From Bacteroidetes bacterium HGW-Bacteroidetes-4 (lineage in GTDB: Bacteria; Bacteroidota; Bacteroidia; Bacteroidales; SZUA-534), in contig PHDD01000011.1 in NCBI GenBank assembly GCA_002840905.1, forward strand, positions 1 to 64,000: DNA of 64,000 nt, in the 5' to 3' direction. The notes below the pieces were generated by a model. The model saw only the letters and a list, made by a program, of their open reading frames with translations, searched no databases and was not told where the DNA came from. Below are positions 1-64,000 of this stretch, piece by piece; position 1 is the stretch's first letter; the number at the start of each line of letters is the position of its first letter. Position numbers and translations under genes: made by a program.

Positions 1-2
1 TC

Positions 3-42
3 ACTTTAAGTACTTTAGCCACTTTATGAACTTTAAGTACTT
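3..42. repeat. 13-bp direct repeat pair
   Basis: ACTTTAAGTACTT occurs at 3-15 and again at 30-42, with a related ACTTTATGAA between them. Seen directly in the sequence. The role is unknown; the left copy is near the window edge, so more copies may lie outside. Confidence 0.55.
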
Positions 43-110
43 CGTAACACATAAATCAGTTATTTTCATAAAAAATCAGCGTACCATTCCGTACTCCGTT
101 ATCCTTTTTG

Positions 111-134
111 TCTCGCGCCTCCGCGTCTTTGCGG
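111..134. repeat. GCG-periodic intergenic stretch
   Basis: GCG occurs at 115-117, 123-125 and 131-133, exactly every 8 bases, separated by CCTCC and TCTTT. It is much more G+C-rich than the flanking DNA. Similar 'GCGTCTTTGCGG'-type strings are, from memory, common in intergenic DNA of many bacteria. It is probably a dispersed repeat fragment, not a gene. Confidence 0.4.
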
Positions 135-274
135 TCTAATTTCTAAACTCCAATAATCTAACTTCCAGCATCCATGAATTAACCCGTTTAAGCAAAACAC
201 CACCTGTTTAAAAAATTATTTTTATTTCTTCCAATTGAACTTATCTTTAAGGCTCACATAAAAAGCACACGCCG

Positions 275-1336
275 ATGCATTGGTATTTATTTCCTTTTAT
301 GCTTTTATATGGTTTGGTAGTAAAACTGCGAAACAAATTTTTCGATTGGGGCATTTACACTTCAAAATCGTACGACATCCCTGTAATTTCGGTTGGAAAC
401 CTCACCGTTGGCGGTACGGGAAAAACACCCCATACCGAATTTCTGATAAACTGGTTAGGCAGCCGTTATCGTTTGGTTTCGTTAAGCCGGGGATACAAGC
501 GAAAAACCAAAGGCTTTTACGAGGTAAACACCCGGTCGTCGGTTAGCGAAGCCGGCGACGAAGCCCTGCAGATTAAGCAAAAATTTCCCGACATTCGTGT
601 AATAGTTGACGAGAAGCGCGTTCATGCCATCGACAAGCTTTTAAGCGAATATGTGCCTCCTGAAGTGATTCTTTTGGACGATGCCTACCAACATCGTCAT
701 GTAAATCCGGGAATCAACATCCTGCTAATGGATTACCACCGCTTAATCACCAACGACTGGTTGCTTCCCGTGGGCCGACTACGCGAACCGGCACACAACA
801 GCCACCGGGCATCCATTGTGGTGGTTACCAAATGCCCACACCACCTTACCCCCATCGATTTTCGCATCCTGCAAAAAGAACTCAATGTTTTCCCTTACCA
901 GAGTTTATTTTTTACCACCTTTCAATACGGAACCCTGTTGCCGGTATTCGATAACCAGTCAGGCAACAGGGCGTTAACACAGCTTAACGGTATGCAAGTG
1001 TTAACACTCACAGGTATTGCCAACACCGATTTGTTTTTCAAAAAACTCAAAGAGCATGGAGCGGAGTTGCACCACGCTTCTTTTGCCGACCATCATGATT
1101 TTACCGTTTCGGATATCGAAAAAATCATTCAAAAGTTCGATGCGCTTACCGGAAACAATAAAGCCATTGTTTGCACTGAAAAAGATGCCGTGCGCTTAAA
1201 AACAGGAGCTTATGCCGAACCGTTAAAACACCTGCCGGTGTATTACCTGCCCATTGAAGTGCGGTTTATGAACAATGGAGAAGCTAACTTTAAGGCTATT
1301 ATAAGCAAATACCTCCGAAGGTATTATGGCAATTAA
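275..1336 (+). CDS. lpxK: Tetraacyldisaccharide 4'-kinase LpxK
   Basis: LpxK phosphorylates the 4' position of the lipid A tetraacyldisaccharide at the inner face of the cytoplasmic membrane, the last kinase step of the Raetz pathway. The protein (353 residues) has a hydrophobic N-terminal segment that would attach to the membrane. A Walker A loop, GNLTVGGTGKTP, follows at about residues 41-52, the position and form typical of LpxK. Length is normal for the Bacteroidota form. The start is the first ATG of the frame. Its 3' end overlaps the convergent DUF2807 gene by 4 bases. A second lipid A gene, lpxH, lies 17 kb away, so the two are not one operon. Confidence 0.95.
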   Translation: MHWYLFPFMLLYGLVVKLRNKFFDWGIYTSKSYDIPVISVGNLTVGGTGKTPHTEFLINWLGSRYRLVSLSRGYKRKTKGFYEVNTRSSVSEAGDEALQIKQKFPDIRVIVDEKRVHAIDKLLSEYVPPEVILLDDAYQHRHVNPGINILLMDYHRLITNDWLLPVGRLREPAHNSHRASIVVVTKCPHHLTPIDFRILQKELNVFPYQSLFFTTFQYGTLLPVFDNQSGNRALTQLNGMQVLTLTGIANTDLFFKKLKEHGAELHHASFADHHDFTVSDIEKIIQKFDALTGNNKAIVCTEKDAVRLKTGAYAEPLKHLPVYYLPIEVRFMNNGEANFKAIISKYLRRYYGN

Positions 1337-2055
1337 TCACTCTTGCGTTTCACAATAAATCCGTTGCTCGAAAATATCCGTTCTTTAATGCTGGGTTCAC
1401 CCATATAATATACATTACTGGAACCCGAAACCATTAAACGCAATTCTTTTTTCACATGCACCATTACTTCGGTTAAACCCGATGATAAGATGAATGCTTT
1501 ATTAACCTGCAGTTCAAAAGCATTTAGTTCGGTTTCATCATGAATTTCGGCCTGCATCGATTCTGCAAAACCCTTGATGGATGCAAAAGTACCGTCGGCC
1601 AGTTGCAGGTTAAGTTTCGATGTATATAGCTCCAGGTTTATTCGCGACATGCCTCCACTGAACACCTCCAACTCCTCAAAATGAATCACACGATTCGATA
1701 CCAGGCTAATCTCGTTTAACAGGTAAATCTTTTTTAATTCTTTAATCGAAACCGTAACGTTGAGTGCGTTATACTTCCTGATGTCAGCGGTCATCGAAAT
1801 ATAGAGGATACTGTCTTCGATTCGGGTTTGAAAAAACTCCAGCAGGTTCTCGTTACTTTCAATCCGAACGCCTTCAGAACCTCCCTGAACAAGGGTTAAC
1901 TCAAATTTTCCCTGGGCAATTATGCCAGTAAACCCGGTAAGTTCCCTTACATCAGTTTTAACCTCGCCTTCGCCCTTAATTACTTGTGCGTTAACAACAG
2001 AAAAACTAAAAAGAAATATTCCAATTAGGTGTATCCATAACGGTAACCTGGTCAT
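1333..2055 (-). CDS. Secreted DUF2807 (head-GIN domain) protein
   Basis: The 240-residue protein starts with a signal peptide (hydrophobic core at about residues 7-23, ending VNAQ). The rest is beta-rich with alternating hydrophobic residues, as in the head-GIN/DUF2807 family of Bacteroidota ('putative auto-transporter adhesin' in databases). The opening EVKTDVRELTGFTGIIAQGK fits the usual 'R.v..F..I...g.f.v.i.qg' start of that family. Function is not known; it is exported and probably periplasmic or surface-exposed. It has its own promoter (TAAATTTG on the minus strand at 2088-2081) and converges on lpxK with a 4-base overlap of coding ends. Confidence 0.75.
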   Translation of the reverse strand: MTRLPLWIHLIGIFLFSFSVVNAQVIKGEGEVKTDVRELTGFTGIIAQGKFELTLVQGGSEGVRIESNENLLEFFQTRIEDSILYISMTADIRKYNALNVTVSIKELKKIYLLNEISLVSNRVIHFEELEVFSGGMSRINLELYTSKLNLQLADGTFASIKGFAESMQAEIHDETELNAFELQVNKAFILSSGLTEVMVHVKKELRLMVSGSSNVYYMGEPSIKERIFSSNGFIVKRKSD

Positions 2056-2080
2056 AGTGTTGTATTTTTTTGTAGTAGCT

Positions 2081-2088
2081 CAAATTTA
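2081..2088 (-). promoter_or_regulatory. -7 box for the DUF2807 gene
   Basis: Minus strand reads TAAATTTG, an exact match to the Bacteroidota TAnnTTTG element, 25 bases upstream of the ATG at 2055. No convincing -33 TTG at standard spacing was found. Confidence 0.5.
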
Positions 2089-2206
2089 CAATATTATTGT
2101 CAGAATTTATGCATCTGACAAACCGAAATGTAAAAATCCGAAATTAAACGTTACTAGGCAATAGCTTTTTGTTAAAAAATTCAACCTTTTACTAATAAAA
2201 CCACCA

Positions 2207-3259
2207 TTAACGATTCAAATAAGTAATTAAAAAGTTGTCGCGCAGTTTCTGATGACTGGCCACAACGCCTTTTATAACGGGAGCAGCCGTTCCCTGGTTA
2301 AAAAACACATTGCCGGTAAAAACCCGGGCTTCGTCCCAATAGTTTTTGTTGATAAACGATTGCAGCAATTGCTGGCCTCCTTCAACCAACAAGCTATTAA
2401 CTCCTTTATCGTAAAGTATGTTCATCAGTTCACGCAAAAAAGCATCGCCAAAAGGTAAGGTTTTGTATTCCACCAAGCCATCCACAGCATCCTTAACCGA
2501 ATTCAAAACCAAAGTGGCCTGTTGCTGATCAAAAAGATGCAGTTTCTTATCCAGCTTAAGTTCTTTGTCCAACACAATACGCAGGGGCGCTTTGCCCGAC
2601 CACACCCGAACATTCAATTGCGGATTATCGATATAGGCCGTATGAGTGCCCACCATAATGCTTTGCACCTGGCTGCGCCATTTATGAACCAGCGAACGAC
2701 ATACCTCGTTGGTAATCCAGTTGGGTTCCTGAATAAAACCCGGTTCCCGTTTTTTGTCAATTAAACCATCGAGCGTTTGGGCCCACTTTAAAATAATGTA
2801 GGGGCGTTTTTGCGTGTGGTAGGTAATAAATGCTTTATTCAAATCCCAGCATTCCTTTTCCAGAACACCGGTGGCTACTTCACAACCGGCCTGTTCCAAA
2901 CGCTTAATGCCTGCCCCGTTTACCTGATTAAACGGATCGACCATGCCAATTACCACCTTAGGAATTCGGTAAGCTACAATTAAATCGGCACAGGGAGGCG
3001 TTTTGCCCTGATGTGCACAGGGTTCTAACGACACATAAAGGGTTGATTCCGGCAACAGCGATTTGTCTTTAACCCGGGCAATGGCATGCACTTCGGCATG
3101 TGGTTCTCCAAAGCCGGCGTGATAGCCCTGCCCAATAATCCGGTTTTTATGCACTACCACGGCGCCCACCATGGGATTGGGAGCCACCTGTCCTGTACCG
3201 TTTTTTGCCAGTTCAATGCATCGCTGCATATAATATTCATGATTGGATTTCTGAGTCAT
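2207..3259 (-). CDS. ribD: Bifunctional riboflavin deaminase/reductase RibD
   Basis: RibD carries out two consecutive steps of riboflavin synthesis: deamination of the pyrimidinone and reduction of its ribosyl side chain. The N-terminal deaminase shows the zinc-site motifs HAE at residues 54-56 and PCAHQGKTPPC at 80-90. The C-terminal half (from about residue 150, 'RPYIILKWAQTLDGLI') is the DHFR-like reductase domain. The length, 350 residues, is normal. Its start codon is only 30 bases from that of the divergent prmC, so the two genes share a small promoter region. No FMN riboswitch is visible. The only other riboflavin gene here is ribF at 20.7 kb. Confidence 0.96.
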   Translation of the reverse strand: MTQKSNHEYYMQRCIELAKNGTGQVAPNPMVGAVVVHKNRIIGQGYHAGFGEPHAEVHAIARVKDKSLLPESTLYVSLEPCAHQGKTPPCADLIVAYRIPKVVIGMVDPFNQVNGAGIKRLEQAGCEVATGVLEKECWDLNKAFITYHTQKRPYIILKWAQTLDGLIDKKREPGFIQEPNWITNEVCRSLVHKWRSQVQSIMVGTHTAYIDNPQLNVRVWSGKAPLRIVLDKELKLDKKLHLFDQQQATLVLNSVKDAVDGLVEYKTLPFGDAFLRELMNILYDKGVNSLLVEGGQQLLQSFINKNYWDEARVFTGNVFFNQGTAAPVIKGVVASHQKLRDNFLITYLNR

Positions 3260-3275
3260 GTTCCTGATTTTTTAA

Positions 3276-3283
3276 TAATTTTG
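3276..3283 (+). promoter_or_regulatory. -7 box for prmC
   Basis: TAATTTTG matches TAnnTTTG exactly and ends only 6 bases before the prmC ATG at 3290. Transcription starting about 6 bases after the box would begin at or next to the ATG, so the prmC mRNA may be leaderless. Confidence 0.5.
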
Positions 3284-3289
3284 GCTTCT

Positions 3290-4162
3290 ATGAACTACAC
3301 ACTTCAACAAACAACGAAACAGGCAAAAGAATTGTTGATTCCTGTATATGGTATCAGAGAAACCGAACAATTACTGTTTCTTATTTATGAGAACGTACTC
3401 CTTATGTCGCGCTGGCAACAAATTACCTCAACTCACACAAAAATACCCAATTCTGACTACAATCAAATAATGTTAATAACAAAACGGCTCCTAAACCACG
3501 AACCCATTCAATACATATTGGGCGAAACCGCATTTTACGGACTGACCTTCAAGGTTAATCCAGCCGTTCTGATTCCAAGGCCCGAAACCGAAGAGCTGGT
3601 TGACTGGATAATTCGGGATCATAAAAACTCCGCATCAACTATTGTTGACGTTGGAACCGGAAGCGGTTGCATTGCGGTAAGCCTGGCAAAAAACCTCACC
3701 CAAAGCACGGTTTACGCAATCGATGTGTCGGAGCAGGCCCTTGAGCAAGCCAAAGCCAACGCCCAATTAAACCAGGTGGTGGTGCAGTTTTTTAAAACCG
3801 ATGTATTAAAACAACCATGGCCCGGTTTTCCAAAAAAACCAAATCTGATAGTAAGCAATCCACCCTATGTTACCCATAAAGAAAAAAATCGGATGCAGGC
3901 CAATGTATTGGATTACGAGCCATCACTGGCGCTGTTTGTTTCAGATGACGACCCTTTACTTTTTTATCGTGAAATTGCCACTCAGGCCCGTAACCTATTG
4001 GCAGATGATGGCTGGTTGTATTTCGAAATTAATGAGGCGCTCGGAAATCAAACCGTACGTTTGCTCGAATCGTTTGGATACCGGCAAATTGAGTTACGTG
4101 CCGATATCAACGGCAAACACCGCATGCTTAAAGCACTGTGGAAAAATCCAATTAAACATTAA
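3290..4162 (+). CDS. prmC: Release factor glutamine methyltransferase PrmC
   Basis: PrmC (HemK) methylates the glutamine of the GGQ motif in peptide release factors. The SAM-binding motif DVGTGSGCIA is at residues 120-129 and the catalytic NPPY at 190-193; 'IPRPETEELV' before them is also typical. The frame is open back to 3086, but that extension would run antisense into ribD. MNYTLQQ at 3290 gives a 290-residue protein of normal length and lies just after a -7 box, so I chose it. recX follows after 16 bases and prfB, which encodes a substrate of this enzyme, comes next, so the three probably form a functional group. Confidence 0.95.
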   Translation: MNYTLQQTTKQAKELLIPVYGIRETEQLLFLIYENVLLMSRWQQITSTHTKIPNSDYNQIMLITKRLLNHEPIQYILGETAFYGLTFKVNPAVLIPRPETEELVDWIIRDHKNSASTIVDVGTGSGCIAVSLAKNLTQSTVYAIDVSEQALEQAKANAQLNQVVVQFFKTDVLKQPWPGFPKKPNLIVSNPPYVTHKEKNRMQANVLDYEPSLALFVSDDDPLLFYREIATQARNLLADDGWLYFEINEALGNQTVRLLESFGYRQIELRADINGKHRMLKALWKNPIKH

Positions 4163-4178
4163 ACCATAAGCAACAGCA

Positions 4179-4631
4179 ATGACCTTTCAACAAGCCCTGA
4201 ATAAAAGCATGGATTTATGCAGCCGTCGCGAATATTGCAGCTACGATGTGTTGGAAAAACTTCGCCGTTGGGAACTGCCGGAATCGGAGGCTGAAAAAAT
4301 AATTGAACAGTTAAAAAAAGATCGGTTTATCAGTCACGAACGCTATTGCCAGGCTTTTGTAAGCGATAAGATAAAATTTAACCACTGGGGTAAAATAAAA
4401 ATTGCTTACTATTTAAAACAAAAACAACTTGAACATAACATTATACAAGACGCGCTGGAAACTATCGACGATAAGCTATACGAAGAAATAATACGGAGCG
4501 AAATCACAAAAAAGCAAAAAACCGTTAAAGCTAAAAGCAACTACGAAAAACAGGGAAAAGTTGCACAATCGTTAATTGCAAAAGGCTTTGAACCTGTACT
4601 GGTTTTTGAACTGTTGAAAAAAATTTCCTAA
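4179..4631 (+). CDS. recX: RecX family regulatory protein
   Basis: RecX binds RecA filaments and limits recombination and SOS activity. The 150-residue protein is all-helical and has three RecX-type three-helix repeats: the first holds 'LCSRREYCSYDVLEKL', the second 'KDRFISHERYCQAFVSDK'. 'KFNHWGKIKIAYYLKQK' is the typical 'wG..ri...L..kgi' stretch. Length is in the normal range for Bacteroidota RecX. It lies 16 bases after prmC on the same strand and is probably cotranscribed with it. recA is not in the window. Confidence 0.9.
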   Translation: MTFQQALNKSMDLCSRREYCSYDVLEKLRRWELPESEAEKIIEQLKKDRFISHERYCQAFVSDKIKFNHWGKIKIAYYLKQKQLEHNIIQDALETIDDKLYEEIIRSEITKKQKTVKAKSNYEKQGKVAQSLIAKGFEPVLVFELLKKIS

Positions 4632-4656
4632 ATCAGTGGGTTCCCTTTTAAATTTT

Positions 4657-4664
4657 TACTTTTG
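4657..4664 (+). promoter_or_regulatory. -7 box for prfB
   Basis: TACTTTTG, an exact TAnnTTTG match, lies 20 bases before the prfB ATG at 4685. It suggests a short 5' leader of about 15 bases and lets prfB be transcribed independently of prmC-recX. Confidence 0.5.
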
Positions 4665-4684
4665 CACCAAACGAATACCTTACT

Positions 4685-5774
4685 ATGATAACAACAGATC
4701 AAAAAAAGGAAATTATAAAGCGACGGGATACGCTGAGGAGGCATCTTTGACATCGATAAAAAACTATTGGAACTCGATGAAGAAGAGCTAAAAACCCAAG
4801 CTCCCGGTTTTTGGGATGAGCCCAAAGTTGCCGAAGAACAACTAAAAAAAATAAATCAGGTAAAATATTGGGTTAACGGATATCAAATAGCCAGCACTGT
4901 GGTGGATGAGCTGTTAATTTTATTTGATTTTTTTGAAGCGGGCGAAGCCTCCGAAAACGAAGTCGAAGAGCAATACCAAAAAGCCCTGCAGGCTATTGAA
5001 GAACTGGAATCGAAGAACATGCTTCGCAAGCCGGAAGATGTTTTGGGCGCCATTGTAAAACTAAACTCCGGCGCTGGCGGAACCGAAAGTCTCGACTGGA
5101 CGGAAATGCTCATGCGTATGTACATTCGCTGGGCCGAAAAAAACAATTACAAAGTTCGGGAATTAAACTATCAGCCCGGCGAAGAAGCTGGGGTAAAAAC
5201 CGTTACCCTTGAACTGGAAGGTGATTTTGCCTACGGTTACCTGAAAGGCGAAAACGGGGTTCATCGGCTGGTTCGCATCTCACCTTTTAACGCCCAGGGA
5301 AAACGCCAAACTACCTTTTCGTCAGTTTTTGTATCGCCGGCAATCGACGATTCGATTGAAATTACCATTAACCCCGCCGACATTACCTGGGACACCTTTC
5401 GCAGCAGCGGTGCCGGTGGTCAAAACGTGAACAAGGTTGAAACCGGAGTAAGGCTGCATCATACACCATCAGGCATTGTTATTGAGAACACCGAATCGCG
5501 TTCACAACCTAAAAACAAAGAAAATGCTTTACGTTTGTTAAAATCGCAATTGTACGAACTGGAACTGCGAAAAAAAGAAGAAGAAAAAGCCCTAATCGAA
5601 GGCTCAAAAAAGAAAATTGAATGGGGCTCACAAATTCGGAGTTATACCCTGCATCCCTATAAACTGGTGAAAGACGTTAGAACCGGCTATGAAACATCGA
5701 ATGTACAGGCCGTATTAGATGGTGAACTAAACCCGTTCATTAAAGCATATTTAATGGAGTTTGGTGGAGAATAA
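4685..5774 (+). CDS. prfB: Peptide chain release factor 2, with programmed +1 frameshift
   Basis: RF2 ends translation at UGA and UAA. Translation starts at ATG 4685 (MITTDQKKEIIKRRDTLRRH), reaches CTT at 4745-4747, and meets an in-frame TGA at 4748-4750. A +1 shift over the T reads CTT-GAC and continues as DIDKKLLELDEEEL to the stop at 5774, giving about 362 residues. The GGQ motif that reaches the peptidyl-transferase centre is in 'SSGAGGQNVNKVETGVR'. The frame alone would suggest a start at 4767, but that product lacks the first 28 residues. This is the normal autoregulated RF2 layout, not a pseudogene: low RF2 favours the shift. The GGQ glutamine is the substrate of PrmC, two genes upstream. 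Confidence 0.95.
4736..4751 (+). promoter_or_regulatory. RF2 programmed frameshift site
   Basis: AGGAGG (4736-4741), a 3-base spacer CAT, the slippery codon CTT (4745-4747), the stop TGA (4748-4750) and a following C. Spacing and order match the well-studied E. coli prfB site (Shine-Dalgarno-like element, 3 bases, CUU UGA C). The AGGAGG acts during elongation by pairing with the 16S rRNA 3' end. Confidence 0.93.
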
Positions 5775-5838
5775 TTTTTCTATATCGATGATTATTTCTA
5801 ATTTCAGAAACTAATTTTTTACAAAAACTAGTGCTTTA

Positions 5839-6321
5839 ATGGTAAAAAAACAGTTCCGCATTTTTACATTACGTTTCTTGTTATTTTCGCTTTTATTTGC
5901 GGCTTTTCAACTTAGTCCAAACCATTCTATTGCCCAATGTGGCATGGCGCTTAAAGACGTGGTGGTAAAAGAAATTGGCAATGCTACCTATTTAAAAGAT
6001 TTCAGGGTACGCCTCGAAGAAGGTAAAAACCCAAACAAACCCCCAGCGCAGGAATTTTCTATTTTGCTCAATAAAGGCACCCATTACCGATTCAACATTA
6101 AAGCCGATTCCACCACAACCGACCAGGTAATATTAAAACTTTACGATTTTCAGCGATTTTACGGCAGCAACTACGATCAATCGGATGGGACATCGTATGA
6201 GTTTTTCGACTTTTTTTGTGCCAAAACCCAGGTCTATTATTTATCCATTTCGTTTGCCACAGCCCAAGCCGGGTGTGCTGCTGCCATAGTTTCGTTTGTT
6301 GAAAATTATGATGCCAATTAA
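5839..6321 (+). CDS. Small secreted protein, paralog of the 30.9-kb protein
   Basis: The 160-residue protein has a signal peptide (hydrophobic stretch at about residues 12-25, ending SIAQ), so it is exported. No known domain is recognised. It shares a clear pattern with the 142-residue protein at 30875-31303: a cysteine after the signal, IGNATYLKD, 'LNKGT.Y', a cysteine before KT..YYLS.SF, and a final Ala-rich 'AAIVSF'. The 208-residue protein at 16938-17564 may be a more distant relative. Unlike those two it has no partner lipoprotein beside it. It lies 64 bases after prfB. The cysteines could form disulfides. Function unknown. Confidence 0.7.
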   Translation: MVKKQFRIFTLRFLLFSLLFAAFQLSPNHSIAQCGMALKDVVVKEIGNATYLKDFRVRLEEGKNPNKPPAQEFSILLNKGTHYRFNIKADSTTTDQVILKLYDFQRFYGSNYDQSDGTSYEFFDFFCAKTQVYYLSISFATAQAGCAAAIVSFVENYDAN

Positions 6322-6348
6322 ATGGTTCATCCTTAATATTTTAGTTCT

Positions 6349-6690
6349 ATGCTTACCATCTACCATAATCCCCGATGTGCCAAAAGCCGGGCCGGACTAC
6401 AATACCTGATTGAAAAAAACATTCCCCATCAGGTGATGGCCTATCTTAAAATGTCATTAACCGCCAACGATATTCAAAATCTGGCAAACAAAACCGGAAT
6501 AAGTCCGAAAGACTTGGTGCGTACCCAGGAAAAGTTCTACAAAACCGATTTGAAAGGGAAAAACTTTTCCGACGAACAATGGTGCCGGATAATTGCCGGA
6601 AATCCCGCTCTTTTGCAACGTCCCATTGTACTTAGCGGGGAAAAAGGCGTTTTGGCCCAACCACCGGAAAAAATTAACGAACTGATTTAA
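6349..6690 (+). CDS. ArsC/Spx-family protein (arsenate reductase-like)
   Basis: A 113-residue thioredoxin-fold protein of the ArsC/YffB/Spx family. The N-terminal 'IYHNPRCAKSRAGL' carries the active-site cysteine in the form usual for glutaredoxin-dependent arsenate reductases, and 'NPALLQRPIVLS' is the typical second motif with its arginine. Members of this family are often annotated as arsenate reductase, but many are general stress proteins with no proven arsenate role. No arsR, arsB or acr3 gene is nearby, so an arsenic function is not supported by context. It lies 27 bases after the secreted-protein gene and 46 before asnB. Confidence 0.85.
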   Translation: MLTIYHNPRCAKSRAGLQYLIEKNIPHQVMAYLKMSLTANDIQNLANKTGISPKDLVRTQEKFYKTDLKGKNFSDEQWCRIIAGNPALLQRPIVLSGEKGVLAQPPEKINELI

Positions 6691-6736
6691 CCTTGCACAT
6701 AAACACTCAAATAAACCAACTACTTAAGCATACGCT

Positions 6737-8596
6737 ATGTGTGGAATTGTAGGATTTTACTCCCGTAAACAGGTATTTACGAAACATGAATTGGAACTCA
6801 TGACCGATACACTTGTTCACCGTGGGCCGGATGCACGGGGAACGTACAGCCGTAACCATCTGGGTTTGGGACACCGCCGTTTAAGCATTATCGATTTATC
6901 GGAACAAGCCAATCAGCCCATGGTATCGCAATCGGGCAATTCGTGGATTGTTTTTAATGGCGAAATCTACAATTTTAAAGAGCTGGCGCTCGAATTAAAT
7001 CTGCAAACCAGAACCTCATCCGATACCGAAGTTATACTCGAAGCTTTTGAAAAATGGGGGCCGGAATTCGTTTCCCGCTTAAACGGAATGTTTGCCATAG
7101 CCATTTATCAGAAGTCAACTGATAAATTGCACCTTTTCCGCGACCGCCTGGGAATTAAACCGCTGTTTTATTATCTGAATCAGGGACAATTGGCTTTTGC
7201 ATCGGAACTAAAAGCTTTAAACACACTCGCGTATTTCAAACAAAACCGCCTGATTGAATCCGATTCCGTTACACAATTCCTGCATTTGGGATACATTCCG
7301 GCACCCCGGACCATTTATAAAAATACGTTTAAATTTCCCCAAGGCTCCTATGCCGTTTTCGATGGAGAAAAATTAACTTTCACCTCTTATTGGGATGCCC
7401 GAAATAAAATAACTTCCACAACAACTACCAATTTTGAACAAGCCAAAGAAACGCTAACCGAACTGTTGACCAGTTCGGTTAAATACCGTCTCATAGCTGA
7501 TGTTCCCTACGGAACTTTTTTAAGCGGCGGTATCGATTCGTCGCTGGTAACAGCAGTAGCACAAAGCATTAGCAACCAACCCTTAAAAACTTTTTCCATT
7601 GGTTTTGCACAGGAAAAGTTTAACGAATTGGATTATGCACAACAGGTGGCCAACTATTTGCATACTGAACATACGGCTTTTATTCTCACTGAGAAAGAAG
7701 CGCTCGCTTTGGTTCCTGATATTTTTTCGTATTACGACGAACCCTTTGCCGACTCATCGGCTATTCCCTCGCTTTTGGTATCAAAAATGGCACGTAACCA
7801 GGTTACCATGGCACTTACCGGCGACGGTGGCGATGAGCTTTTTCAGGGTTACGGAATGTATAACTGGGCTCAACGACTCAACAATCCGCTAATTAAAAAC
7901 AACCGCAACTTAATTAAAAACATTCTTCAACGTTTTGGTCCTCGCTACCAGAGAGCCGCACAGGTTTTCGACTTTCGGTCCCACGATTTTCTGGCTTCGC
8001 ATATTTTTTCGCAGGAACAATACCTGTTTTCGCAACACGAATTAGAACACCTGATGGTGCATAAACCGGTTGCCTTTGCTCCCGACTTGCTGTCGAAAGC
8101 ATTTTCCAGAAATTTAAGCGCTAAAGAAAAACAGGCTTTTTTCGACTTAAGTTATTATTTACCCGACGATTTATTGGTGAAAATGGATAGGGCCAGCATG
8201 CGTTTTTCGCTCGAAGCCCGCATTCCCCTGCTCGATTACCGCCTGGTTGAATTTGCACTAAACCTGCATCCTGATTTGAAAAATCATCGGGGCATTCAAA
8301 AGTACTTATTAAAAGAAGTTTTATACGATTATGTACCCAAAAACTACTTTGACCGGCCCAAATGGGGATTTAGCATCCCACTTAACAAGTGGCTGAAAAC
8401 CGAACTGAAATACCTGGCCGACGATTACCTGAACGAAACGTTAATTAACGAGGCCGGTTGGGTAAAATACAGCGGGGTAAAACATTTATTAAAACAGTAT
8501 TACCAAACCAACAGGGAATATTTATATAACCGTATCTGGGCTTTAATCTGTCTGCACAAATGGTATGTCGATGTTTACAAACAAAACTCCGGGTAA
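6737..8596 (+). CDS. asnB: Asparagine synthase (glutamine-hydrolysing)
   Basis: AsnB makes asparagine from aspartate, glutamine and ATP. The N-terminal nucleophile domain begins MCGIVGF, with Cys2 as the glutaminase nucleophile exposed by loss of Met1. 'VFNGEIYNF' at about 72-80 is typical of class II amidotransferases. The synthetase domain carries the pyrophosphate loop SGGIDSS at 263-269. Length (619 residues) agrees with the asparagine synthases found both in central metabolism and in surface-polysaccharide clusters; no polysaccharide genes are nearby, which favours a metabolic role. It converges on pgeF with only 4 bases between stop codons. Confidence 0.93.
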   Translation: MCGIVGFYSRKQVFTKHELELMTDTLVHRGPDARGTYSRNHLGLGHRRLSIIDLSEQANQPMVSQSGNSWIVFNGEIYNFKELALELNLQTRTSSDTEVILEAFEKWGPEFVSRLNGMFAIAIYQKSTDKLHLFRDRLGIKPLFYYLNQGQLAFASELKALNTLAYFKQNRLIESDSVTQFLHLGYIPAPRTIYKNTFKFPQGSYAVFDGEKLTFTSYWDARNKITSTTTTNFEQAKETLTELLTSSVKYRLIADVPYGTFLSGGIDSSLVTAVAQSISNQPLKTFSIGFAQEKFNELDYAQQVANYLHTEHTAFILTEKEALALVPDIFSYYDEPFADSSAIPSLLVSKMARNQVTMALTGDGGDELFQGYGMYNWAQRLNNPLIKNNRNLIKNILQRFGPRYQRAAQVFDFRSHDFLASHIFSQEQYLFSQHELEHLMVHKPVAFAPDLLSKAFSRNLSAKEKQAFFDLSYYLPDDLLVKMDRASMRFSLEARIPLLDYRLVEFALNLHPDLKNHRGIQKYLLKEVLYDYVPKNYFDRPKWGFSIPLNKWLKTELKYLADDYLNETLINEAGWVKYSGVKHLLKQYYQTNREYLYNRIWALICLHKWYVDVYKQNSG

Positions 8597-8600
8597 CTGA

Positions 8601-9332
8601 CTAACGAAGCATAATTCCGCTTATCATTCGTCCGGTATCGAACCCGTCGCGCCGGGCCGAAAAAAACTTATCTGAATCAGCATACGTGCAGTGTGCTGAA
8701 ATGGTGATGCGCGAAGCCAACAGCCCGTTATACAGCAATAATAATCTATTGGCTTCTTTAATATTACACCAATACTTACCGGGTGCTATGGCCGGTGAAA
8801 AAACCGAATCAAGGTTTATCGGTAATTCTTTAAAGGCTTCAAAAACATTGGGGCCCACTTCGTAAACTTTTTGCGAAATGCAGGGACCCACATCGGCAAA
8901 TAAATCCTTAGGTCTAGTCCCGAAGTGTTCTTTCATTAAACCTACGGCTCGGGTGGTAATTTCCTGAACCGTTCCTTTCCACCCGGCATGTAAGGCAGCT
9001 ATTACCTTGTTTACCGGATCGAAAAGTAAAATGGGTGCACAATCGGCGGTTTCGATACATAAACAAAAACCTTTTTTTCGGGTAATCAGCCCATCAACAT
9101 CCTGATGAATTGTATGGGCATTATTTTCAGTAATAATAGCCACATTTGCCGTATGGGTCTGTATGGCATATACCAAATGCTGATCGTGAACCAAACGTTC
9201 ACGAGCTAATTGCTCACGCACGGAAAGCATATCAACAGCCAAATCGAGATCACTCTCAAAAGGTTTTTCGGTATAAAAAGCCAAAGGATATTCCTTGGTA
9301 TTTAAACCCGCAAATTGTATCGGATGAATCAT
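8601..9332 (-). CDS. pgeF: Peptidoglycan editing factor PgeF (YfiH/DUF152)
   Basis: PgeF-type proteins (formerly 'multicopper polyphenol oxidase', DUF152) are known in E. coli to remove a wrong amino acid from peptidoglycan precursors. The metal-site residues are present: His60 in 'IQTHTANV', Cys98 in 'ETADCAPILLFD' and His115 in 'HAGWKGTVQEI'. The length, 243 residues, is normal. The gene stands alone, facing asnB. The start is the ATG at 9332; no strong alternative is seen. Confidence 0.92.
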   Translation of the reverse strand: MIHPIQFAGLNTKEYPLAFYTEKPFESDLDLAVDMLSVREQLARERLVHDQHLVYAIQTHTANVAIITENNAHTIHQDVDGLITRKKGFCLCIETADCAPILLFDPVNKVIAALHAGWKGTVQEITTRAVGLMKEHFGTRPKDLFADVGPCISQKVYEVGPNVFEAFKELPINLDSVFSPAIAPGKYWCNIKEANRLLLLYNGLLASRITISAHCTYADSDKFFSARRDGFDTGRMISGIMLR

Positions 9333-9455
9333 TATTAAACTATAAATTTAAAAACGGCTTATCGCAAAAACCAACCATTGGTTTTTAGTAGTTATAAAAC
9401 CTGACGCAAAATAAATAATATATAGCTGCAGAAGCTAAACTATATTTACTAAATT

Positions 9456-9463
9456 TACCTTTG
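9456..9463 (+). promoter_or_regulatory. -7 box for the TPR-SpoIIE gene
   Basis: TACCTTTG, an exact TAnnTTTG match, lies 42 bases before the ATG at 9506, in the 173-base gap after pgeF. Confidence 0.45.
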
Positions 9464-9505
9464 TTTAAAATAACCCATGTATTTTAAACATAATTTATTT
9501 TTATT

Positions 9506-12079
9506 ATGTTTAATGCCTTAAACCATCGTTTACTATTGGCTAAGACCTTTTTATACATAATGCTGGGCTGGTTTCTGGTAGTTGCTGCCAGCAAAAACCT
9601 AACGGGGCAAACCATCGATGAGGAAAGCTATCAACACCTTAAATCGGCTGACTCAGCTGCAGGTCAAAATCCCGATTCTGCCATCAGACTAATTACCAAA
9701 CAGGTACTTAACAATGTTCATAAAAACCAGATAAGTGACACCATACTTGGCTACATGTATTCGGTTTTGGGCGAATGCTACCGAAGCAAAGGAGCCTATC
9801 AGGTTGCATTAAATTATTTCGATTCAAGCGAATACCATTATTTCAAAGCGAACCACGCCACCGGATTAGGCCATGTGCTCCACGGTAAAGGAAACATTGC
9901 CCTGGTAAACGATGAAGCCGATAAAGCCATTAACTACTATAAAAAAGCCATCCCATACCGAAAATTGGATTCCGATAAAAACAATCTGGCAAAAACCTAT
10001 TCAAATATGGGCATTGCTTATTATAAAATTGCACAATTCGATTCATCGATGCATTTCCATAACCTGACCCATCAGATTCGACTCGAAACAGCCGATTCGG
10101 TAGGCATTGCAAATACCCTGACCAATATTGGAAACATCCTTCTTTTTAAAGCAGAAGATGAAAAAGCTATTGCCTACTACCATAAAGCCCGGCAATACAT
10201 TGACACCAACCAGCCCTCGCGAACCAATGCCAGCTTAACCAATAACATTGCAAACATATTGAACCGGCAGGGAAAAACCAGTGAAGCATTATCGTACTTT
10301 ATGGAAGCCTTACCAATTTTTGAGATGTTTGGCGACCAAAAAAGCATGGCAAAAATCTACAACAATGTAGGCTTAATTCATTTCGACCAGAACAATATCG
10401 ATGAATCAATTCAGCACCATCAGGAGGCCATGAACTTATTTACCAACCTGGGAAATAAAGCCGGAATTGCAGATACCTACTTTTACCTGGGCCGGGTTTA
10501 TCATCATACCAACCATCCACAAAAAGCAAAAGAATATTTCCTCCAATCGCTGCGTATGGAACAAAGTATAAATGATGCCGGTGGAATAGCCGATTGTTTA
10601 CATAATCTGGGAGTAATTTACCTCGACAAACGACAAAATGATTCTGCCCTTTTTTATTTTAATCAGGCCCAAGACCAATACAAAGAAATTGGCAACAAGT
10701 ATGGACTGGCCCTGACTCAGGATAATCTGGCACAACTTTTTTTTAACCAGAAAAAATATCAAAAAGCATTTGAAATGGCTAAACAGTCGCTTCAAACAGC
10801 CGAATCGTACCGGGGAATTAACGACATGGCCAACGCCTACCAAAAAATGGCCATGAGCCAGGAAGCCTTAAGCAATTACAAACTTTCACTCGAGTATACC
10901 AAAGCATATATAAAACTAAACGATAGTTTGTTTACAGCACAAAAAACGGAAGCCATTCTGGAACTCGAATCGAAATACCAATTGGAACGTAAGCAGCAGG
11001 CCATCGACTTACAGGAAATGCAAATTGCTCGTCGCGACCTTGAGTTTAAAAATAAAGAAAAGGAAATCCGCATTCAGAAAAATATTCGAAACTCCATTCT
11101 GATAATACTTTTATTGATGATGATTCTGGTTTATGTGCTGGTGCGAAACATAATAAACCGAAAAGCTTTAAACAATCAACTATCGAAGCAGCAACACTAC
11201 ATTCTGCATAAAAACGAAGAACTGGCTCAACTAAACGAAGAACTAAAGGTGCAACAACAACAAATTGTAGAGCAAAACAAAGTGCTATCGGAACAAAATC
11301 AGCGTATTGAGCAAAGTAACCGGGACTGGCAGGAAGGTGTCAAATATGCTGCGTACATTCAACAGGCCGTATTACCTCCAAAAAACAAAATGAATACGCT
11401 TTTTTCTGAATATTTCGTGCTTTATGAGCCCAAAGAAATAGTAGGTGGCGACTTTTACTGGGTACACCAGGCGGGTAACAAAACCCTGGTTGCATTGGGC
11501 GATTGCACCGGTCACGGTGTCCCGGGCGGTTTTTTAACCATGCTCAGCATTGCTTTTTTAAAAGAAATTGTGGCCGTAAAAAACTGTTCCGAGCCCCATC
11601 GAATACTCGACCAGTTGCGCGTTCAGATAATCGAATCGTTGCAACAATCGGGCGATGCCCTGGACCACACCGATGGTATCGATCTTTCGCTGGTGGTTAT
11701 CGATAAAGAAAACAAAACGCTCGAATATGCCGGTGCAAAAGGCAAAGTAATAATTACCGGTGGTACAGAACCCATAATTTTTAAAGGCGATAGAATGCCG
11801 GTTAGCTTTAGTCCAAAAATGCGTCCTTTTACCTCGCTTACTTACCAAATGCAGGGTAACGAAACGGTTTACCTTTTTACCGACGGACTGGTTGACCAAT
11901 ACAATAACAACGATGAAAAATTTGGTTTACAACGTCTGCTGAATTTTTGCGTTGAAAATCAAAACACTCCGTTAAAACAACAATCAGAAGTGCTTTTCAA
12001 TCAGTTTCAGCTATGGAAAAACGGGTTTGAACAAATTGATGACGCCACACTTATAGCCTTTAAGATAAAATTGTCTTAA
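9506..12079 (+). CDS. TPR-repeat membrane protein with SpoIIE-type phosphatase domain
   Basis: An 857-residue protein with an N-terminal signal or anchor (about 13-30), a long stretch of tetratricopeptide repeats (about 35-480; repeated 'NIG.IY....KA..Y...A' patterns), a short helical linker, a transmembrane segment at about 529-548, a Gln/Glu-rich coiled coil (about 560-615) and a C-terminal SpoIIE/PP2C serine phosphatase domain. The phosphatase motifs are visible: 'IVGGDFYWV' (about 645), 'GDCTGHGVPGGF', 'FTDGLVDQ' (about 792) and 'QIDDATLIAF'. The TPR part would be periplasmic and the phosphatase cytosolic. No kinase or anti-sigma antagonist gene is adjacent; the only SiaB/SiaC-type partners here are at 36 kb. 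The secreted peptidase gene follows after 29 bases. Confidence 0.9.
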   Translation: MFNALNHRLLLAKTFLYIMLGWFLVVAASKNLTGQTIDEESYQHLKSADSAAGQNPDSAIRLITKQVLNNVHKNQISDTILGYMYSVLGECYRSKGAYQVALNYFDSSEYHYFKANHATGLGHVLHGKGNIALVNDEADKAINYYKKAIPYRKLDSDKNNLAKTYSNMGIAYYKIAQFDSSMHFHNLTHQIRLETADSVGIANTLTNIGNILLFKAEDEKAIAYYHKARQYIDTNQPSRTNASLTNNIANILNRQGKTSEALSYFMEALPIFEMFGDQKSMAKIYNNVGLIHFDQNNIDESIQHHQEAMNLFTNLGNKAGIADTYFYLGRVYHHTNHPQKAKEYFLQSLRMEQSINDAGGIADCLHNLGVIYLDKRQNDSALFYFNQAQDQYKEIGNKYGLALTQDNLAQLFFNQKKYQKAFEMAKQSLQTAESYRGINDMANAYQKMAMSQEALSNYKLSLEYTKAYIKLNDSLFTAQKTEAILELESKYQLERKQQAIDLQEMQIARRDLEFKNKEKEIRIQKNIRNSILIILLLMMILVYVLVRNIINRKALNNQLSKQQHYILHKNEELAQLNEELKVQQQQIVEQNKVLSEQNQRIEQSNRDWQEGVKYAAYIQQAVLPPKNKMNTLFSEYFVLYEPKEIVGGDFYWVHQAGNKTLVALGDCTGHGVPGGFLTMLSIAFLKEIVAVKNCSEPHRILDQLRVQIIESLQQSGDALDHTDGIDLSLVVIDKENKTLEYAGAKGKVIITGGTEPIIFKGDRMPVSFSPKMRPFTSLTYQMQGNETVYLFTDGLVDQYNNNDEKFGLQRLLNFCVENQNTPLKQQSEVLFNQFQLWKNGFEQIDDATLIAFKIKLS

Positions 12080-12108
12080 TTTTACAGTCAAACTAAATAA
12101 TAGTAAAC

Positions 12109-13335
12109 ATGAAGAAAAAAGAACTTTTTCCCAGATTACTTCTTTTGTGCCTTACCCTGGCAATAAGCTTAAACACTCTGGCTACCGATAAAAAAGACAA
12201 AAAACAGCAAACAGAATATCAATTCACCTCAACCCTAACTATTCCAACCACCACGGTAAAAGACCAGGCCAGCACCGGTACCTGCTGGAGTTTTGCCACC
12301 ACCTCGTTTATTGAAACCGAGTTAATTCGTATGGGAAAAGGTTCTCACGATTTATCAGAAATGTTTTTTGTGCGCATGGTTTATCCTGAAAAAGCAAAAA
12401 AATACATCCGTTACCAGGGAAATGCAAACTTTGGTGAAGGAGGTCAGGCTCATGATGTGATGAATACCATTGCAGCCTACGGACTGGTTCCCGAATCGGC
12501 ATATTCCGGAATAAATTATGGATTAAAATATCACAAACACGGCGAATTAACCGAAATTTTACAGGCCATTTTAGACGGCAGTTTAAAACACATGAATGGC
12601 TTTTCAGGCAAAGCTTTCGAAGTATTTAATGCGGCCCTCGATATTTATCTGGGCCGGGTTCCTGAAAAATTTGATTACAACGGAAAAGAATACACCCCTC
12701 AAAGCTTTTTGTCGGAATTGGAATTTAAAAGTTCCGATTATGTGGAATTCACCTCCTATCAGTCTTATCCTTTTTACTCCTGGGTCGATTTGGAAATTCC
12801 CGACAACTGGTCGCACGACAAATACTTTAACCTGCCCATCGATGAGTTAATGACCGTGATTGATTATGCCTTTGATCAGGGATTCTCAGTAAATTGGGAT
12901 GGTGATGTTAGTGAAGCCGGGTTTTCGCACAATCATGGAATAGCCATTGTTCCCGAAACCGATCCGGCAAACATGGACAATAGTGAACGCTTAAAATGGG
13001 ATGTGCTTTCACAAGAAGAAAAAGCTGAGCTGCTTTTCGATTTTTCGAAACCCCGAAAAGAAAAAGCAATTACCCAGGAGTTGCGACAAAAAGCATTCGA
13101 CCAATTTTTAACAACCGACGACCATTTGATGCATCTGGTTGGTAAGGCAACCGATCAGAACGGAACGGGTTATTACCTGACTAAAAATTCATGGGCCAAC
13201 GACAGCAATAAAATGGGTGGATATTTGTATATGAGCAATTCGTATTTGCGCTTAAAAACAATTGCCATTCAGATACATAAAGATGCTATTCCAGAAGCCG
13301 TTAAAGAAAGGCTAAAAGCAGCCGGAACTTTTTAG
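12109..13335 (+). CDS. Secreted C1-family cysteine peptidase (aminopeptidase C/bleomycin hydrolase-like)
   Basis: A 408-residue papain-fold peptidase of the PepC/bleomycin-hydrolase type, here with a signal peptide (about 1-25), so it is exported unlike the cytosolic PepC of Gram-positives. The oxyanion Gln53 and catalytic Cys59 lie in 'VKDQASTGTCWSFA'; the catalytic His is in 'HLMHLVGKA' (about 338-342) and Asn in 'TKNSWAND' (about 360). All catalytic residues are therefore present. It lies 29 bases after the TPR-phosphatase gene, probably in the same transcript, and ends at a strong bidirectional terminator. Confidence 0.92.
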   Translation: MKKKELFPRLLLLCLTLAISLNTLATDKKDKKQQTEYQFTSTLTIPTTTVKDQASTGTCWSFATTSFIETELIRMGKGSHDLSEMFFVRMVYPEKAKKYIRYQGNANFGEGGQAHDVMNTIAAYGLVPESAYSGINYGLKYHKHGELTEILQAILDGSLKHMNGFSGKAFEVFNAALDIYLGRVPEKFDYNGKEYTPQSFLSELEFKSSDYVEFTSYQSYPFYSWVDLEIPDNWSHDKYFNLPIDELMTVIDYAFDQGFSVNWDGDVSEAGFSHNHGIAIVPETDPANMDNSERLKWDVLSQEEKAELLFDFSKPRKEKAITQELRQKAFDQFLTTDDHLMHLVGKATDQNGTGYYLTKNSWANDSNKMGGYLYMSNSYLRLKTIAIQIHKDAIPEAVKERLKAAGTF

Positions 13336-13356
13336 CACCATAAATTTAGTATATAA

Positions 13357-13395
13357 AAAAGCCCTCAGGATTGATGCTAAATCCTGAGGGCTTTT
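13357..13395. terminator. Bidirectional intrinsic terminator
   Basis: A perfect 16-bp inverted repeat, AAAAGCCCTCAGGATT at 13357-13372 and its complement at 13380-13395, with a 7-base loop. A-tract on one side and T-tract on the other let it work for both the peptidase gene (+) and the convergent 88-residue gene (-). Confidence 0.93.
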
Positions 13396-13442
13396 GTTTA
13401 AATTCCGATTTTATTTAAATCCTAATAAACCGGAACCAATAA

Positions 13443-13709
13443 TTATTTTATCATTTTACGAAGTTTCTCAAACAACACATCAACTTCTTTAATTAAGGTG
13501 CTTTTCAAATCTTTAAAATAAGCAGGCTTAACTTCTTCGGGGTGATTCAGTTTTTGAATCATCCGGTTACGCAGGGCAACTGCTTCTTCAACCAACGACA
13601 TAGCTTGTTCTCTTTTTTCAGGATGCAAAGCAATAAAGGTGTTGCAATCGGAAATTACCTCATAAATCAGGTAATTTACTTCGTTTTTTAAATCGCGTAT
13701 TTTTGCCAT
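13443..13709 (-). CDS. Small conserved-type helical protein
   Basis: An 88-residue, highly charged, all-helical soluble protein (MAKIRDLKNEVNYLIYEV...). No signal peptide or membrane segment. I recall similar short proteins beginning 'MAKIRDLKN' in other Bacteroidota, but I cannot name a domain or function. It lies 84 bases after mrp on the same strand, and the bidirectional terminator follows it. Basic and acidic residues alternate along the helices, compatible with a small adaptor or nucleic-acid-associated protein; this is only a guess. Confidence 0.7.
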   Translation of the reverse strand: MAKIRDLKNEVNYLIYEVISDCNTFIALHPEKREQAMSLVEEAVALRNRMIQKLNHPEEVKPAYFKDLKSTLIKEVDVLFEKLRKMIK

Positions 13710-13793
13710 AAAGGTATTTGTTTTGTTTTAGGATGTTAAAATTACGAAATGAATAACAATAAGCGTTATTTTCTTAACTAAAAAATACAGCAA

Positions 13794-14912
13794 TTATTTG
13801 GTGCTGCAACCGCTTGAATTCGGATCAATTTCTACTTTCTGGGTAGGAATCCTGTTTTTTACCCGATTGTTGACAGCGTTCTGCACGGCTTGAGCCAATT
13901 CAGCAAAGGCCATTCCGGTAATCGAATCACGGGTTGTTGCAACCGGAATACCCGAATCGCCCCCTTCACGTATGCTCTGAACAATTGGAATCTGAGCCAA
14001 TAAGGGCAACTCCAGCTTTTCGGCCAAGGCTTTACAGCCTCCTTTTCCAAAAATATAATACTTGTTTTCGGGCAATTCAGCCGGAGTAAACCAGGCCATA
14101 TTTTCTACCAATCCCAAAACAGGAACATTAATTTTTTGGCCACGGAACATATTAATCCCTTTAATCGCATCGGCCAGGGCTACATCCTGCGGAGTACTAA
14201 CAATTACCGCACCTGTAACGGCTACCGATTGAACCAGCGTAAGGTGAATATCGCTGGTTCCGGGAGGTAGATCGATTAGCAGGTAATCGAGTGCGCCCCA
14301 ATCACCCTGCATCATTAATTGCGTTAATGCATTGGTTGCCATCGGGCCTCTCCAAACCAGAGCATCGTCGGGATTTACAAAAAAACCGATGGAAAGCATC
14401 TTAACACCATATTTCTCCACAGGAATAATTACATCGGCATTTCCAACCCGTTTAACTTCGGGTCGTTCCCCTTCCAAATGAAACATCTTGGGAATAGAGG
14501 GACCAAAAATATCGGCATCGACCAAACCAACTGAAGCACCGGCATTTGCCAATGCAACCGCTAAATTGCTTGCCACCGTTGATTTTCCCACACCACCTTT
14601 GCCTGAGGCAATGGCAATAATGTTTTTTACTTTCGACAAAGGAGCTTCTTTCTGTTCCTCGTCGGTTGCTGTTTTAATATTACCCCGTATTTCGGCCTCA
14701 GCGCCCAATGCTGACTCTACTGCGGCTACACAGGCTTTTTTAAGGTTTGCAATATTGGTTGCATGTTCTTTGTTTATTCGTAAGGTAAAGCCAATTTTAT
14801 TTCCTTCAATTTCCAATGCGCTCACCATTCCCAGGGTAACGATATCTTTGTTTTTTTCGGGATGAATAACTCCCCTAAGTGCTGCAAACACTTGGTCTGA
14901 CGTATATTTCAT
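13794..14912 (-). CDS. mrp: Mrp/ApbC-type P-loop ATPase, iron-sulfur carrier
   Basis: Mrp/ApbC proteins bind ATP and help deliver iron-sulfur clusters. An N-terminal MIP18/DUF59 domain (about 1-90, 'VFAALRGVIHPEKNKDIVTLG') is followed by the deviant Walker A GKGGVGKST (about residue 106) and 'VDADIFGPSIP'. The frame is open to an ATG at 14936, but the -7 box at 14945-14938 would put the transcription start after that codon, so ATG 14912 (MKYTSDQV, 372 residues) is chosen. Oddity: the CxxC pair that usually bridges the cluster ('NMS.F.CP.CG') is absent; the region reads NMAWFTPAELPENKYYIFG. Some other Bacteroidota proteins share this, from memory. Confidence 0.92.
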   Translation of the reverse strand: MKYTSDQVFAALRGVIHPEKNKDIVTLGMVSALEIEGNKIGFTLRINKEHATNIANLKKACVAAVESALGAEAEIRGNIKTATDEEQKEAPLSKVKNIIAIASGKGGVGKSTVASNLAVALANAGASVGLVDADIFGPSIPKMFHLEGERPEVKRVGNADVIIPVEKYGVKMLSIGFFVNPDDALVWRGPMATNALTQLMMQGDWGALDYLLIDLPPGTSDIHLTLVQSVAVTGAVIVSTPQDVALADAIKGINMFRGQKINVPVLGLVENMAWFTPAELPENKYYIFGKGGCKALAEKLELPLLAQIPIVQSIREGGDSGIPVATTRDSITGMAFAELAQAVQNAVNNRVKNRIPTQKVEIDPNSSGCSTK

Positions 14913-14937
14913 AAGTCTTCTTTTAAAAATCTTCATG

Positions 14938-14945
14938 CAAAAGTA
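14938..14945 (-). promoter_or_regulatory. -7 box for mrp
   Basis: Minus strand reads TACTTTTG, an exact TAnnTTTG match. It ends 1 base before the ATG at 14936, so that ATG cannot be the start if this promoter is used; the ATG at 14912 would have a leader of about 20 bases containing AAGAAGA. Confidence 0.55.
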
Positions 14946-14980
14946 ATGGTTTTAAAAAGAAAAAGGGCAGTATTTTAATA

Positions 14981-15015
14981 AAAAAGACCCGCAAGTATTT
15001 TTTACGGGTCTTTTT
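14981..15015 (-). terminator. Intrinsic terminator after sppA
   Basis: An 11-bp perfect stem, AAAAAGACCCG at 14981-14991 with CGGGTCTTTTT at 15005-15015 and a 13-base loop. Read on the minus strand the stem is followed by T residues. It lies between the sppA stop and the mrp promoter and separates the two units. Confidence 0.85.
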
Positions 15016-15037
15016 ATTCAATTTAATTATTTAATGC

Positions 15038-16810
15038 TTAGTAAAGCTCAACATCGTAGGGCATACGTGCCTGTATTCCCTGCATTTTTTGAATTGACTT
15101 AAGCTGATTGTATAAGCCATAGTTTACGCCCAATTCATTTTGAATAAAACGAACTTTTACTTCTCCGGAAAGTTCCTTGATTAACTCTTCAAAGAAATTG
15201 GGTTGTTCGGGTAATTCAATGGTTTTATAATCTTCCAAACCGGCCTCGCTTGCAGCAAGCTTCATGGCATGTTCCAAACCACCAAATTCATCAATTAAAC
15301 CAATTTCCATGGCATTGGCTCCACTCCAAACCCGTCCTTGTCCAATATTGTCAACAGCTTCAGTAGTCATGTTTCGACCCTGACCTACGTGTGAGATAAA
15401 GGTGGTATAAATTTCTTCAACACCCTGCTGAATAATCTCTTTTTCCGCTTCTGTCATGGTTCGGGTTAAGTCGGGTAAATCGGCAAAAGTATTGGTTTTA
15501 ATTCCGTCGAAAGTAATCCCCAGCTTTTTATTCATTAGCTCCTGGGTATTGAACATAAGTCCAAACACACCGATGGAACCGGTTAAAGTTACCTGACTGG
15601 CCACAATTTTATCGGCCGGGCAAGCTATATAATAACCGCCTGAAGCGGCTAAATCGCCCATGGAAACAATTAAAGGTTTTGCCTCTTTGGCCAAAACAGC
15701 TTCTCTCCAGATAACATCCGAGGCCAAAGCGCTTCCTCCGGGTGAATTCACACGCAGAACAATAGCTTTTATGGTACTGTCGCGACGGGCTTTCCGGATG
15801 GCTTTAGCAATGGTTTCAGAGCCAATGGTCTGATTATCGCCTTTACCCGATTCAATACCCCCTGAAGCATAAATTACAGCAATTTTCTTACGAGTATCTC
15901 TTTTGTGCTGTTTGTGAAGTACCACATTATTGTATTTGCTTAATTTTATTGACTCTAATTTTTCAGGGCTTTCGGCTTCAGTTAAAGCAACAAGTTCATC
16001 AATAACTTCGTCACGGTAACGTACTCCGTCAATAATATTTAAACGGGCAGCATCTGAAGTATTGCGTACTGCATATTCATTGGCAATTTTGTTGATACCT
16101 TCAATGGTTAAGTCCCTTTCTTTTGCAATATTTGTTACCATATAATCCCAAATGGATTGAACGTAAGTGCGGGTTTGTTCCTTATTTGCCTCACTCATTT
16201 TTGATAACATAAAAGGTTCAATGGCACTTTTAAATTTACCATGACGAAAAATTACCGGCTCAACACCAATTTTCTCAAGAGTTCCTTTGAAAAAAGTAAT
16301 TTGCGAACGCAAGCCTTTTACCTCGAGTGTTCCCACTGGATTCATGTAAATTTTATCAGAAACCGATGCCAGGTAATAGGCGTTTTGGGTCATTACTTCA
16401 GCATAAGTATAAATAAACTTGCCACTGGTTTTAAAATCGAGCAGGGCATTTCTGATTTCGTCAACAGTAGCCATACCGGCAGGTATATAGCTCAATTCCA
16501 AAAAAATTCCTTTTATATTTTCGTCTTCTTTGGCCTTTTTCAGGTTTTTCAGAATGTTATTCAATCCCGATTGACCCTGATTGTCGAAAGAAGGAAAACT
16601 CATCCCCTCGAAAGGATTCTCTGATGCACGATCGACAATAGGTTTGTCGAGAGTCATATAAAGAATGGTGTTGGGTTTAATGGTAACTGTTTTATTATTA
16701 CTTGCTGAAGAAATTGCACCAATTACTCCAATCATAATAAATAAACATATAACACTAAAAAGCAATATCCCAACAAAGGATGCTAATGTGTATTTAAAAA
16801 AACCTTTCAT
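15038..16810 (-). CDS. sppA: Signal peptide peptidase SppA, 67-kDa type
   Basis: SppA (protease IV) degrades signal peptides left in the membrane. The 590-residue protein has an N-terminal transmembrane segment (about 8-34) and two tandem ClpP-like domains, the long form found in Gram-negatives. By comparison with E. coli SppA, the catalytic lysine is Lys194 in 'GKFKSAIEPF' and the nucleophile is Ser390 in 'AASGGYYIA', followed by 'TLTGSIGVFG'. Both are present, so the enzyme should be active. It is a single-gene unit ended by the terminator at 14981-15015; no clear TAnnTTTG box was found upstream. Confidence 0.95.
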   Translation of the reverse strand: MKGFFKYTLASFVGILLFSVICLFIMIGVIGAISSASNNKTVTIKPNTILYMTLDKPIVDRASENPFEGMSFPSFDNQGQSGLNNILKNLKKAKEDENIKGIFLELSYIPAGMATVDEIRNALLDFKTSGKFIYTYAEVMTQNAYYLASVSDKIYMNPVGTLEVKGLRSQITFFKGTLEKIGVEPVIFRHGKFKSAIEPFMLSKMSEANKEQTRTYVQSIWDYMVTNIAKERDLTIEGINKIANEYAVRNTSDAARLNIIDGVRYRDEVIDELVALTEAESPEKLESIKLSKYNNVVLHKQHKRDTRKKIAVIYASGGIESGKGDNQTIGSETIAKAIRKARRDSTIKAIVLRVNSPGGSALASDVIWREAVLAKEAKPLIVSMGDLAASGGYYIACPADKIVASQVTLTGSIGVFGLMFNTQELMNKKLGITFDGIKTNTFADLPDLTRTMTEAEKEIIQQGVEEIYTTFISHVGQGRNMTTEAVDNIGQGRVWSGANAMEIGLIDEFGGLEHAMKLAASEAGLEDYKTIELPEQPNFFEELIKELSGEVKVRFIQNELGVNYGLYNQLKSIQKMQGIQARMPYDVELY

Positions 16811-16937
16811 GCTGTAAAATTTAAGTTAACTACTATTTTTAATACGCTTTGTTTTTGACGATACTTTTTACAAGAGGTTACAACCCATTGTAAAAAGGAT
16901 TACTCTTTATACAGGTAAGTTTGGATAAAGTAAGCTT

Positions 16938-17564
16938 TTATCGGCGGAACTGATAAATATTTGAATATTCGCGACCTACATAAATACCAATGCAGCCACG
17001 TTGTACTTTTTCGGCTTCAGCAATATGAACCTTAATAGCTATAAGCTGGGTTTTGCCGGGTGTTGCCAGCCAAAAAGGAATCTCAGCTTTTCTACTATCG
17101 TAAACCAACTCTTTTGAGGTGGTTGTTTCACGGGTCCAAACTGTATCCATTACGGTCTCGGTTCCAATAGGAATTCGTTCGCCATCAATATTATAAAGGT
17201 AAAATCCATTCGGATCTTTTTTATAAACCGTAACTTCTTTGGAGTTAACGTCTTTCACTACCCGGCTAAACTTTTTGCGGGGAACCATAATTTCAAAATC
17301 AACCTTACCCAATTTTTGTTCACCCACTACAAAAATCCGGTAGTTTTGTTTGGAGTACAGAATAATATTCAGCGTGGCAGTGTCGCCATTTCCCATTTCG
17401 ATAAAAAGCGATTGCCCCCGGTAATCAAAACTTCCGCGCATTTCCTTATCGGCAAGTTTCTTTTTTGCACATTTTTGCGCCTGAACATCCGCTGAAAAGC
17501 CTATTAACAGCAAACCAAATGCTATCAATACCCCTATTATTCTATAGTTTTGTTGTTCTGACAT
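16938..17564 (-). CDS. Secreted protein, second gene of the lipoprotein/secreted-protein pair (copy A)
   Basis: A 208-residue exported protein: hydrophobic segment at about 8-27 ending 'DVQAQKC'. Function unknown. It starts 3 bases after the stop of the lipoprotein gene at 17568-18410, so the two are almost certainly cotranscribed. The same order (lipoprotein, then small secreted protein) recurs at 32228-30875. Shared with the smaller secreted proteins at 5839 and 30875 are a cysteine just after the signal, a 'YRI.V' strand and a late 'GC.GI.V' element; the similarity is weak and the middle part (about 100-165) is extra. Probably a periplasmic beta-rich protein. Confidence 0.65.
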   Translation of the reverse strand: MSEQQNYRIIGVLIAFGLLLIGFSADVQAQKCAKKKLADKEMRGSFDYRGQSLFIEMGNGDTATLNIILYSKQNYRIFVVGEQKLGKVDFEIMVPRKKFSRVVKDVNSKEVTVYKKDPNGFYLYNIDGERIPIGTETVMDTVWTRETTTSKELVYDSRKAEIPFWLATPGKTQLIAIKVHIAEAEKVQRGCIGIYVGREYSNIYQFRR

Positions 17565-17567
17565 ATG

Positions 17568-18410
17568 TTATTTTATAAACGACTCGCGCAAATCGGTAAC
17601 CTTATTTGCTATTTGTATAAACTGTTCTCTGGTAATAGGTGTGTCGGGATTATTAAAATATAATATATCGAACACTGCCTGTAATTCTTCCAATTGAATA
17701 ATTATTTCGGCAACAGCTTTATCTGAATCGTATCTCTTTAGCTGAGCTATTAAATTCTCGAGCAGCAATTGCTGATCAACAATGCGTTCTACTATCGGAT
17801 GATTAAGTTGCGTAATGGGAACTGATTTTATGGCCAGAAAAAAACTCTCTATCCATCCACCGGCTACCATTATTCCCATAAGTTCGGTCATTTCCTGGTC
17901 TTCGAGAAACTGACGCGCCTGATAATAGGAATCGGAAGTTATATCAATGAGTGAATCCAGATTATTCAGGTTTTGATCGATTCTTAACGCCATGTGTTCA
18001 CCATATCCTTCGTGCAAGCCCAACTTTGACGCCAATATTTTTGCTGCATTAAAATACAGCAGGGCTTGTTGTACTTCGCCATAAACCGCGGAATAGGCTA
18101 AATCGGCTGAATATATTCCCAGATTTAACGCCCGGCTTTTTCGCGACAAATAATCCTTATGCCGGCTGGGATTATGCATATTTTCTACAAGAAATGGTGC
18201 ATTATTGGCATCTAAAAAAACAAAAATATCAATAGGCGATGGTATTTTATAGATTACACCTTCTTCCTCGATTACCATAAACGATTCGTCGTAAGGCAAA
18301 GCGTCAACTTCGTTGTCAGCAGCCTGCTGCTTGTTTGAACTGGTACATGAACCCAACACGAACAGGGCAACAAATAAACTATGGATGGCTATCTTGAATT
18401 TAATTCCCAT
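17568..18410 (-). CDS. Lipoprotein, paralog of the 31.3-kb lipoprotein (copy A)
   Basis: A 280-residue lipoprotein: the lipobox LGSC puts the lipidated cysteine at residue 22. The mature part is mostly helical. It is clearly related to the 307-residue lipoprotein at 31305-32228: both have 'SP.....L...g.PF', then 'ALNLG.Y..DL.Y...Y' (RALNLGIYSADLAYSAVYG here), 'NLDSL....S.S', 'G.W.E....A' and 'VERI.DQ.L.L..LI..LK.Y.SD'. No known domain is recognised. The helical pattern with paired hydrophobic positions suggests a TPR-like or helical-bundle scaffold. It forms a two-gene unit with the secreted protein after it, with a -7 box at 18469-18462. Confidence 0.8.
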   Translation of the reverse strand: MGIKFKIAIHSLFVALFVLGSCTSSNKQQAADNEVDALPYDESFMVIEEEGVIYKIPSPIDIFVFLDANNAPFLVENMHNPSRHKDYLSRKSRALNLGIYSADLAYSAVYGEVQQALLYFNAAKILASKLGLHEGYGEHMALRIDQNLNNLDSLIDITSDSYYQARQFLEDQEMTELMGIMVAGGWIESFFLAIKSVPITQLNHPIVERIVDQQLLLENLIAQLKRYDSDKAVAEIIIQLEELQAVFDILYFNNPDTPITREQFIQIANKVTDLRESFIK

Positions 18411-18461
18411 TCTATTATCCCAAGGTTATTAAAAATAATTTTTGGTTTGTCAGGTATAAAA

Positions 18462-18469
18462 CAAAATTA
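18462..18469 (-). promoter_or_regulatory. -7 box for lipoprotein pair A
   Basis: Minus strand reads TAATTTTG, an exact TAnnTTTG match, 51 bases upstream of the lipoprotein ATG at 18410. Confidence 0.5.
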
Positions 18470-18499
18470 GCTTATTTTTTAAGCCTTGCAAACAGAAGC

Positions 18500-19276
18500 T
18501 TAGAATACCGGCCTCAGTTTTGAAATTAATGTTTCGTCCACTTTTTTTAACTCAAATATTTCACCGTCAAAAACTCCGTATGAAAAATTGTAAAGCCAAT
18601 CGCCTAAATTAATAAAACGTGCTTGCTGTATAGCCAATTCGAGCATTAAGTGCCGGTGTCCAAAAATAAAGTAATCGAACGACCGTGTTTTTAAAACTTC
18701 AAGCGCATGTTGGTACATCAACTCTTTTTCTTCCCCATTAAATGTTTCAGCTTCAATTCCTTTGGCATCGCGACTCGAATTTGACCAAAAATGAGCCAAT
18801 CCCAGCGAAAAGTTGGGATGAAGCCGGCTAAACATCCATTGCAGGATTTTGCTGGTAAACACCTTCTTAAGCATTTTATATTGCCAGTCGCCAGGGCCTA
18901 AACCATCGCCATGAGCAATGTAGAATTTTTTTCCAAACAATTCGCGCTCGTAAGGTTCGCGATGAACAATAACGCCAATCTCACGTGGCAGATAATCAAA
19001 AACCCAGATGTCGTGGTTACCGGTAAAAAAATGAACAGGAATTCCCGCATCACTTAATTCGGCAAGTTTACCCAAAGTACGAACAAATCCCCTGGGTACA
19101 ACTTTTTTGTACTCGTACCAAAAATCAAAAATATCGCCCACCAGATAAAGTTCAATGGCATCAGACTTAATCTCATCGAGCCAATTAACAAACAGTTGTT
19201 CACGCCATCGTGCTTTTTCGTGGCTGGGATGCCCCAAATGAACATCAGAAGCAAAATATATCTTTTTACCTGTCAA
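18500..19276 (-). CDS. lpxH: UDP-2,3-diacylglucosamine hydrolase LpxH-type metallophosphoesterase
   Basis: LpxH splits UDP-diacylglucosamine to lipid X in lipid A synthesis. The calcineurin-like metal-site motifs appear in order: 'SDVHLG' (about 10-15), 'GDIFDFW' (about 47-53), 'TGNHDIW' (about 85-91), 'AHGDGLGPGD' and 'GHRH' (about 200). The 258-residue length and the GDIFDFW form are characteristic of LpxH rather than of general phosphoesterases. It starts 10 bases after the stop of the thioredoxin-like lipoprotein gene and is probably cotranscribed with it. Confidence 0.9.
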   Translation of the reverse strand: MTGKKIYFASDVHLGHPSHEKARWREQLFVNWLDEIKSDAIELYLVGDIFDFWYEYKKVVPRGFVRTLGKLAELSDAGIPVHFFTGNHDIWVFDYLPREIGVIVHREPYERELFGKKFYIAHGDGLGPGDWQYKMLKKVFTSKILQWMFSRLHPNFSLGLAHFWSNSSRDAKGIEAETFNGEEKELMYQHALEVLKTRSFDYFIFGHRHLMLELAIQQARFINLGDWLYNFSYGVFDGEIFELKKVDETLISKLRPVF

Positions 19277-19286
19277 AACAATGTTT

Positions 19287-20489
19287 TTATTTGGTTACCC
19301 CTGCAATTGGATTTAATAATTCATTTAATTTCCCGATTAACGCATCGCCATATAAATTCTGAGCCACAACTATGCCATTGGGATCAAGCAGGTAATTGGC
19401 CGGAATAGCTTTTACCCGATAGGCTTTCGCCGTTTCACTTTCCATGTAATTGAGTTCGCTTACCTGGTATTTCCAATAAAGTTTATCTTCGCTTAAGGTA
19501 TTTTTCCAATCGGTTTTATTGCGCTCAATGGCCACCTGAAAAATCTCAAATCCTTTGTAACGAAACATCCGGTAGGTTTTTCTGAGGTTTTCATGCTCGC
19601 TGCGGCAAGGACGACACCAACTTCCCCAAAAATCGACCAAAACGTATTTTCCTTTAAGCTCCGATAACGAAAGCGTATCGCCCCATACATTGGGTAAAGC
19701 AATATCGGGTGCTTTTTGTCCAATAAGCGAACCTTCGTGCTGTTTGTTTTGCCTTTGTTGTTGCATTTTACCGCGCAACACGTAACTATTTAACATTTTG
19801 CTTATTGCAATGGTATCGTAGCGGCTTTGCAATGCGGTATCAACCATCTCGAACAGCGACAAATCGTTTTGCAGGGTAAACAGGTTTCGGTTGGGACCTA
19901 ATTTAAACGACAGGGCAATATATGCTGCAATACTTCCCGGATTTGATGCAATAAAGTTTTTCAAATAGTTTTTCTCGGAACGATAAACTGAATCGGCCAT
20001 ATGAGTTAATCGGGAAGCCAGATCATCGATATTAGGCTGCATCTGATTCTTTAAATAATATTTTTCGAGCGTATCAATGACCTGAACCGAATGCACATGT
20101 TTTATTAACAAGTCTTTTACCAGCGCAGACTCTTCGGAACCACTCAGTTGCAGATTTTCAAGTAAAGCCGTCTTGTTTGATTGAATGATAATAACCTCGT
20201 TAACTCCTGCTACCAAACGAATGTAGTCGGGTTGTCTTAAATATAGTATTAAATCTTTGGGCTGCGAAGTTTGTTGCGAATAGCTGAATCCATGGTTCAA
20301 ATCAATTGGTACCGAGTCGACCGGGAAACCTGGAGAACTCATGTCCATTATTTTAATGTAATCGCCTGCAGCCCCTTTTATTGTTCCGTTAATGGTAAAT
20401 TGGTCTGCCGCTGGTTGACAAGCTGAACCAAGCACTATAAGAGCTGTTGCAACAAAAATTATAATCGGTTTAAAAGGTAATTGTTTCAT
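19287..20489 (-). CDS. TlpA-like thioredoxin lipoprotein with DUF4369 domain
   Basis: A 400-residue lipoprotein (lipobox 'LGSAC', Cys24). The N-terminal part (about 30-130, 'FTINGTIKGAAGDYIKIMD') is the DUF4369 type, followed by a helical linker and a C-terminal thioredoxin fold (about 255-400). The redox pair is in WGSWCRPC (about residues 290-294), and the cis-proline context 'KAIPANYLLDPNG' follows. It would reduce or isomerise disulfides in periplasmic or outer-membrane proteins. This domain combination is common in Bacteroidota. lpxH follows after 10 bases; a -7 box is at 20535-20528. Confidence 0.88.
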   Translation of the reverse strand: MKQLPFKPIIIFVATALIVLGSACQPAADQFTINGTIKGAAGDYIKIMDMSSPGFPVDSVPIDLNHGFSYSQQTSQPKDLILYLRQPDYIRLVAGVNEVIIIQSNKTALLENLQLSGSEESALVKDLLIKHVHSVQVIDTLEKYYLKNQMQPNIDDLASRLTHMADSVYRSEKNYLKNFIASNPGSIAAYIALSFKLGPNRNLFTLQNDLSLFEMVDTALQSRYDTIAISKMLNSYVLRGKMQQQRQNKQHEGSLIGQKAPDIALPNVWGDTLSLSELKGKYVLVDFWGSWCRPCRSEHENLRKTYRMFRYKGFEIFQVAIERNKTDWKNTLSEDKLYWKYQVSELNYMESETAKAYRVKAIPANYLLDPNGIVVAQNLYGDALIGKLNELLNPIAGVTK

Positions 20490-20527
20490 ATAAAATACTC
20501 GAATTAACTGCTAAATTTTGCTGGTTA

Positions 20528-20535
20528 CAAATATA
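20528..20535 (-). promoter_or_regulatory. -7 box for the TlpA-like/lpxH unit
   Basis: Minus strand reads TATATTTG, an exact TAnnTTTG match, 38 bases before the ATG at 20489. Confidence 0.5.
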
Positions 20536-20638
20536 CATTTATAATTTTAAAGCCAATACTTATGCTAAGGCTTGTAAGGTTTAAACCCATATTGTTTGCT
20601 ATTGTTAAAACCAAACCAAAGTTTGTGGAACATTTTTA

Positions 20639-20646
20639 TATTTTTG
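20639..20646 (+). promoter_or_regulatory. -7 box for ribF
   Basis: TATTTTTG, an exact TAnnTTTG match, 42 bases before the TTG start of ribF. A TTTG at 20622-20625 lies 13 bases upstream, closer than the usual -33 spacing. No FMN riboswitch is visible in the 199-base gap. Confidence 0.45.
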
Positions 20647-20688
20647 CATCAGTTTTACTGAACACTCAGCAAGAAACAAACAAAGAAA

Positions 20689-21630
20689 TTGAAAATCTGG
20701 GAAGAAATATCGGAATTTAATGCTATCAACCCTGTGGTAACCATTGGCTCGTTCGATGGGGTTCATTTGGGGCATCAGGCAGTTATTCAGCAGTTGAACC
20801 AACTTGCTAAAAAGGTGAAGGGCGAAAGTATTATTTTTACTTTTTCACCCCATCCGGCAAGTGTTTTAGCTCCTGACAAACCTTTGGTATTGCTAACTAC
20901 AATTGAAGAAAAGATTGAACTGTTTAAAAAGGCTGGTATCGATCACCTGATATTGTTCCCTTTTTCCAAAGCATTATCAGAACTAAGCTACAAGGAATTT
21001 GTAAAGCAAATTTTAATTGATCGGCTTCACCTGCACACCTTGCTGGTTGGATACGATCACACTATCGGAAAAAATAAGGAAGGAACATTTACCCAACTCA
21101 AAAAACTGGGTAAAGAATTGCAATTTTCTGTGGAACAACAAAAAAAAGTAAGCGTGTCGGAAAACGATTTGAGTTCAACCACCATCAGACAATTGTTAAC
21201 ATCGGGGAAACTTTATGATGCTTCCAAACTTTTGGGCTATCCTTACATGTTATCGGGAACCGTTGTTCACGGCCAGCAATTGGGAAATAAACTGGGTTTT
21301 CCGACGGCCAATTTATTGCCTCCCGACAACAAATTTATTCCCGGTAACGGGGTTTATGCCACCCTGATAACATACAACGAAAAAATGTATAAAGGCATGA
21401 TGAACATTGGTCTTAGGCCAACCATTACCGACAACGAATTAAGCCCGATAATTGAAGTTCACCTGTTCGATTTTTCAGAACAACTTTACGGAAAATTTAT
21501 CCAGATTCACATTATCAGAAAATTACGCGACGAATTTAAATTTGAATCCATTGAAGCCCTCCGCTTGCAGCTAAAGAAAGACAAAATTTTTACCCTCGAA
21601 ACATTGGAAAAAGAATTTGGAATTTCGTAA
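20689..21630 (+). CDS. ribF: Bifunctional riboflavin kinase/FAD synthetase RibF
   Basis: RibF phosphorylates riboflavin to FMN and adenylylates FMN to FAD. The N-terminal nucleotidyltransferase domain has 'TIGSFDGVHLGHQAV' (the HxGH-type ATP site) and 'SSTTIR'; the C-terminal kinase domain has 'GNKLGFPTANL' and 'GVYAT'. The length is 313 residues, as usual. The start must be TTG at 20689: the codons upstream in this frame contain no ATG before a TGA at 20659-20661, and the first domain begins soon after. It converges on the GSCFA gene with 3 bases between stop codons. Confidence 0.94.
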   Translation: MKIWEEISEFNAINPVVTIGSFDGVHLGHQAVIQQLNQLAKKVKGESIIFTFSPHPASVLAPDKPLVLLTTIEEKIELFKKAGIDHLILFPFSKALSELSYKEFVKQILIDRLHLHTLLVGYDHTIGKNKEGTFTQLKKLGKELQFSVEQQKKVSVSENDLSSTTIRQLLTSGKLYDASKLLGYPYMLSGTVVHGQQLGNKLGFPTANLLPPDNKFIPGNGVYATLITYNEKMYKGMMNIGLRPTITDNELSPIIEVHLFDFSEQLYGKFIQIHIIRKLRDEFKFESIEALRLQLKKDKIFTLETLEKEFGIS

Positions 21631-21633
21631 ATG

Positions 21634-22623
21634 CTACCTTTCCAACAAACAATTTTCAAAAAATGCCTGTTCTTTATCAAAATCCAGGTGAGGATAATCG
21701 GCTTTTAATTTGTTGATGGCTTGCAACTGCTTCTGTAAAAACTTTTGATGGCTTTCACTTTTAACCTGAAACGGACGGTGTTTTGATGCCAGCTCAATTT
21801 TTTTTATCTGCTGCATTACCGGCTCACAAGCGGGATTAATCCAGGCCTGTTTAAACTTTTCCCAGATATACGAAACCGCCAGCGGACTTGGATGCAACAT
21901 GTCGTCGTTATAAAAACGATAATCTCTTAGGTCGTCCATCATCAATTCGTACGACGGAAAATAATAAACCTGCTCAAAGGCTTCGCACAATTCTTCAACA
22001 GCAAGTAACAAAACCGCTTTGCTTAGCTGATTCTCGTGAAACCCATCTTTTAAATGGCGAACCGGGCTAACCGTTAAAATTAGCTTTAGATTGGAATTTT
22101 GACTCCTAAGCTTTTCAATAATTAACTTATAATAAGCTACTATTTCCTGAACCCTGAGTCGGTAACGCTTAAATTCCTTCGCTGGAAGCTTATGGCAATT
22201 TGAAACCACTTCTCCTGATTTTTTGTACTCATAAACCCAGGCGGTTCCAAAAGTGAGCATTAAAACATCAGTCTGACGCAAAAAATCACTGCCGGCCAGT
22301 AACTTACTATTTATATTTTCAAGAACACTCAATTTATCGGTGCCCGAATAGCGGCTGTGGTGCGAAAAACTGTTCCAAACCCCTTCATGTTCAAACAAAT
22401 CGGTTTCGGCTAACAATTTTTTATTTAATAATCGCTCTATTGAATTACCTATCGATAGCGGGTTATAGATAATTCCAAAAGGATTAATGAGCGCATTGAA
22501 CTTATTGGATTTCAAATACTCGCCCATATGTTCTGAAAAACAGGAGCCCAAAGTTAGCACCCGTGTTGAATAATTAATACTTTCGCCTCCGGTAGGCTTT
22601 AATAGGGTTCGAAAAAGTTCCAT
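21634..22623 (-). CDS. GSCFA domain protein (SGNH-like hydrolase fold)
   Basis: The protein starts MELFRTLLKPTGG and reaches 'LTLGSCFSEHMG', the GSCFA signature that names the family. Later 'DDMLHPSPLAVSYIWE' resembles the DxxH block of SGNH/GDSL hydrolases, so an esterase activity on a surface glycan or lipid is plausible but not shown. The frame is open to 22722, but that would overlap about 100 bases of the upstream hydrolase gene; ATG 22623 lies 1 base after that gene's stop and gives 329 residues, the better start. Probably cotranscribed with the alpha/beta hydrolase. Confidence 0.87.
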   Translation of the reverse strand: MELFRTLLKPTGGESINYSTRVLTLGSCFSEHMGEYLKSNKFNALINPFGIIYNPLSIGNSIERLLNKKLLAETDLFEHEGVWNSFSHHSRYSGTDKLSVLENINSKLLAGSDFLRQTDVLMLTFGTAWVYEYKKSGEVVSNCHKLPAKEFKRYRLRVQEIVAYYKLIIEKLRSQNSNLKLILTVSPVRHLKDGFHENQLSKAVLLLAVEELCEAFEQVYYFPSYELMMDDLRDYRFYNDDMLHPSPLAVSYIWEKFKQAWINPACEPVMQQIKKIELASKHRPFQVKSESHQKFLQKQLQAINKLKADYPHLDFDKEQAFFENCLLER

Positions 22624-22624
22624 T

Positions 22625-23455
22625 TTATTTGGCTTGATGCATCCATTGAATAACAGCTTCGGCAACCTTGTGCCTGACATTTTCATTATGCAGTTCATGA
22701 AACTTTCCTTCCCAGGACACAAAGTTTATCTTTTCCCGATTCGATTCAAAAACACGTTCAGATGCCAAAGGTGAAGTTATTTTATCGGCTGTTCCGTGCA
22801 TTAGTAAAGTTGGGACAACAAGTTCAGAAGCGTTTTTCATAGCCCAATTGCCCCAATAAACAATCTCGTGAAATAAACGAAACGAAATTCGCCCGTGATT
22901 AAGTGGGTCGTTTCGATATTTTTTTACTTCATCTGCCTGAGACGAAATAGCATTTACATCGAGTCCGCTGTTAAAGGTAACATTGGGCATCACCAAGCGA
23001 AGTGACGAAACCAGTTTTTTCAAAATCATCGGCGGCTCATCGGTAAGTTTTAGCCAGGGCGAAGTAACTATTGCACCAGTTAAATCGGCTGGCCTTCGCA
23101 GTAAATAATTCAGCACAATATTTCCACCCATACTATGGCCATATAAGTAATGTGAGAGATTTGGAAATTGTTCTTTGGTAAAATTGATAAATAATGCTAC
23201 ATCGTCGAGCAAGGAATCGTACGAAATAATAGTTCCTCGTTTTCCGTCCGATTTTCCATGTCCATACAGATCAAAGCTCACAAATGCTATGGGTTCATTA
23301 TTAAAAGCCAAAAAATAAGGTTCGTAGCGGGTACAATGCTCACCAAATCCATGAACCAAAGTAATCACTGCTGTTGGTTTTTCATCGGGAATCCAAATTT
23401 TTGCAAATAATTTCCGTTTATTTCCTGCATCGATCCACATTTCCTGACTTTTCAT
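22625..23455 (-). CDS. Alpha/beta hydrolase, monoacylglycerol lipase/lysophospholipase type
   Basis: A 276-residue soluble hydrolase. The oxyanion strand is 'TLVHGFGEHCTRYEPY' (about 33-48), the nucleophile elbow 'YGHSMGGNIVL' (Ser at about 108), the acid is in 'LMHGTADKITSP' and the catalytic His in 'GKFHELHNE'. This set of motifs is that of the monoacylglycerol lipase/PldB group. It lacks a signal peptide, so it acts in the cytosol. The GSCFA gene follows after 1 base. It is divergent from the LuxE-like gene with 174 bases between starts. Confidence 0.88.
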   Translation of the reverse strand: MKSQEMWIDAGNKRKLFAKIWIPDEKPTAVITLVHGFGEHCTRYEPYFLAFNNEPIAFVSFDLYGHGKSDGKRGTIISYDSLLDDVALFINFTKEQFPNLSHYLYGHSMGGNIVLNYLLRRPADLTGAIVTSPWLKLTDEPPMILKKLVSSLRLVMPNVTFNSGLDVNAISSQADEVKKYRNDPLNHGRISFRLFHEIVYWGNWAMKNASELVVPTLLMHGTADKITSPLASERVFESNREKINFVSWEGKFHELHNENVRHKVAEAVIQWMHQAK

Positions 23456-23601
23456 TTCAGTTCGTTTTGGTAATAATTATTAAAGGTAACAAAATTGACC
23501 ATTGGTTAAAAACTACAAGGATACAAAAATATATGCATTAAATTAGTTTTATAAAACCCCACTAAACGAACAAACCCTTGCTATTTTAATAAAAGCAGCC
23601 T

Positions 23602-23609
23602 TATCTTTG
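23602..23609 (+). promoter_or_regulatory. -7 box for the LuxE-like gene
   Basis: TATCTTTG, an exact TAnnTTTG match, 20 bases before the ATG at 23630. Confidence 0.5.
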
Positions 23610-23629
23610 AGGCAAAAATAAACGAAGCA

Positions 23630-24625
23630 ATGAAATACAATCTGGAATCGTGGAATTTGAGAATGACCGGTATTAATAACGAAACCGATTTTAATGCGCT
23701 GGCCATTGAGGCCTTTCATTTTCAATACGAGCATGTGGACATTTATAAAGCTTACTGCGACTCGATTGGATGCAAAACCCATTCAATCGAACATTTTTCA
23801 CAGATACCGGCACTTCCAATTTCCTTTTTCAAAACGCATAAAGTTTTGGCAAAAAACAAAAAAGCAGAATTGCATTTTAAAAGCAGTGGTACTACCGGCG
23901 CAAATACAAGCAACCACTTTGTTCACCAGGCAGCTATTTATGAAACCAGTTTTCTGAAAGGATTTCAACTTTTTTATGGAGAACCTTCGGAATATTGTAT
24001 TTTGGCTTTACTCCCCTCGTACATTGAGCAGGGAAACTCATCACTGGTTTATATGGCCAACTCACTGATTGGTCTAAGTAAACACCTGCGTAGCGGTTTC
24101 TTTTTAAATAATTACAGGGAACTTTCAGCAACTTTGCATGAGCTGGAGCAAAGCGGACAAAAGACCCTTTTATTGGGCGTTACCTATGCTTTGCTCGATT
24201 TGGCTGAACAGTTTCCGCAAGCGCTAAAAAACACCCTGATAATGGAAACCGGAGGAATGAAAGGCCGCCGAAAAGAACTTATCAGAGAAGATTTACACCG
24301 TTTTTTATGCGATGCTTTTCAGGTGAAATCCATTCATTCAGAATATGGTATGACAGAACTCTTGTCGCAAGCTTATAGTAAAGGAGAAGGTGTTTTTGAA
24401 ACGCCTCCCTGGCTTAAAGTTTTGGTACGCGACACTTACGATCCTTATGCACTTATGCCCCAAAACCGAAGCGGTGGCATCAACCTTATCGATTTAGCCA
24501 ACATTTTTTCCTGTTGTTTTATCGAAACCAAAGACCTTGGCAAACTATTAATTGACAACGCGTTTACCATTATTGGCCGGTTCGACAACAGCGACATTCG
24601 CGGTTGTAACCTGATGGTTTCCTAG
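23630..24625 (+). CDS. LuxE-like acyl-protein synthetase (ANL-superfamily ligase)
   Basis: A 331-residue protein related to LuxE, the fatty-acid:protein ligase of bacterial bioluminescence, and more widely to the PaaK/ANL adenylating enzymes. The ATP loop 'FKSSGTTGANTSNHF' (about 84-98) and 'IHSEYGMTELLSQAY' (about 237) are the two conserved blocks. No luxA, B, C or D is present, so bioluminescence is not indicated; such orphan LuxE-like genes are common in Bacteroidota, where their acceptor is unknown. It has its own -7 box. A micro-ORF and purD follow. Confidence 0.85.
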   Translation: MKYNLESWNLRMTGINNETDFNALAIEAFHFQYEHVDIYKAYCDSIGCKTHSIEHFSQIPALPISFFKTHKVLAKNKKAELHFKSSGTTGANTSNHFVHQAAIYETSFLKGFQLFYGEPSEYCILALLPSYIEQGNSSLVYMANSLIGLSKHLRSGFFLNNYRELSATLHELEQSGQKTLLLGVTYALLDLAEQFPQALKNTLIMETGGMKGRRKELIREDLHRFLCDAFQVKSIHSEYGMTELLSQAYSKGEGVFETPPWLKVLVRDTYDPYALMPQNRSGGINLIDLANIFSCCFIETKDLGKLLIDNAFTIIGRFDNSDIRGCNLMVS

Positions 24626-24627
24626 AA

Positions 24628-24684
24628 ATGAAGTACAAAGCCTTTATAATTCTAATTGGAATACTTATTTTTACCTCAAATTGA
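24628..24684 (+). CDS. Possible 18-residue hydrophobic micro-ORF
   Basis: ATG at 24628, 2 bases after the LuxE-like stop, opens an 18-codon frame reading MKYKAFIILIGILIFTSN and then TGA. It has the shape of a signal peptide (two lysines, a hydrophobic core, then TSN where a lipobox cysteine could follow) with nothing after it. It could be a leader, a small membrane peptide, a remnant of a lipoprotein gene, or chance. Its stop is 13 bases before the purD start. Confidence 0.25.
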   Translation: MKYKAFIILIGILIFTSN

Positions 24685-24697
24685 CAAAATTGCACGT

Positions 24698-25966
24698 ATG
24701 AATGTTTTAATTCTTGGTTCGGGAGGCAGGGAACATACGCTGGCCTGGAAAATTGCCCAAAGTCCGCTTCTCACAAAGTTATATATTGCACCAGGAAATG
24801 CCGGAACCAAAGATTTTGGCACCAATCTGAATCTTGATCCAGTCAATTTTGAAGAACTTAAACAAAAAACGCTGGACTTATCGATCAATCTGGTGATTGT
24901 TGGTCCCGAAGATCCCCTGGTAAAAGGTGTTCGCGATTATTTTGAATCTGACAAACAGCTTAAAAACATTCCTGTAATTGGCCCGGGAAAAGTAGGAGCC
25001 CAATTGGAAGGAAGTAAAGAATTTGCAAAAAAATTCATGGCTAAATACCAGATACCAACAGCAGCCTACGGAACTTTTACCCTTGAAACCTATAAAGAAG
25101 CCTGTCTCTTCCTCGATTCGCTAAAAGCACCTTATGTACTTAAAGCCGATGGACTGGCTGCCGGTAAGGGCGTTATAATTCTCAACAACCTCGACGAAGC
25201 CAAATCGGCTCTAAAAACCATGTTGCAGGGACAGTTTGGACAAGCTTCGAAAAAAGTAGTAATCGAGGAATTTCTAGATGGAATTGAAGTGTCATACTTT
25301 GTAATTACCGATGGTAACCATTATGTGTTGCTGCCCGAAGCCAAAGATTACAAACGCATTGGGGAAAAAGATACCGGGCTTAATACCGGCGGAATGGGAG
25401 CTGTGTCACCGGTTCCTTTTGCCGACAAACAATTTACGCAGAAAGTAATTGAACGGATTATTGAACCTACTATTTCCGGACTCAAAAATGAACAAATAAC
25501 CTACCAGGGTTTTATCTTTTTTGGTTTAATTAAGGTAAACAATGAGCCCTTTGTTATTGAATACAATGTACGCCTGGGCGACCCCGAAACCGAAGTGGTA
25601 ATTCCCCGTCTTGATGGCGACCTTCTTGATCTGTTAGCTGCGGTTCCCAATCAAAAACTACATACTGTACCCTTTTCCATTAAACCCGAGACAGCGCTAA
25701 CCGTAATGATAGTATCCGGCGGATATCCTGAAGCTTATGAAAAAGGCAAAACCATTGAGGGACTTGATAATGTTAAAGGCAGTTATGTTTTTCATGCCGG
25801 AACCTCATTTAAAAATAACCAGGTTTTAACCAATGGTGGACGGGTATTATCGATAACCTCACTGGGAATTAGTATTAACGAAGCCCGCGAACGCTCTTAT
25901 CGTAATGCTAAAATTATTAATTTCGATAAAAAATATTACCGAACCGATATTGGTTCCGATTTATAG
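24698..25966 (+). CDS. purD: Phosphoribosylamine-glycine ligase PurD
   Basis: PurD joins glycine to phosphoribosylamine, the second step of purine synthesis. The N-terminal 'MNVLILGSGGREHTLAWK' is the family hallmark; the ATP-grasp part has 'LKADGLAAGKGVII' and 'EYNVRLGDPETEVV'. The frame is open back to a TTG at 24656, but homologous proteins begin at the 'MNVLILGSGGREH' Met, so ATG 24698 (422 residues) is used. A DUF6427 membrane-protein gene follows after 8 bases and may be cotranscribed. No other pur gene is here. Confidence 0.96.
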   Translation: MNVLILGSGGREHTLAWKIAQSPLLTKLYIAPGNAGTKDFGTNLNLDPVNFEELKQKTLDLSINLVIVGPEDPLVKGVRDYFESDKQLKNIPVIGPGKVGAQLEGSKEFAKKFMAKYQIPTAAYGTFTLETYKEACLFLDSLKAPYVLKADGLAAGKGVIILNNLDEAKSALKTMLQGQFGQASKKVVIEEFLDGIEVSYFVITDGNHYVLLPEAKDYKRIGEKDTGLNTGGMGAVSPVPFADKQFTQKVIERIIEPTISGLKNEQITYQGFIFFGLIKVNNEPFVIEYNVRLGDPETEVVIPRLDGDLLDLLAAVPNQKLHTVPFSIKPETALTVMIVSGGYPEAYEKGKTIEGLDNVKGSYVFHAGTSFKNNQVLTNGGRVLSITSLGISINEARERSYRNAKIINFDKKYYRTDIGSDL

Positions 25967-25974
25967 CCAGGCCT

Positions 25975-26961
25975 ATGTTATTAAAGCTATTTAAAAACAA
26001 CCATCCATTTGTGCTTTTTTTAATCCCCGTATTGGGTTTTTTATTGTGGATGCCTTCATTAATCGATTTCCCTTTTAAATTTCCCGAAATAGTTCCCCAA
26101 AAACACACCCCCGTTTTCGACTGGTTAGCTGAATCGTTGGCAAGCTATCCTAAACTTTCGGTTATTATCGCGCTGACTTTCTTAATTTTACAATCGTTTC
26201 TGCTAATACGTTTAAACTTCAAACATATTTTCATCGAATCACGAACCTATCTGCCCAGTGTACTTTTTGTAATATTTGGTTCGCTTCTGTATCAATATCA
26301 GCAACTTCATGCGGCTTTAGTTGTAAACTTTTTCCTTTTATGGGCGCTCGACAAGGCGCTCGTTATCGACAAAGAAAGCAATCTGATTAAACGAAATTTT
26401 GAAGGCGGTTTTATCTTAGGTCTGGGAATACTTTTTTATACGGGTATGTATATTTTTATTCCAGTTATCTGGATGACAATGATAATTTTACGCAATTCCC
26501 GTTGGCGTGAATGGACTTCGGGTTTGATTGGATTTATACTTCCCGGAGTATTTTTTCTTATCATCGCTTTTTTGCTGGACAAGCATCAGATGGTATTGGA
26601 AAAAATGCAACAAAGCATTACCACACCGGCAATAGAAATAACCTGGCATCCCTATTCATTTATTGTAATCGGTCTTTTAGCAATGCTTATACTCATCAGT
26701 ATATTAAGTGTGTTGAGTTATGTAGGCGTTAAAAAAATTAACACGCGAAAATACTTTACTTTTTTCTTCTGGTTTCTGATATTGCTGGTTGCCTTGTTTT
26801 TTTTCCACACCAAAGTAGCTTACGATATGATATATGCGCTGGCTATACCTTTAGCGGTTTTATCATCGTTGTTTTATATTGAATCGCGAAACAAATGGGT
26901 AACTGAAACTTTCTTTGTCCTTACGCTGCTCTCGGCCTTTGCATTAATCTGGATTCATTAA
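25975..26961 (+). CDS. DUF6427 family polytopic membrane protein
   Basis: A 328-residue integral membrane protein with roughly eight to nine hydrophobic helices spread along its whole length, starting at 'PFVLFLIPVLGFLLW'. I recognise the N-terminal pattern as that of the DUF6427 family of Bacteroidota; no function is known. It starts 8 bases after purD, suggesting cotranscription, but a purine role cannot be inferred from that alone. The following PAS gene is 68 bases away. Confidence 0.75.
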   Translation: MLLKLFKNNHPFVLFLIPVLGFLLWMPSLIDFPFKFPEIVPQKHTPVFDWLAESLASYPKLSVIIALTFLILQSFLLIRLNFKHIFIESRTYLPSVLFVIFGSLLYQYQQLHAALVVNFFLLWALDKALVIDKESNLIKRNFEGGFILGLGILFYTGMYIFIPVIWMTMIILRNSRWREWTSGLIGFILPGVFFLIIAFLLDKHQMVLEKMQQSITTPAIEITWHPYSFIVIGLLAMLILISILSVLSYVGVKKINTRKYFTFFFWFLILLVALFFFHTKVAYDMIYALAIPLAVLSSLFYIESRNKWVTETFFVLTLLSAFALIWIH

Positions 26962-27029
26962 AACTTTTACCGTATATTCGTGTTTAAGTAAAACACAAAT
27001 ACGGTATACCAAAAAAATCCAATTATTCA

Positions 27030-30000
27030 ATGAACAGCAATTTAGGACAAAAGTCGGCGCCTGAAGATATTTACAAACGCCTTTTTCAAGAATCGCCTAT
27101 CCCTTATGGAATAATATCGTGGGAAGAGAAACACAACAAATTGCAGTTCAGTGTTACAGAAGCAAACCCCTCGATGCTTCAATTTTTAGATTTAAGCGTT
27201 CGTGATTTGCCAAAAAGCACTCCCGAAGCATTCAGCCTGTTTAAAGGCTATAACAATCAATTTCTTGAAGTTTTTTTAAAGAACCGGGAACAATCGCAGG
27301 TTCAAATCACTTATCAAAACAGACAGAAAAACTTCAGATTAACTTTTTCCAAATTAAGCGTTGAACAAATTGCATTTTATTCCGAAGACCTTACCGAACT
27401 TCATCAGAAACGCACCGAATTACTAGAGCTAAAACGACAACTGAAAGAATCGCACGATTTGGCACAACTGGGTTATTGGATCGAAAATCACAAAACAAAT
27501 GAGCACTTTTGGTCCGACCTTATTTTCAAATTACTTCAAATAAGTAATCAACCCATAAACCCTTCGTTTAAAAACTACCTTGAATATATTCACCCCAGCG
27601 ATCGAACACAGGTTGAAGCATTGTATAATGAAGCCAAAGACACCAATACCGGATTTGAAATAAACCATCGCATCAAATTAAGTGACAATACCATAAAATA
27701 TGTGTCGCTGCGATGCTATACCAATTATAATTCGAAAGGCGATGCCTCACAAACGGTGGGAATTATTCAGGACATTACCCACATTGAACACACCCAACAG
27801 GCCCTAAAAAAAAGCGAAACAATTTTTCGTTCGGTTTTCGAAAATGCACCCATTGCCATTGTTCTTGTAAATAAAAATTACAGCCCAAATTTTTGCAACA
27901 TGCAGTTTAGCCAAATTACCGGCTATACCATGGACGAAATTTTACAAAAAGAACTCAAGGATTTTACGTATCCTCCCGATTATAAAAACAATCAGCAACA
28001 GTATTTGCGTCTTTTCAATGGCGAAATTGATTCATTCTCACTTACCAAACGCTACCGAAAAAAAGACAGCAGCCTTATTTGGGTTAAAGTAGTTGTATCG
28101 GCCATTAAAAACGAGCATAACATTACCACTATGGCAATTGCCATGGTTCAGGATATATCGGCTGAAAAAAAGGCCTCCGAAGCACTTATTAAAAGTGAAT
28201 ACAAGTACCGAACCCTTATTGAAAATGCCAACGATGGAATTGGACTTTTCGACCTCAAATTCAATCCCATAATTTACAATACACGTTTGTACGAAATGCT
28301 GGGCTACCCGCTCGAAGAATACCTGAAAATTGATCACACCCAGTTTGAATTGTTTCACCCGGCCGATGTTAAAAAAGCACAAAAAGCTTACGAAACGGTA
28401 CTTAACAAACAGCAGGCGCGAATTGAATGCCGCTTAAGGAATTTCGAGGGTCAGTATTTCTATTGTTCCATCAGCTATATTCCGGTTTTACACGAAGATA
28501 AACCGGCCATGCTTATTTTCAGGCGCGATATTTCGAAACGAAAAGCAGCCGAATTGCAGAACGAGGAATACCGTTTGTTCCTGGAAACCATAATGGACAA
28601 TTTACCCGTTTCGTTTTTTGCAAAAACAACTCCCGATTTCAGGTACCTTTACTGGAATCATACTATTGAACAGGTTACCGGAATTTCGGCCGAAGAAGCT
28701 ATTGGTAAAACCGATATGGAAATTCAACAGTCGAAAACATTAGCAGAACAATACCTGCACGAAGACACCAAACTGCTGAAAAACAAAAGAAAATTGGAAA
28801 TGGAACATGAGTTTACCAATCCGCTGGGCGAGGTAAAACATTTTAAAACCATAAAAACCATTCACAATTCAACGGCAGGCAATCCAATAATTTTGGGTTT
28901 ATCGATGGATGTTACCCAGCTAAAAGATGCCGAACGAAAAATTGAACAATCGACCCAAATGCTAAAAGAAGCTCAAAAAATTGCAAAACTTGGCTATTGG
29001 GAATACGATGTAAAAAAAGATCTTTTTTTCGATAACATCGAGAACAGGCAAATTTTGGGTATTGTTGATGTTCCCTTTTTTTTAAACTACAAACAGTTTA
29101 TTGAACTGGTACATTCAACCGACCAGGATATTGTTAATAAAGCATTTAAAAAAGGTATTTCAAAAAAAACAGCGGGCGAAGGCATTGTAAAAATTACCTC
29201 AGGAAGCAACATTAAACACATTTCAATTAACTACCGCCCCATTACCAATGAAAAAAATGAGGTGATTAAATTACGGGGAACCTGTCTTGACATTACCCGG
29301 ATTCGACAATCGGAAATTGCGCTTCGCGAAAGCGAAAACCGTCTGAAACAAGCAGAACACATTGCAAAAGTGGGATATTGGAACTACAATTATATCGACA
29401 AAACCACCCGCTTTTCCGACGAAGTATGGAACATTCTGGAACAACCCCTTAGTAATAAAGATATTCAGTTTGTTGATTTTGTTAACACCGTTCATCCCGA
29501 CGATAAACTACTTGTTTACAAACAATTTAAACAGTCAAAAGAGAATAATCAGCCTTTTGATCTTGAGTTCAGAATTGTTACACAAAATAAAAAATTAAAA
29601 TACATTAAGGCTACTGGAACCTTTGTGAACAACCTGGATGGGTCGTTGGAACGATCGATTGGAACTTTTCAGGATGTAACCGGGTTGAAACAAAATGAAT
29701 TCAAACTTCAAAAAATAACCAGCCATCTGCTTAACATTCAAAAGTTGTCGAAAACCGGTTACATGGAACTTAATCTGGCAACAAAAACAGCAGTATATTC
29801 CAATTCCCTACTGCATATATTGGAGTTACCTGATGAGAATGCGGAATTCAACACCAAACATTATCAGGAGTTTATTCATCCCGACGACAAAAACACTATT
29901 GAACAAACGCTGAAACATTCACTCGATAAAGGAATTTCCCATAATATTCAATACCGATTGAAACTAAAAACCGGAAAAATAAAATATGTAAACGAAATTT

Positions 30001-30818
30001 GCAGCGTTACCCAATTAAACAGCCAGCTTGAAAAAACAGCTACCCGTATTGTTCAAGACATAACACTTTTAAAGGAGCAGGAACTGGAACGCTTACAATT
30101 AATTCAGGTAAAGAAAAATTTACAGGTTGGAAGTTGGGATTACGACGAAAAAAACAGATTGTACCAGTTTAATAATCTGGCCTTATCGATTCTGGGTTTT
30201 GAGCAAACAAACCAACAGACATCATGGGCACAGTATATGCAATGCATCCACCCCAACGACAGGCATTCGGTAAGTACACTTATTGAAAACAGCATTAAAA
30301 ACAAAACAAATTACACCCTGACCTATCGCGTAATTAATCAAAAAACCCATGAAACAAGGTATCTGAAAGATATCAGCAGCTTTATACAATTGAATCCTGA
30401 TTTATGGATTTTGCATGGAACCTTCAGAGATGTAACCGATTACCACAAAACACTAAAAAACCTGACCGAACAAAGCGAATTATTAAAAACAATAACCGAT
30501 AATGCACTCATTGCAATGATAATTTTGCAAAACGACAAGCATATTTACGTAAATAAACGCTGGTGCAGCTTAACAGGTATGAATGCTGAAGATGCTGAAA
30601 ACAAACTCACCATTCACGAAATTTATGAGCCGGAAACTACCCGAATCATTATAAGTTTACTGGTTCAATGGTCAAAATACGGTATAAAAGAATACCATAA
30701 CGAGTTACAGATAAAACCCATACATGCCCCGGCTTTTTATGCTGAAATTTATGTAAAAGAAATATACACCAACAATGCCCCGGCTTTTTTAATTCTGGCA
30801 TCGCCACGACATAAATAA
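27030..30818 (+). CDS. Multi-PAS sensor protein without a visible output domain
   Basis: A 1262-residue soluble protein that appears to be only PAS/PAC modules, about ten: near 10-120, 140-255, 265-385, 392-505, 515-640, 648-765, 772-890, 900-1015, 1030-1145 and 1155-1262. Several have the 'LGYWE.D' (PAS_3) form, e.g. AQLGYWIENHK, KLGYWEYDVK, KVGYWNYNY; others are 'ENAPI.I...' PAS_4/9 type. Most end with 'DIT' or 'DVT' and a short helix. No His-kinase dimerisation helix, HATPase, GGDEF, EAL or SpoIIE motif follows; the last PAS runs to the stop, and a terminator comes immediately after. It may signal by protein contact, or may be a truncated histidine kinase. It faces the SiaB/SiaC operon tail to tail. 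Confidence 0.88.
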   Translation: MNSNLGQKSAPEDIYKRLFQESPIPYGIISWEEKHNKLQFSVTEANPSMLQFLDLSVRDLPKSTPEAFSLFKGYNNQFLEVFLKNREQSQVQITYQNRQKNFRLTFSKLSVEQIAFYSEDLTELHQKRTELLELKRQLKESHDLAQLGYWIENHKTNEHFWSDLIFKLLQISNQPINPSFKNYLEYIHPSDRTQVEALYNEAKDTNTGFEINHRIKLSDNTIKYVSLRCYTNYNSKGDASQTVGIIQDITHIEHTQQALKKSETIFRSVFENAPIAIVLVNKNYSPNFCNMQFSQITGYTMDEILQKELKDFTYPPDYKNNQQQYLRLFNGEIDSFSLTKRYRKKDSSLIWVKVVVSAIKNEHNITTMAIAMVQDISAEKKASEALIKSEYKYRTLIENANDGIGLFDLKFNPIIYNTRLYEMLGYPLEEYLKIDHTQFELFHPADVKKAQKAYETVLNKQQARIECRLRNFEGQYFYCSISYIPVLHEDKPAMLIFRRDISKRKAAELQNEEYRLFLETIMDNLPVSFFAKTTPDFRYLYWNHTIEQVTGISAEEAIGKTDMEIQQSKTLAEQYLHEDTKLLKNKRKLEMEHEFTNPLGEVKHFKTIKTIHNSTAGNPIILGLSMDVTQLKDAERKIEQSTQMLKEAQKIAKLGYWEYDVKKDLFFDNIENRQILGIVDVPFFLNYKQFIELVHSTDQDIVNKAFKKGISKKTAGEGIVKITSGSNIKHISINYRPITNEKNEVIKLRGTCLDITRIRQSEIALRESENRLKQAEHIAKVGYWNYNYIDKTTRFSDEVWNILEQPLSNKDIQFVDFVNTVHPDDKLLVYKQFKQSKENNQPFDLEFRIVTQNKKLKYIKATGTFVNNLDGSLERSIGTFQDVTGLKQNEFKLQKITSHLLNIQKLSKTGYMELNLATKTAVYSNSLLHILELPDENAEFNTKHYQEFIHPDDKNTIEQTLKHSLDKGISHNIQYRLKLKTGKIKYVNEICSVTQLNSQLEKTATRIVQDITLLKEQELERLQLIQVKKNLQVGSWDYDEKNRLYQFNNLALSILGFEQTNQQTSWAQYMQCIHPNDRHSVSTLIENSIKNKTNYTLTYRVINQKTHETRYLKDISSFIQLNPDLWILHGTFRDVTDYHKTLKNLTEQSELLKTITDNALIAMIILQNDKHIYVNKRWCSLTGMNAEDAENKLTIHEIYEPETTRIIISLLVQWSKYGIKEYHNELQIKPIHAPAFYAEIYVKEIYTNNAPAFLILASPRHK

Positions 30819-30851
30819 AAGGAGGAACGTCTTTTTTAGACGCTCCTCCTT
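30819..30851. terminator. Bidirectional terminator between PAS gene and signalling operon
   Basis: A 14-bp stem with one wobble pair: AAGGAGGAACGTCT (30819-30832) against AGACGCTCCTCCTT (30838-30851), loop of about five T. On the minus strand it is followed by TTTTATTTAT, so it should end the long minus operon; it starts at the PAS gene stop and probably serves that gene too. Confidence 0.82.
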
Positions 30852-30874
30852 CAATATAATACTAAGAATACGGA

Positions 30875-31303
30875 TTACATATTTACGTACGACAAAATAG
30901 CTACGGCCGCACCTTCTTTACCATCTTTAAACGACAGGTTAATGCTGTACATTCCTGTCTTCTGACACTGAAAACCAATGGCTGTTACAAAAGTGCCATC
31001 GGGTTTTAGGTTTGTTCCCAACAAGGTTGCATTTTCCATTAACTGAACCACTGCTTCACCGGCATAACCTTCGGCATTACAAACGGTAATTTTGTACATG
31101 GTACCTTTGTTCATAATCACATTAAACTTGGCCGATGGTGGAGAAACACTACTGGCCGAGAGTTTTACCTTATAATCTTTCAGATAGGTGGCATTTCCAA
31201 TTCCCAATGCACAAACATTAACCAATTCGTCGCTTTGAGCAACGGCCTGATTTACTTGAAAACCAATAAAAAGGGCGAGTATAATTTTAATAATATGCTT
31301 CAT
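30875..31303 (-). CDS. Small secreted protein, second gene of the lipoprotein/secreted-protein pair (copy B)
   Basis: A 142-residue exported protein with a signal peptide (about 1-22, ending AVAQ). It shares 'IGNATYLKD', 'MNKGT.Y', a cysteine before 'KT..Y...LSF' and a final 'AVAILSYV' with the protein at 5839-6321, so the two are paralogs. It starts 1 base after the stop of the paralogous lipoprotein gene at 31305-32228, repeating the arrangement at 16938-18410. It is the last gene of the apparent ten-gene operon, just before the terminator. Function unknown; two conserved cysteines may form a disulfide. Confidence 0.75.
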   Translation of the reverse strand: MKHIIKIILALFIGFQVNQAVAQSDELVNVCALGIGNATYLKDYKVKLSASSVSPPSAKFNVIMNKGTMYKITVCNAEGYAGEAVVQLMENATLLGTNLKPDGTFVTAIGFQCQKTGMYSINLSFKDGKEGAAVAILSYVNM

Positions 31304-31304
31304 C

Positions 31305-32228
31305 TTATAAACTAATTATATTGTTACGAACATCTTCAATTACCGTAATTATATTGGCCAGGGTTTCATCTGAAATATCGATATGTTGTTTATCGTTCTG
31401 AACAATTATTAACATACCATCAACTTCTTTAGCCTCGGGTTCACCCATTTCGTAGGTAATTCGCACTCCGTCGTAAGCTTTTTTTATTCGTTCAATTTCT
31501 TTTACCAAATCGGCAAAATTAGCATCCGATTTATAATTTTTTAAGATTAAGATCAAGTCGTTCAAAACCAGCTTCTGGTCGGCTATCCGTTCTACAACTT
31601 CTTTTTCAGGAGCACCTTTAGCCACCTGAGTAGCCAGGTACATACCTTCGACCCACATGCCGGTTACTATTAAGGAACTTATGTTTCCACGATTCGCTTG
31701 CCGCAGGTATTCATCCATATTATTAAAACTCGATACAGAAATATACATCAGCGAATCAAGGTTCTCGTTGTTTGTGGCTAAGCGTTTAATGGTATTGAAA
31801 TCGAAGAATTGACCAATTCGTAATTCGTTTGCCAGCGACTTAATGGCTGTCATGTTATTTATTACCGAACCGGTTTTTTCATACATATTCAGATAACCCA
31901 GGTCGCAACCATATACGCCAAGATTTAATGCTTGCTTAAAGTTGGTGTTTAATTTATCAATCCGGTTGGTTGATGCCAATAACTTTTGCGAAAAAGGCAC
32001 TCCGGTTGATTTTAACAAGGCTGCCATTTCAACAGGCGACGATATGTTATCAATAATATCTTCCATGGCTTCCTGTGAAATCAACAAAGGCTTATCATCG
32101 CCAAAAATTTCTTCCGGGATTTCAATATCATCGGAAATTTTTTTATTGCTATTGCCCGAACAGGCCGATAAAAACAAAGCTGCTGATGCAAAACCAATAA
32201 AAACCAAATTATACCATCTTCTCCTCAT
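31305..32228 (-). CDS. Lipoprotein, paralog of the 17.6-kb lipoprotein (copy B)
   Basis: A 307-residue lipoprotein, lipobox 'LSAC' with Cys23. The mature protein is helical and acidic. It matches the 280-residue lipoprotein at 17568-18410 through 'SPVEMAALL', 'ALNLGVYGCDLGYLNMY', 'NLDSLMYIS', 'GMWVEGMYLA' and 'VERIADQKLVLNDLI'. About 40 extra residues, 'ITYEMGEPEAKEVDGMLIIV...', lie near the C terminus. It is located in a signalling/export operon directly after the ABC-transporter fusion, so it may be that transporter's envelope partner; this is inference from position. A near -7 sequence (TACTTTTA) upstream may give an extra internal promoter. Confidence 0.82.
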   Translation of the reverse strand: MRRRWYNLVFIGFASAALFLSACSGNSNKKISDDIEIPEEIFGDDKPLLISQEAMEDIIDNISSPVEMAALLKSTGVPFSQKLLASTNRIDKLNTNFKQALNLGVYGCDLGYLNMYEKTGSVINNMTAIKSLANELRIGQFFDFNTIKRLATNNENLDSLMYISVSSFNNMDEYLRQANRGNISSLIVTGMWVEGMYLATQVAKGAPEKEVVERIADQKLVLNDLILILKNYKSDANFADLVKEIERIKKAYDGVRITYEMGEPEAKEVDGMLIIVQNDKQHIDISDETLANIITVIEDVRNNIISL

Positions 32229-32292
32229 GAGTATTATTTTTATTTATAAAAGTAAGCCTTTTTTCTAAAATTTAAAATATTCTTGCATTCAA

Positions 32293-35200
32293 CTATTTTT
32301 GGAACAAATCCATAAATCGTTTCAACCAATCGTAGTATAGCGCCACATAGGCTCCAATAGTCATAACCCAAACCATCCACATATTAAACCAAAAAGTGTC
32401 GATATTGCGTCCGGCAAAATGTTTAACCGGCGAATAAAACTGTGCCCTAAAGTCAAATGGGTTATCAATCCACGGCATTTCATAAATGGGATCGGTTTGC
32501 TGAATTAAACGATCTTTGTATGCAATAATTTTATTCTTCTCATAAATTTTCCGGACAATGTCAGTAACTGCTTCGTTATGGTAGGCCTGACGCTTAGCAA
32601 TATAATAGCCGGGATGTTTACTGTCGAGGTAGTTTATAATCCGTTCTTTTCGATCGTTGGCATTGGTAAACGATTGGTTATAAAACTGCTCTAATTCATT
32701 CAGGTATTCTGAAGTAGCCAAACCCACTTCGTTGTTAAATTTCTCGAGAGTTAGGTAATCGACGTATTCAAATGGCACCTCAGGAACCCTGGCTGTTTCT
32801 TTGTAAATCTCGTTTTTAAGCAAGGCCAAGCGCTCCGATACTTCTTCCTTTATGGAATCGTTATTGGTGTTATAAGCCGATAAACAATAATCAATCCGGT
32901 CTTTTAATTCGGGAATGTAATAAACATTTTTAAAGTCCGCCATATAAGCCTGGCGTTCAATTTCGTAGAAATCTTTCTGGAATTTATTGTCTTTGTACTG
33001 ACGTACCATCAATCCCTCATAAACCCAGCGGGTGGCCATCAGTTCACAAACCGGAGGAACTCCTTCAACACTACCAATGGCCCGGTTTAATTTGTCGAAA
33101 CTAAACATGGCACCACCCAATGCCATTTGAGGAATCATAACCAGCGGAATCATTATATAGATGGTTACTGCTGAATTGAAAGCGGATGAAAGATTAAGTC
33201 CCAATAAATTGGAAAAAGTGGCGATAGTAAACAAGGCCCACCAATATTCAAACCAAAGTCCCCGTATGTCGAGAATCAGGTTACCTACCAAAACATACAA
33301 CAAGGCCTGTATGGCAGACAGAATAAATAATATAGTAATTTTCGAAATCAGATAACTCGATCGGCTAAGATTAAGAAAAGATTCCCTTTTCAGAATTTTG
33401 CGGTCTTTAAAAATCTCTTCGCCCGAAACCATTAAACCCAGAAACATGGCCACAATCATGCTCATAAAAATATAAACTGCGATGTTTTCGTTTTCGCGGA
33501 AAATATAAATTTTAGAGTTTGGATCGGCAATGTAGCGGATAAGAAAACTTAAAATAAAGCCAAGTAAAGGAGCTTCAAGAATATTCAACAAAATGTATTG
33601 CCGGTTGCTGATTTTTGCCAGCGAATCGCGTTTAAAATAAATGCCCATTTGCCTGAACCAACTGGGAATATTTAACGATTTTGGGGGTTCTTCCTGAATA
33701 TCGGGGTGTTTTTCAAGTACGTGGTTTACCTTATACTTTTCTTCCCATTCGGTTGGATTAACTTTCCGCTTGTTGGTGTAGCGCCCAAATTCATCAACTA
33801 CCTGGGCGTCGATAATATTAAATATAAGTTCCGGATTCACATTACCACAGGTTGGGCATTCGCCCACTTCGCTGTTAATCTGTGCATCGAGTTTTTTAAA
33901 GTAAGTTACGGCCTCAACCGGATTACCATAATAAATCTGATACCCGCCGGTATCGAGAATTATCATTTTGTCGAACATTTTATAAATTTCCGACGAGGGC
34001 TGATGAATTACCACAAAAATGAGTTTTCCTTTCATCGAAAGCTCCCGCAACAAGTCCATTACGTTCTCTGAGTCGCGTGACGATAAACCGGAAGTAGGTT
34101 CATCAACAAAAAGAATGGGCGGTTCGCGGATAAGTTCTAAGGCAATATTAAGCCGTTTTCGCTGGCCTCCGCTGATGGTTTTATTAAGCGGTGAGCCCAC
34201 TCTGAGGTCTTTTCGGTCGATAAGCCCCAAGCTGGTAAGCGTGTTTTCAACGCGAGCGTGTAATTCTTCATCCGACATGTCTTTAAAGCACAGGCGTGCA
34301 TTAAAAAAAAGGTTCTGAAACACGGTAAGCTCTTCAATCAAAAGGTCGTCTTGAGGAATATATCCAATAACGCCTTCCATTTTTTCGTTTTCGGTGTGCA
34401 GATTAATACCATTTATTAAAACCTCACCTTGCGACGGGGCCTCAATTCCGGTAAGTACGTTCAACAAAGTTGTTTTTCCGGCACCACTGGCCCCCATTAT
34501 TCCAACCAGGCGACCTTGCTCTTCAGAAAGGTTAATGTCGCGCAAGCCAATAGAACCATTTTTAAACCGGTATTCTACATTGGTTACGTTGTACGAAACG
34601 CGCGAAGAGGTTGCATCGGCCATGTATTTTGATGCCACATCGCTGTAATAAACCGGTTTTCCTTTGGGAAAGCGGATGCTACTGCCGTTGGCAAAAAGAT
34701 AAATCCGGTTTGAGCGAACCGGAAGCCCGTTTAACAGCACATCTTGTTTTCCTGTGTAGCGTAAAAAGTAAAGTTCAACACTTTTTATGTGCAGAATAAT
34801 GAGTTCTTTGTCGAGTTCTGCGCTTTGAATGTGCTTGGCAAATTCAAAAGAGGGCTTTTTATCATTAATTATTAAAACGCTGTTAATATCGAGTTCTTTG
34901 TTGCCATCGTTAACAACAAAAGTCTCGGTACTTTTAAATTCTTCGGGAGAGATGTTAAAAACCTCGGCAACGGTATTGATTATGGCCATCCGCTGTTCGG
35001 AAAATTTTTTGTCGGCTGCAACCAGTTCAAACAAACGAACCAGTACTACCACTTTTTGTTCCTGGGTAAGTGTTTTATTAATTTTTTTACAGATACCCAG
35101 AATCCTTACCGAATCTTTAACGGAAGTAAGTTGAATTTTTTCGTCTTCTTTTTTTTCTTTATTCTCTTCTCTGCTAACAATATCGGCATGTTTATAAAAC

Positions 35201-35349
35201 AAGGTCAGGTATTCTTCAACAAAGTCGGAACTTAATTGAGAAGTCAAAAAACTTTCAACAAAATCAATTTCATTGTCTTCAACGCCACCATCCTGCTTTG
35301 CAATAATTGCAAAAAGCTGCATCAGGGCTTTTAAGATCTCTTCACTCAT
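32293..35349 (-). CDS. TerB-like/FHA-like/ABCG-type ABC transporter fusion
   Basis: A 1018-residue fusion. Residues about 1-140 are a helical TerB-like domain; 150-240 form a beta-rich FHA-like part ('VLLNGLPVRSNRIYLFANGSSIRF'-type strands, split here for length); 255-480 an ABC ATPase with Walker A GASGAGKTT (286-294), signature SGGQRKRL (393-400) and Walker B 'ILFVDEPTSGL' (412-422); a CPTC pair at 498-501; then an ABC2-type membrane domain (several helices between about 595 and 780, and one near the C terminus). ATPase before membrane part is the ABCG (White) order. A large soluble insert (about 790-970) separates the last helix. The FHA-like part suggests phospho-dependent control by the kinase/phosphatase genes just upstream. 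Substrate unknown. Confidence 0.88.
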   Translation of the reverse strand: MSEEILKALMQLFAIIAKQDGGVEDNEIDFVESFLTSQLSSDFVEEYLTLFYKHADIVSREENKEKKEDEKIQLTSVKDSVRILGICKKINKTLTQEQKVVVLVRLFELVAADKKFSEQRMAIINTVAEVFNISPEEFKSTETFVVNDGNKELDINSVLIINDKKPSFEFAKHIQSAELDKELIILHIKSVELYFLRYTGKQDVLLNGLPVRSNRIYLFANGSSIRFPKGKPVYYSDVASKYMADATSSRVSYNVTNVEYRFKNGSIGLRDINLSEEQGRLVGIMGASGAGKTTLLNVLTGIEAPSQGEVLINGINLHTENEKMEGVIGYIPQDDLLIEELTVFQNLFFNARLCFKDMSDEELHARVENTLTSLGLIDRKDLRVGSPLNKTISGGQRKRLNIALELIREPPILFVDEPTSGLSSRDSENVMDLLRELSMKGKLIFVVIHQPSSEIYKMFDKMIILDTGGYQIYYGNPVEAVTYFKKLDAQINSEVGECPTCGNVNPELIFNIIDAQVVDEFGRYTNKRKVNPTEWEEKYKVNHVLEKHPDIQEEPPKSLNIPSWFRQMGIYFKRDSLAKISNRQYILLNILEAPLLGFILSFLIRYIADPNSKIYIFRENENIAVYIFMSMIVAMFLGLMVSGEEIFKDRKILKRESFLNLSRSSYLISKITILFILSAIQALLYVLVGNLILDIRGLWFEYWWALFTIATFSNLLGLNLSSAFNSAVTIYIMIPLVMIPQMALGGAMFSFDKLNRAIGSVEGVPPVCELMATRWVYEGLMVRQYKDNKFQKDFYEIERQAYMADFKNVYYIPELKDRIDYCLSAYNTNNDSIKEEVSERLALLKNEIYKETARVPEVPFEYVDYLTLEKFNNEVGLATSEYLNELEQFYNQSFTNANDRKERIINYLDSKHPGYYIAKRQAYHNEAVTDIVRKIYEKNKIIAYKDRLIQQTDPIYEMPWIDNPFDFRAQFYSPVKHFAGRNIDTFWFNMWMVWVMTIGAYVALYYDWLKRFMDLFQK

Positions 35350-35386
35350 CCTTGAGGATTAAATTTTTAATTAGCGGATTAAATAA

Positions 35387-35770
35387 TTAATCCATAGAAT
35401 AGCTTATTTGTTCAAATGGAACTTCAACGATATCAGCATATTCCTCGCCGGCTTCCTCCATATCTTCGTCATCTTCGGGGAAATGCCAACGCACCAATAC
35501 CTCTTTTCCGCCTTCATACATTTCTTCCAGCTTGAGTAAAATATCTAAAAGCATTTTTGAAGAGGCTGTGTTGAAATAAACCAATTTAAAATTAAACACG
35601 GTTTTACCGGTGGCTTCTTCGGAATATTTGTCTAACCAATCAAGTATGGGTTCGTAAAAAGCAGCCACATCTTCGGGCAATGAGCGACCCGAAATCTCAA
35701 AAATTTCATTCGCTACATCCAGTGTAACACTGGGAGTATCATCGGTTCCAACTATTTTTATCACTTCCAT
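35387..35770 (-). CDS. SiaC-like regulatory phosphoprotein (DUF1987)
   Basis: A 127-residue protein of the SiaC/DUF1987 family. In Pseudomonas aeruginosa, SiaC is phosphorylated by SiaB and dephosphorylated by SiaA, and in the unphosphorylated state activates the diguanylate cyclase SiaD. The start 'GTDDTPSVTLDVANEIFEISGRSLPED' region and 'LVYFNTASSKMLLDIL' are typical. The predicted phosphosite, Thr68 in NTASS, has the same number as the site reported for P. aeruginosa SiaC, as I recall. No GGDEF gene is nearby, so the downstream target must differ; the ABC fusion gene follows after 37 bases. The upstream SiaB-like gene ends 12 bases before. Confidence 0.88.
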   Translation of the reverse strand: MEVIKIVGTDDTPSVTLDVANEIFEISGRSLPEDVAAFYEPILDWLDKYSEEATGKTVFNFKLVYFNTASSKMLLDILLKLEEMYEGGKEVLVRWHFPEDDEDMEEAGEEYADIVEVPFEQISYSMD

Positions 35771-35782
35771 AGTTCATTGTTA

Positions 35783-36367
35783 TTAATTATTATATCTAGA
35801 AATTACACTTGTAAGCACAAAAAAAGAAAACTCTTCGTTAATAGGCAAAAAACTGTAATAAAGTTTATTTCCGGTTTTTTTTGCAATGTCGATAAAACCC
35901 AGTCCGGCTCCACCTTTACTCGATAAACGCCCCTCTTTAATTTGTTGTTTATAGAGTTGTTTCAGGCCTTCTTTGTCAAGGCTGTTAATTTTATCAATCA
36001 TTTCAGTCATATCGGGGATATGCGATTTGCTTAAAATATTCCCCGTAGTAATGGTATATTCCTCATCATTTTTACAAAGCATAAAGGTTCCCCGACCTTC
36101 TTTTCGGCCACCATCACAGTCAATACACTCGGCATGTTTGCCGACATTTTGCAGGCATTCAACCATAACATGGAATACCTTTTTCTGAGTTGATTGCGAT
36201 TCCTCGTCAACCTCCATATTATTCTCCGTCAACGACGTAAATGCTTTTGTTATCTGGTGTGTTATTTCGCCTTCATAAACCAATTGCACTTTGTGCTCTT
36301 TCATCGACTTATAAAAGCCATAAACAAACTCCAGGAAAATTTTTAATTCGGCACCGTTCCCGTCCAT
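35783..36367 (-). CDS. SiaB-like serine/threonine kinase (HATPase fold)
   Basis: A 194-residue kinase of the SiaB/DUF6272 group, a GHKL-type anti-sigma-kinase relative. The ATP site shows the N box 'VECLQNVGKHAE' (Asn74) and a G box 'GGAGLGFIDIAKK' (about 152-164). Its expected role is to phosphorylate the SiaC-like protein encoded 12 bases downstream, opposing the SpoIIE phosphatase encoded 18 bases upstream. An insert with CIDCDGG (about 81-87) contains two cysteines of unknown significance. The gene order phosphatase-kinase-phosphoprotein is the same as siaA-siaB-siaC. Confidence 0.87.
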   Translation of the reverse strand: MDGNGAELKIFLEFVYGFYKSMKEHKVQLVYEGEITHQITKAFTSLTENNMEVDEESQSTQKKVFHVMVECLQNVGKHAECIDCDGGRKEGRGTFMLCKNDEEYTITTGNILSKSHIPDMTEMIDKINSLDKEGLKQLYKQQIKEGRLSSKGGAGLGFIDIAKKTGNKLYYSFLPINEEFSFFVLTSVISRYNN

Positions 36368-36385
36368 AATTGCCTGTTTTTTATA

Positions 36386-39010
36386 TTAAAATTCAATTCC
36401 TATTAACAACACATCATCAATTTGCTTGTTCTCGCCTTTCCATGCTTCAAAATCGGATGCAAAATACGAATTAAAAAAGCCAATTTCCTGATCGGCATGC
36501 TCAGTAATTGCTTCCCGTATTCGGATGGCTTGGTATTTTCGTCTGTCAGGCCCGCCAACCTGGTCGGGTAATCCGTCGGAAAAGAAAAATACTTTATCGC
36601 CAATTTCCAAATTTATTACATGATTTTCAAATTCTTTTTCCGGTTTTTTCCCTAAGGGGATGCCTCCAATTGCTTTTCGGTTGCCTTTAAACTCTTGTAA
36701 TGCTCCGTTTCGCAACAAATAAAGTGGTCTGTGGGCACCTGCATATTGTAACAAATTAGTTGTCAAATTGATTTTACAAAGTGCAATATCCATTCCATCG
36801 CGTGCATCAGTGTCAATTCTGTCCTGTTTCAGGGTTTTTCGCACGCCATCGTGCAACTTGTCGAGGATTTGACCTGCATTGATGTCATCGTAGTGATCGA
36901 CCACGTTGTTTAGTATAAAGTAGCCGATAAACGAAAGCAACGCTCCCGGAACTCCGTGGCCGGTACAATCGACAGCGGCAATAAAAATGTCATCGCCTTT
37001 TTTAAAGAACCAGGGAAAATCGCCACTAACTACATCGCGTGGTTTATAAAACAAAAACGATTTGGGCAAAAATTCCTGAATGTATTTATTGTTTGGAAGT
37101 ATTGAAGTCTGGATACGCTGAGCGTAATTTATACTTTCTTCAACCGCCCGGTTCTTTTCTTTAATTTCTTGCTCAATTTTCTTTTGTTCGGTAATGTCGT
37201 GAGCTACAAATAAAATGGTTTCAAGTTCTTTGTCATCGCTGAATTCAGGAATTGCATTTACCCGCATAATACGATCGCCAAAATTGGTCGGGAAAGTATT
37301 TTCAGTATTGGTTTTTTGCCGCGACGATTTTACTTTTTGAATGGCCTCAGTAAAAAACGATTTAATTTGCTTGTTGAAATTAACATCGCTTAAGTTGCGT
37401 TTAATGATGTCGTTATTATCGACACCGGTAAATATTTTTACTATTGGGTTGGCATAAAAGAACTGGCCGGTTGGGCTCAGACGAAGAATCATATCGGGTG
37501 AGTTCTCGGAGAGCGATTGCATTTTACTTTTCATCCGTTCTTCTTTTTCGGCCCGCTTACGCTCGGTGATATCCTGCGAATTGATAATTATTCCTTCAAT
37601 CGCCGGATCGTCAATCAGGTTACGCCCGGTAGATTCAATAAAAATCTTTTGCCCGTCTTTACGCATGTAAGTGTACTGAATTGACCGCGATTCACCGGGA
37701 TTCTCGACCAGACTGACAAACAAATCGGTAAATTCTTTTACTCCTTTTGCTGTCAGGCGATCCATGTCTTTGCCTTCCATCATTTCTTCAACGGTATAGC
37801 CATAAATACTGTTCACCGAAGGGCTGATGTATTTTAATTTCATGTCTTCGTCGTAAATGGAAATAATTTCCGACGCATTTTCAAGTAAGGAATGCAGGCG
37901 CTTTTGAGCGTTTTCTACCTCACCAATTTGTGTTTCAAGATTTGCATTGGTTTTTTCAAGTTCTTCGTGAGTAGCCCGCATTTCTTCGGCATTTTGACGC
38001 AATTCTTCTTCGTTTTCCTGAAGTTCGTTGGTCATTTCCTGAGCATCTTTCAGCAGTTTTTCGGTACGGGCATTGACTTTCAGGTTAAAAATGGTACGGG
38101 CAATAATATCGCTTAATTCTTCTAAAAACCGGATCGAAAGTTCATCAATATCTTTATCGATTGAGGCAAATTCCATCACGCCCTGAAGTTTGTCGTCGGT
38201 AATAAGCGGAACCAGTAAAAGTGAGGTGGGTTTTTTGTCACCTAAAATACCGGACGAAATGGTTACGTATTCTTCGGGTATCTCGCGGCGGAAAATAGTT
38301 GCCATTTCAAATGCACATTGGCCAACAAGTCCTTGTCCAACTAAAAATTCCTGATTGAGAAACTTTTGTCGGTTATAGGCAAAAGTAGCGGTATTCACCA
38401 GTTTGTTTTCTTCTTCAACAAAAAGATAAAAAGCTCCCTGAAGTACGTTTATGTACTTAATGAGCTCAACCAGTGTTTTATACGACAGTTCTTCCAGGTC
38501 GTTATGCATGCGAAGAATGTCTGAAACCAGATCTTTTCCTTTGGCTATCCAATTTTGCTGACGTTCGTTCTCGTTGGTGCGTGCTAAATTCTCACGCATA
38601 ATCATCAGTGAATGGCCTAAGATGTCATTTTCATCAATGGTGTCTTCGTATGCGGTAAGATCACCCTCACCAATTTTTTTGGCCAGGCGGGCATTTCGGT
38701 TAATTATGGTATCTTTTTCTTCAATAACCCTGTTTAATCCTGAGGTTGTTTCCCGGTAATTCAAGGTGAGAATATAACCTAAAGCACCTAAAATTAATGG
38801 GGCAAAATCGACAACAAAATAAACAGGTGAATTGAGGTGCATTTGCCACAACCCGTAAAAGGAAACCTCAAAGTTGGTTGCTAAAAAACCAATAATCCAA
38901 GTAAATACGGGAAACATAAACCCAAGAATTAGGAATCCGGGAGTATAGGTAACCTTGTCTCTAAACCTGAATACGAGTAACTCTGCTATTTTTTGTAATA
39001 TATAGGTCAT
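36386..39010 (-). CDS. SiaA-like membrane SpoIIE phosphatase with HAMP, GAF and PAS domains
   Basis: An 874-residue sensor phosphatase. Two transmembrane segments (about 25-45 and 62-84) lead into a HAMP-like linker (about 88-145), a GAF domain (about 165-320), an acidic coiled coil (about 325-368), two PAS domains (about 370-490 and 500-620) and a SpoIIE/PP2C phosphatase (about 655-874). Phosphatase motifs: 'DVVSGDFPWFF', 'VDCTGHGVPGALLS', 'FFSDGLPDQVGG' and 'QIDDVLLIGI'; the metal-binding aspartates are kept. Its expected substrate is the phosphorylated SiaC-like protein. SiaA itself has HAMP plus PP2C, so the GAF and PAS parts are additions. The SiaB-like gene follows after 18 bases. Confidence 0.9.
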   Translation of the reverse strand: MTYILQKIAELLVFRFRDKVTYTPGFLILGFMFPVFTWIIGFLATNFEVSFYGLWQMHLNSPVYFVVDFAPLILGALGYILTLNYRETTSGLNRVIEEKDTIINRNARLAKKIGEGDLTAYEDTIDENDILGHSLMIMRENLARTNENERQQNWIAKGKDLVSDILRMHNDLEELSYKTLVELIKYINVLQGAFYLFVEEENKLVNTATFAYNRQKFLNQEFLVGQGLVGQCAFEMATIFRREIPEEYVTISSGILGDKKPTSLLLVPLITDDKLQGVMEFASIDKDIDELSIRFLEELSDIIARTIFNLKVNARTEKLLKDAQEMTNELQENEEELRQNAEEMRATHEELEKTNANLETQIGEVENAQKRLHSLLENASEIISIYDEDMKLKYISPSVNSIYGYTVEEMMEGKDMDRLTAKGVKEFTDLFVSLVENPGESRSIQYTYMRKDGQKIFIESTGRNLIDDPAIEGIIINSQDITERKRAEKEERMKSKMQSLSENSPDMILRLSPTGQFFYANPIVKIFTGVDNNDIIKRNLSDVNFNKQIKSFFTEAIQKVKSSRQKTNTENTFPTNFGDRIMRVNAIPEFSDDKELETILFVAHDITEQKKIEQEIKEKNRAVEESINYAQRIQTSILPNNKYIQEFLPKSFLFYKPRDVVSGDFPWFFKKGDDIFIAAVDCTGHGVPGALLSFIGYFILNNVVDHYDDINAGQILDKLHDGVRKTLKQDRIDTDARDGMDIALCKINLTTNLLQYAGAHRPLYLLRNGALQEFKGNRKAIGGIPLGKKPEKEFENHVINLEIGDKVFFFSDGLPDQVGGPDRRKYQAIRIREAITEHADQEIGFFNSYFASDFEAWKGENKQIDDVLLIGIEF

Positions 39011-39027
39011 TTATACTAAATTTCAAG

Positions 39028-39795
39028 TTATACTAACTTTTTTGCCTTGCTTCCAAAGAATTTGGATAAATCGTTAACCCGGTTCGATAATCCCCGCTCA
39101 ATCGATTTAAACGTTGCCAGTTCAACCACCCCAATTACTTTATTGGCATCAATTACCGGAATTATGGCCAGATAACTGGGTTTATGGCTTCCAAGACCTG
39201 AAACTACTTTAACATACCCTGCCGGCAACTCATCAATAAACATGGCTTTTTTATCTTTTACTACCTGACCAATTAATCCGTCGCCTTCTTCAAACTCGGG
39301 AGGCATTTTATCGGAATAATAGGCATAGCTGGCAATGGACGCATATTTTTTTGTAGCATCGTTTAACAAATAAACCATTCCTACTACAATCTCAATTTGT
39401 TTGCTGATACCAACCAATAAACGTTCGCCAAAGGTGGCCAGGTCGTTGAATTGCCCCATTTCTTCCTCAAGGCGGGTTAAATTAAATGAGAGTTCGTCAG
39501 CTTCGCGTGCTTTTTCTTCCACTTCTTTCTCCAGTTCTTCAATATCGTCTCCACTTGCCACACGCCGCCGTTCTTCATTTTCGAGGTAATGATTAATGGC
39601 TCTTAATCCACCAAGTCCCAGGTTTAAAATTAATGGTATTTGAACCAGGAACATACCCAGCAGAATAATGGCTGCTCCATTACCTTTAAAGGCCGACGAT
39701 GAGGCTAAAACCAACAATACAGCAAGTATACTGGCTATGAGCAATAAGACAAAGTTTCTGATGACCCGTTTTTTGTATTTTAGTATCTCGTCCAT
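39028..39795 (-). CDS. Membrane-anchored GAF-domain protein
   Basis: A 255-residue protein with two N-terminal transmembrane helices (about 11-33 and 40-62), a strongly charged coiled coil (about 70-115, 'EELEKEVEEKAREADELSFN') and a C-terminal GAF domain (about 120-250). It has no output domain. The GAF part resembles that of the neighbouring phosphatase: 'GDGLIGQVV...ELPAGYVKVVSGLGSHKPS' here against 'GQGLVGQCA...EIPEEYVTISSGILGDKKPT' there. One GAF domain was probably copied from the other, and the two proteins could form a membrane complex through their coiled coils. It lies 17 bases upstream of the phosphatase gene. Confidence 0.82.
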   Translation of the reverse strand: MDEILKYKKRVIRNFVLLLIASILAVLLVLASSSAFKGNGAAIILLGMFLVQIPLILNLGLGGLRAINHYLENEERRRVASGDDIEELEKEVEEKAREADELSFNLTRLEEEMGQFNDLATFGERLLVGISKQIEIVVGMVYLLNDATKKYASIASYAYYSDKMPPEFEEGDGLIGQVVKDKKAMFIDELPAGYVKVVSGLGSHKPSYLAIIPVIDANKVIGVVELATFKSIERGLSNRVNDLSKFFGSKAKKLV

Positions 39796-39801
39796 AGGTT
39801 C

Positions 39802-40362
39802 TTATGCTAAACTTAACAGAAAATTAATAATTTTATTCGTACTAAAAACATGATCAACATTGGTAGCATTCATCGATGCCAAAGTCATGGTCGGAACCTG
39901 GCATTCGTTGGGATCCTGCACAATGGTTAATCCCCCGTTATCTTTAACGCTTTTCAATCCCAGTGCCCCATCTTTATTGGCCCCGCTCAGAATTATTCCC
40001 ACCAGTTTCCGCTTGTAATTATACGAAGCTGAAAAGAACGACAAGTCGATAGACGGCCTGCTGTGATTTACCGCATCTTCGGTTGAAAGTGAAAAACGAT
40101 TCCCCAATTCAACGTACAGATGATAATTTGCCGGAGCCAGATAAATTTTACCTGATTTTATAGGCTCTTTGTCGTTGGGCTCAACAATGGGCATTTGTGC
40201 TTTTATTGAAAGCGCTTCAACAAAACCTGAACGGACATGCTTTAAACGATGCAAACAAAGAATTACAGGCAAAGGGTAATTGGCGGGTAATGACGAAACA
40301 ATTTTTGTCACTACCTGAAAGCTACCCGCTGAACCTCCTATTATTACTGCCTTATAATCCAT
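39802..40362 (-). CDS. CheB-type methylesterase without receiver domain
   Basis: A 186-residue protein that is only the catalytic domain of CheB, which demethylates or deamidates glutamates of chemoreceptors. The triad is kept: Ser11 in 'IGGSAGS', His38 in 'LCLHRLKH' and Asp131 in 'LSGANKDGALG', with spacing close to that of E. coli CheB (164, 190, 286). The usual N-terminal receiver is absent, so CheA-type phosphorylation cannot control it directly. No CheA, CheW or receptor gene is in the window; substrates are unknown. It lies 2 bases after the degenerate CheR gene and 6 before the GAF gene. Confidence 0.88.
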   Translation of the reverse strand: MDYKAVIIGGSAGSFQVVTKIVSSLPANYPLPVILCLHRLKHVRSGFVEALSIKAQMPIVEPNDKEPIKSGKIYLAPANYHLYVELGNRFSLSTEDAVNHSRPSIDLSFFSASYNYKRKLVGIILSGANKDGALGLKSVKDNGGLTIVQDPNECQVPTMTLASMNATNVDHVFSTNKIINFLLSLA

Positions 40363-40364
40363 AA

Positions 40365-41192
40365 TTAATCGACTCTTTTCCTATAAATACGCTCATCCTG
40401 ATTAACTAACTGCATTTTTTTTCCCACCTCAGAATACTCAAGACTCTCCATGTTACCAAGAATCAGGTGTCCACCTACGGTTAAGTTACTCATCAGTTTA
40501 CGGGTGACTTTTTCGTACAACGGTAAATTGTACTGAATCATCATATTCCGAAAGATAATCATCCGGTACGATTTATTGCTCTCAACCTGAGAAATATTTA
40601 ACGTATCAAATTCAACTCCTGTTAATAACGATGTATCTAATACAGCTTTATTATCGACAATTTTATAATAACTTGAAAACTCAAACTTGCCCGACAAGCG
40701 GGTATAATTGGCCTCGCCAATTTCCATCTTTTTTAAATCGTATAAACCGCCGGCTTTAATTTTTGCTATACGATTTTTTGACGGACACGAAACCAATATT
40801 TTAATGGAATTGCTTAAACCCAATTCCGACAATACTACCATTAATGAAAAAATTTCTTCACCCGATGATTCTCCGGCAAGCCAGATTTTAGCTCCGGTTG
40901 AATGACTTAGTTCGGGCAAATATTTTTCTTTCATCTCACGCCAAAACGAAGGATCACGGAACAATTCGGTGTTTTCAATCATAAGTTGTTCAAGCAACTC
41001 CTCATAGTCAATATTATTCCGCTTTACCTGATTTACAAATTCATCGACAAGCACTATGTTAAAGTACGACAAAATATACAAAAAACGGTGGCGCAATGTG
41101 GTCAGGTTATAGTCGCTCAGATCGAGGCCATAACTCTCTTGAATGGCTGCAATCATTTTTTTTGTATCAACTATACCTAAACTATCTATCAT
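40365..41192 (-). CDS. Degenerate CheR-like protein
   Basis: A 275-residue protein with the CheR layout: an N-terminal helical domain, 'NTELFRDPSFW' (about 74-84, very like the neighbour's TTELFRDP) and a Rossmann-like part. The SAM-binding residues have changed: the GCSSGQE loop reads LAGESSGEE (105-113), the acidic SAM-ribose residue of 'DIN' is replaced by SCPSKN (135-140), and the 'FCRNVIIYF' block reads 'FRNMMIQYN'. It is probably unable to methylate and may bind CheR substrates or partners instead. It lies 17 bases after the intact cheR gene, from which it may have been duplicated. The reading frame is intact, so it is not a pseudogene. Confidence 0.82.
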   Translation of the reverse strand: MIDSLGIVDTKKMIAAIQESYGLDLSDYNLTTLRHRFLYILSYFNIVLVDEFVNQVKRNNIDYEELLEQLMIENTELFRDPSFWREMKEKYLPELSHSTGAKIWLAGESSGEEIFSLMVVLSELGLSNSIKILVSCPSKNRIAKIKAGGLYDLKKMEIGEANYTRLSGKFEFSSYYKIVDNKAVLDTSLLTGVEFDTLNISQVESNKSYRMIIFRNMMIQYNLPLYEKVTRKLMSNLTVGGHLILGNMESLEYSEVGKKMQLVNQDERIYRKRVD

Positions 41193-41209
41193 AAAGCTAA
41201 GCTAAAGGG

Positions 41210-42052
41210 TTAAAATTGTTTTTTCCGGTAAAAACCTTTGGTGCGTTCAAAATTATTGGCAACCGGGCCTAATATACTTTCGTGTGCACCAAGAATCAGG
41301 TAGCCTTCGCGATACAGACTATTACTAAACAATTCAATAACCGAATTTTGCAATTTATTGTTGAAATAAATTATCACATTCCGGCAAAATATAATATCGA
41401 ATTTTGAATAAAAAATGTTCCCGTCCTTAACCAAATCGTGTTTGCGAAAAACGGCTTTCTCCCGTAAAAACTGCTTCATGGTTATGGTATCTTTTACTTT
41501 ATCGATATCGAAATATTTCTCATAATCGACATGTTTTACATCTTCGTAATTTAAGGGATTTTCTTTGATTACCTTGTCAAAATTATCGAGGTACCCCAAA
41601 TTAAAGCGATACTTATAGGTTCCTTTTTTAGCAACCTCGAGCATATCGGAATTAATATCACTGGCAAAAACTTTGGCTTGTTCAAACATGCCCAGTTCAT
41701 TGAGCAAAATAAGCATCGAATAAATTTCCTGCCCGCTACTGCATCCGGCATGCCAGATAAAAATCGATTTGTTTTTTTTTAGTTTGGGAAGAATCTGATA
41801 CCGAAGGGTAGACCACATTTCTGGGTCACGGAATAATTCGGTTGTATTAACGGTTATATCTTTAACAACTTTTTCAAGAAAATCTTTATCCTTGGCAACC
41901 TTTAACGACAATTGGTTAATATCCATATGATTGTCAACCAAAAGTTTTTCTACCCTTCTTTTAAACGACCTGTCGGAATAGTCGTTAAAATCATAAGTAG
42001 ATGCCATTTTGATTGCTGTAATAAATCGTTGGACATCTTCATTTGTTACCAT
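41210..42052 (-). CDS. CheR-type protein-glutamate O-methyltransferase
   Basis: A 280-residue methyltransferase of the CheR family. Motifs in order: 'NTTELFRDPEMW' (69-80), SAM loop 'HAGCSSGQEIYS' (101-112), 'ASDINSDML' with acidic Asp132, and 'DIIFCRNVIIYF' (about 224-235). All expected residues are present, so it should be active. It would methylate glutamates of a chemoreceptor or another coiled-coil protein; no receptor gene is in the window, and the coiled coils of the GAF and phosphatase proteins of the same operon are possible targets (speculation). It is the first gene of the operon, with a -7 box at 42146-42139. Confidence 0.92.
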   Translation of the reverse strand: MVTNEDVQRFITAIKMASTYDFNDYSDRSFKRRVEKLLVDNHMDINQLSLKVAKDKDFLEKVVKDITVNTTELFRDPEMWSTLRYQILPKLKKNKSIFIWHAGCSSGQEIYSMLILLNELGMFEQAKVFASDINSDMLEVAKKGTYKYRFNLGYLDNFDKVIKENPLNYEDVKHVDYEKYFDIDKVKDTITMKQFLREKAVFRKHDLVKDGNIFYSKFDIIFCRNVIIYFNNKLQNSVIELFSNSLYREGYLILGAHESILGPVANNFERTKGFYRKKQF

Positions 42053-42457
42053 ACAGTACCTGTCGTTTATAAGTTGCAGCAGATTTGATTTTCAGCAGTG
42101 GTAAAAATAATAATTTTTATTTAATAATATATTTTAAGCAAAATTATATTCACCGCCTTCATTAGAAACAACAAAGCGTTGCCAAGTAATGAACAGTTGC
42201 TAAAGTACTACTTTTAATCCTATTTAGAAAGCCTGAAAACATACTTTGACGTAAAGCCAAAAAATCATGATTAATAACCCCTTCTTGGATTTTAAATCCA
42301 CTGGAATTATAAAGTGCATTCCCTCCTCATAACAAATGGATTTATAATTCGGGTTTCTGCACAAATAGCAAGTGAAATAAAACCCTGCAATAATTGTTTG
42401 CAAAATTCGTCCGGCATGAACAATTCAGCGGTTTATAGCCAATTATATAATTTTCTT
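42053..42457. other. 405-base gene-free region upstream of the signalling operon
   Basis: No coding frame of note is seen on either strand. It holds the -7 box of the cheR operon at 42139-42146, with a TTG 22 bases further upstream on the minus strand (42171-42169). The rest, between 42180 and 42457, is A+T-rich and contains nothing I recognise. Confidence 0.5.
42139..42146 (-). promoter_or_regulatory. Promoter of the ten-gene signalling operon
   Basis: Minus strand reads TAATTTTG, an exact TAnnTTTG match. A TTG at 42171-42169 lies 22 bases upstream, within the usual spacing for a -33 element. A start about 6 bases downstream gives an 80-base leader before the cheR ATG at 42052. Confidence 0.55.
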
Positions 42458-43507
42458 TTAATGCACAAAAACAAATGAAAGCAACACCGGTTGATGATCG
42501 GAATGCTTAAAGTTAAGGTTGACATTTGTGCTAAAAACCGGTAACAAGTTTGGCGACAACAAATAAAAATCGATAACAGTGGTTACCGTAGTTTCCGGAT
42601 TATATACTTCGTCAATCATCCGGTTGCTGGGAACATTGGTGTTGTAAACCCATTGCCATTCGTCGGGTAAAAAGTCGGAGGCAATGCGCATGCGGGTTAA
42701 ATGGCCTTCCTTACTTTCGGCCAGTTCAGCCCCTGCTTCGGGCGGATTCTGGTTCCAGTCGCCTCCAACTAAAACATAATTTCCTTTTTGATATTCCTCA
42801 AGTAAAAATTCCCGCATTTTTTCCATTTGCTTTTTACGTAAAGTACCATCGTCGTAGGCTGAATTATGGGTATTGATTACCAAAAGTTCTTTTCCGTTTG
42901 ATGTATAAAAACGCTGTACCATAAAACAACGATCAAGTAAAAACAGCCCTTTTGGCCAGGCAAAATTGCCTTCAAAGGCATAACGATCCACCTGAAAAGG
43001 TTGAAACTTACTGTAACTGGCCAGGCCACCATCTACTTTTCCCATTGGATTTGAAACAGGAACCGGAACAAAAGCCACTTTGTAATTTAAAGCAAAAAAC
43101 GATTGGTAAGCAGCCAAATGTTTTGCCAGGGTATCAAAAGCATTTATTTTATAACTGCGCCGTGAATGTCTGTCAACCTCCTGCAATAAAAAGAAGTGAA
43201 TGCTGTCGCGTGTGGTAATTTGCGACACAATACCGTCAAGGTTTTTCAGGGTCCGTTCTTTTGTGGTGCGCATCTTTTCGCCACCGTCGTAAAAAAAGCT
43301 CATATCGTCGCCTAAACCCGTATAACCAATATTCCAGTTAAAAACATGCAAGGTATCGTACACATTTACCACAGCTCCGTCAGATTTTGCTATGGGTTCA
43401 ATGGGTTCCGGCTTATAGTCGGCCAGCGTGCTGTAAACCAAAAATACAACAAATAACATTACCAATGTTAAAATCATTAGACCGAGCGATTTAATAAATT
43501 TTTTCAT
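42458..43507 (-). CDS. Endonuclease/exonuclease/phosphatase (EEP) family protein, membrane-anchored
   Basis: A 349-residue EEP-fold hydrolase with an N-terminal transmembrane anchor or uncleaved signal (about 9-28). Motifs: 'LHVFNWNIGY' (metal-binding Asn), 'LLQEVDRHSRRS' (Glu), 'LVINTHNSAYDD' (His), 'LVGGDWNQNP' (Asp and Asn) and the C-terminal 'KHSDHQPVLL' (Asp-His). These are the full catalytic set. EEP enzymes cut nucleic acids, phosphoinositides or sphingomyelin; the substrate cannot be told from the sequence. Its catalytic part is probably outside the cytoplasm. It stands alone, transcribed away from the TonB receptor gene. Confidence 0.88.
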   Translation of the reverse strand: MKKFIKSLGLMILTLVMLFVVFLVYSTLADYKPEPIEPIAKSDGAVVNVYDTLHVFNWNIGYTGLGDDMSFFYDGGEKMRTTKERTLKNLDGIVSQITTRDSIHFFLLQEVDRHSRRSYKINAFDTLAKHLAAYQSFFALNYKVAFVPVPVSNPMGKVDGGLASYSKFQPFQVDRYAFEGNFAWPKGLFLLDRCFMVQRFYTSNGKELLVINTHNSAYDDGTLRKKQMEKMREFLLEEYQKGNYVLVGGDWNQNPPEAGAELAESKEGHLTRMRIASDFLPDEWQWVYNTNVPSNRMIDEVYNPETTVTTVIDFYLLSPNLLPVFSTNVNLNFKHSDHQPVLLSFVFVH

Positions 43508-43700
43508 CTGCTTATAATTTAATTTATAATGGTCAAAAAAAAAAACGCTAAATGAATCGAAAAAAACTATTCACTGACTTTATTCGTGCATAAATAGTTC
43601 CTACTTCATCTAATTTAAATGAATACTCGAAGATAAGAAAAAAACCTTTTCCCTGTTTGCTTAATTATTTTGTGGTAAATAATTTATCGCTCAAAACTAT

Positions 43701-43708
43701 TATTTTTG
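43701..43708 (+). promoter_or_regulatory. -7 box for TonB receptor 1
   Basis: TATTTTTG, an exact TAnnTTTG match, 19 bases before the TTG start at 43728. Confidence 0.5.
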
Positions 43709-43727
43709 TGGCCTAAAAGATTCAACC

Positions 43728-46091
43728 TTGATACGAATTATACTCCAGGCTTTTGCCCTGATATTTCTGACATTACCTCTTTACAGCCAAAACACGGTTC
43801 GTTTAAGTGGCAAAGTTACCGATGCGGCAACGGGTGAATCGCTTATGCAGGCCGCTGTTTGGGTTAAACCCATAAACAAAGGGGCTGTTACCGATTTCGA
43901 CGGAGTTTTTACCATCGATTTGCTCCCCGGAAACTACGAGATTGAAATCAGTTTTTTGGGTTACGAGTCGCATAAGCAAACTATCGAACTCACAAAAAAC
44001 CTGACCATCAACTTTAGGTTGAATGAAAAATCGGTTCCGGTAAGCGGAATAACCGTTTCGGCCCAAAAGCCCGACGATAATATTCGTTCCAACAAATCGG
44101 GAACCCTGCAATTAAGCAGCAAAGAAATTTCCCAGTTGCCCAACCTGATGGGCGAACCCGATATTATTAATGCGCTGCGGCTTACTCCGGGTATCCAGGG
44201 CGTTGGCGAAGGTAATCCGGGACTTTATGTACGTGGCGGCGATGCCGGACAAAATCTGATTTTACTCGACAACATGCCCCTTTATAATCCCTCGCACCTG
44301 TTGGGATTCTTCCCGGTATTTAATTCTGATATAATCGATCAGGTAAAAGTGATTAAAGGTTCAATTCCTGCTCAATACGGGAGCAAAGCATCGTCGGTAA
44401 TCGACATTGCTTTAAAAGAAGGAAATAATCAGCGTTTTTCGGGAAGCGGAAGTGTGGGTTTACTCTCGGCCGACCTAAGCCTCGAATCGCCCATCAATAA
44501 AGGGAAAGGCTCTTTAATTGTATCCGGGCGAAGAACTTATCTTGAATTGGTAAAAGCAGCAGCTGAACCCTTTATTTCGAACAACGACAATGTTTTTAGC
44601 CACACCGATTATTTTTTTTACGACGGCAGCATCAAGTTCACTTACAAACTCAGCACAAATACCCGGATAGCCTTAACTGCCTTTTACGGTAACGACTCGT
44701 ATGCACTTACCGACCCAGACTTTAATGTAAGCAACAACATGCAGTGGAGCAATAAAGCTGCTGCTGTAAAAATATCGCATGTGCTTTCCGATAATTTACG
44801 CACCAACTTTTCGGTCGGTCTCACCTCGTATAATTTTACTATTGAAGCCGCATTCAACGATTATGGTTTCAATTTATTCTCGGGAATCGAAGATTATTAT
44901 GCCAACTGGGACTTAAATTATCAGGCTGGTAAAAATGCATCATTCCGTTTGGGTGCAGGTTACACCCGACATTTGATTACACCTAATAAAATAAATGTGG
45001 ATGTGGAATCGGTATATTACGAAAATACCAACCAATACCATTCCAACGAATGGGCCGCCTTTGCCCAAACCAATTATACGTTTAGCGATGCTTTTTCAGT
45101 AACTACCGGACTTCGCTACACGCTTTTTCAACATGTGGGGCCGTATACCCAATACACACGCGATGCTTTTGGAAAGCTAACCGATTCTATCGTATATCAA
45201 AGCAACCAATTGGTAAAAACTTACCACACCCTGGATGCTAATGCATCGGTGGTTTATATTTTAAACGAATCGGCTTCACTGAAAAGTTCGGCAGCAATTA
45301 CCCACCAGTTTATCCATTTGGCCTCGGTGGGAACCGTATCGCTGCCCACCGATGTTTGGCTGCCCAGCACCCAGTTTATTAAACCCCAACAGGTATTGCA
45401 GTTTACCTCAGGCTATTTCAGAAATTTTGCCAATCATGTTTTTGAAACCTCGGTAGAACTATATTACAAAAAACTCAACCGGCAAATCGATTTCCTAAAT
45501 GGAGTTATTGATAATATGGACAATACCCGTATCGAAAATAACATTGTTGAAGGTACCGGCCAGGCTTTTGGTTTGGAGTTTTTTGTAAAGAAACAAAAGG
45601 GAACTACCACCGGATGGATAAGTTACACCTTATCGAGAACCCTGCGACAATTTGAGGGTATTAACAACGGCAACTATTTTCCGGCAAAATACGATCGGGT
45701 TCATGATGTTTCGCTAACCCTGAATCATCAGTTAAATGAACGCTGGAACCTTTCGGCTGCATTTATTTATGCCACCGGAAATGCCATGACTTTACCGGCC
45801 GGAAGGTATCTGATACAGGGAAATATCGCCAATCATTATACCGCAGTTAATGCATTCCGAATGCCGGCATACCACCGGCTCGATGTGTCGGCCAATTACC
45901 AGCTAAAAAAATCGGCCCGATGGGAATCGTGGATTAATTTCTCGGTTTACAATGTGTACAACCGGGCAAACCCTTATTACATTTATTTCAGGGTTAAAGG
46001 TGATGTTGACAACTATTACCTGAGTGTTAAGCCCCGGAAAATATCGCTGTTCCCAATACTGCCATCAATAACCTTGAATTTTAAATTTTAA
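43728..46091 (+). CDS. TonB-dependent receptor with CarboxypepD-like N-terminal domain (receptor 1)
   Basis: A 787-residue outer-membrane receptor. After a signal peptide (about 1-20, ending YSQ) comes a carboxypeptidase-regulatory-like beta-sandwich (about 24-100, 'LSGKVTDAATGESLMQAAV'), then the plug ('NALRLTPGIQGVGEGNPGLY', 'VRGGDAGQNLILLDNMPLYN') and a barrel ending in Phe-Lys-Phe. The start is TTG 43728: no ATG is available before the signal peptide. The DUF4249 gene follows after 5 bases. This is the FecA-type size class rather than the 1000-residue SusC class, and no SusD gene is present. The ligand is unknown. Confidence 0.93.
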   Translation: MIRIILQAFALIFLTLPLYSQNTVRLSGKVTDAATGESLMQAAVWVKPINKGAVTDFDGVFTIDLLPGNYEIEISFLGYESHKQTIELTKNLTINFRLNEKSVPVSGITVSAQKPDDNIRSNKSGTLQLSSKEISQLPNLMGEPDIINALRLTPGIQGVGEGNPGLYVRGGDAGQNLILLDNMPLYNPSHLLGFFPVFNSDIIDQVKVIKGSIPAQYGSKASSVIDIALKEGNNQRFSGSGSVGLLSADLSLESPINKGKGSLIVSGRRTYLELVKAAAEPFISNNDNVFSHTDYFFYDGSIKFTYKLSTNTRIALTAFYGNDSYALTDPDFNVSNNMQWSNKAAAVKISHVLSDNLRTNFSVGLTSYNFTIEAAFNDYGFNLFSGIEDYYANWDLNYQAGKNASFRLGAGYTRHLITPNKINVDVESVYYENTNQYHSNEWAAFAQTNYTFSDAFSVTTGLRYTLFQHVGPYTQYTRDAFGKLTDSIVYQSNQLVKTYHTLDANASVVYILNESASLKSSAAITHQFIHLASVGTVSLPTDVWLPSTQFIKPQQVLQFTSGYFRNFANHVFETSVELYYKKLNRQIDFLNGVIDNMDNTRIENNIVEGTGQAFGLEFFVKKQKGTTTGWISYTLSRTLRQFEGINNGNYFPAKYDRVHDVSLTLNHQLNERWNLSAAFIYATGNAMTLPAGRYLIQGNIANHYTAVNAFRMPAYHRLDVSANYQLKKSARWESWINFSVYNVYNRANPYYIYFRVKGDVDNYYLSVKPRKISLFPILPSITLNFKF

Positions 46092-46096
46092 AAGCC

Positions 46097-46948
46097 ATGA
46101 AACAGTTGAACCCCATACTGATTTTAGTTTTTGCTCTGCCTTTTACCGCCTGTGTTGAAACCGACTTTGAATTCGACAATTACCAGAGCGAAATTGTTGT
46201 AGACGGATGGATTGAACCCAACCAATATGCCCAGGTTTTTCTTACCCTGAGTGTGCCATATTTTTCGGAAGTTGATTCAGTAAGCCTGCGAAATTACGCG
46301 CTAACCAAAGCTAAAGTCACCTTAATCAGCGATGCGGAGACTGAGATTCTTACCCTAAAACCCAACAAGGATTATTTTCCGCCTTATTATTATTCAAGCA
46401 CCCAAATAAAAGGCGAAGTGGGAAAATCGTATCAATTGATAGTTGAATATATGGGCAAAACAGCTACAGCAATAACCAGCATCCCGGAACCGGTACAACT
46501 TGACAACACCTGGTTTGCTCTGGAACCGGGAAAAGACAGCCTGGGTTTTGTTTACATAAAATTTACCGATAACCCCAATCAAAAAAATTACTACCGGACG
46601 CTTACGCAGATAAAGAATACTGATGCCAAATACATTGCCAACTACCTACCCAATTTTAACGATCAGTTTTTTAATGGTCAGCATGTCGAAGTTGCTTTGT
46701 ATAAAGGAAACAAAACCAGCACCGATAAAACCGACGAAATATTCTATACCCTGGGCGATACCATCTCGCTAAAGTTTTGTGCTGTTGATAAACAGGCCTA
46801 CGATTTCTGGTACAGTTTTCAGAAAGAAAGCATGAGTGCCGGCAATCCCTTTGCATCGACCAACGCCCGGGTAGCAAGCAACATAACCAATGGTTTGGGT
46901 GTTTGGTGCGGTTATGGGGCCAGCTATTATCAAATAATTGCCCGATAG
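46097..46948 (+). CDS. DUF4249 family lipoprotein, partner of receptor 1
   Basis: A 283-residue lipoprotein (lipobox 'FTAC', Cys19) of the DUF4249 family: 'EIVVDGWIEPNQYAQVFLTL' near the start and 'AVDKQAYDFWYSF' near the end are characteristic. DUF4249 genes accompany TonB receptors across Bacteroidota, so it is probably a surface-exposed accessory lipoprotein, in place of SusD. It starts 5 bases after the receptor gene. It is shorter than its equivalent at 54213-55319 (368 residues). Ligand unknown. Confidence 0.88.
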   Translation: MKQLNPILILVFALPFTACVETDFEFDNYQSEIVVDGWIEPNQYAQVFLTLSVPYFSEVDSVSLRNYALTKAKVTLISDAETEILTLKPNKDYFPPYYYSSTQIKGEVGKSYQLIVEYMGKTATAITSIPEPVQLDNTWFALEPGKDSLGFVYIKFTDNPNQKNYYRTLTQIKNTDAKYIANYLPNFNDQFFNGQHVEVALYKGNKTSTDKTDEIFYTLGDTISLKFCAVDKQAYDFWYSFQKESMSAGNPFASTNARVASNITNGLGVWCGYGASYYQIIAR

Positions 46949-47044
46949 CTACAAACTTGCAAACAAAACCCTGACAAGGTTTTCTCAGATTCCCGGATGC
47001 CTAATCATGAAATTAATTTTGTGCTCTCGCCACATTTTGTAATG

Positions 47045-47075
47045 AGGTGATTTGCAATTTTTTAACAAATCACCT
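47045..47075. terminator. Hairpin after the DUF4249 gene, possible terminator
   Basis: Perfect 10-bp inverted repeat: AGGTGATTTG at 47045-47054 and CAAATCACCT at 47066-47075, 11-base loop. No T-tract follows, so the terminator role is uncertain. Confidence 0.4.
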
Positions 47076-47087
47076 TTGAGCTTCCCG

Positions 47088-47190
47088 AAAAACACGCTTG
47101 TTTTAAAAAAAATCACGTGTGTTTTCAAAAAAAAGACCTGTGTTTTTTAAAAAAACACGTGTGATTTTGGAGCAAAACACGTGTGATTTT
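47088..47190. repeat. Cluster of CACGTG-centred 16-17-bp repeats
   Basis: Two identical 17-base copies, AAAACACGTGTGATTTT at 47152-47168 and 47174-47190, and three related units: AAAATCACGTGTGTTTT at 47109-47125, AAAAGACCTGTGTTTT at 47131-47146 and a degenerate AAAAACACGCTTGTTTT at 47088-47104. Each has an A-run, a CACGTG-like core and a T-run, so each is nearly palindromic. Units are about 21-22 bases apart, two helical turns. Could be a protein-binding array. Confidence 0.75.
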
Positions 47191-47242
47191 TTAGTTCGGT
47201 AAAAAGCATTTATTAATATGTCATCTGAACTCTTGTTAAATG

Positions 47243-47270
47243 CTAAAAAAGCCCCGTTCCCGGGGCTCTT
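47243..47270 (-). terminator. Intrinsic terminator of the 477-residue lipoprotein gene
   Basis: Stem AGCCCCG (47250-47256) and CGGGGCT (47261-47267), loop TTCC. On the minus strand it is followed by TTTTTT, the normal form of an intrinsic terminator; on the plus strand only CTTTC follows. Confidence 0.85.
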
Positions 47271-47299
47271 TCACTATTCTCTTTCTCTAAGATCAATTT

Positions 47300-48733
47300 T
47301 TACTTACCGTATTCCAATTCTAAATCGTTGATATAGGCTTCGATATCCGCAATCAGGTTCTCGAAAACATCGTCGAAATAGGTTTCGGCATCTACTTTTG
47401 AGCCATCGGCAAAAACAAAGCGCATGCTAAACCAATAATCGGTTTCGGTAACTGAAATGGGGGTTTCGTGCCATTCACCATCGTACCAGTATTCCTGATA
47501 GGTGTAATCTTCTGAAACCGGATAGGCTTCAACAAAAGCAATTACGTCGTCGGTATCAGCGTAGCGTAAACTCAACGAAATGTAATCGTTAATGGCTTTG
47601 GTTTGCTCAGCTACAATTTGTTCCTCCTGGGTTTCCCAGTCGTACTGCTCGTCGATGGCCAGCATTTTGGTACCAAAACCTTCCACATCAATGGCTCCAG
47701 CCACTTTCATGTTCATCACCTGGAACGAAGCATTTCCGTTTTTAATTACTTTATGCACATTAAATTCGGTGTTGGTTTCGTAGTAATCCCAATTATCGTT
47801 GGCACCTACTTCCTGATAAATCCATTCACCAGTTTCATAATCATAATGATCGATGTAATACGTGGTTTCTTCGGTAATGTTGTTTTCAATATTTTCTTTG
47901 GTCCAGTTGCCCGATGCATCCAAAGCCAGTTTTAACAAGATGGTTGAACCATGTTTAAAGCTATATTCGATGGCAAACTGGGCATTGTTGGTATTTGAGG
48001 CCATCATGTACCACTCAAAAGTGCCCATGGTATAGGTTACTTCAATCAGGGTTGGGTATCCTTGGGTATTGTAGTCCACTTCGAAAGTAAACGATGAGAT
48101 TAAGGTTCCGTCAACTTTCAGTTCAACCTGCACCAATTGGGGTAAATCGCCATCGTAACCCTCAATGGGGTTTGGTCCGGTATAGCCCTGATAGGTGATG
48201 GTGTACGAAGCATTGTTGCTTGTACCGTCAACTTCAGATGGAAATAACAGTTGAATGTTATCGGCACCCTGAATAGAATCCCAGCTTTGAGTGGTTTCAT
48301 TCCACTCATACACACCGGTTATGGCATCGTACATGGCCTGAATGGTTTCGGGTTCTTCGGCCGGATTCATCTGGAAGGTTTTTAACATGGCATCCAAACC
48401 ATCGCTTTTGTAATTACGTGTAGCATAAACCGGGGCAAAAGCTATCACATTGGACAACTGTCCCTGAGTTGTTTCTCCGTTTTTTGCGAAAGGATCGCTG
48501 GAATCGAGCAGCATTCCCAGACTAATGTTGGCCTGCATGGCAGGTTCCTGTTCCATTAGTTTCATCTCATCGAACAGGTCGAAACCGGCATTTTCGATGT
48601 TGGTTTTGTGTTCAGCAACCGGAATGGGGCTAAAATCATCGTTGTCTTTCTCTTCGTTCTTGTCGCATGATGTGGCTGCTATAGCGATAGCCAGCAACCA
48701 AAAAGCTAAGATCTTTTTTGTTTTCATAATCAT
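47300..48733 (-). CDS. Large acidic lipoprotein of unknown function
   Basis: A 477-residue lipoprotein: hydrophobic N terminus and lipobox 'ATSC' with Cys23 (counting from the first Met). The second ATG at 48727 (MKTKK) is an equally good start. The mature protein is rich in Asp, Glu, Tyr and Trp and predicted to be largely beta ('YTITYQGYTGPNPIEGYDGD', 'TFEVDYNTQGYPTLIEVTYT'), with many internal 'W..E/D' patterns. No known domain is recognised. It is probably outer-membrane anchored. It has its own promoter (48783-48776) and terminator, so it is a single-gene unit. Confidence 0.78.
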   Translation of the reverse strand: MIMKTKKILAFWLLAIAIAATSCDKNEEKDNDDFSPIPVAEHKTNIENAGFDLFDEMKLMEQEPAMQANISLGMLLDSSDPFAKNGETTQGQLSNVIAFAPVYATRNYKSDGLDAMLKTFQMNPAEEPETIQAMYDAITGVYEWNETTQSWDSIQGADNIQLLFPSEVDGTSNNASYTITYQGYTGPNPIEGYDGDLPQLVQVELKVDGTLISSFTFEVDYNTQGYPTLIEVTYTMGTFEWYMMASNTNNAQFAIEYSFKHGSTILLKLALDASGNWTKENIENNITEETTYYIDHYDYETGEWIYQEVGANDNWDYYETNTEFNVHKVIKNGNASFQVMNMKVAGAIDVEGFGTKMLAIDEQYDWETQEEQIVAEQTKAINDYISLSLRYADTDDVIAFVEAYPVSEDYTYQEYWYDGEWHETPISVTETDYWFSMRFVFADGSKVDAETYFDDVFENLIADIEAYINDLELEYGK

Positions 48734-48775
48734 TAAAATTTAGTTCAATTGGTCAATTAATCATTTTGTACACTG

Positions 48776-48783
48776 CAAAATTA
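48776..48783 (-). promoter_or_regulatory. Promoter of the 477-residue lipoprotein gene
   Basis: Minus strand reads TAATTTTG, an exact TAnnTTTG match, 42 bases before the ATG at 48733, with a TTG at 48809-48807, 23 bases upstream, as a possible -33 element. Confidence 0.55.
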
Positions 48784-48959
48784 AGAAATATTGCTTACAA
48801 ATTTTACAACTATGCTATTAGGATGTGAAAGTCTTAAATAGGGTTGCTTCAAGTTAGGAAAAAACTTTTTCCGTTTTATCAAAAAAGAAGGTGTTCTGCC
48901 AGGCTAACACACACCGAATGCTAAATATATAAGGCTTTATTCTTTCCTGGCAGCAGCTT

Positions 48960-49469
48960 TTACCGCCTTTCCAAATCAATAAAAGAATAGGAAACTCCGG
49001 CCTGTTCGTCATCGGTAACGGGCGTGTGGGTAATTACTTTCCACTCTTTTTCATTAATCTCCGGTAAAAAAGTGTCGGCAGGGAATGTGTGGTGTATTTT
49101 GGTGAGGTATAACTTTTTAACCAGGGGAAAAAACTGCTCATAAACTGTTGCCCCGCCAATGACAAAGCTCTCCTGATTATCGGGACAGGCAGCCAGGGCT
49201 TCGGCCAGGGAATGAGCCACCACAGCACCTTCGAAAGTTGCTCCGCTTTGCGAAGTCAGCACTATATTGGTGCGATTGGGCAGAGGGCGCCTGGGCAGCG
49301 ACAACCATGTATTACTCCCCATAATAACTGCATGACCGCTGGTAATTTGTTTAAAGCGTTTTAAATCGGCTGAAATATGGGTGAGTAAATCGTTTTTATA
49401 GCCAATTCCATTATCGGCTGCTACGGCTACTATTAGCGATAAAATTTTTGCCATGCTGCTTTCTATCAT
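48960..49469 (-). CDS. folA: Dihydrofolate reductase
   Basis: DHFR reduces dihydrofolate, regenerating the tetrahydrofolate oxidised by thymidylate synthase. 'LSLIVAVAADNGIGYKNDLL' opens the fold; 'HAVIMGSNTWLSLPRRPLPN' and 'FVIGGATVYEQFFP' are the NADPH and substrate loops. The length is 169 residues from ATG 49469, which overlaps the thyA stop (TAATG) and suggests translational coupling; ATG 49454 (MAKILSLI) is an alternative start giving the usual family N terminus. It is the second gene of the thyA-folA unit. Confidence 0.95.
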   Translation of the reverse strand: MIESSMAKILSLIVAVAADNGIGYKNDLLTHISADLKRFKQITSGHAVIMGSNTWLSLPRRPLPNRTNIVLTSQSGATFEGAVVAHSLAEALAACPDNQESFVIGGATVYEQFFPLVKKLYLTKIHHTFPADTFLPEINEKEWKVITHTPVTDDEQAGVSYSFIDLERR

Positions 49470-50263
49470 TAAACCGAAACTTCTCCTTTAATGTGCGGAT
49501 GGGCTTCGTAATTGTCTAAACGAAAATCGTTGTAAGTAAAACTAAAAATATCTTTAACCTCAGGATTTATCCACATTTGCGGCAGTTTTTTAGGTTCGCG
49601 GCTTAGTTGCAGCTTTACCTGTTCCTGGTGGTTCAAATAAATATGAACATCGCCAAAGGTATGAATAAACTCGCCGGGCTGCAAACCGGTAACCTGTGCC
49701 ACCATATATGTTAATAATGCATACGAAGCAATATTAAACGGCACGCCCAAAAACACATCAGCACTGCGTTGATACAACTGACACGAAAGTTTTCCACTGT
49801 TTACATAAAACTGGAAAAAAGCGTGACAGGGAGGCAAAGCCATATTTTCGATATCGCCGGCATTCCAGGCACTAACAATCAGGCGGCGTGAATGCGGATT
49901 GGTTTTAATATCGTGAATCAACTGGGTAATTTGATCGAGGTGCGAACCGTCGGGTTTTGGCCATGAGCGCCATTGGTAACCGTAAACATGACCCAGTTCC
50001 CCGTCCTTGTCGGCCCAATCGTTCCAGATTCGCACGCCGTTTTCCTGCAGGTATTTCACGTTGGTGTCGCCTTTCAAAAACCAAAGCAACTCGTGAATAA
50101 TCGATTTAAGGTGTAGCTTTTTGGTAGTTACACAAGGGAACCCTTCCTGCAAATCGAAACGCATCTGGTAACCAAAGGTGCTGATGGTCCCGGTTCCGGT
50201 ACGGTCTTCTTTTTTAGTGCCGTTCTTTAGCACGTGGCGCATTAAATCGAGGTATTGAATCAT
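49469..50263 (-). CDS. thyA: Thymidylate synthase
   Basis: ThyA methylates dUMP to dTMP and oxidises methylene-tetrahydrofolate to dihydrofolate, the substrate of the next gene. The active-site cysteine lies in '[12 protein letters not shown]' and the dUMP/folate-binding block '[20 protein letters not shown]' follows. The length, 264 residues, equals that of the E. coli enzyme. The stop overlaps the folA start. The -7 box is at 50288-50281. Confidence 0.97.
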
Positions 50264-50280
50264 TTTATTAAAATTTAATG

Positions 50281-50288
50281 CAAAAATA
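50281..50288 (-). promoter_or_regulatory. -7 box for thyA-folA
   Basis: Minus strand reads TATTTTTG, an exact TAnnTTTG match, 17 bases before the thyA ATG at 50263. Confidence 0.55.
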
Positions 50289-50389
50289 GTACATTCGATT
50301 TACCAATAAAGGATTGTTTATGGATAGCCCAAAATTGTTGAAAAGTTTTGTGCCGTTGCTTGTATCGATGCAATAAAAAACCACTCTTT

Positions 50390-51661
50390 TTAAAACCGGT
50401 GCCTCAGCACCTGGTTGCCAATGCGGCAGTTTAAACAAAGACGGAAATTGCAGTAATTGTTTTTTAATTGAATCAGGGCCTGTGTGTCAAAGGCTGTTTG
50501 TACCTCCAAACCCAACTGGTTCCAATGGGTTATTATATGGTTTTTTTCGGACGGAATTTCAGTAAGCCACGAAAGCGCTTTCTCAGTATAAGCATTGTTG
50601 CGATGGGCTTTACCATAAAAAAACACGAAGGGAACCACGGTATTGATCACCAAATTATAAAACGAAGCATTCCCCAGATGTTTGGTCTTATATGGCGACT
50701 CGTTTGAAAAGGTATAATGGGTGTTCCAATATTCTGATGCCTGAAGGGTGAAAAGCGAATGCAAATCACTCACTTTTTCAATCTCGAGGATTTTTGAGAG
50801 TAAGGATGACGATTTATAAATCAGTGCAGCGAACTGTGCCAGGCGGATGGTTGGAAAATTAACCGGACGCAATTTGGAGAATTTCCACAAATGACCGGAA
50901 TTGCTTTTTAACTGAAATTTAGCAGCCAGATGCCTGTAGTCGGCCTCCAACTGTTTTTCATAGTTACTGGCTGGATTTTCAGGAATTAAACCGGCTTGAC
51001 CAAAAAGCAACGCCTCAATCAGCGGCAATTTATCTTTATGTTTGGCCAGATAAATAAGCGGAAGGCTGCGGGCCAGCATTTCAAAAGGCTGACTGTTGGT
51101 TTTAAATCCAAAGTTTGCAGCCAGCGATTGGTAAAAGGTTTCTTCCCAATTATTTTTATTTTGGATAAAACGCTCCTCAATTTGTTGCGCTTTTTGACTT
51201 AAGCGCTCTACCAGCAAGGCCTCTTTCCATTGTAAAATGGTAAACGCATCAACCTTAGCAATAAACGATTCGCAGGGAACCCATTGCTGGCTTTGCATCA
51301 GGTAAACATACTGCTCATAAACGCCGCGTGGAGCAATCAGTTGCAATACCGGAACTTTTTCACCCGACTCACGCCTGATATCCACATCGGGGTTGGCAAC
51401 CACGTGTAATATTACATTATCGTAAGCTTTATCGTTTTGATGCTGATGCTTTAACCACTCCGATGCATTCACATGAATCTCCACATTCCCTGCCCACAGG
51501 GTATCGTCGATTTTGATTTTGGCATTAAAAAAATCTGGCCCGGAATCGTGATTGTGCTCGCCCGCCGAATATACTTCAATTATGCGGCCATCGGTTAAGG
51601 TTAGGGGTAGCTGCTGATGCAACTGATATTTCCACAGGTAATGCAAAAACGATTCTTGCAT
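50390..51661 (-). CDS. DUF2851 family protein
   Basis: A 423-residue soluble protein of the DUF2851 family, a Bacteroidota/Chlorobi-type family without known function. 'MQESFLHYLWKYQ', 'GEHNHDSGPDFFNAKIKI' and 'AGNVEIHVNASEWLKHQH' are the diagnostic N-terminal blocks; the His/Asp/Glu-rich first block could bind a metal or act in a nuclease-like site, but this is inference. Four cysteines lie near the C terminus ('CNFRLCLNCRIG'). It is located upstream of thyA on the same strand with 126 bases between. Confidence 0.82.
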   Translation of the reverse strand: MQESFLHYLWKYQLHQQLPLTLTDGRIIEVYSAGEHNHDSGPDFFNAKIKIDDTLWAGNVEIHVNASEWLKHQHQNDKAYDNVILHVVANPDVDIRRESGEKVPVLQLIAPRGVYEQYVYLMQSQQWVPCESFIAKVDAFTILQWKEALLVERLSQKAQQIEERFIQNKNNWEETFYQSLAANFGFKTNSQPFEMLARSLPLIYLAKHKDKLPLIEALLFGQAGLIPENPASNYEKQLEADYRHLAAKFQLKSNSGHLWKFSKLRPVNFPTIRLAQFAALIYKSSSLLSKILEIEKVSDLHSLFTLQASEYWNTHYTFSNESPYKTKHLGNASFYNLVINTVVPFVFFYGKAHRNNAYTEKALSWLTEIPSEKNHIITHWNQLGLEVQTAFDTQALIQLKNNYCNFRLCLNCRIGNQVLRHRF

Positions 51662-51780
51662 GGCTGATAGTTTTGGAACAAAAAAGCAATCAAAGGTTAA
51701 AATTATTCGAAAAATATTACATTCGAAAGATTAACCCTTGATTTATTTACCAACAAACAGTAACGATTCAATTTTTTGGC

Positions 51781-52488
51781 TTATTTCTCCAGAGTCAGCC
51801 TGTTTATTTCTTCAAATATTTGAATTAAATGAGCCGGTATTTTGGGTTTCAGATGGTTTTTATGGATAAAATGTTTCAGCTCGCTGGCTATTTCAGGAAA
51901 CTGCTTCAACACATTTCTCCTGCTTAGCGATAGTTTGTGCAGGCTTTGGTTAACCTGATAAAAATAAAACTGTTTTTCGTAAAACACCCCTAATTTCCCA
52001 TCGGCTGGGTAACAGCTTATTTGTGCATCGATGCGTTTACGGGCCTTCAGGTAAAGGCTAACGGAATCGTTCAAAAGTTGAAAATAAAAGCCCGAAGCTA
52101 CTGTGGTGTCGGTGGTAATAAAATTGACCACTTTTTTATGCGATTCAGGAAAAGCCTGATTAAACCAGAAAGCCGACACACTTTCTTTGTCGAGTAACAC
52201 CACCCGACGAAGTTTGGGATTGTAATAATGTAACGCGTCTTTATAAATGTCGTAGCGCAGCTTTACGTTTTCATAAATCTCGCCGCCAATAAGCTGAACC
52301 GAACCATCAAACCAATCATCGCCATAAAAGGGAGTGCCTTTGTATTGCATAAAATACGATTGAAACAGTTCACCGGTCAGGTGTTGAATTCTGACAGGTT
52401 CCGTACAATTGTCCTGAGCATTTAAAGGAGCTTTCCCAATTATAACTGTAATAAGGGCGAATAGAAAAAAGCGGTTTACCATCATCAT
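51781..52488 (-). CDS. Secreted protein of unknown function, last gene of TonB receptor operon 2
   Basis: A 235-residue exported protein (signal peptide about 4-24, ending LNAQ). No domain is recognised; the mature part mixes beta strands ('YGDDWFDGSVQLIGGEIYEN') with a C-terminal helical part. It starts directly after the stop of the preceding gene (no gap), so it belongs to the receptor operon 58027-51781. Genes of this kind often sit at the end of Bacteroidota receptor operons. Role unknown. Confidence 0.7.
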   Translation of the reverse strand: MMMVNRFFLFALITVIIGKAPLNAQDNCTEPVRIQHLTGELFQSYFMQYKGTPFYGDDWFDGSVQLIGGEIYENVKLRYDIYKDALHYYNPKLRRVVLLDKESVSAFWFNQAFPESHKKVVNFITTDTTVASGFYFQLLNDSVSLYLKARKRIDAQISCYPADGKLGVFYEKQFYFYQVNQSLHKLSLSRRNVLKQFPEIASELKHFIHKNHLKPKIPAHLIQIFEEINRLTLEK

Positions 52489-54204
52489 TTATTGCACGTT
52501 AAAGGTTTTTTTTACAAGCACAAATTCCCCTTTTGAGTTAACACCTTCAATAACAACATCAAAAGTTCCCTTTTCGTCGGATGTATAAAACTCAAACTGA
52601 AGGGTATTATCTCCGGTTAAATTCACACCCGGATTCCAGTATAAAGGTTGCCTAAAATCGGGCAGGTTGGGTTGTGCTCCTTTCGAATAATCGGGAAAAT
52701 GAAAACTAACCCGGTGCTGGTAAAGCTGCAATTCAACCAATTCGTTGTATGCCGATTGGGTTTGCTTCCAAAAATTCATTTTATGGGTCCATATAAAAAC
52801 CAAACCGTTTTCAAAAAACAAATCGCCGTAGAACCTTGCCTGTGATTTTACATCGACCCGCTTAATATCGGCCGTATTTAATTGGGCCAATTTACCGGAT
52901 TCAACCAGAGGAACCCCATCGACAAAAACCAAAGGGTTGTGCTTTATTAAATGGTTAGGCCCGTCGATTATTGAAAATCGAAAATCCCCATCCACCTTCC
53001 GGTACCTGATGTAAGGAAGGATTTCTTTGGCTATCTCGGCAAAATCGGTTAAATCAACAAAATCGGCCGGAAAAACCACATCAGTTAATTTACCGCTCAA
53101 AAAACGCTGTGCAAAAGGAAGCGCATCGGGTAAATCAGGAGGTAAAAGCACATGGTTACTCAGCTGAAATGCCTTTGCCACCGTCGATTTTTGAAGATTA
53201 AGCGTATCGGTACTGGGTTTGTAGCCAAGCAACCTTTTATGAGTTGAACTCATTGGCTCCGGTTTTAAAAAGCCGTCAAAAACATTGAAACTTACTTCGG
53301 ATAAGGGCTTCATTGAGTGATAATCAAAAGCATTAAAATAAACGCTTGCCTTGCCATAATTGCCGGATAAATAAAAGCAGAAATTGCCCAGGCTGTCGGT
53401 TAAGTGATACTGCATACGTATCACACTATCTTCAAAAGTCAGTAAAACCGCTGCATTTGGAATTCCTTGCAAGCTTTTTTTGTATACCAATTGTCCCCTG
53501 ATTTTTATACCGGAATAAACGGCTTCATCTGATTTTAAGTCCTGAGTCGTGATGGTTCCTGTTTCAAACTTTGACATCAGGTTGTAATTTTCCATTTGAC
53601 TTTCCAACACCGATGGTGTTTTTACCGATAAGGAGCCCCAAAACGTTTCATTCAGTTCTGGCGGAAGGGAAACCTGCACATTAACTTTGCTGCGCTGCCG
53701 GTACTTTTCTTTATCGACAATTACCCTGATATTTTGTGTTACTGGTACACCCGGAGAACTGTCGGTTAATTCAGGTAAAACCAAATTTGATTCGTACAAG
53801 GGCTGGTTTTTCCCAAACCGGTTTGTGACATAGAGCCATTGGCTGGCAATCACCGGGTTTTTCCAGCGTTTTGATTCATCGGTATAAATTCGCAACTTGT
53901 AATTACCAGTAGTAAGGGTATCGGGTATTTCGAAATACCCTTGTGCTTTTCCCCCAAGCAGTTGCAGCAGGTACCCACGAATAAAAACCGAGTCAGCAGT
54001 CAGCAAATCGATGTATAGGGTTTGATCGACAACCGGCAGTTGTTTACTCAGGAAACAAATAGCCTTAACATATGCCACGTCGCCCGAAACATAGCAATAC
54101 CTGTCGGTTTGCATACCCACAAGCCAGGTATTACCTGAAGCGAAAAGGGTTCCACTGCATAGTATCAGCGTAAGGTATATTAGGGTATTTTTAAATAGCT
54201 GCAT
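52489..54204 (-). CDS. Macroglobulin-like (MG2-type) secreted protein with TonB-plug-like C-terminal segment
   Basis: A 571-residue exported protein (signal peptide about 1-22). The N-terminal part ('TDRYCYVSGDVAYVKAICFL', then 'GNYKLRIYTDE') resembles MG2 domains of alpha-2-macroglobulin-like proteins. A segment at about 420-475 ('LVFVDGVPLVESGKLAQLN', 'DIKRVDVKSQARFYGDLFF') mimics the plug of TonB receptors ('vvvDGvp....l..i...dI..i.v....a.yG'), but no barrel follows. It contains no thioester motif that I can see. It lies between the DUF4249 gene (8-base gap) and the last operon gene (no gap). Probably a periplasmic or surface accessory of receptor 2. Confidence 0.72.
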   Translation of the reverse strand: MQLFKNTLIYLTLILCSGTLFASGNTWLVGMQTDRYCYVSGDVAYVKAICFLSKQLPVVDQTLYIDLLTADSVFIRGYLLQLLGGKAQGYFEIPDTLTTGNYKLRIYTDESKRWKNPVIASQWLYVTNRFGKNQPLYESNLVLPELTDSSPGVPVTQNIRVIVDKEKYRQRSKVNVQVSLPPELNETFWGSLSVKTPSVLESQMENYNLMSKFETGTITTQDLKSDEAVYSGIKIRGQLVYKKSLQGIPNAAVLLTFEDSVIRMQYHLTDSLGNFCFYLSGNYGKASVYFNAFDYHSMKPLSEVSFNVFDGFLKPEPMSSTHKRLLGYKPSTDTLNLQKSTVAKAFQLSNHVLLPPDLPDALPFAQRFLSGKLTDVVFPADFVDLTDFAEIAKEILPYIRYRKVDGDFRFSIIDGPNHLIKHNPLVFVDGVPLVESGKLAQLNTADIKRVDVKSQARFYGDLFFENGLVFIWTHKMNFWKQTQSAYNELVELQLYQHRVSFHFPDYSKGAQPNLPDFRQPLYWNPGVNLTGDNTLQFEFYTSDEKGTFDVVIEGVNSKGEFVLVKKTFNVQ

Positions 54205-54212
54205 AGTAATCT

Positions 54213-55319
54213 TTAATTAACCCAAAAGGGGAATTTTTGAACCGATGCCTGGGTCGAAGAAATATCAGGAAAAGAATCGACCGGCGTAACCACAACCTTA
54301 TTATCGTAAGTCAGAAACAAATGACTTATTTTAGAAGTTAAAGCCGAGGCAGAAAAATAACCAAAAACCTGTTCCGTGCTATCCGAAATGCACTTTACAT
54401 TACCAAAAATCTGTGTTTCAACCGGATCGAATAATTGGCCGGAAGCCTCTTGTTGTTTATATACGGCTTCCCAAAACTTAAAGGCCGACTCGCTCAACGA
54501 ATATTGGTTCACTTTAAAGATGGCTCCATGCTGAGCATAGTGTATATAAGCCGTCTCAAAAATTCGATTGCCTGTGGAATCAATCTCAACACTGTCGATG
54601 GTTATTTTCATGGTCATGAGTGCTTTTGTTACAAAATCGAGCGGATAATCTTCCACTTTCTGATTTTGATACAGATTGCCGTTCAACACCTGAACAAAGC
54701 CACTGGATAAGGAACTAAAAGGACGGACAATATAATAGGTGGTTAAAAACGGCACGGTAGGATAAGTTTGAGTAGTCTGGAAAATCGCTTGATACTCATA
54801 GCGGTAAAACGGAGTATAGGCATTAAAATCACCGCTGACCAACAATTGTAATCCCGGATCGTTGTGCTCAACATAACCCTGTCCCTCAATTCTTTCGAGC
54901 CATTGATTCATATAAAACGTACCTCTTATTTTTGCTACAGGAGCGCTCTGTAATAAAACTTCCCAATCAGAAGCATAGGTTTTTCCCTCGGGCGAAATGG
55001 CAAGCAGGCGGTACCTGTAATTGTACAAACCTTTGAAGGCACTTGACTGATAATACCCCTGGCGTTTTTCACTAAACAAATGATGTTGCCCGTTTTCATC
55101 TTCGACAAACACTGTAAAGCCTGAAGCGGGTTCAAATACCGATTTCTCATTAAAAGCAACCGAACGGTTTATTTTAACAACATGCACTTCATCCTGATCC
55201 GTTATCTGCCCTTCAAAAACCAGAAAGCCTCCCTGAACATCAATTTCAGGCATAAAAGGTTCTTCGCAACCAACAAGGCTGAATAGTATAAGTAGCAGTA
55301 TATAAACTCGATGTTGCAT
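54213..55319 (-). CDS. DUF4249 family lipoprotein, partner of receptor 2
   Basis: A 368-residue lipoprotein (lipobox 'LVGC', Cys18). 'GFLVFEGQITDQDEVHVVKINRS' and 'SLSESAFKFWEAVYKQQ' are DUF4249 patterns. It starts 2 bases after the receptor stop, the same arrangement as at 46 kb. It is the full-length form of the family, about 85 residues longer than the partner of receptor 1. It is probably an outer-membrane accessory lipoprotein; the ligand is unknown. Confidence 0.87.
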   Translation of the reverse strand: MQHRVYILLLILFSLVGCEEPFMPEIDVQGGFLVFEGQITDQDEVHVVKINRSVAFNEKSVFEPASGFTVFVEDENGQHHLFSEKRQGYYQSSAFKGLYNYRYRLLAISPEGKTYASDWEVLLQSAPVAKIRGTFYMNQWLERIEGQGYVEHNDPGLQLLVSGDFNAYTPFYRYEYQAIFQTTQTYPTVPFLTTYYIVRPFSSLSSGFVQVLNGNLYQNQKVEDYPLDFVTKALMTMKITIDSVEIDSTGNRIFETAYIHYAQHGAIFKVNQYSLSESAFKFWEAVYKQQEASGQLFDPVETQIFGNVKCISDSTEQVFGYFSASALTSKISHLFLTYDNKVVVTPVDSFPDISSTQASVQKFPFWVN

Positions 55320-55321
55320 GG

Positions 55322-58027
55322 TTAAAAACTTAAATTAATAGTAAGTGAAGGAATGGGAACCCCGATAATTGACAACTGGTACAAACCAAACCTTTGGTAA
55401 TTATTGCCTAAACTGGGAATATCCTTTTTATAAAATACCGAATAAATATTCTTGTGGCCATAAACATTGTACACCGAGAGCGTGAAACTGGGATGAACCT
55501 TTTTAGTAATATTCAAAAACCCCTCGTAGGTTAATGACAAATCGAGTCGGTGATAAGCGGGTAAACGGTATTTGTTGCGGTCAGAATAATATACAACTTC
55601 GGTATTATGAAACGAATATTTTTGTTCAGGAAAAGTAGCCGGCCTACCGCTGCTGAAAAGAAAATTAGAACCCACCGTCCAACGTCGTGATAACTGATAA
55701 TTGGCCGAAAGGGTTAAATCGTGTAAACGGTGGTTATAACCCGGATAATAATTGCCCTGATTAATCACTTCTTCAGGAAAACTACTTTGAGTGCTTACTT
55801 CCGATTTTGAAAGCGTATAACTAAACCAGCCGGTAAGATTCCCCTTGTTTTTCTTTAACATCAGCTCCAAGCCATAAGAACGGGCATTGGCATCAATCAC
55901 ATCGCGCTCAATGGCGGGGTTCATACTCAGTACAGCGCCATTCTTGTATTCCAAAACATGATTGGTTTTTTTATAGTACAATTCAACCGAAGTTTCAACC
56001 GAATTATTCATCAGGTTTTTAAAATACCCCAGCGCCCATTGCTGATTAAACAAGGGTTTGATGTTTATATCGGCCGACTTCCAATAATCAGCCGGAGTGG
56101 CCGATGAGGTGTTTGAAATTAAATGCTGGTATTGCCGGGTAATGTTGTATCCCAATTTAACCGAGCTGCTTTCGTCAAGTCCGTATTTTAAACCTAAACG
56201 GGGTTCCAAACCCTGATAAAGCTTAATCAAATCACCCTTTTTAAAAGTTTTAACCGATTCCACCGTGTTATCGTTCAAAGGCTGGTTTTCTTCATAGATA
56301 AACACATCGGCGGCACCTAATTTTGAATACCACGAATAACGTAAACCAGCTGACAGGTTCAGTTTTTCGGTAAACTTATAGCTGCTCTGAATAAAAACCG
56401 CCCCTTCAAGCGCTTTTTCATCAGGTAAACTTAAAGGAACTGCTTCCGAATCTGCACCCAATGGATTACGTGTTCCTGATTTTAACAGGTAACCGATAGC
56501 TTCGGCACCGGTAGTTAAACTGCTTTTAGGCAAATGCCAGCTCCACTCCAAACGACTGTTAACCTGAGAAATGCCTGAATTGATTTCGTGGGCGCTATTG
56601 GCATACTCAATATTACTTACTGTGCTTGCAAATTGAGTGAACGAAAGGCTTGCACGAAGCACCATCTCTTCAGTTACATAATGATTCAGATTTAATCCGG
56701 CAGTTGTTGAGTTGTAATTGTATTCTGTTTTGCTGGCATACTTAAAATAATCGGAGCTATAGTAACCAAACAAACTCAGGTTACTTTTTTTGCTCAGTTT
56801 TACGTCGATTTTGCCCAGCAAATCGTAGAAACTGGCCTTGCTGTTTCTTATATCTATGTTGGGCATTTGCTTTAACAGCCAGTTGGAATAAGTGGTTCGT
56901 GCCCCCAGTATAAACGAAACCCGGTTTTCGAGAATGGGGCCTTCCAAAAAAAGGGAACTGTTTAAAATGCCTATCCCCGCTTTCCCTTTTACTTTGCTTG
57001 TGTCGGGTACCTTTAATTGAATTTCCATAGCAGATGCAACCCGGGTTCCCAAACCGGCTGGTTGGGTTCCCTTATGCAGGTTAACCGAACTTATGGCATT
57101 GGGTATAAATGCACTAAACATACCAAACAGATGGGCTGCATTATAAACCGGAGCATTGTTTAGCAAAACAAGATTTTGATCTACATTTCCGCCACGTACA
57201 TTAAAACCCGACGATAATTCGCCGGCAACATTTACTCCGGGTAAAAGGGTCATACTTTTAATGATATCGGCTTCACCCATAAGTACCGGTAGTTTGTTAA
57301 TACTTTTCATGTCCATGAAAACGAGCCCCATTTGAGCCCGGTTCACATTATTGTGGCCGCCATCGGCAGTAACTGTTACTGCATCAATGGCAATGGGAGC
57401 TTCCATGAGTTCCACATTTAATTCTCCGTGGCTTAATACCTGGGCTTCAATAACCTGACTTTCCAAACCCATGAATGAATATGTCAACTGGGTGGTTCCT
57501 TCAGGCAAATACAAGGTATAATGCCCTGAATAATCGGTAACCGTTTGTTTGTTATTTTTTTTTTCGATTACCAGTGCTCCGGGAAGCGGCTCATTGGTTT
57601 TACCAAAAAGAACGGTACCTTCTACTTTATTTAGTTTGTACTTTCCTTTTTCCATTGGGCTCCCAACCACCCGCACAAAATCATATCCCTGGTTTCGTTC
57701 AAAATAGGTATAGCTTTCGGGAATTAAAATGATATTGTGTTCCTGCATTACAATATGGGCCAAATCGTAAGGACTTAGTGCCTGCTCCAAAACAAATTGC
57801 AGTGTTTTATCGGGATCAGCATTCTTAAGCACCACCCTATCAATCCAATTTTTTTTATAAAAAAAACGAACTTGATGGGTATGCTCCATCACCGCAAAAA
57901 AATCAGTCAGGTTGTAACCGCTGAAATCTTCGTTCAATCGCGATTCCAAAACGGATTGCGCCGATAAATTCTTTAAGTCAACCGTGGTAAAAAGCAAGGT
58001 TAGCCCTAAAACAAAAAGTGTTCTCAA
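55322..58027 (-). CDS. TonB-dependent receptor with STN and CarboxypepD-like domains (receptor 2)
   Basis: A 901-residue outer-membrane receptor. Signal peptide (about 1-23), STN (secretin/TonB N-terminal) domain (about 35-105, 'LSAQSVLESRLNEDFSGYNL'), carboxypeptidase-like domain (about 133-215), plug ('KSMTLLPGVNVAGELSSGFN', 'VRGGNVDQNLVLLNNAPVYN') and a barrel ending 'TINLSF'. An STN domain is typical of receptors controlled by an anti-sigma/ECF pair, but none is adjacent. The start is TTG 58027: the codon just before it is TAG and no ATG is available. First gene of the operon to 51781. A TATCTTTA at 58063-58056 may be the -7 element. Confidence 0.93.
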   Translation of the reverse strand: MRTLFVLGLTLLFTTVDLKNLSAQSVLESRLNEDFSGYNLTDFFAVMEHTHQVRFFYKKNWIDRVVLKNADPDKTLQFVLEQALSPYDLAHIVMQEHNIILIPESYTYFERNQGYDFVRVVGSPMEKGKYKLNKVEGTVLFGKTNEPLPGALVIEKKNNKQTVTDYSGHYTLYLPEGTTQLTYSFMGLESQVIEAQVLSHGELNVELMEAPIAIDAVTVTADGGHNNVNRAQMGLVFMDMKSINKLPVLMGEADIIKSMTLLPGVNVAGELSSGFNVRGGNVDQNLVLLNNAPVYNAAHLFGMFSAFIPNAISSVNLHKGTQPAGLGTRVASAMEIQLKVPDTSKVKGKAGIGILNSSLFLEGPILENRVSFILGARTTYSNWLLKQMPNIDIRNSKASFYDLLGKIDVKLSKKSNLSLFGYYSSDYFKYASKTEYNYNSTTAGLNLNHYVTEEMVLRASLSFTQFASTVSNIEYANSAHEINSGISQVNSRLEWSWHLPKSSLTTGAEAIGYLLKSGTRNPLGADSEAVPLSLPDEKALEGAVFIQSSYKFTEKLNLSAGLRYSWYSKLGAADVFIYEENQPLNDNTVESVKTFKKGDLIKLYQGLEPRLGLKYGLDESSSVKLGYNITRQYQHLISNTSSATPADYWKSADINIKPLFNQQWALGYFKNLMNNSVETSVELYYKKTNHVLEYKNGAVLSMNPAIERDVIDANARSYGLELMLKKNKGNLTGWFSYTLSKSEVSTQSSFPEEVINQGNYYPGYNHRLHDLTLSANYQLSRRWTVGSNFLFSSGRPATFPEQKYSFHNTEVVYYSDRNKYRLPAYHRLDLSLTYEGFLNITKKVHPSFTLSVYNVYGHKNIYSVFYKKDIPSLGNNYQRFGLYQLSIIGVPIPSLTINLSF

Positions 58028-58055
58028 CTAAAGGTGTGGTTTTATAATTTCGCCT

Positions 58056-58063
58056 TAAAGATA
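58056..58063 (-). promoter_or_regulatory. Possible -7 element for receptor 2
   Basis: Minus strand reads TATCTTTA, one mismatch to TAnnTTTG. The same TATCTTTAAGG string occurs before lpxK (242-252), so it may be a variant used here. Confidence 0.3.
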
Positions 58064-58271
58064 GGTTTTAATACATACTTCCAAAATGCTTTTGCTTACC
58101 ATATATACTTTGTGAAAAAAAATACACCATTTAACTAAAAATATCTACCTTAACTAAATTAATCTGCGATAATATCTGAAAGTCACCTTCAATAAAATTC
58201 ATAAAACCAACTTAAGGTAGAAGCCTGTTTCATCTTTTTTAGCATATACTATTCTAAAATCAATAATTTAT

Positions 58272-58279
58272 TAACTTTA
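58272..58279 (+). promoter_or_regulatory. Possible -7 element for the channel gene
   Basis: TAACTTTA, one mismatch to TAnnTTTG, 21 bases before the ATG at 58301. Confidence 0.3.
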
Positions 58280-58300
58280 AGCGTTCATACATCCAAAATT

Positions 58301-60049
58301 ATGATAACCAATTTTTCAAGCTTTAAAGTAAAAATCGAGCCCAAGCCTTTTATTACCCAAAAGGGTAAAAACTTTAGTCATACTGCCGCCATTTCATTCT
58401 TTAACGATGCCAACATTGAAATCGGATTTAAGGAATGCGCCTTTATGGAACCCGAAATCCTGCATGAATTAATAAGCAGTGGAGAACCCCTTGTATTGGA
58501 TGAGTGCTATCTTGAAGATTTCTCTTTTGCCAACTATCAGAATTCAAGCCAAGCCAAAGCGGAAGAGCGAATTGAAATAAAAAATTTTAGCGCTAAAAAC
58601 GCTGTTTTTAATACCAAAAAAGAAACCGATTTTTCATTTGTAAATTTCACGGGTATTCTTTTTTCATTAGAAAAAGCATTGTTCCTGAATGGAGCCTGCA
58701 CCTTTCATAAGGTTAAATTTACCTGCGACGACATTAATTTTATTGAGACCCGTTTTGCCAATGGAACGGTAAATTTCACCAATGTCTCTTTTAATGCAAA
58801 ACGCATTGAATTTAACAATGTGGTTTTTGGAAACGGAATTAAAGACTTTCAGTATGTAAAGTTTAATTGTTCTAACCTTTCGTTTGAGTCAGCTGATTTT
58901 GGAAATGGCGATGTAAACTTCTTAAATGTACAATTTGATGCGGGTAACATTTGGTTTAAAGAAGCCCGATTTGGTGTCGGAAAGGTTGATTTTCACTATT
59001 CAACCTTTGGCAAAGGAAACCTGAACTTTGAACGTACCGATTTTGGCAGCGGCCGGGTCGATTTCAGAAAAGTAGAATTCAATAGCGGAAAAGTAAATTT
59101 TAACCGTGCTGTTTTTGGTGATGGTGACGTTTCTTTTGAGGAAACAGAGTTAACCAACAGCAAAATGACCTGTAAAAAAACAAATTTTGGAAATGGAAAC
59201 TTATTGTTTGAAATGGCAGAATTTGGCACTTCAGATTTACTGCTTGACCAGGCAATTTTTGGAGAAGGAAATGTTTCATTTCAGCAGTCGTCGTTTCATA
59301 AATTATCTGTAATTTCATGCCACCTAAACCATCATATCGACTTTAGAGTTTTGGCTTGTGACTATTTGGATCTTTCGGACACCATAGTTCGAGACATTCT
59401 TGATTTTACCCCTTACGAACATAAAGTTCAAATTACACTACTCAAATTAACCGGCATGCGACTGTTGGGACAAATACATATTGATTGGTACGAAAATAAC
59501 CTGCGTGAACTAATTGCCAATCAAAAAGATACAAATCTCTTTGAAAAAGCCGAGCAATTCAGAACCCTAAAAGAGAACTTTGGACGCGTTGGACATTACA
59601 GCTTTGAAGACTTAGCCTATATTGAATTTAAACGATACGAACAACGCTCCATCTTTAAATCAGCGCTCGAAAAAAGCAGAATCAGTGCACTGTGGCAATA
59701 CCCGCTATATGGTTTTAAAACTGCTGTTTTCGACAAAATGGGGTTGTATGCAACCTCGCCCATGCGGGTTTTTACAAGCCTTTTGCTGGTATACCTGTTC
59801 TTTAGTTTGCTTCACCTGATTTCACCACTATTCTTTAATACGTCCATCTCATGTATTGATGCTGATTCATCTATTTCATACCGCATGGTTACCACTTTTT
59901 ACTACAGCCTCATAACATTTACAACAGTGGGTTATGGTGATTGTTCCCCTGTGGGCTTTTTAAGAATAGTAGCAGCTATCGAGGGGTTTTTCGGCCCTTT
60001 TATGATGTCCTATTTCACCGTTGCCTTTGCCCGAAAAATTTTGAGATAG
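58301..60049 (+). CDS. 2TM potassium-channel-like protein with a 12-residue beta-solenoid repeat
   Basis: A 582-residue fusion. Residues 116-332 are 18 repeats of exactly 12 residues with no insertion: Phe (once Leu) at 116, 128, 140 ... 320, 332 and a second aromatic or hydrophobic residue 7 further on, consensus FGxGxVxFxxxx. This is neither the 5-residue pentapeptide nor the TPR period and fits a tight beta-solenoid. A helical linker (about 395-470) leads to a pore: TM1 at about 489-512, the selectivity filter TVGYGD at 542-547, TM2 at about 551-575. The filter is that of K+ channels; the 2TM form is like KcsA/MthK. The solenoid would be cytosolic and may gate the pore. No neighbours on the same strand within 148 bases. 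Confidence 0.9.
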   Translation: MITNFSSFKVKIEPKPFITQKGKNFSHTAAISFFNDANIEIGFKECAFMEPEILHELISSGEPLVLDECYLEDFSFANYQNSSQAKAEERIEIKNFSAKNAVFNTKKETDFSFVNFTGILFSLEKALFLNGACTFHKVKFTCDDINFIETRFANGTVNFTNVSFNAKRIEFNNVVFGNGIKDFQYVKFNCSNLSFESADFGNGDVNFLNVQFDAGNIWFKEARFGVGKVDFHYSTFGKGNLNFERTDFGSGRVDFRKVEFNSGKVNFNRAVFGDGDVSFEETELTNSKMTCKKTNFGNGNLLFEMAEFGTSDLLLDQAIFGEGNVSFQQSSFHKLSVISCHLNHHIDFRVLACDYLDLSDTIVRDILDFTPYEHKVQITLLKLTGMRLLGQIHIDWYENNLRELIANQKDTNLFEKAEQFRTLKENFGRVGHYSFEDLAYIEFKRYEQRSIFKSALEKSRISALWQYPLYGFKTAVFDKMGLYATSPMRVFTSLLLVYLFFSLLHLISPLFFNTSISCIDADSSISYRMVTTFYYSLITFTTVGYGDCSPVGFLRIVAAIEGFFGPFMMSYFTVAFARKILR

Positions 60050-60197
60050 ATGAATGGTTTTGGCAACATTGAAACATCATTTTACAACGGCATCTATACA
60101 AAACAATTTCTTAAAGCATCCTAAGCTGGGTGGTTTACATCTGTGTTTCACGAAAAAAACTATTATTGTATTGCTATTGAACACTAATTCATAAACA

Positions 60198-61253
60198 ATG
60201 CTTGCTTTGAAGCGAATTTTTCAGGTTTCGTTTTTAATTGTTCTGGCAGGGTGCCAAATTACTGTTGCACAAACCTATGTAGCCGATACCATCCGTGTTA
60301 GTCTGGACAATCAGGTCTTCGAAAAATTTCATTCCCGGCTTTCAGCTACCGATTTTCGTGAAGAAAACCCTTATTTTATTTCTGTTTTCGAAAAAAAGAA
60401 AGGATTGGTTTTTCCGGTCGACCAGATAGTTAATGCCCGGAAACCCTTACACAGCTATTTCGCGAACGATGCAGATACAGCTTCCAATAAAAGCTACCAC
60501 CTTGAAATTCACGATTTTTACATTAACTACAACGAATCACTGTTTAAACGCTACCTGAAACTAAATGCCTACATTGGCCTTTCAGAAATAAATAAAGCCA
60601 GCGACACTACTTATTTGGGCATTTTTTATTACGAGCGTCCTGAAAAATTTAACAAAAAAGACAGCCTGCTCCAGTCGTACCAAAACGTATGGATGTCGTT
60701 TTCGACCCAATTTTATGCCGATTTATCGTTAATTACCAGCGATTCTATTCCTGATAACAAGCCTTTCACTTATCATTTTAATCCCGGACAAAAGCCGGCT
60801 CCAAAAAACTTTTACGTTTCGCTCGATGGCTATTATGGATACACGTTTTGGGGTATCGATGCTGAAATTTATTTTGCTGCTCCCGAAATGGCTCAAAAGT
60901 TTACACGCAATACCCGAATGTTTCGCTACCTGAATTATGGCAACCGGGAATCGGCAGCCTTTTCGACACAGGTAAGCCAGTTTAATTACCGTTTGAACCA
61001 GCGTTGGCTGTTTCAAAACAAGCATGGTTTTATTTTTGGTTTAAACAAATGGAACGATGTAGACGAAGCCAAACGTACTTTCGAGGAATTATTCCTGTTT
61101 CAGTATGCTTTTTCGCAAAGGCTCACATACAATCCGCTCAATAAAAAAGGACTGACTTTTGGCATTGGGCTAATGGAAGAAACCTCGTACATTATTTATA
61201 ACGATCCCTTTTTTAGTGTGGCCCTGCTATTTAATTGCGCCTTTAAATTTTAA
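60198..61253 (+). CDS. Exported protein, probable outer-membrane beta-barrel, first gene of TonB receptor operon 3
   Basis: A 351-residue protein with an N-terminal signal; 'VLAGCQITVAQTY' could be cut after AQ (signal peptidase I) or lipidated at Cys19. The rest has alternating aromatic/polar strands and ends in 'LLFNCAFKF', with a terminal Phe as in outer-membrane barrels. No known domain is recognised. It starts 148 bases after the channel gene and the receptor gene follows after 5 bases, so it leads the third receptor operon, unlike operons 1 and 2, which start with the receptor. Confidence 0.72.
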   Translation: MLALKRIFQVSFLIVLAGCQITVAQTYVADTIRVSLDNQVFEKFHSRLSATDFREENPYFISVFEKKKGLVFPVDQIVNARKPLHSYFANDADTASNKSYHLEIHDFYINYNESLFKRYLKLNAYIGLSEINKASDTTYLGIFYYERPEKFNKKDSLLQSYQNVWMSFSTQFYADLSLITSDSIPDNKPFTYHFNPGQKPAPKNFYVSLDGYYGYTFWGIDAEIYFAAPEMAQKFTRNTRMFRYLNYGNRESAAFSTQVSQFNYRLNQRWLFQNKHGFIFGLNKWNDVDEAKRTFEELFLFQYAFSQRLTYNPLNKKGLTFGIGLMEETSYIIYNDPFFSVALLFNCAFKF

Positions 61254-61258
61254 GCCCG

Positions 61259-63616
61259 ATGAAAAAGATTCTAATCCTGCTCACGCTCATTACGGCAAGT
61301 CTTTTTGGCAAAGCACAAAAAAACACGCTCTCGGGCATTGTTTACGATGCAATTAGTGGTGAAACGCTTATTGGTGCAACCATTCAGGTAAGTGGAATCG
61401 AAGGCAAAGGAGCCTCAACCAACCTGAACGGATTTTTTTCTTTTCCGGGAATCGAATCCTCTCAGGCTGAAGTAATTGTTTCGTTTATTGGCTACGACAC
61501 CAAAAAACAAATTGTTGCTTTTAACCAAAACAACAATGCCTTTATCGAAGTTCGGCTGAAACATGCCACCATTACATTGGGACAGATAAATATTGTGGAA
61601 CTGTCGGCCAATCAGATCGGCGACCGCGAAGTGGAGACCAGCCAACACCGTTTGACCCCAAAAGCTATAAAAACAATTCCCACAGCCCGCAACGATGTGT
61701 TTAAGGCCATGCGTTTCTTACCCGGAGTAGAGGCTACCGAGCCTCTTTCGCCTTTAGTGTCGGTGCGTGGTAGCGATCCTGGGGAAAACCTGATTATGCT
61801 CGACGGGGTAACCATTTACAATCCCTACCACTTTCTATCGTCATCCGGTATTTTTAATATGCAGACGGTAAAAAAAATCGATATGCTGGTGGGAGGTTTT
61901 GGTGCCGAATATGGCGGACGAAACGCTTCAGTCATCCATATATCGACCAAAGATGGCAACGAACAGGGAATTCATGGCGAGGTAAAACCCTCAATTGTGG
62001 AATCGAAAGTATTTGTAGAATTCCCTGTAAACAGCAAAACCACCATGATGGTGGCCGGGCGCCTGAATTACGACATCATGGGTAATTTTGTCCTGAATAG
62101 TAACAACTATTTTTACGATGCCAATCTTTCGCTCACCCATCGGTTTAACCCGCGAAACCGCATCGATTTAAAATATTTTGGAAGCAAAGACCATACTTCG
62201 ATGAGTTTTAATAATTTCTACAAAATGTTTGGTCATAGTTTGGAGCGCATGGGCGATACGCTGATTTACCAATCGTTTCTTGACATGGATTTTACCTGGA
62301 AAAACCAATGGCGCAATAACATTGCCACGGCCATCTGGAAATCGGTAGTTTCGCCCCGACTTTATTTCCGGATTCAGACCTATGCTTCGTTGCACGATGC
62401 CAACAATTACAGTTCGTTTAAAATGGAAGTTGAAGATGTAGCATTTAACACCAGTACCCGTTTTAGAAGCAAGGTTTACGATTATACTGCCAAAGCATCG
62501 TTAAACTACACGCCGTTTTTCGGAAACGAGCTCAAACTGGGAGTCGAATACAGCCGGTATTTATTTGCCAATGGCTCACAAATTAATGGCATCGACGGGG
62601 CTTCGTCCGAAGTAAAACCCACCCTGTTGTCGGTTTTTACCGAAGATAAAATTAAGGTTGGCGGCCTGATTCTTCGTCCGGGATTGCGCCTTACCCGTTT
62701 TAATCAAAGAAAACTAAATTACGAACCCCGAGTAAACCTGGTGCTCGACCTGGGCAATCGGTTAAAGTTTAAAGCAGCTTACGGAGCTTACTACCAATAC
62801 ATTATCAGTATGAATACTCAGGAACTGGAGTTTAACCAGTTTCTCGATTATTATTACCCCCTGAGTAGTGTTGAACCAAGCCTTTCGTATCATTACATTG
62901 CCGGGTTCGAAAAAAAACTGGGGAAGCAGCTTGAATTAAGTCTCGATGTATATTACAAAGACATAGCCCGCACCTATACCTTCGATTTGTTACAAAGTCA
63001 GTTCGAAGCTTTTGCGCTGTCGAATAAAATATTCGAAGGTTCGGGAACTACTTATGGCACCGAATTAATGCTAAAGGGACAGGTTCAAAAATTCTCAGGC
63101 TGGACCAGTTACACCCTGGCACGATCAACCCGTTCGTTTCCAAACATTATGGACGGCAAAGAATACCTTTATGATTATGATCACCTGCACACCATTAAAG
63201 GCGTAATAAATTTTCAGGCTACAGAACGCATAGCTTACAGTGCCGATTTTATGTTTCAGAGTGGCGTGCCCCGGTCTATAGAGAATTCGCTGCAAATGTA
63301 TTATATGTACGAGCCGGTTACCGGCCAGATGATTTACAGCCCCCAGTTTACCATCGACCAAAAAAACAGTTCGCGCATGCCCTGGACCATGCAGATAAAT
63401 CTGGGGCTCGAAAAGAAAGTAGTGCGGGGTTTTGGAAAGGATATTGCTTCGTTTTTTAAAGCCGACGAATCGTATTTAATTGTGAATATTCGCAATGTGC
63501 TTTTTTTGCGACGCAATGTAATGTATTATTTTCCCATTATGGGATACGACCGCTACATTCCTATTGGCAGCGAATACCTGCCATCGGTAAGTGTGGGTTA
63601 TACCTTAAAATTTTAA
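61259..63616 (+). CDS. TonB-dependent receptor with CarboxypepD-like N-terminal domain (receptor 3)
   Basis: A 785-residue outer-membrane receptor with signal peptide (about 1-20), carboxypeptidase-like domain (about 22-100, 'LSGIVYDAISGETLIGATIQ'), plug ('KAMRFLPGVEATEPLSPLVS', 'VRGSDPGENLIMLDGVTIYN') and barrel ending 'GYTLKF'. It is the same class as receptor 1 (787 residues), with which it shares domain order, but the sequences differ throughout. It is 5 bases after the previous gene and 9 before the next lipoprotein gene. Confidence 0.93.
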   Translation: MKKILILLTLITASLFGKAQKNTLSGIVYDAISGETLIGATIQVSGIEGKGASTNLNGFFSFPGIESSQAEVIVSFIGYDTKKQIVAFNQNNNAFIEVRLKHATITLGQINIVELSANQIGDREVETSQHRLTPKAIKTIPTARNDVFKAMRFLPGVEATEPLSPLVSVRGSDPGENLIMLDGVTIYNPYHFLSSSGIFNMQTVKKIDMLVGGFGAEYGGRNASVIHISTKDGNEQGIHGEVKPSIVESKVFVEFPVNSKTTMMVAGRLNYDIMGNFVLNSNNYFYDANLSLTHRFNPRNRIDLKYFGSKDHTSMSFNNFYKMFGHSLERMGDTLIYQSFLDMDFTWKNQWRNNIATAIWKSVVSPRLYFRIQTYASLHDANNYSSFKMEVEDVAFNTSTRFRSKVYDYTAKASLNYTPFFGNELKLGVEYSRYLFANGSQINGIDGASSEVKPTLLSVFTEDKIKVGGLILRPGLRLTRFNQRKLNYEPRVNLVLDLGNRLKFKAAYGAYYQYIISMNTQELEFNQFLDYYYPLSSVEPSLSYHYIAGFEKKLGKQLELSLDVYYKDIARTYTFDLLQSQFEAFALSNKIFEGSGTTYGTELMLKGQVQKFSGWTSYTLARSTRSFPNIMDGKEYLYDYDHLHTIKGVINFQATERIAYSADFMFQSGVPRSIENSLQMYYMYEPVTGQMIYSPQFTIDQKNSSRMPWTMQINLGLEKKVVRGFGKDIASFFKADESYLIVNIRNVLFLRRNVMYYFPIMGYDRYIPIGSEYLPSVSVGYTLKF

Positions 63617-63625
63617 TTCCCAGTT

Positions 63626-64000
63626 ATGAAAACACTACTAAAAACACTCATCGGAATCGGGCTCCTATTCAGCTTAAACAGTTGCCAAAAAGCAATGGAA
63701 GCCTACCTGGGGTTCCCCATGCAGCCTGAAAACATTAATGCCGAATTTAAACCCGGCTTAAATGTCTTTGGTTTAATAAAAGCCGGCCCATCGATGGATA
63801 CCATTAATCATTTTTTTGAAGTGCACCGAATCATGCATGTGTTTGATACAACTGCTACCATGATGATAGACGAAGCCACCATTGAGCTTACCCGCCACAG
63901 AAACGGCAGTCCTGATGTTAATTATCTCTTACGCTCCAGCTATAACGGACGCTATTCGAGTCCGTTTATAACTACCGAAGCCGGAGACCTTTGGGAGTAT
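63626..64000 (+). CDS. Lipoprotein, cut by the window end (probable DUF4249 type)
   Basis: ATG at 63626 opens a frame of 125 codons that is still open at the last base. It begins MKTLLKTLIGIGLLFSLNSC, a signal with the lipobox cysteine at residue 20. The next part is 'QKAMEAYLGFPMQPEN...'. Position directly after a TonB receptor is that of the DUF4249 genes at 46 kb and 54 kb, but the first 125 residues do not show the usual DUF4249 start clearly, so the family is inferred from context. The 3' end is missing. Confidence 0.75.
   Translation, partial: MKTLLKTLIGIGLLFSLNSCQKAMEAYLGFPMQPENINAEFKPGLNVFGLIKAGPSMDTINHFFEVHRIMHVFDTTATMMIDEATIELTRHRNGSPDVNYLLRSSYNGRYSSPFITTEAGDLWEY

Follow-up and report, generated by a model that had tools for sequence, protein, structure and literature searches.

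CheR and CheB are usually taken for chemotaxis genes, and SiaC is known through one diguanylate cyclase, which raises the question of what a single operon encoding CheR and CheB enzymes, SiaA/SiaB/SiaC-like proteins and an ABC exporter might control. The operon lies in the window, as we call the whole 64,000-nucleotide stretch of DNA analyzed here. In Pseudomonas aeruginosa, the kinase SiaB and the phosphatase SiaA act in opposition on Thr68 of SiaC, and the phosphorylated form is blocked from binding SiaD (PMC7278518; also PMC7647112 and PMC8457831, each in part); the two opposing activities, on which a preliminary description of the locus had drawn, are confirmed in PMC7278518. We would give an even chance to the reading that the unit is a post-translational switch gating an envelope exporter, with a chemotaxis-style adaptation layer.

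Composition and Boundaries of the Unit

The unit and its parts are as follows.

42053..42457, minus strand: upstream intergenic region, presumed promoter
41210..42052, minus strand: cheR1, CheR-type methyltransferase (PF01739, 139.8 bits; SAM-site residues kept)
40365..41192, minus strand: cheR2, divergent CheR (PF01739, 64.3 bits)
39802..40362, minus strand: cheB, receiver-less CheB methylesterase (PF01339, 162.6 bits)
39028..39795, minus strand: gaf, GAF protein with hydrophobic N-terminus (PF13185, 39.7 bits; in the block in 48/57 loci)
36386..39010, minus strand: siaA-like sensor phosphatase (hydrophobic N-terminus, GAF, coiled coil, two PAS, SpoIIE/PP2C)
37961..38008, minus strand: SiaA coil segment with Glu-Glu pairs, residues 335-350, predicted methylation region
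35783..36367, minus strand: siaB-like protein kinase, DUF6272 (NF038262, 171.5 bits, cut-off 85)
35387..35770, minus strand: siaC-like phosphoprotein, Thr68 in YFNTASSK (PF09345, 142 bits)
32293..35349, minus strand: abc, TerB, unassigned beta-rich region and ABCG-type half-transporter (Pfam; model pLDDT 79.6)
31305..32228, minus strand: lipoprotein, invariant lipobox Cys23 (alignment of 39; model pLDDT 83)
30875..31303, minus strand: small secreted protein (alignment of 36)
30818..30852, minus strand: intrinsic terminator, 15-pair stem and T-rich tail, directly after the last gene

The ten open reading frames all lie on the minus strand, from 42052 down to 30875, separated by 17, 2, 6, 17, 18, 12, 37, 64, and 1 bases; each was found at the place and on the strand that the preliminary description had given for a unit with gaps of 1-64 bases. 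Its single terminator was also recovered just 3′ of the last gene, where it abuts a convergent gene (27030-30818). A sigma-70 scan of the window returned 46 sites against 35.8 expected, so the scan cannot single out the operon promoter. The domain order is CheR, divergent CheR, receiver-less CheB, GAF, GAF-PAS-PAS-SpoIIE phosphatase, DUF6272/SiaB, SiaC, and TerB-ABC-ABC2, and these matches bear out both the CheR, degenerate CheR and receiver-less CheB and the adjacent SiaABC-like genes that had been described. MCP, CheA, and CheW were absent from the ten proteins in the Pfam search. The lipoprotein and secreted protein, correctly placed by the earlier description after the ABC fusion, have no Pfam or NCBIfam match with an E-value of 0.1 or lower, and the secreted protein matches no PDB sequence at E up to 1. 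For the lipoprotein fold the best Foldseek match had an E of 1.4; VIA-align reached a Z of 6.9 at most, EfeO, EfeM, and Algp7 scoring 4.0-4.4, too weak to be accepted.

Conservation Across Bacteroidales

Two N-terminal peptide patterns gave 395 confirmed relatives, of which the best 80 were kept. Conservation was counted over the 57 loci, that of the window among them, whose flanks were long enough, 24 of 81 having been dropped on this ground. The lipoprotein gene is in the block in all 57, siaB and siaC in 56, the secreted-protein gene in 56, siaA in 51, and cheR1, cheR2, cheB, and gaf each in 48; siaC directly precedes abc in 56. The locus scored without siaB and siaC (L284) does contain the two genes: a 71-residue ORF called on the opposite strand lies before them and interrupts the block, and 57/57 is probably the correct figure. 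Where no secreted protein was labelled (L234), an unlabelled 140-residue ORF occupies the place; L187, lacking a transporter ORF, was left out. The gene order recurs in many families of Bacteroidales and also in three genomes from a family related to these only at class level, and is for this reason more than chance; the expectation that the genes would scatter in relatives, named beforehand as a refutation of the unit, is not borne out. The carriers are Bacteroidales from the environment and the rumen, among them named strains of Perlabentimonas and Breznakibacter; the uncharacterized ten-gene unit is present in many free-living relatives of gut Bacteroides. Loci with G handles, cited below, overlap with the named loci (some are from the same genome), and their counts are not additive.

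A Predicted SiaABC-Like Switch Beside an ABCG-Type Exporter

The catalytic and acceptor positions of the switch are intact in the alignments. The conserved Asp residues of the SiaA phosphatase were found in 65/65 aligned sequences, six checked SiaB residues are invariant in 77/77, and the putative phosphosite Thr68 of SiaC is present in 77/77 sequences of one alignment and in 101/101 linked SiaC in another (length filters preceded these last two counts and the SiaA coil alignment). SiaC also matches solved DUF1987/SiaC chains. None of the three proteins reaches the cut-off of its NCBIfam P. aeruginosa equivalog model (SiaA 163.7/700, SiaB 90.6/225, SiaC 88.1/150 bits). GGDEF, the domain of the missing SiaD, had no match in the ten proteins, in the window genome, or in 21 of the 22 carriers searched (window genome included); one carrier has a match.

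In the transporter, the ATPase precedes the ABC-2 membrane domain, as in ABCG (Pfam), and the top Foldseek matches of the model were ABCG5/G8 (E 3.8e-25, prob 1.00), with ABCG2 and ABCG1 also found; the TIGR00955 score of 265.6 bits is below the cut-off of 736. A large helical stretch, residues 772-984, is inferred to be periplasmic. We propose that SiaA, as a membrane sensor phosphatase, would remove the phosphate from SiaC Thr68 and SiaB would put it back, and that dephosphorylated SiaC would dock on the cytoplasmic TerB domain of the transporter and set its activity, the transporter taking the place of the SiaD diguanylate cyclase; we infer both this contact and the direction of regulation. 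Transporter, lipoprotein, and small secreted protein would together form the export output, with a lipid, or some other hydrophobic molecule of the envelope, as the probable substrate.

Constraint on TerB is consistent with such a contact. Between 60 and 65% ATPase identity (84 linked and 112 unlinked pairs, excluding loci found by N-terminal peptide patterns), 74% of helix 74-100 of TerB is kept in SiaC-linked transporters compared with 38% in unlinked ones, while the putative periplasmic part is alike in the two (29 and 30%). The helix gap narrows to 77% versus 60% at 70-75% ATPase identity, and, because the linked transporters had been picked by the similarity of their N-termini, case selection could account for part of the excess. 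In the aligned sequences, SiaC-linked transporters show additional constraint on TerB, most of it on helix 74-100. In L055 and L070, siaB-siaC and abc are convergent, an arrangement considered as a second form of coupling and rejected, since the transporters there carry the unlinked type of TerB helix.

SiaABC and the exporter might instead be co-expressed for a common envelope task, with SiaC acting on another partner, such as a histidine kinase or an anti-sigma factor. The window genome has 12 further SiaC copies with varied neighbors, so the partner of SiaC need not be encoded by the next gene, and elsewhere in the class there are abc-lipoprotein-secreted protein cassettes in stretches showing no adjoining sia genes. 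We nevertheless regard this reading as rather unlikely, given the near-constant placement of siaC directly before abc and the additional constraint on TerB in linked transporters. Control of the ABC module by the switch, as suggested in the preliminary description, draws indirect support from the same two observations and from the lack of GGDEF in nearly all carriers searched; SiaC would thereby gain a probable second kind of target.

The same description had called the transporter FHA-like, a label for which we find no support. An exporter reading the SiaC phosphothreonine through an FHA domain, as Rv1747 does with Rv2623, seems to us very improbable, even though FHA I of Rv1747 binds a pThr protein (PMC5549992, in part). 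Region 158-219 is predicted to be beta-rich in the structure model and has a non-significant profile match (E 0.15) to the MEK1 kinase chain, but Pfam finds no FHA domain in the window transporter (E up to 0.1) or in ten relatives (E up to 1), and constraint on the region is lower than on the TerB helix. The matched part of the MEK1 chain is presumably its FHA domain. FHA domains have a signature of Gly-Arg and Ser-x-x-His; neither element is visible in the transporter alignment, read by eye. FHA-type reading of phosphothreonine was rejected for want of sequence support in the Pfam and profile searches.

Methylation Enzymes and the SiaA Coil

The SAM-binding Asp is kept in 54/54 aligned CheR1 and found in 0/57 aligned CheR2, window included in both, and CheR2 is accordingly predicted to be an inactive pseudo-methyltransferase, while Ser11, His38, and Asp131 of CheB are present in 56/56. 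The N-terminus of the GAF protein is probably a membrane anchor.

Glu-Glu pairs at heptad spacing are a feature of MCP methylation helices. The SiaA coil has such pairs at 335/336, 342/343, and 349/350, but its match to the small residues found ahead of classical MCP sites is only partial (alignment read by eye). In many relatives a sensor X with a similar coil lies between cheR1 and cheR2, with a Glx-Glx-x-x-Ala/Gly-Ser/Thr site in 18/19; Glu/Gln pairs at heptad spacing are present in both SiaA and X, and in SiaA they mark the predicted methylation region. The Glu-pair motif occurs in 100/134 SiaA-like PAS/GAF/PP2C proteins encoded within six genes of che genes and in 4/57 others, in a comparison whose rows are not mutually independent. 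For the SiaA linkage set, the motif was read from alignment columns at 49 listed loci, nine of which were dropped as having no SiaA next to siaB. The strict motif is missing in 6/30 che-linked SiaAs, among them those of MCP-free G412, G441, G917, and G816, and retained in 1/10 che-unlinked ones. On the SiaA tree the association of che linkage with the intact motif rests on about three linkage changes, with only two independent pairs on supported branches, and significance is out of reach because the independent changes are too few.

These features suggest a scheme in which CheR1, helped or scaffolded by a catalytically dead CheR2, would methylate the Glu-Glu pairs of the SiaA coil and the receiver-less CheB would take the methyl groups off again, so that the phosphatase would adapt like a chemoreceptor. 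Whether CheR1 and CheB merely reside in the operon and serve ordinary MCPs of a chemotaxis system elsewhere has to be weighed against this, as the window genome has nine MCP and three CheW matches and a second, longer CheB (open frame of 368 aa). That second CheB, however, is encoded at another place in the genome; 13 genomes with cheB in or beside the siaB-siaC locus have no MCP or CheW match; and cheR1, cheR2, cheB, and gaf are still together outside the operon in 9/17 stretches fetched. We therefore consider service to ordinary MCPs improbable. In two MCP-free genomes, G645 and G437, the sole CheR seen next to cheB was degenerate, the G437 contig ending there.

Of the methylation proposed earlier as a second input to the switch, the retention of cheB at sia loci in MCP/CheW-free genomes and the MCP-like SiaA coil are in favor, and methylation itself is a prediction. 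Our tentative view, held with somewhat less than even confidence, is that a methyl-accepting PP2C phosphatase defines a new class of sensory system, in which chemotaxis-type adaptation enzymes, partnered by a conserved dead CheR, act on a serine/threonine phosphatase and not on an MCP-CheA array, with transporter activity as the output, also where MCPs and GGDEF are lacking. Methylation-based adaptation may be a module of more general use, because the 13 MCP/CheW-free genomes tie cheB to a phosphatase whose coil resembles that of MCPs; the suggestion is of a “chemotaxis memory” that tunes a pump, not a motor.

Relation to Known Systems

Among the PMC papers listed in searches for the combination or its parts, none was seen to describe the unit; the earlier description likewise knew of no described system of this composition. 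SiaABCD of P. aeruginosa shares the adjacent genes, the PP2C phosphatase, the SiaB kinase, and SiaC with the same Thr68 site. In contrast, the unit has the exporter as its next gene in place of SiaD, in a genome without a GGDEF match, and its SiaA bears GAF and PAS domains and is linked to CheR and CheB. In stage 1 F7 chemosensory clusters, che genes likewise have anti-sigma factor antagonists and a serine phosphatase as neighbors, but these clusters contain cheA, cheW-like genes, cheY, cheD, and chemoreceptors, none of which is among the ten genes here, and the parts of the source available name no exporter for F7 (PMC7184735). Rv1747/PknF of Mycobacterium tuberculosis combines an ABC exporter, an N-terminal regulatory domain, and control by Thr phosphorylation (PMC5549992 and PMC3908365, both in part); there, a Ser/Thr kinase, PknF, and FHA domains are used, whereas the unit has TerB and SiaABC.

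MlaB-MlaF of E. coli is differently built and not ABCG, and methylation genes are not known to be part of it. It nonetheless sets a precedent for an ABC ATPase controlled by a STAS-type protein: MlaB, a small protein of this type, carries Thr at the phosphosite position and lies beside an ABC ATPase acting in envelope lipid traffic, and Thr52 is at the interface. In the portion of that source available, phosphorylation of MlaB is not demonstrated (PMC7367683), and in the unit the relation is one of adjacency only. The unit is a defined test case for a STAS-like phosphoprotein gating an ABC transporter.

Organization and Conservation of the Operon

In the 4.3 Mb draft host genome (completeness rating 100%), ten minus-strand genes separated by gaps of 1-64 bases run in the order cheR1, cheR2, cheB, gaf, siaA, siaB, siaC, abc (the transporter gene), lipoprotein and secreted protein. 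The coordinates agree with the preliminary description, as does a strong intrinsic terminator that closes the operon and abuts a convergent gene:

42052 to 30875, minus strand: ten-gene operon
27030-30818, plus strand: the convergent gene next to the operon terminator; its product has 1262 residues and many PAS domains

A Pfam search of the 1262-residue protein matched only PAS, and four relatives' loci (L222, L223, L225, L227) carry a similar-sized ORF in the same orientation at the equivalent position.

A scan of named genomes yielded 395 confirmed transporter relatives. The best 80 of these were kept, and the named loci most similar to that of the window among them belong to Salinivirgaceae/Marinilabiliales and other Bacteroidales MAGs. 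Counting the window there were 81 loci, of which 57 offered flanks of at least 8 kb before and 2 kb after the transporter; across these the genes are indeed kept together. The lipoprotein was present in 57/57, siaB, siaC and the secreted protein in 56 each, siaA in 51, and cheR1, cheR2, cheB and gaf in 48 each, although these loci were selected by similarity to the operon-type transporter and the counts describe that type rather than the whole family. The labelled genes follow the window's order in 25 of the 57, the window among them, and an additional sensor gene (sensor X) lies between cheR1 and cheR2 in 18. For the nine junctions found in the window, the median spacing ranges from 2.5 to 56 bases.

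The arrangement cheR-cheB-gaf-siaA-siaB-siaC-abc-lipoprotein-secreted protein is also present in three genomes from another family of the class. Members matching the transporter N-terminal profile occur in 189/393 genomes of the order and 163/295 of the class, counts that take in paralogues outside the unit; this TerB-ABCG family is widespread, yet no paper on it was found in the literature searched. Several cassettes in the class comprise transporter, lipoprotein and secreted protein without adjoining sia or che genes, while in three Carboxylicivirga loci and one MAG only siaB and siaC plus this cassette were seen. Among 17 further CheB stretches from carriers (including chemotaxis loci and lone cheB genes), cheR1-cheR2-cheB-gaf forms a mini-operon apart from the exporter in nine, and two more have the same genes without a called gaf. 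The unit is thus a che quartet joined to a sia-exporter sextet.

The Predicted SiaA/SiaB/SiaC Phosphoswitch

In P. aeruginosa, SiaC Thr68 is phosphorylated by SiaB and dephosphorylated by SiaA, and phosphorylated SiaC no longer activates the diguanylate cyclase SiaD (PMC7278518, PMC7647112, PMC8457831). When the operon SiaC is aligned with P. aeruginosa SiaC chains of solved structure, its Thr68 falls on the Thr of LYLNTSSIK, the published Thr68 peptide (PMC7647112). This residue is invariant in 77/77 operon SiaCs and in 101/101 SiaCs linked to the transporter; in 32 unlinked SiaCs the position holds Thr in 23 and Ser in 9. The conserved PP2C-domain Asp residues of SiaA (65/65) and six checked SiaB residues (77/77) are likewise retained, and we take both sets to be catalytic. 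Outside the operon, a TPR-repeat protein carrying a SpoIIE/PP2C phosphatase domain is encoded at 9506-12079 (plus strand).

SiaD is absent from the unit, as the preliminary description noted, and a GGDEF search of 22 carriers gave no match in 21, the host genome included; the switch therefore needs another output. Because the host genome has 13 SiaC genes, operon copy included, and siaB adjoins only 3 of the other 12, SiaC may have many partners there.

Methylation Genes and a Glutamate-Pair Coil

CheB retains its Ser, His and Asp in 56/56, and the suspected degeneracy of the second CheR was confirmed, the SAM-site Asp being found in 0/57 CheR2 vs. 54/54 CheR1. In eight stretches only one CheR was called next to cheB; its motif I was intact in six (L067-L069, L184, L207, L209) and degenerate in two (L194 and L197, the latter at a contig end), while a ninth stretch, L189, has both kinds. 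An MCP search of 55 genomes gave no match in 19, of which 13 carry cheB within or adjoining a siaB-siaC locus; a CheW search matched in 0 of these 13.

The classical methylation-site consensus is Glx-Glx-x-x-Ala-Ser/Thr. Between its GAF and PAS domains, SiaA has a coil with Glu pairs 335/336, 342/343 and 349/350, spaced seven residues, that contains a fitting EEMRAT. A strict motif, requiring both pairs 342/343 and 349/350, is intact in 24/30 SiaAs with cheB in the operon vs. 1/10 without (Fisher p 1.5e-4), or 19/24 vs. 1/10 counted by family, while hydrophobic coil positions are conserved in both groups alike. In a SiaA tree built without the coil, che linkage changes only three times, leaving two independent pairs on supported branches (a mean of 1.7 in the expected direction, none against) and placing significance out of reach. 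The motif is present in 7/11 MCP-free genomes of the SiaA motif table. In a wider count with non-independent rows (ORFs of at least 350 residues with the SiaA query as best match), it occurs in 100/134 ORFs within six genes of che genes vs. 4/57 elsewhere. Four examples of sensor X were scanned; all have GAF, coil and PAS domains, one also HAMP, and none matched an output domain:

L241:1715-4093 and similar, between cheR1 and cheR2: sensor X, HAMP-GAF-coil-PAS-PAS with MCP-like coil; no kinase, phosphatase or MCP signalling domain matched

Proposed Mechanism and Related Systems

From the observed genes, their conservation and their intact sites, we infer a scheme comprising interactions, methylation, a sign of regulation and a substrate. 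Signals would arrive at SiaA, and also at X and the GAF protein; CheR1/CheR2 and CheB would tune SiaA phosphatase output, which against SiaB would set SiaC phosphorylation; and dephosphorylated SiaC would bind TerB and so switch the exporter. The lipoprotein and secreted protein would be its periplasmic or outer-membrane partners, and the exporter's relation to ABCG proteins points to a lipid or hydrophobic compound as its substrate.

Such control would be comparable to that exerted on the ATPase MlaF by the STAS protein MlaB, whose interface includes a Thr (PMC7367683). F7 chemosensory clusters resemble the unit in that a serine phosphatase and anti-sigma antagonists are encoded next to their che genes; they differ in having cheA, cheW-like genes and chemoreceptors (PMC7184735). 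The individual parts are already known; the combination, for which the preliminary description named no described precedent, was not found in the literature searched, which most subscription papers lay beyond. If methylation of the phosphatase were shown, this would be a new kind of sensory system.

The Transporter, Lipoprotein and Secreted Protein

The 1018-residue transporter comprises a TerB domain, a beta-rich region matching no assigned domain, an ATPase and an ABC-2 membrane domain. The beta-rich region had been labelled FHA-like, a label we drop: Pfam FHA matched neither the window transporter nor ten relatives, and a profile match to a MEK1 chain was weak (E 0.15). The predicted structure (mean pLDDT 79.6; below 50 at 206-209 and 220-247) best matches the folds of ABCG5/G8, ABCG2 and ABCG1, and a long, mostly helical stretch between membrane helices (772-984) is probably periplasmic, judging from the model.

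With respect to a SiaC docking site, linked and unlinked transporters were compared at equal ATPase divergence, excluding loci of the best-80 scan; the remaining loci were also found via N-terminal similarity, so part of the difference may be selection.

Table. Identity at 60-65% ATPase identity (41 linked, 27 unlinked sequences; 84 and 112 pairs)
Region: linked, unlinked
TerB 1-60: 50%, 39%
Helix 74-100: 74%, 38%
TerB 101-146: 47%, 30%
Beta region: 39%, 32%
Membrane part: 60%, 58%
Putative periplasmic part: 29%, 30%

Among pairs sharing 70-75% of the ATPase, identity over helix 74-100 is 77% in linked vs. 60% in unlinked transporters. In the aligned lipoproteins the lipobox Cys is invariant. 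Unlinked paralogues of the lipoprotein and of the secreted protein lie elsewhere in the window:

17568-18410, minus strand: paralogue of the operon lipoprotein, whose family has 11 members in the host genome
5839-6321, plus strand: paralogue of the operon's small secreted protein, whose profile it matches at 144.8 bits
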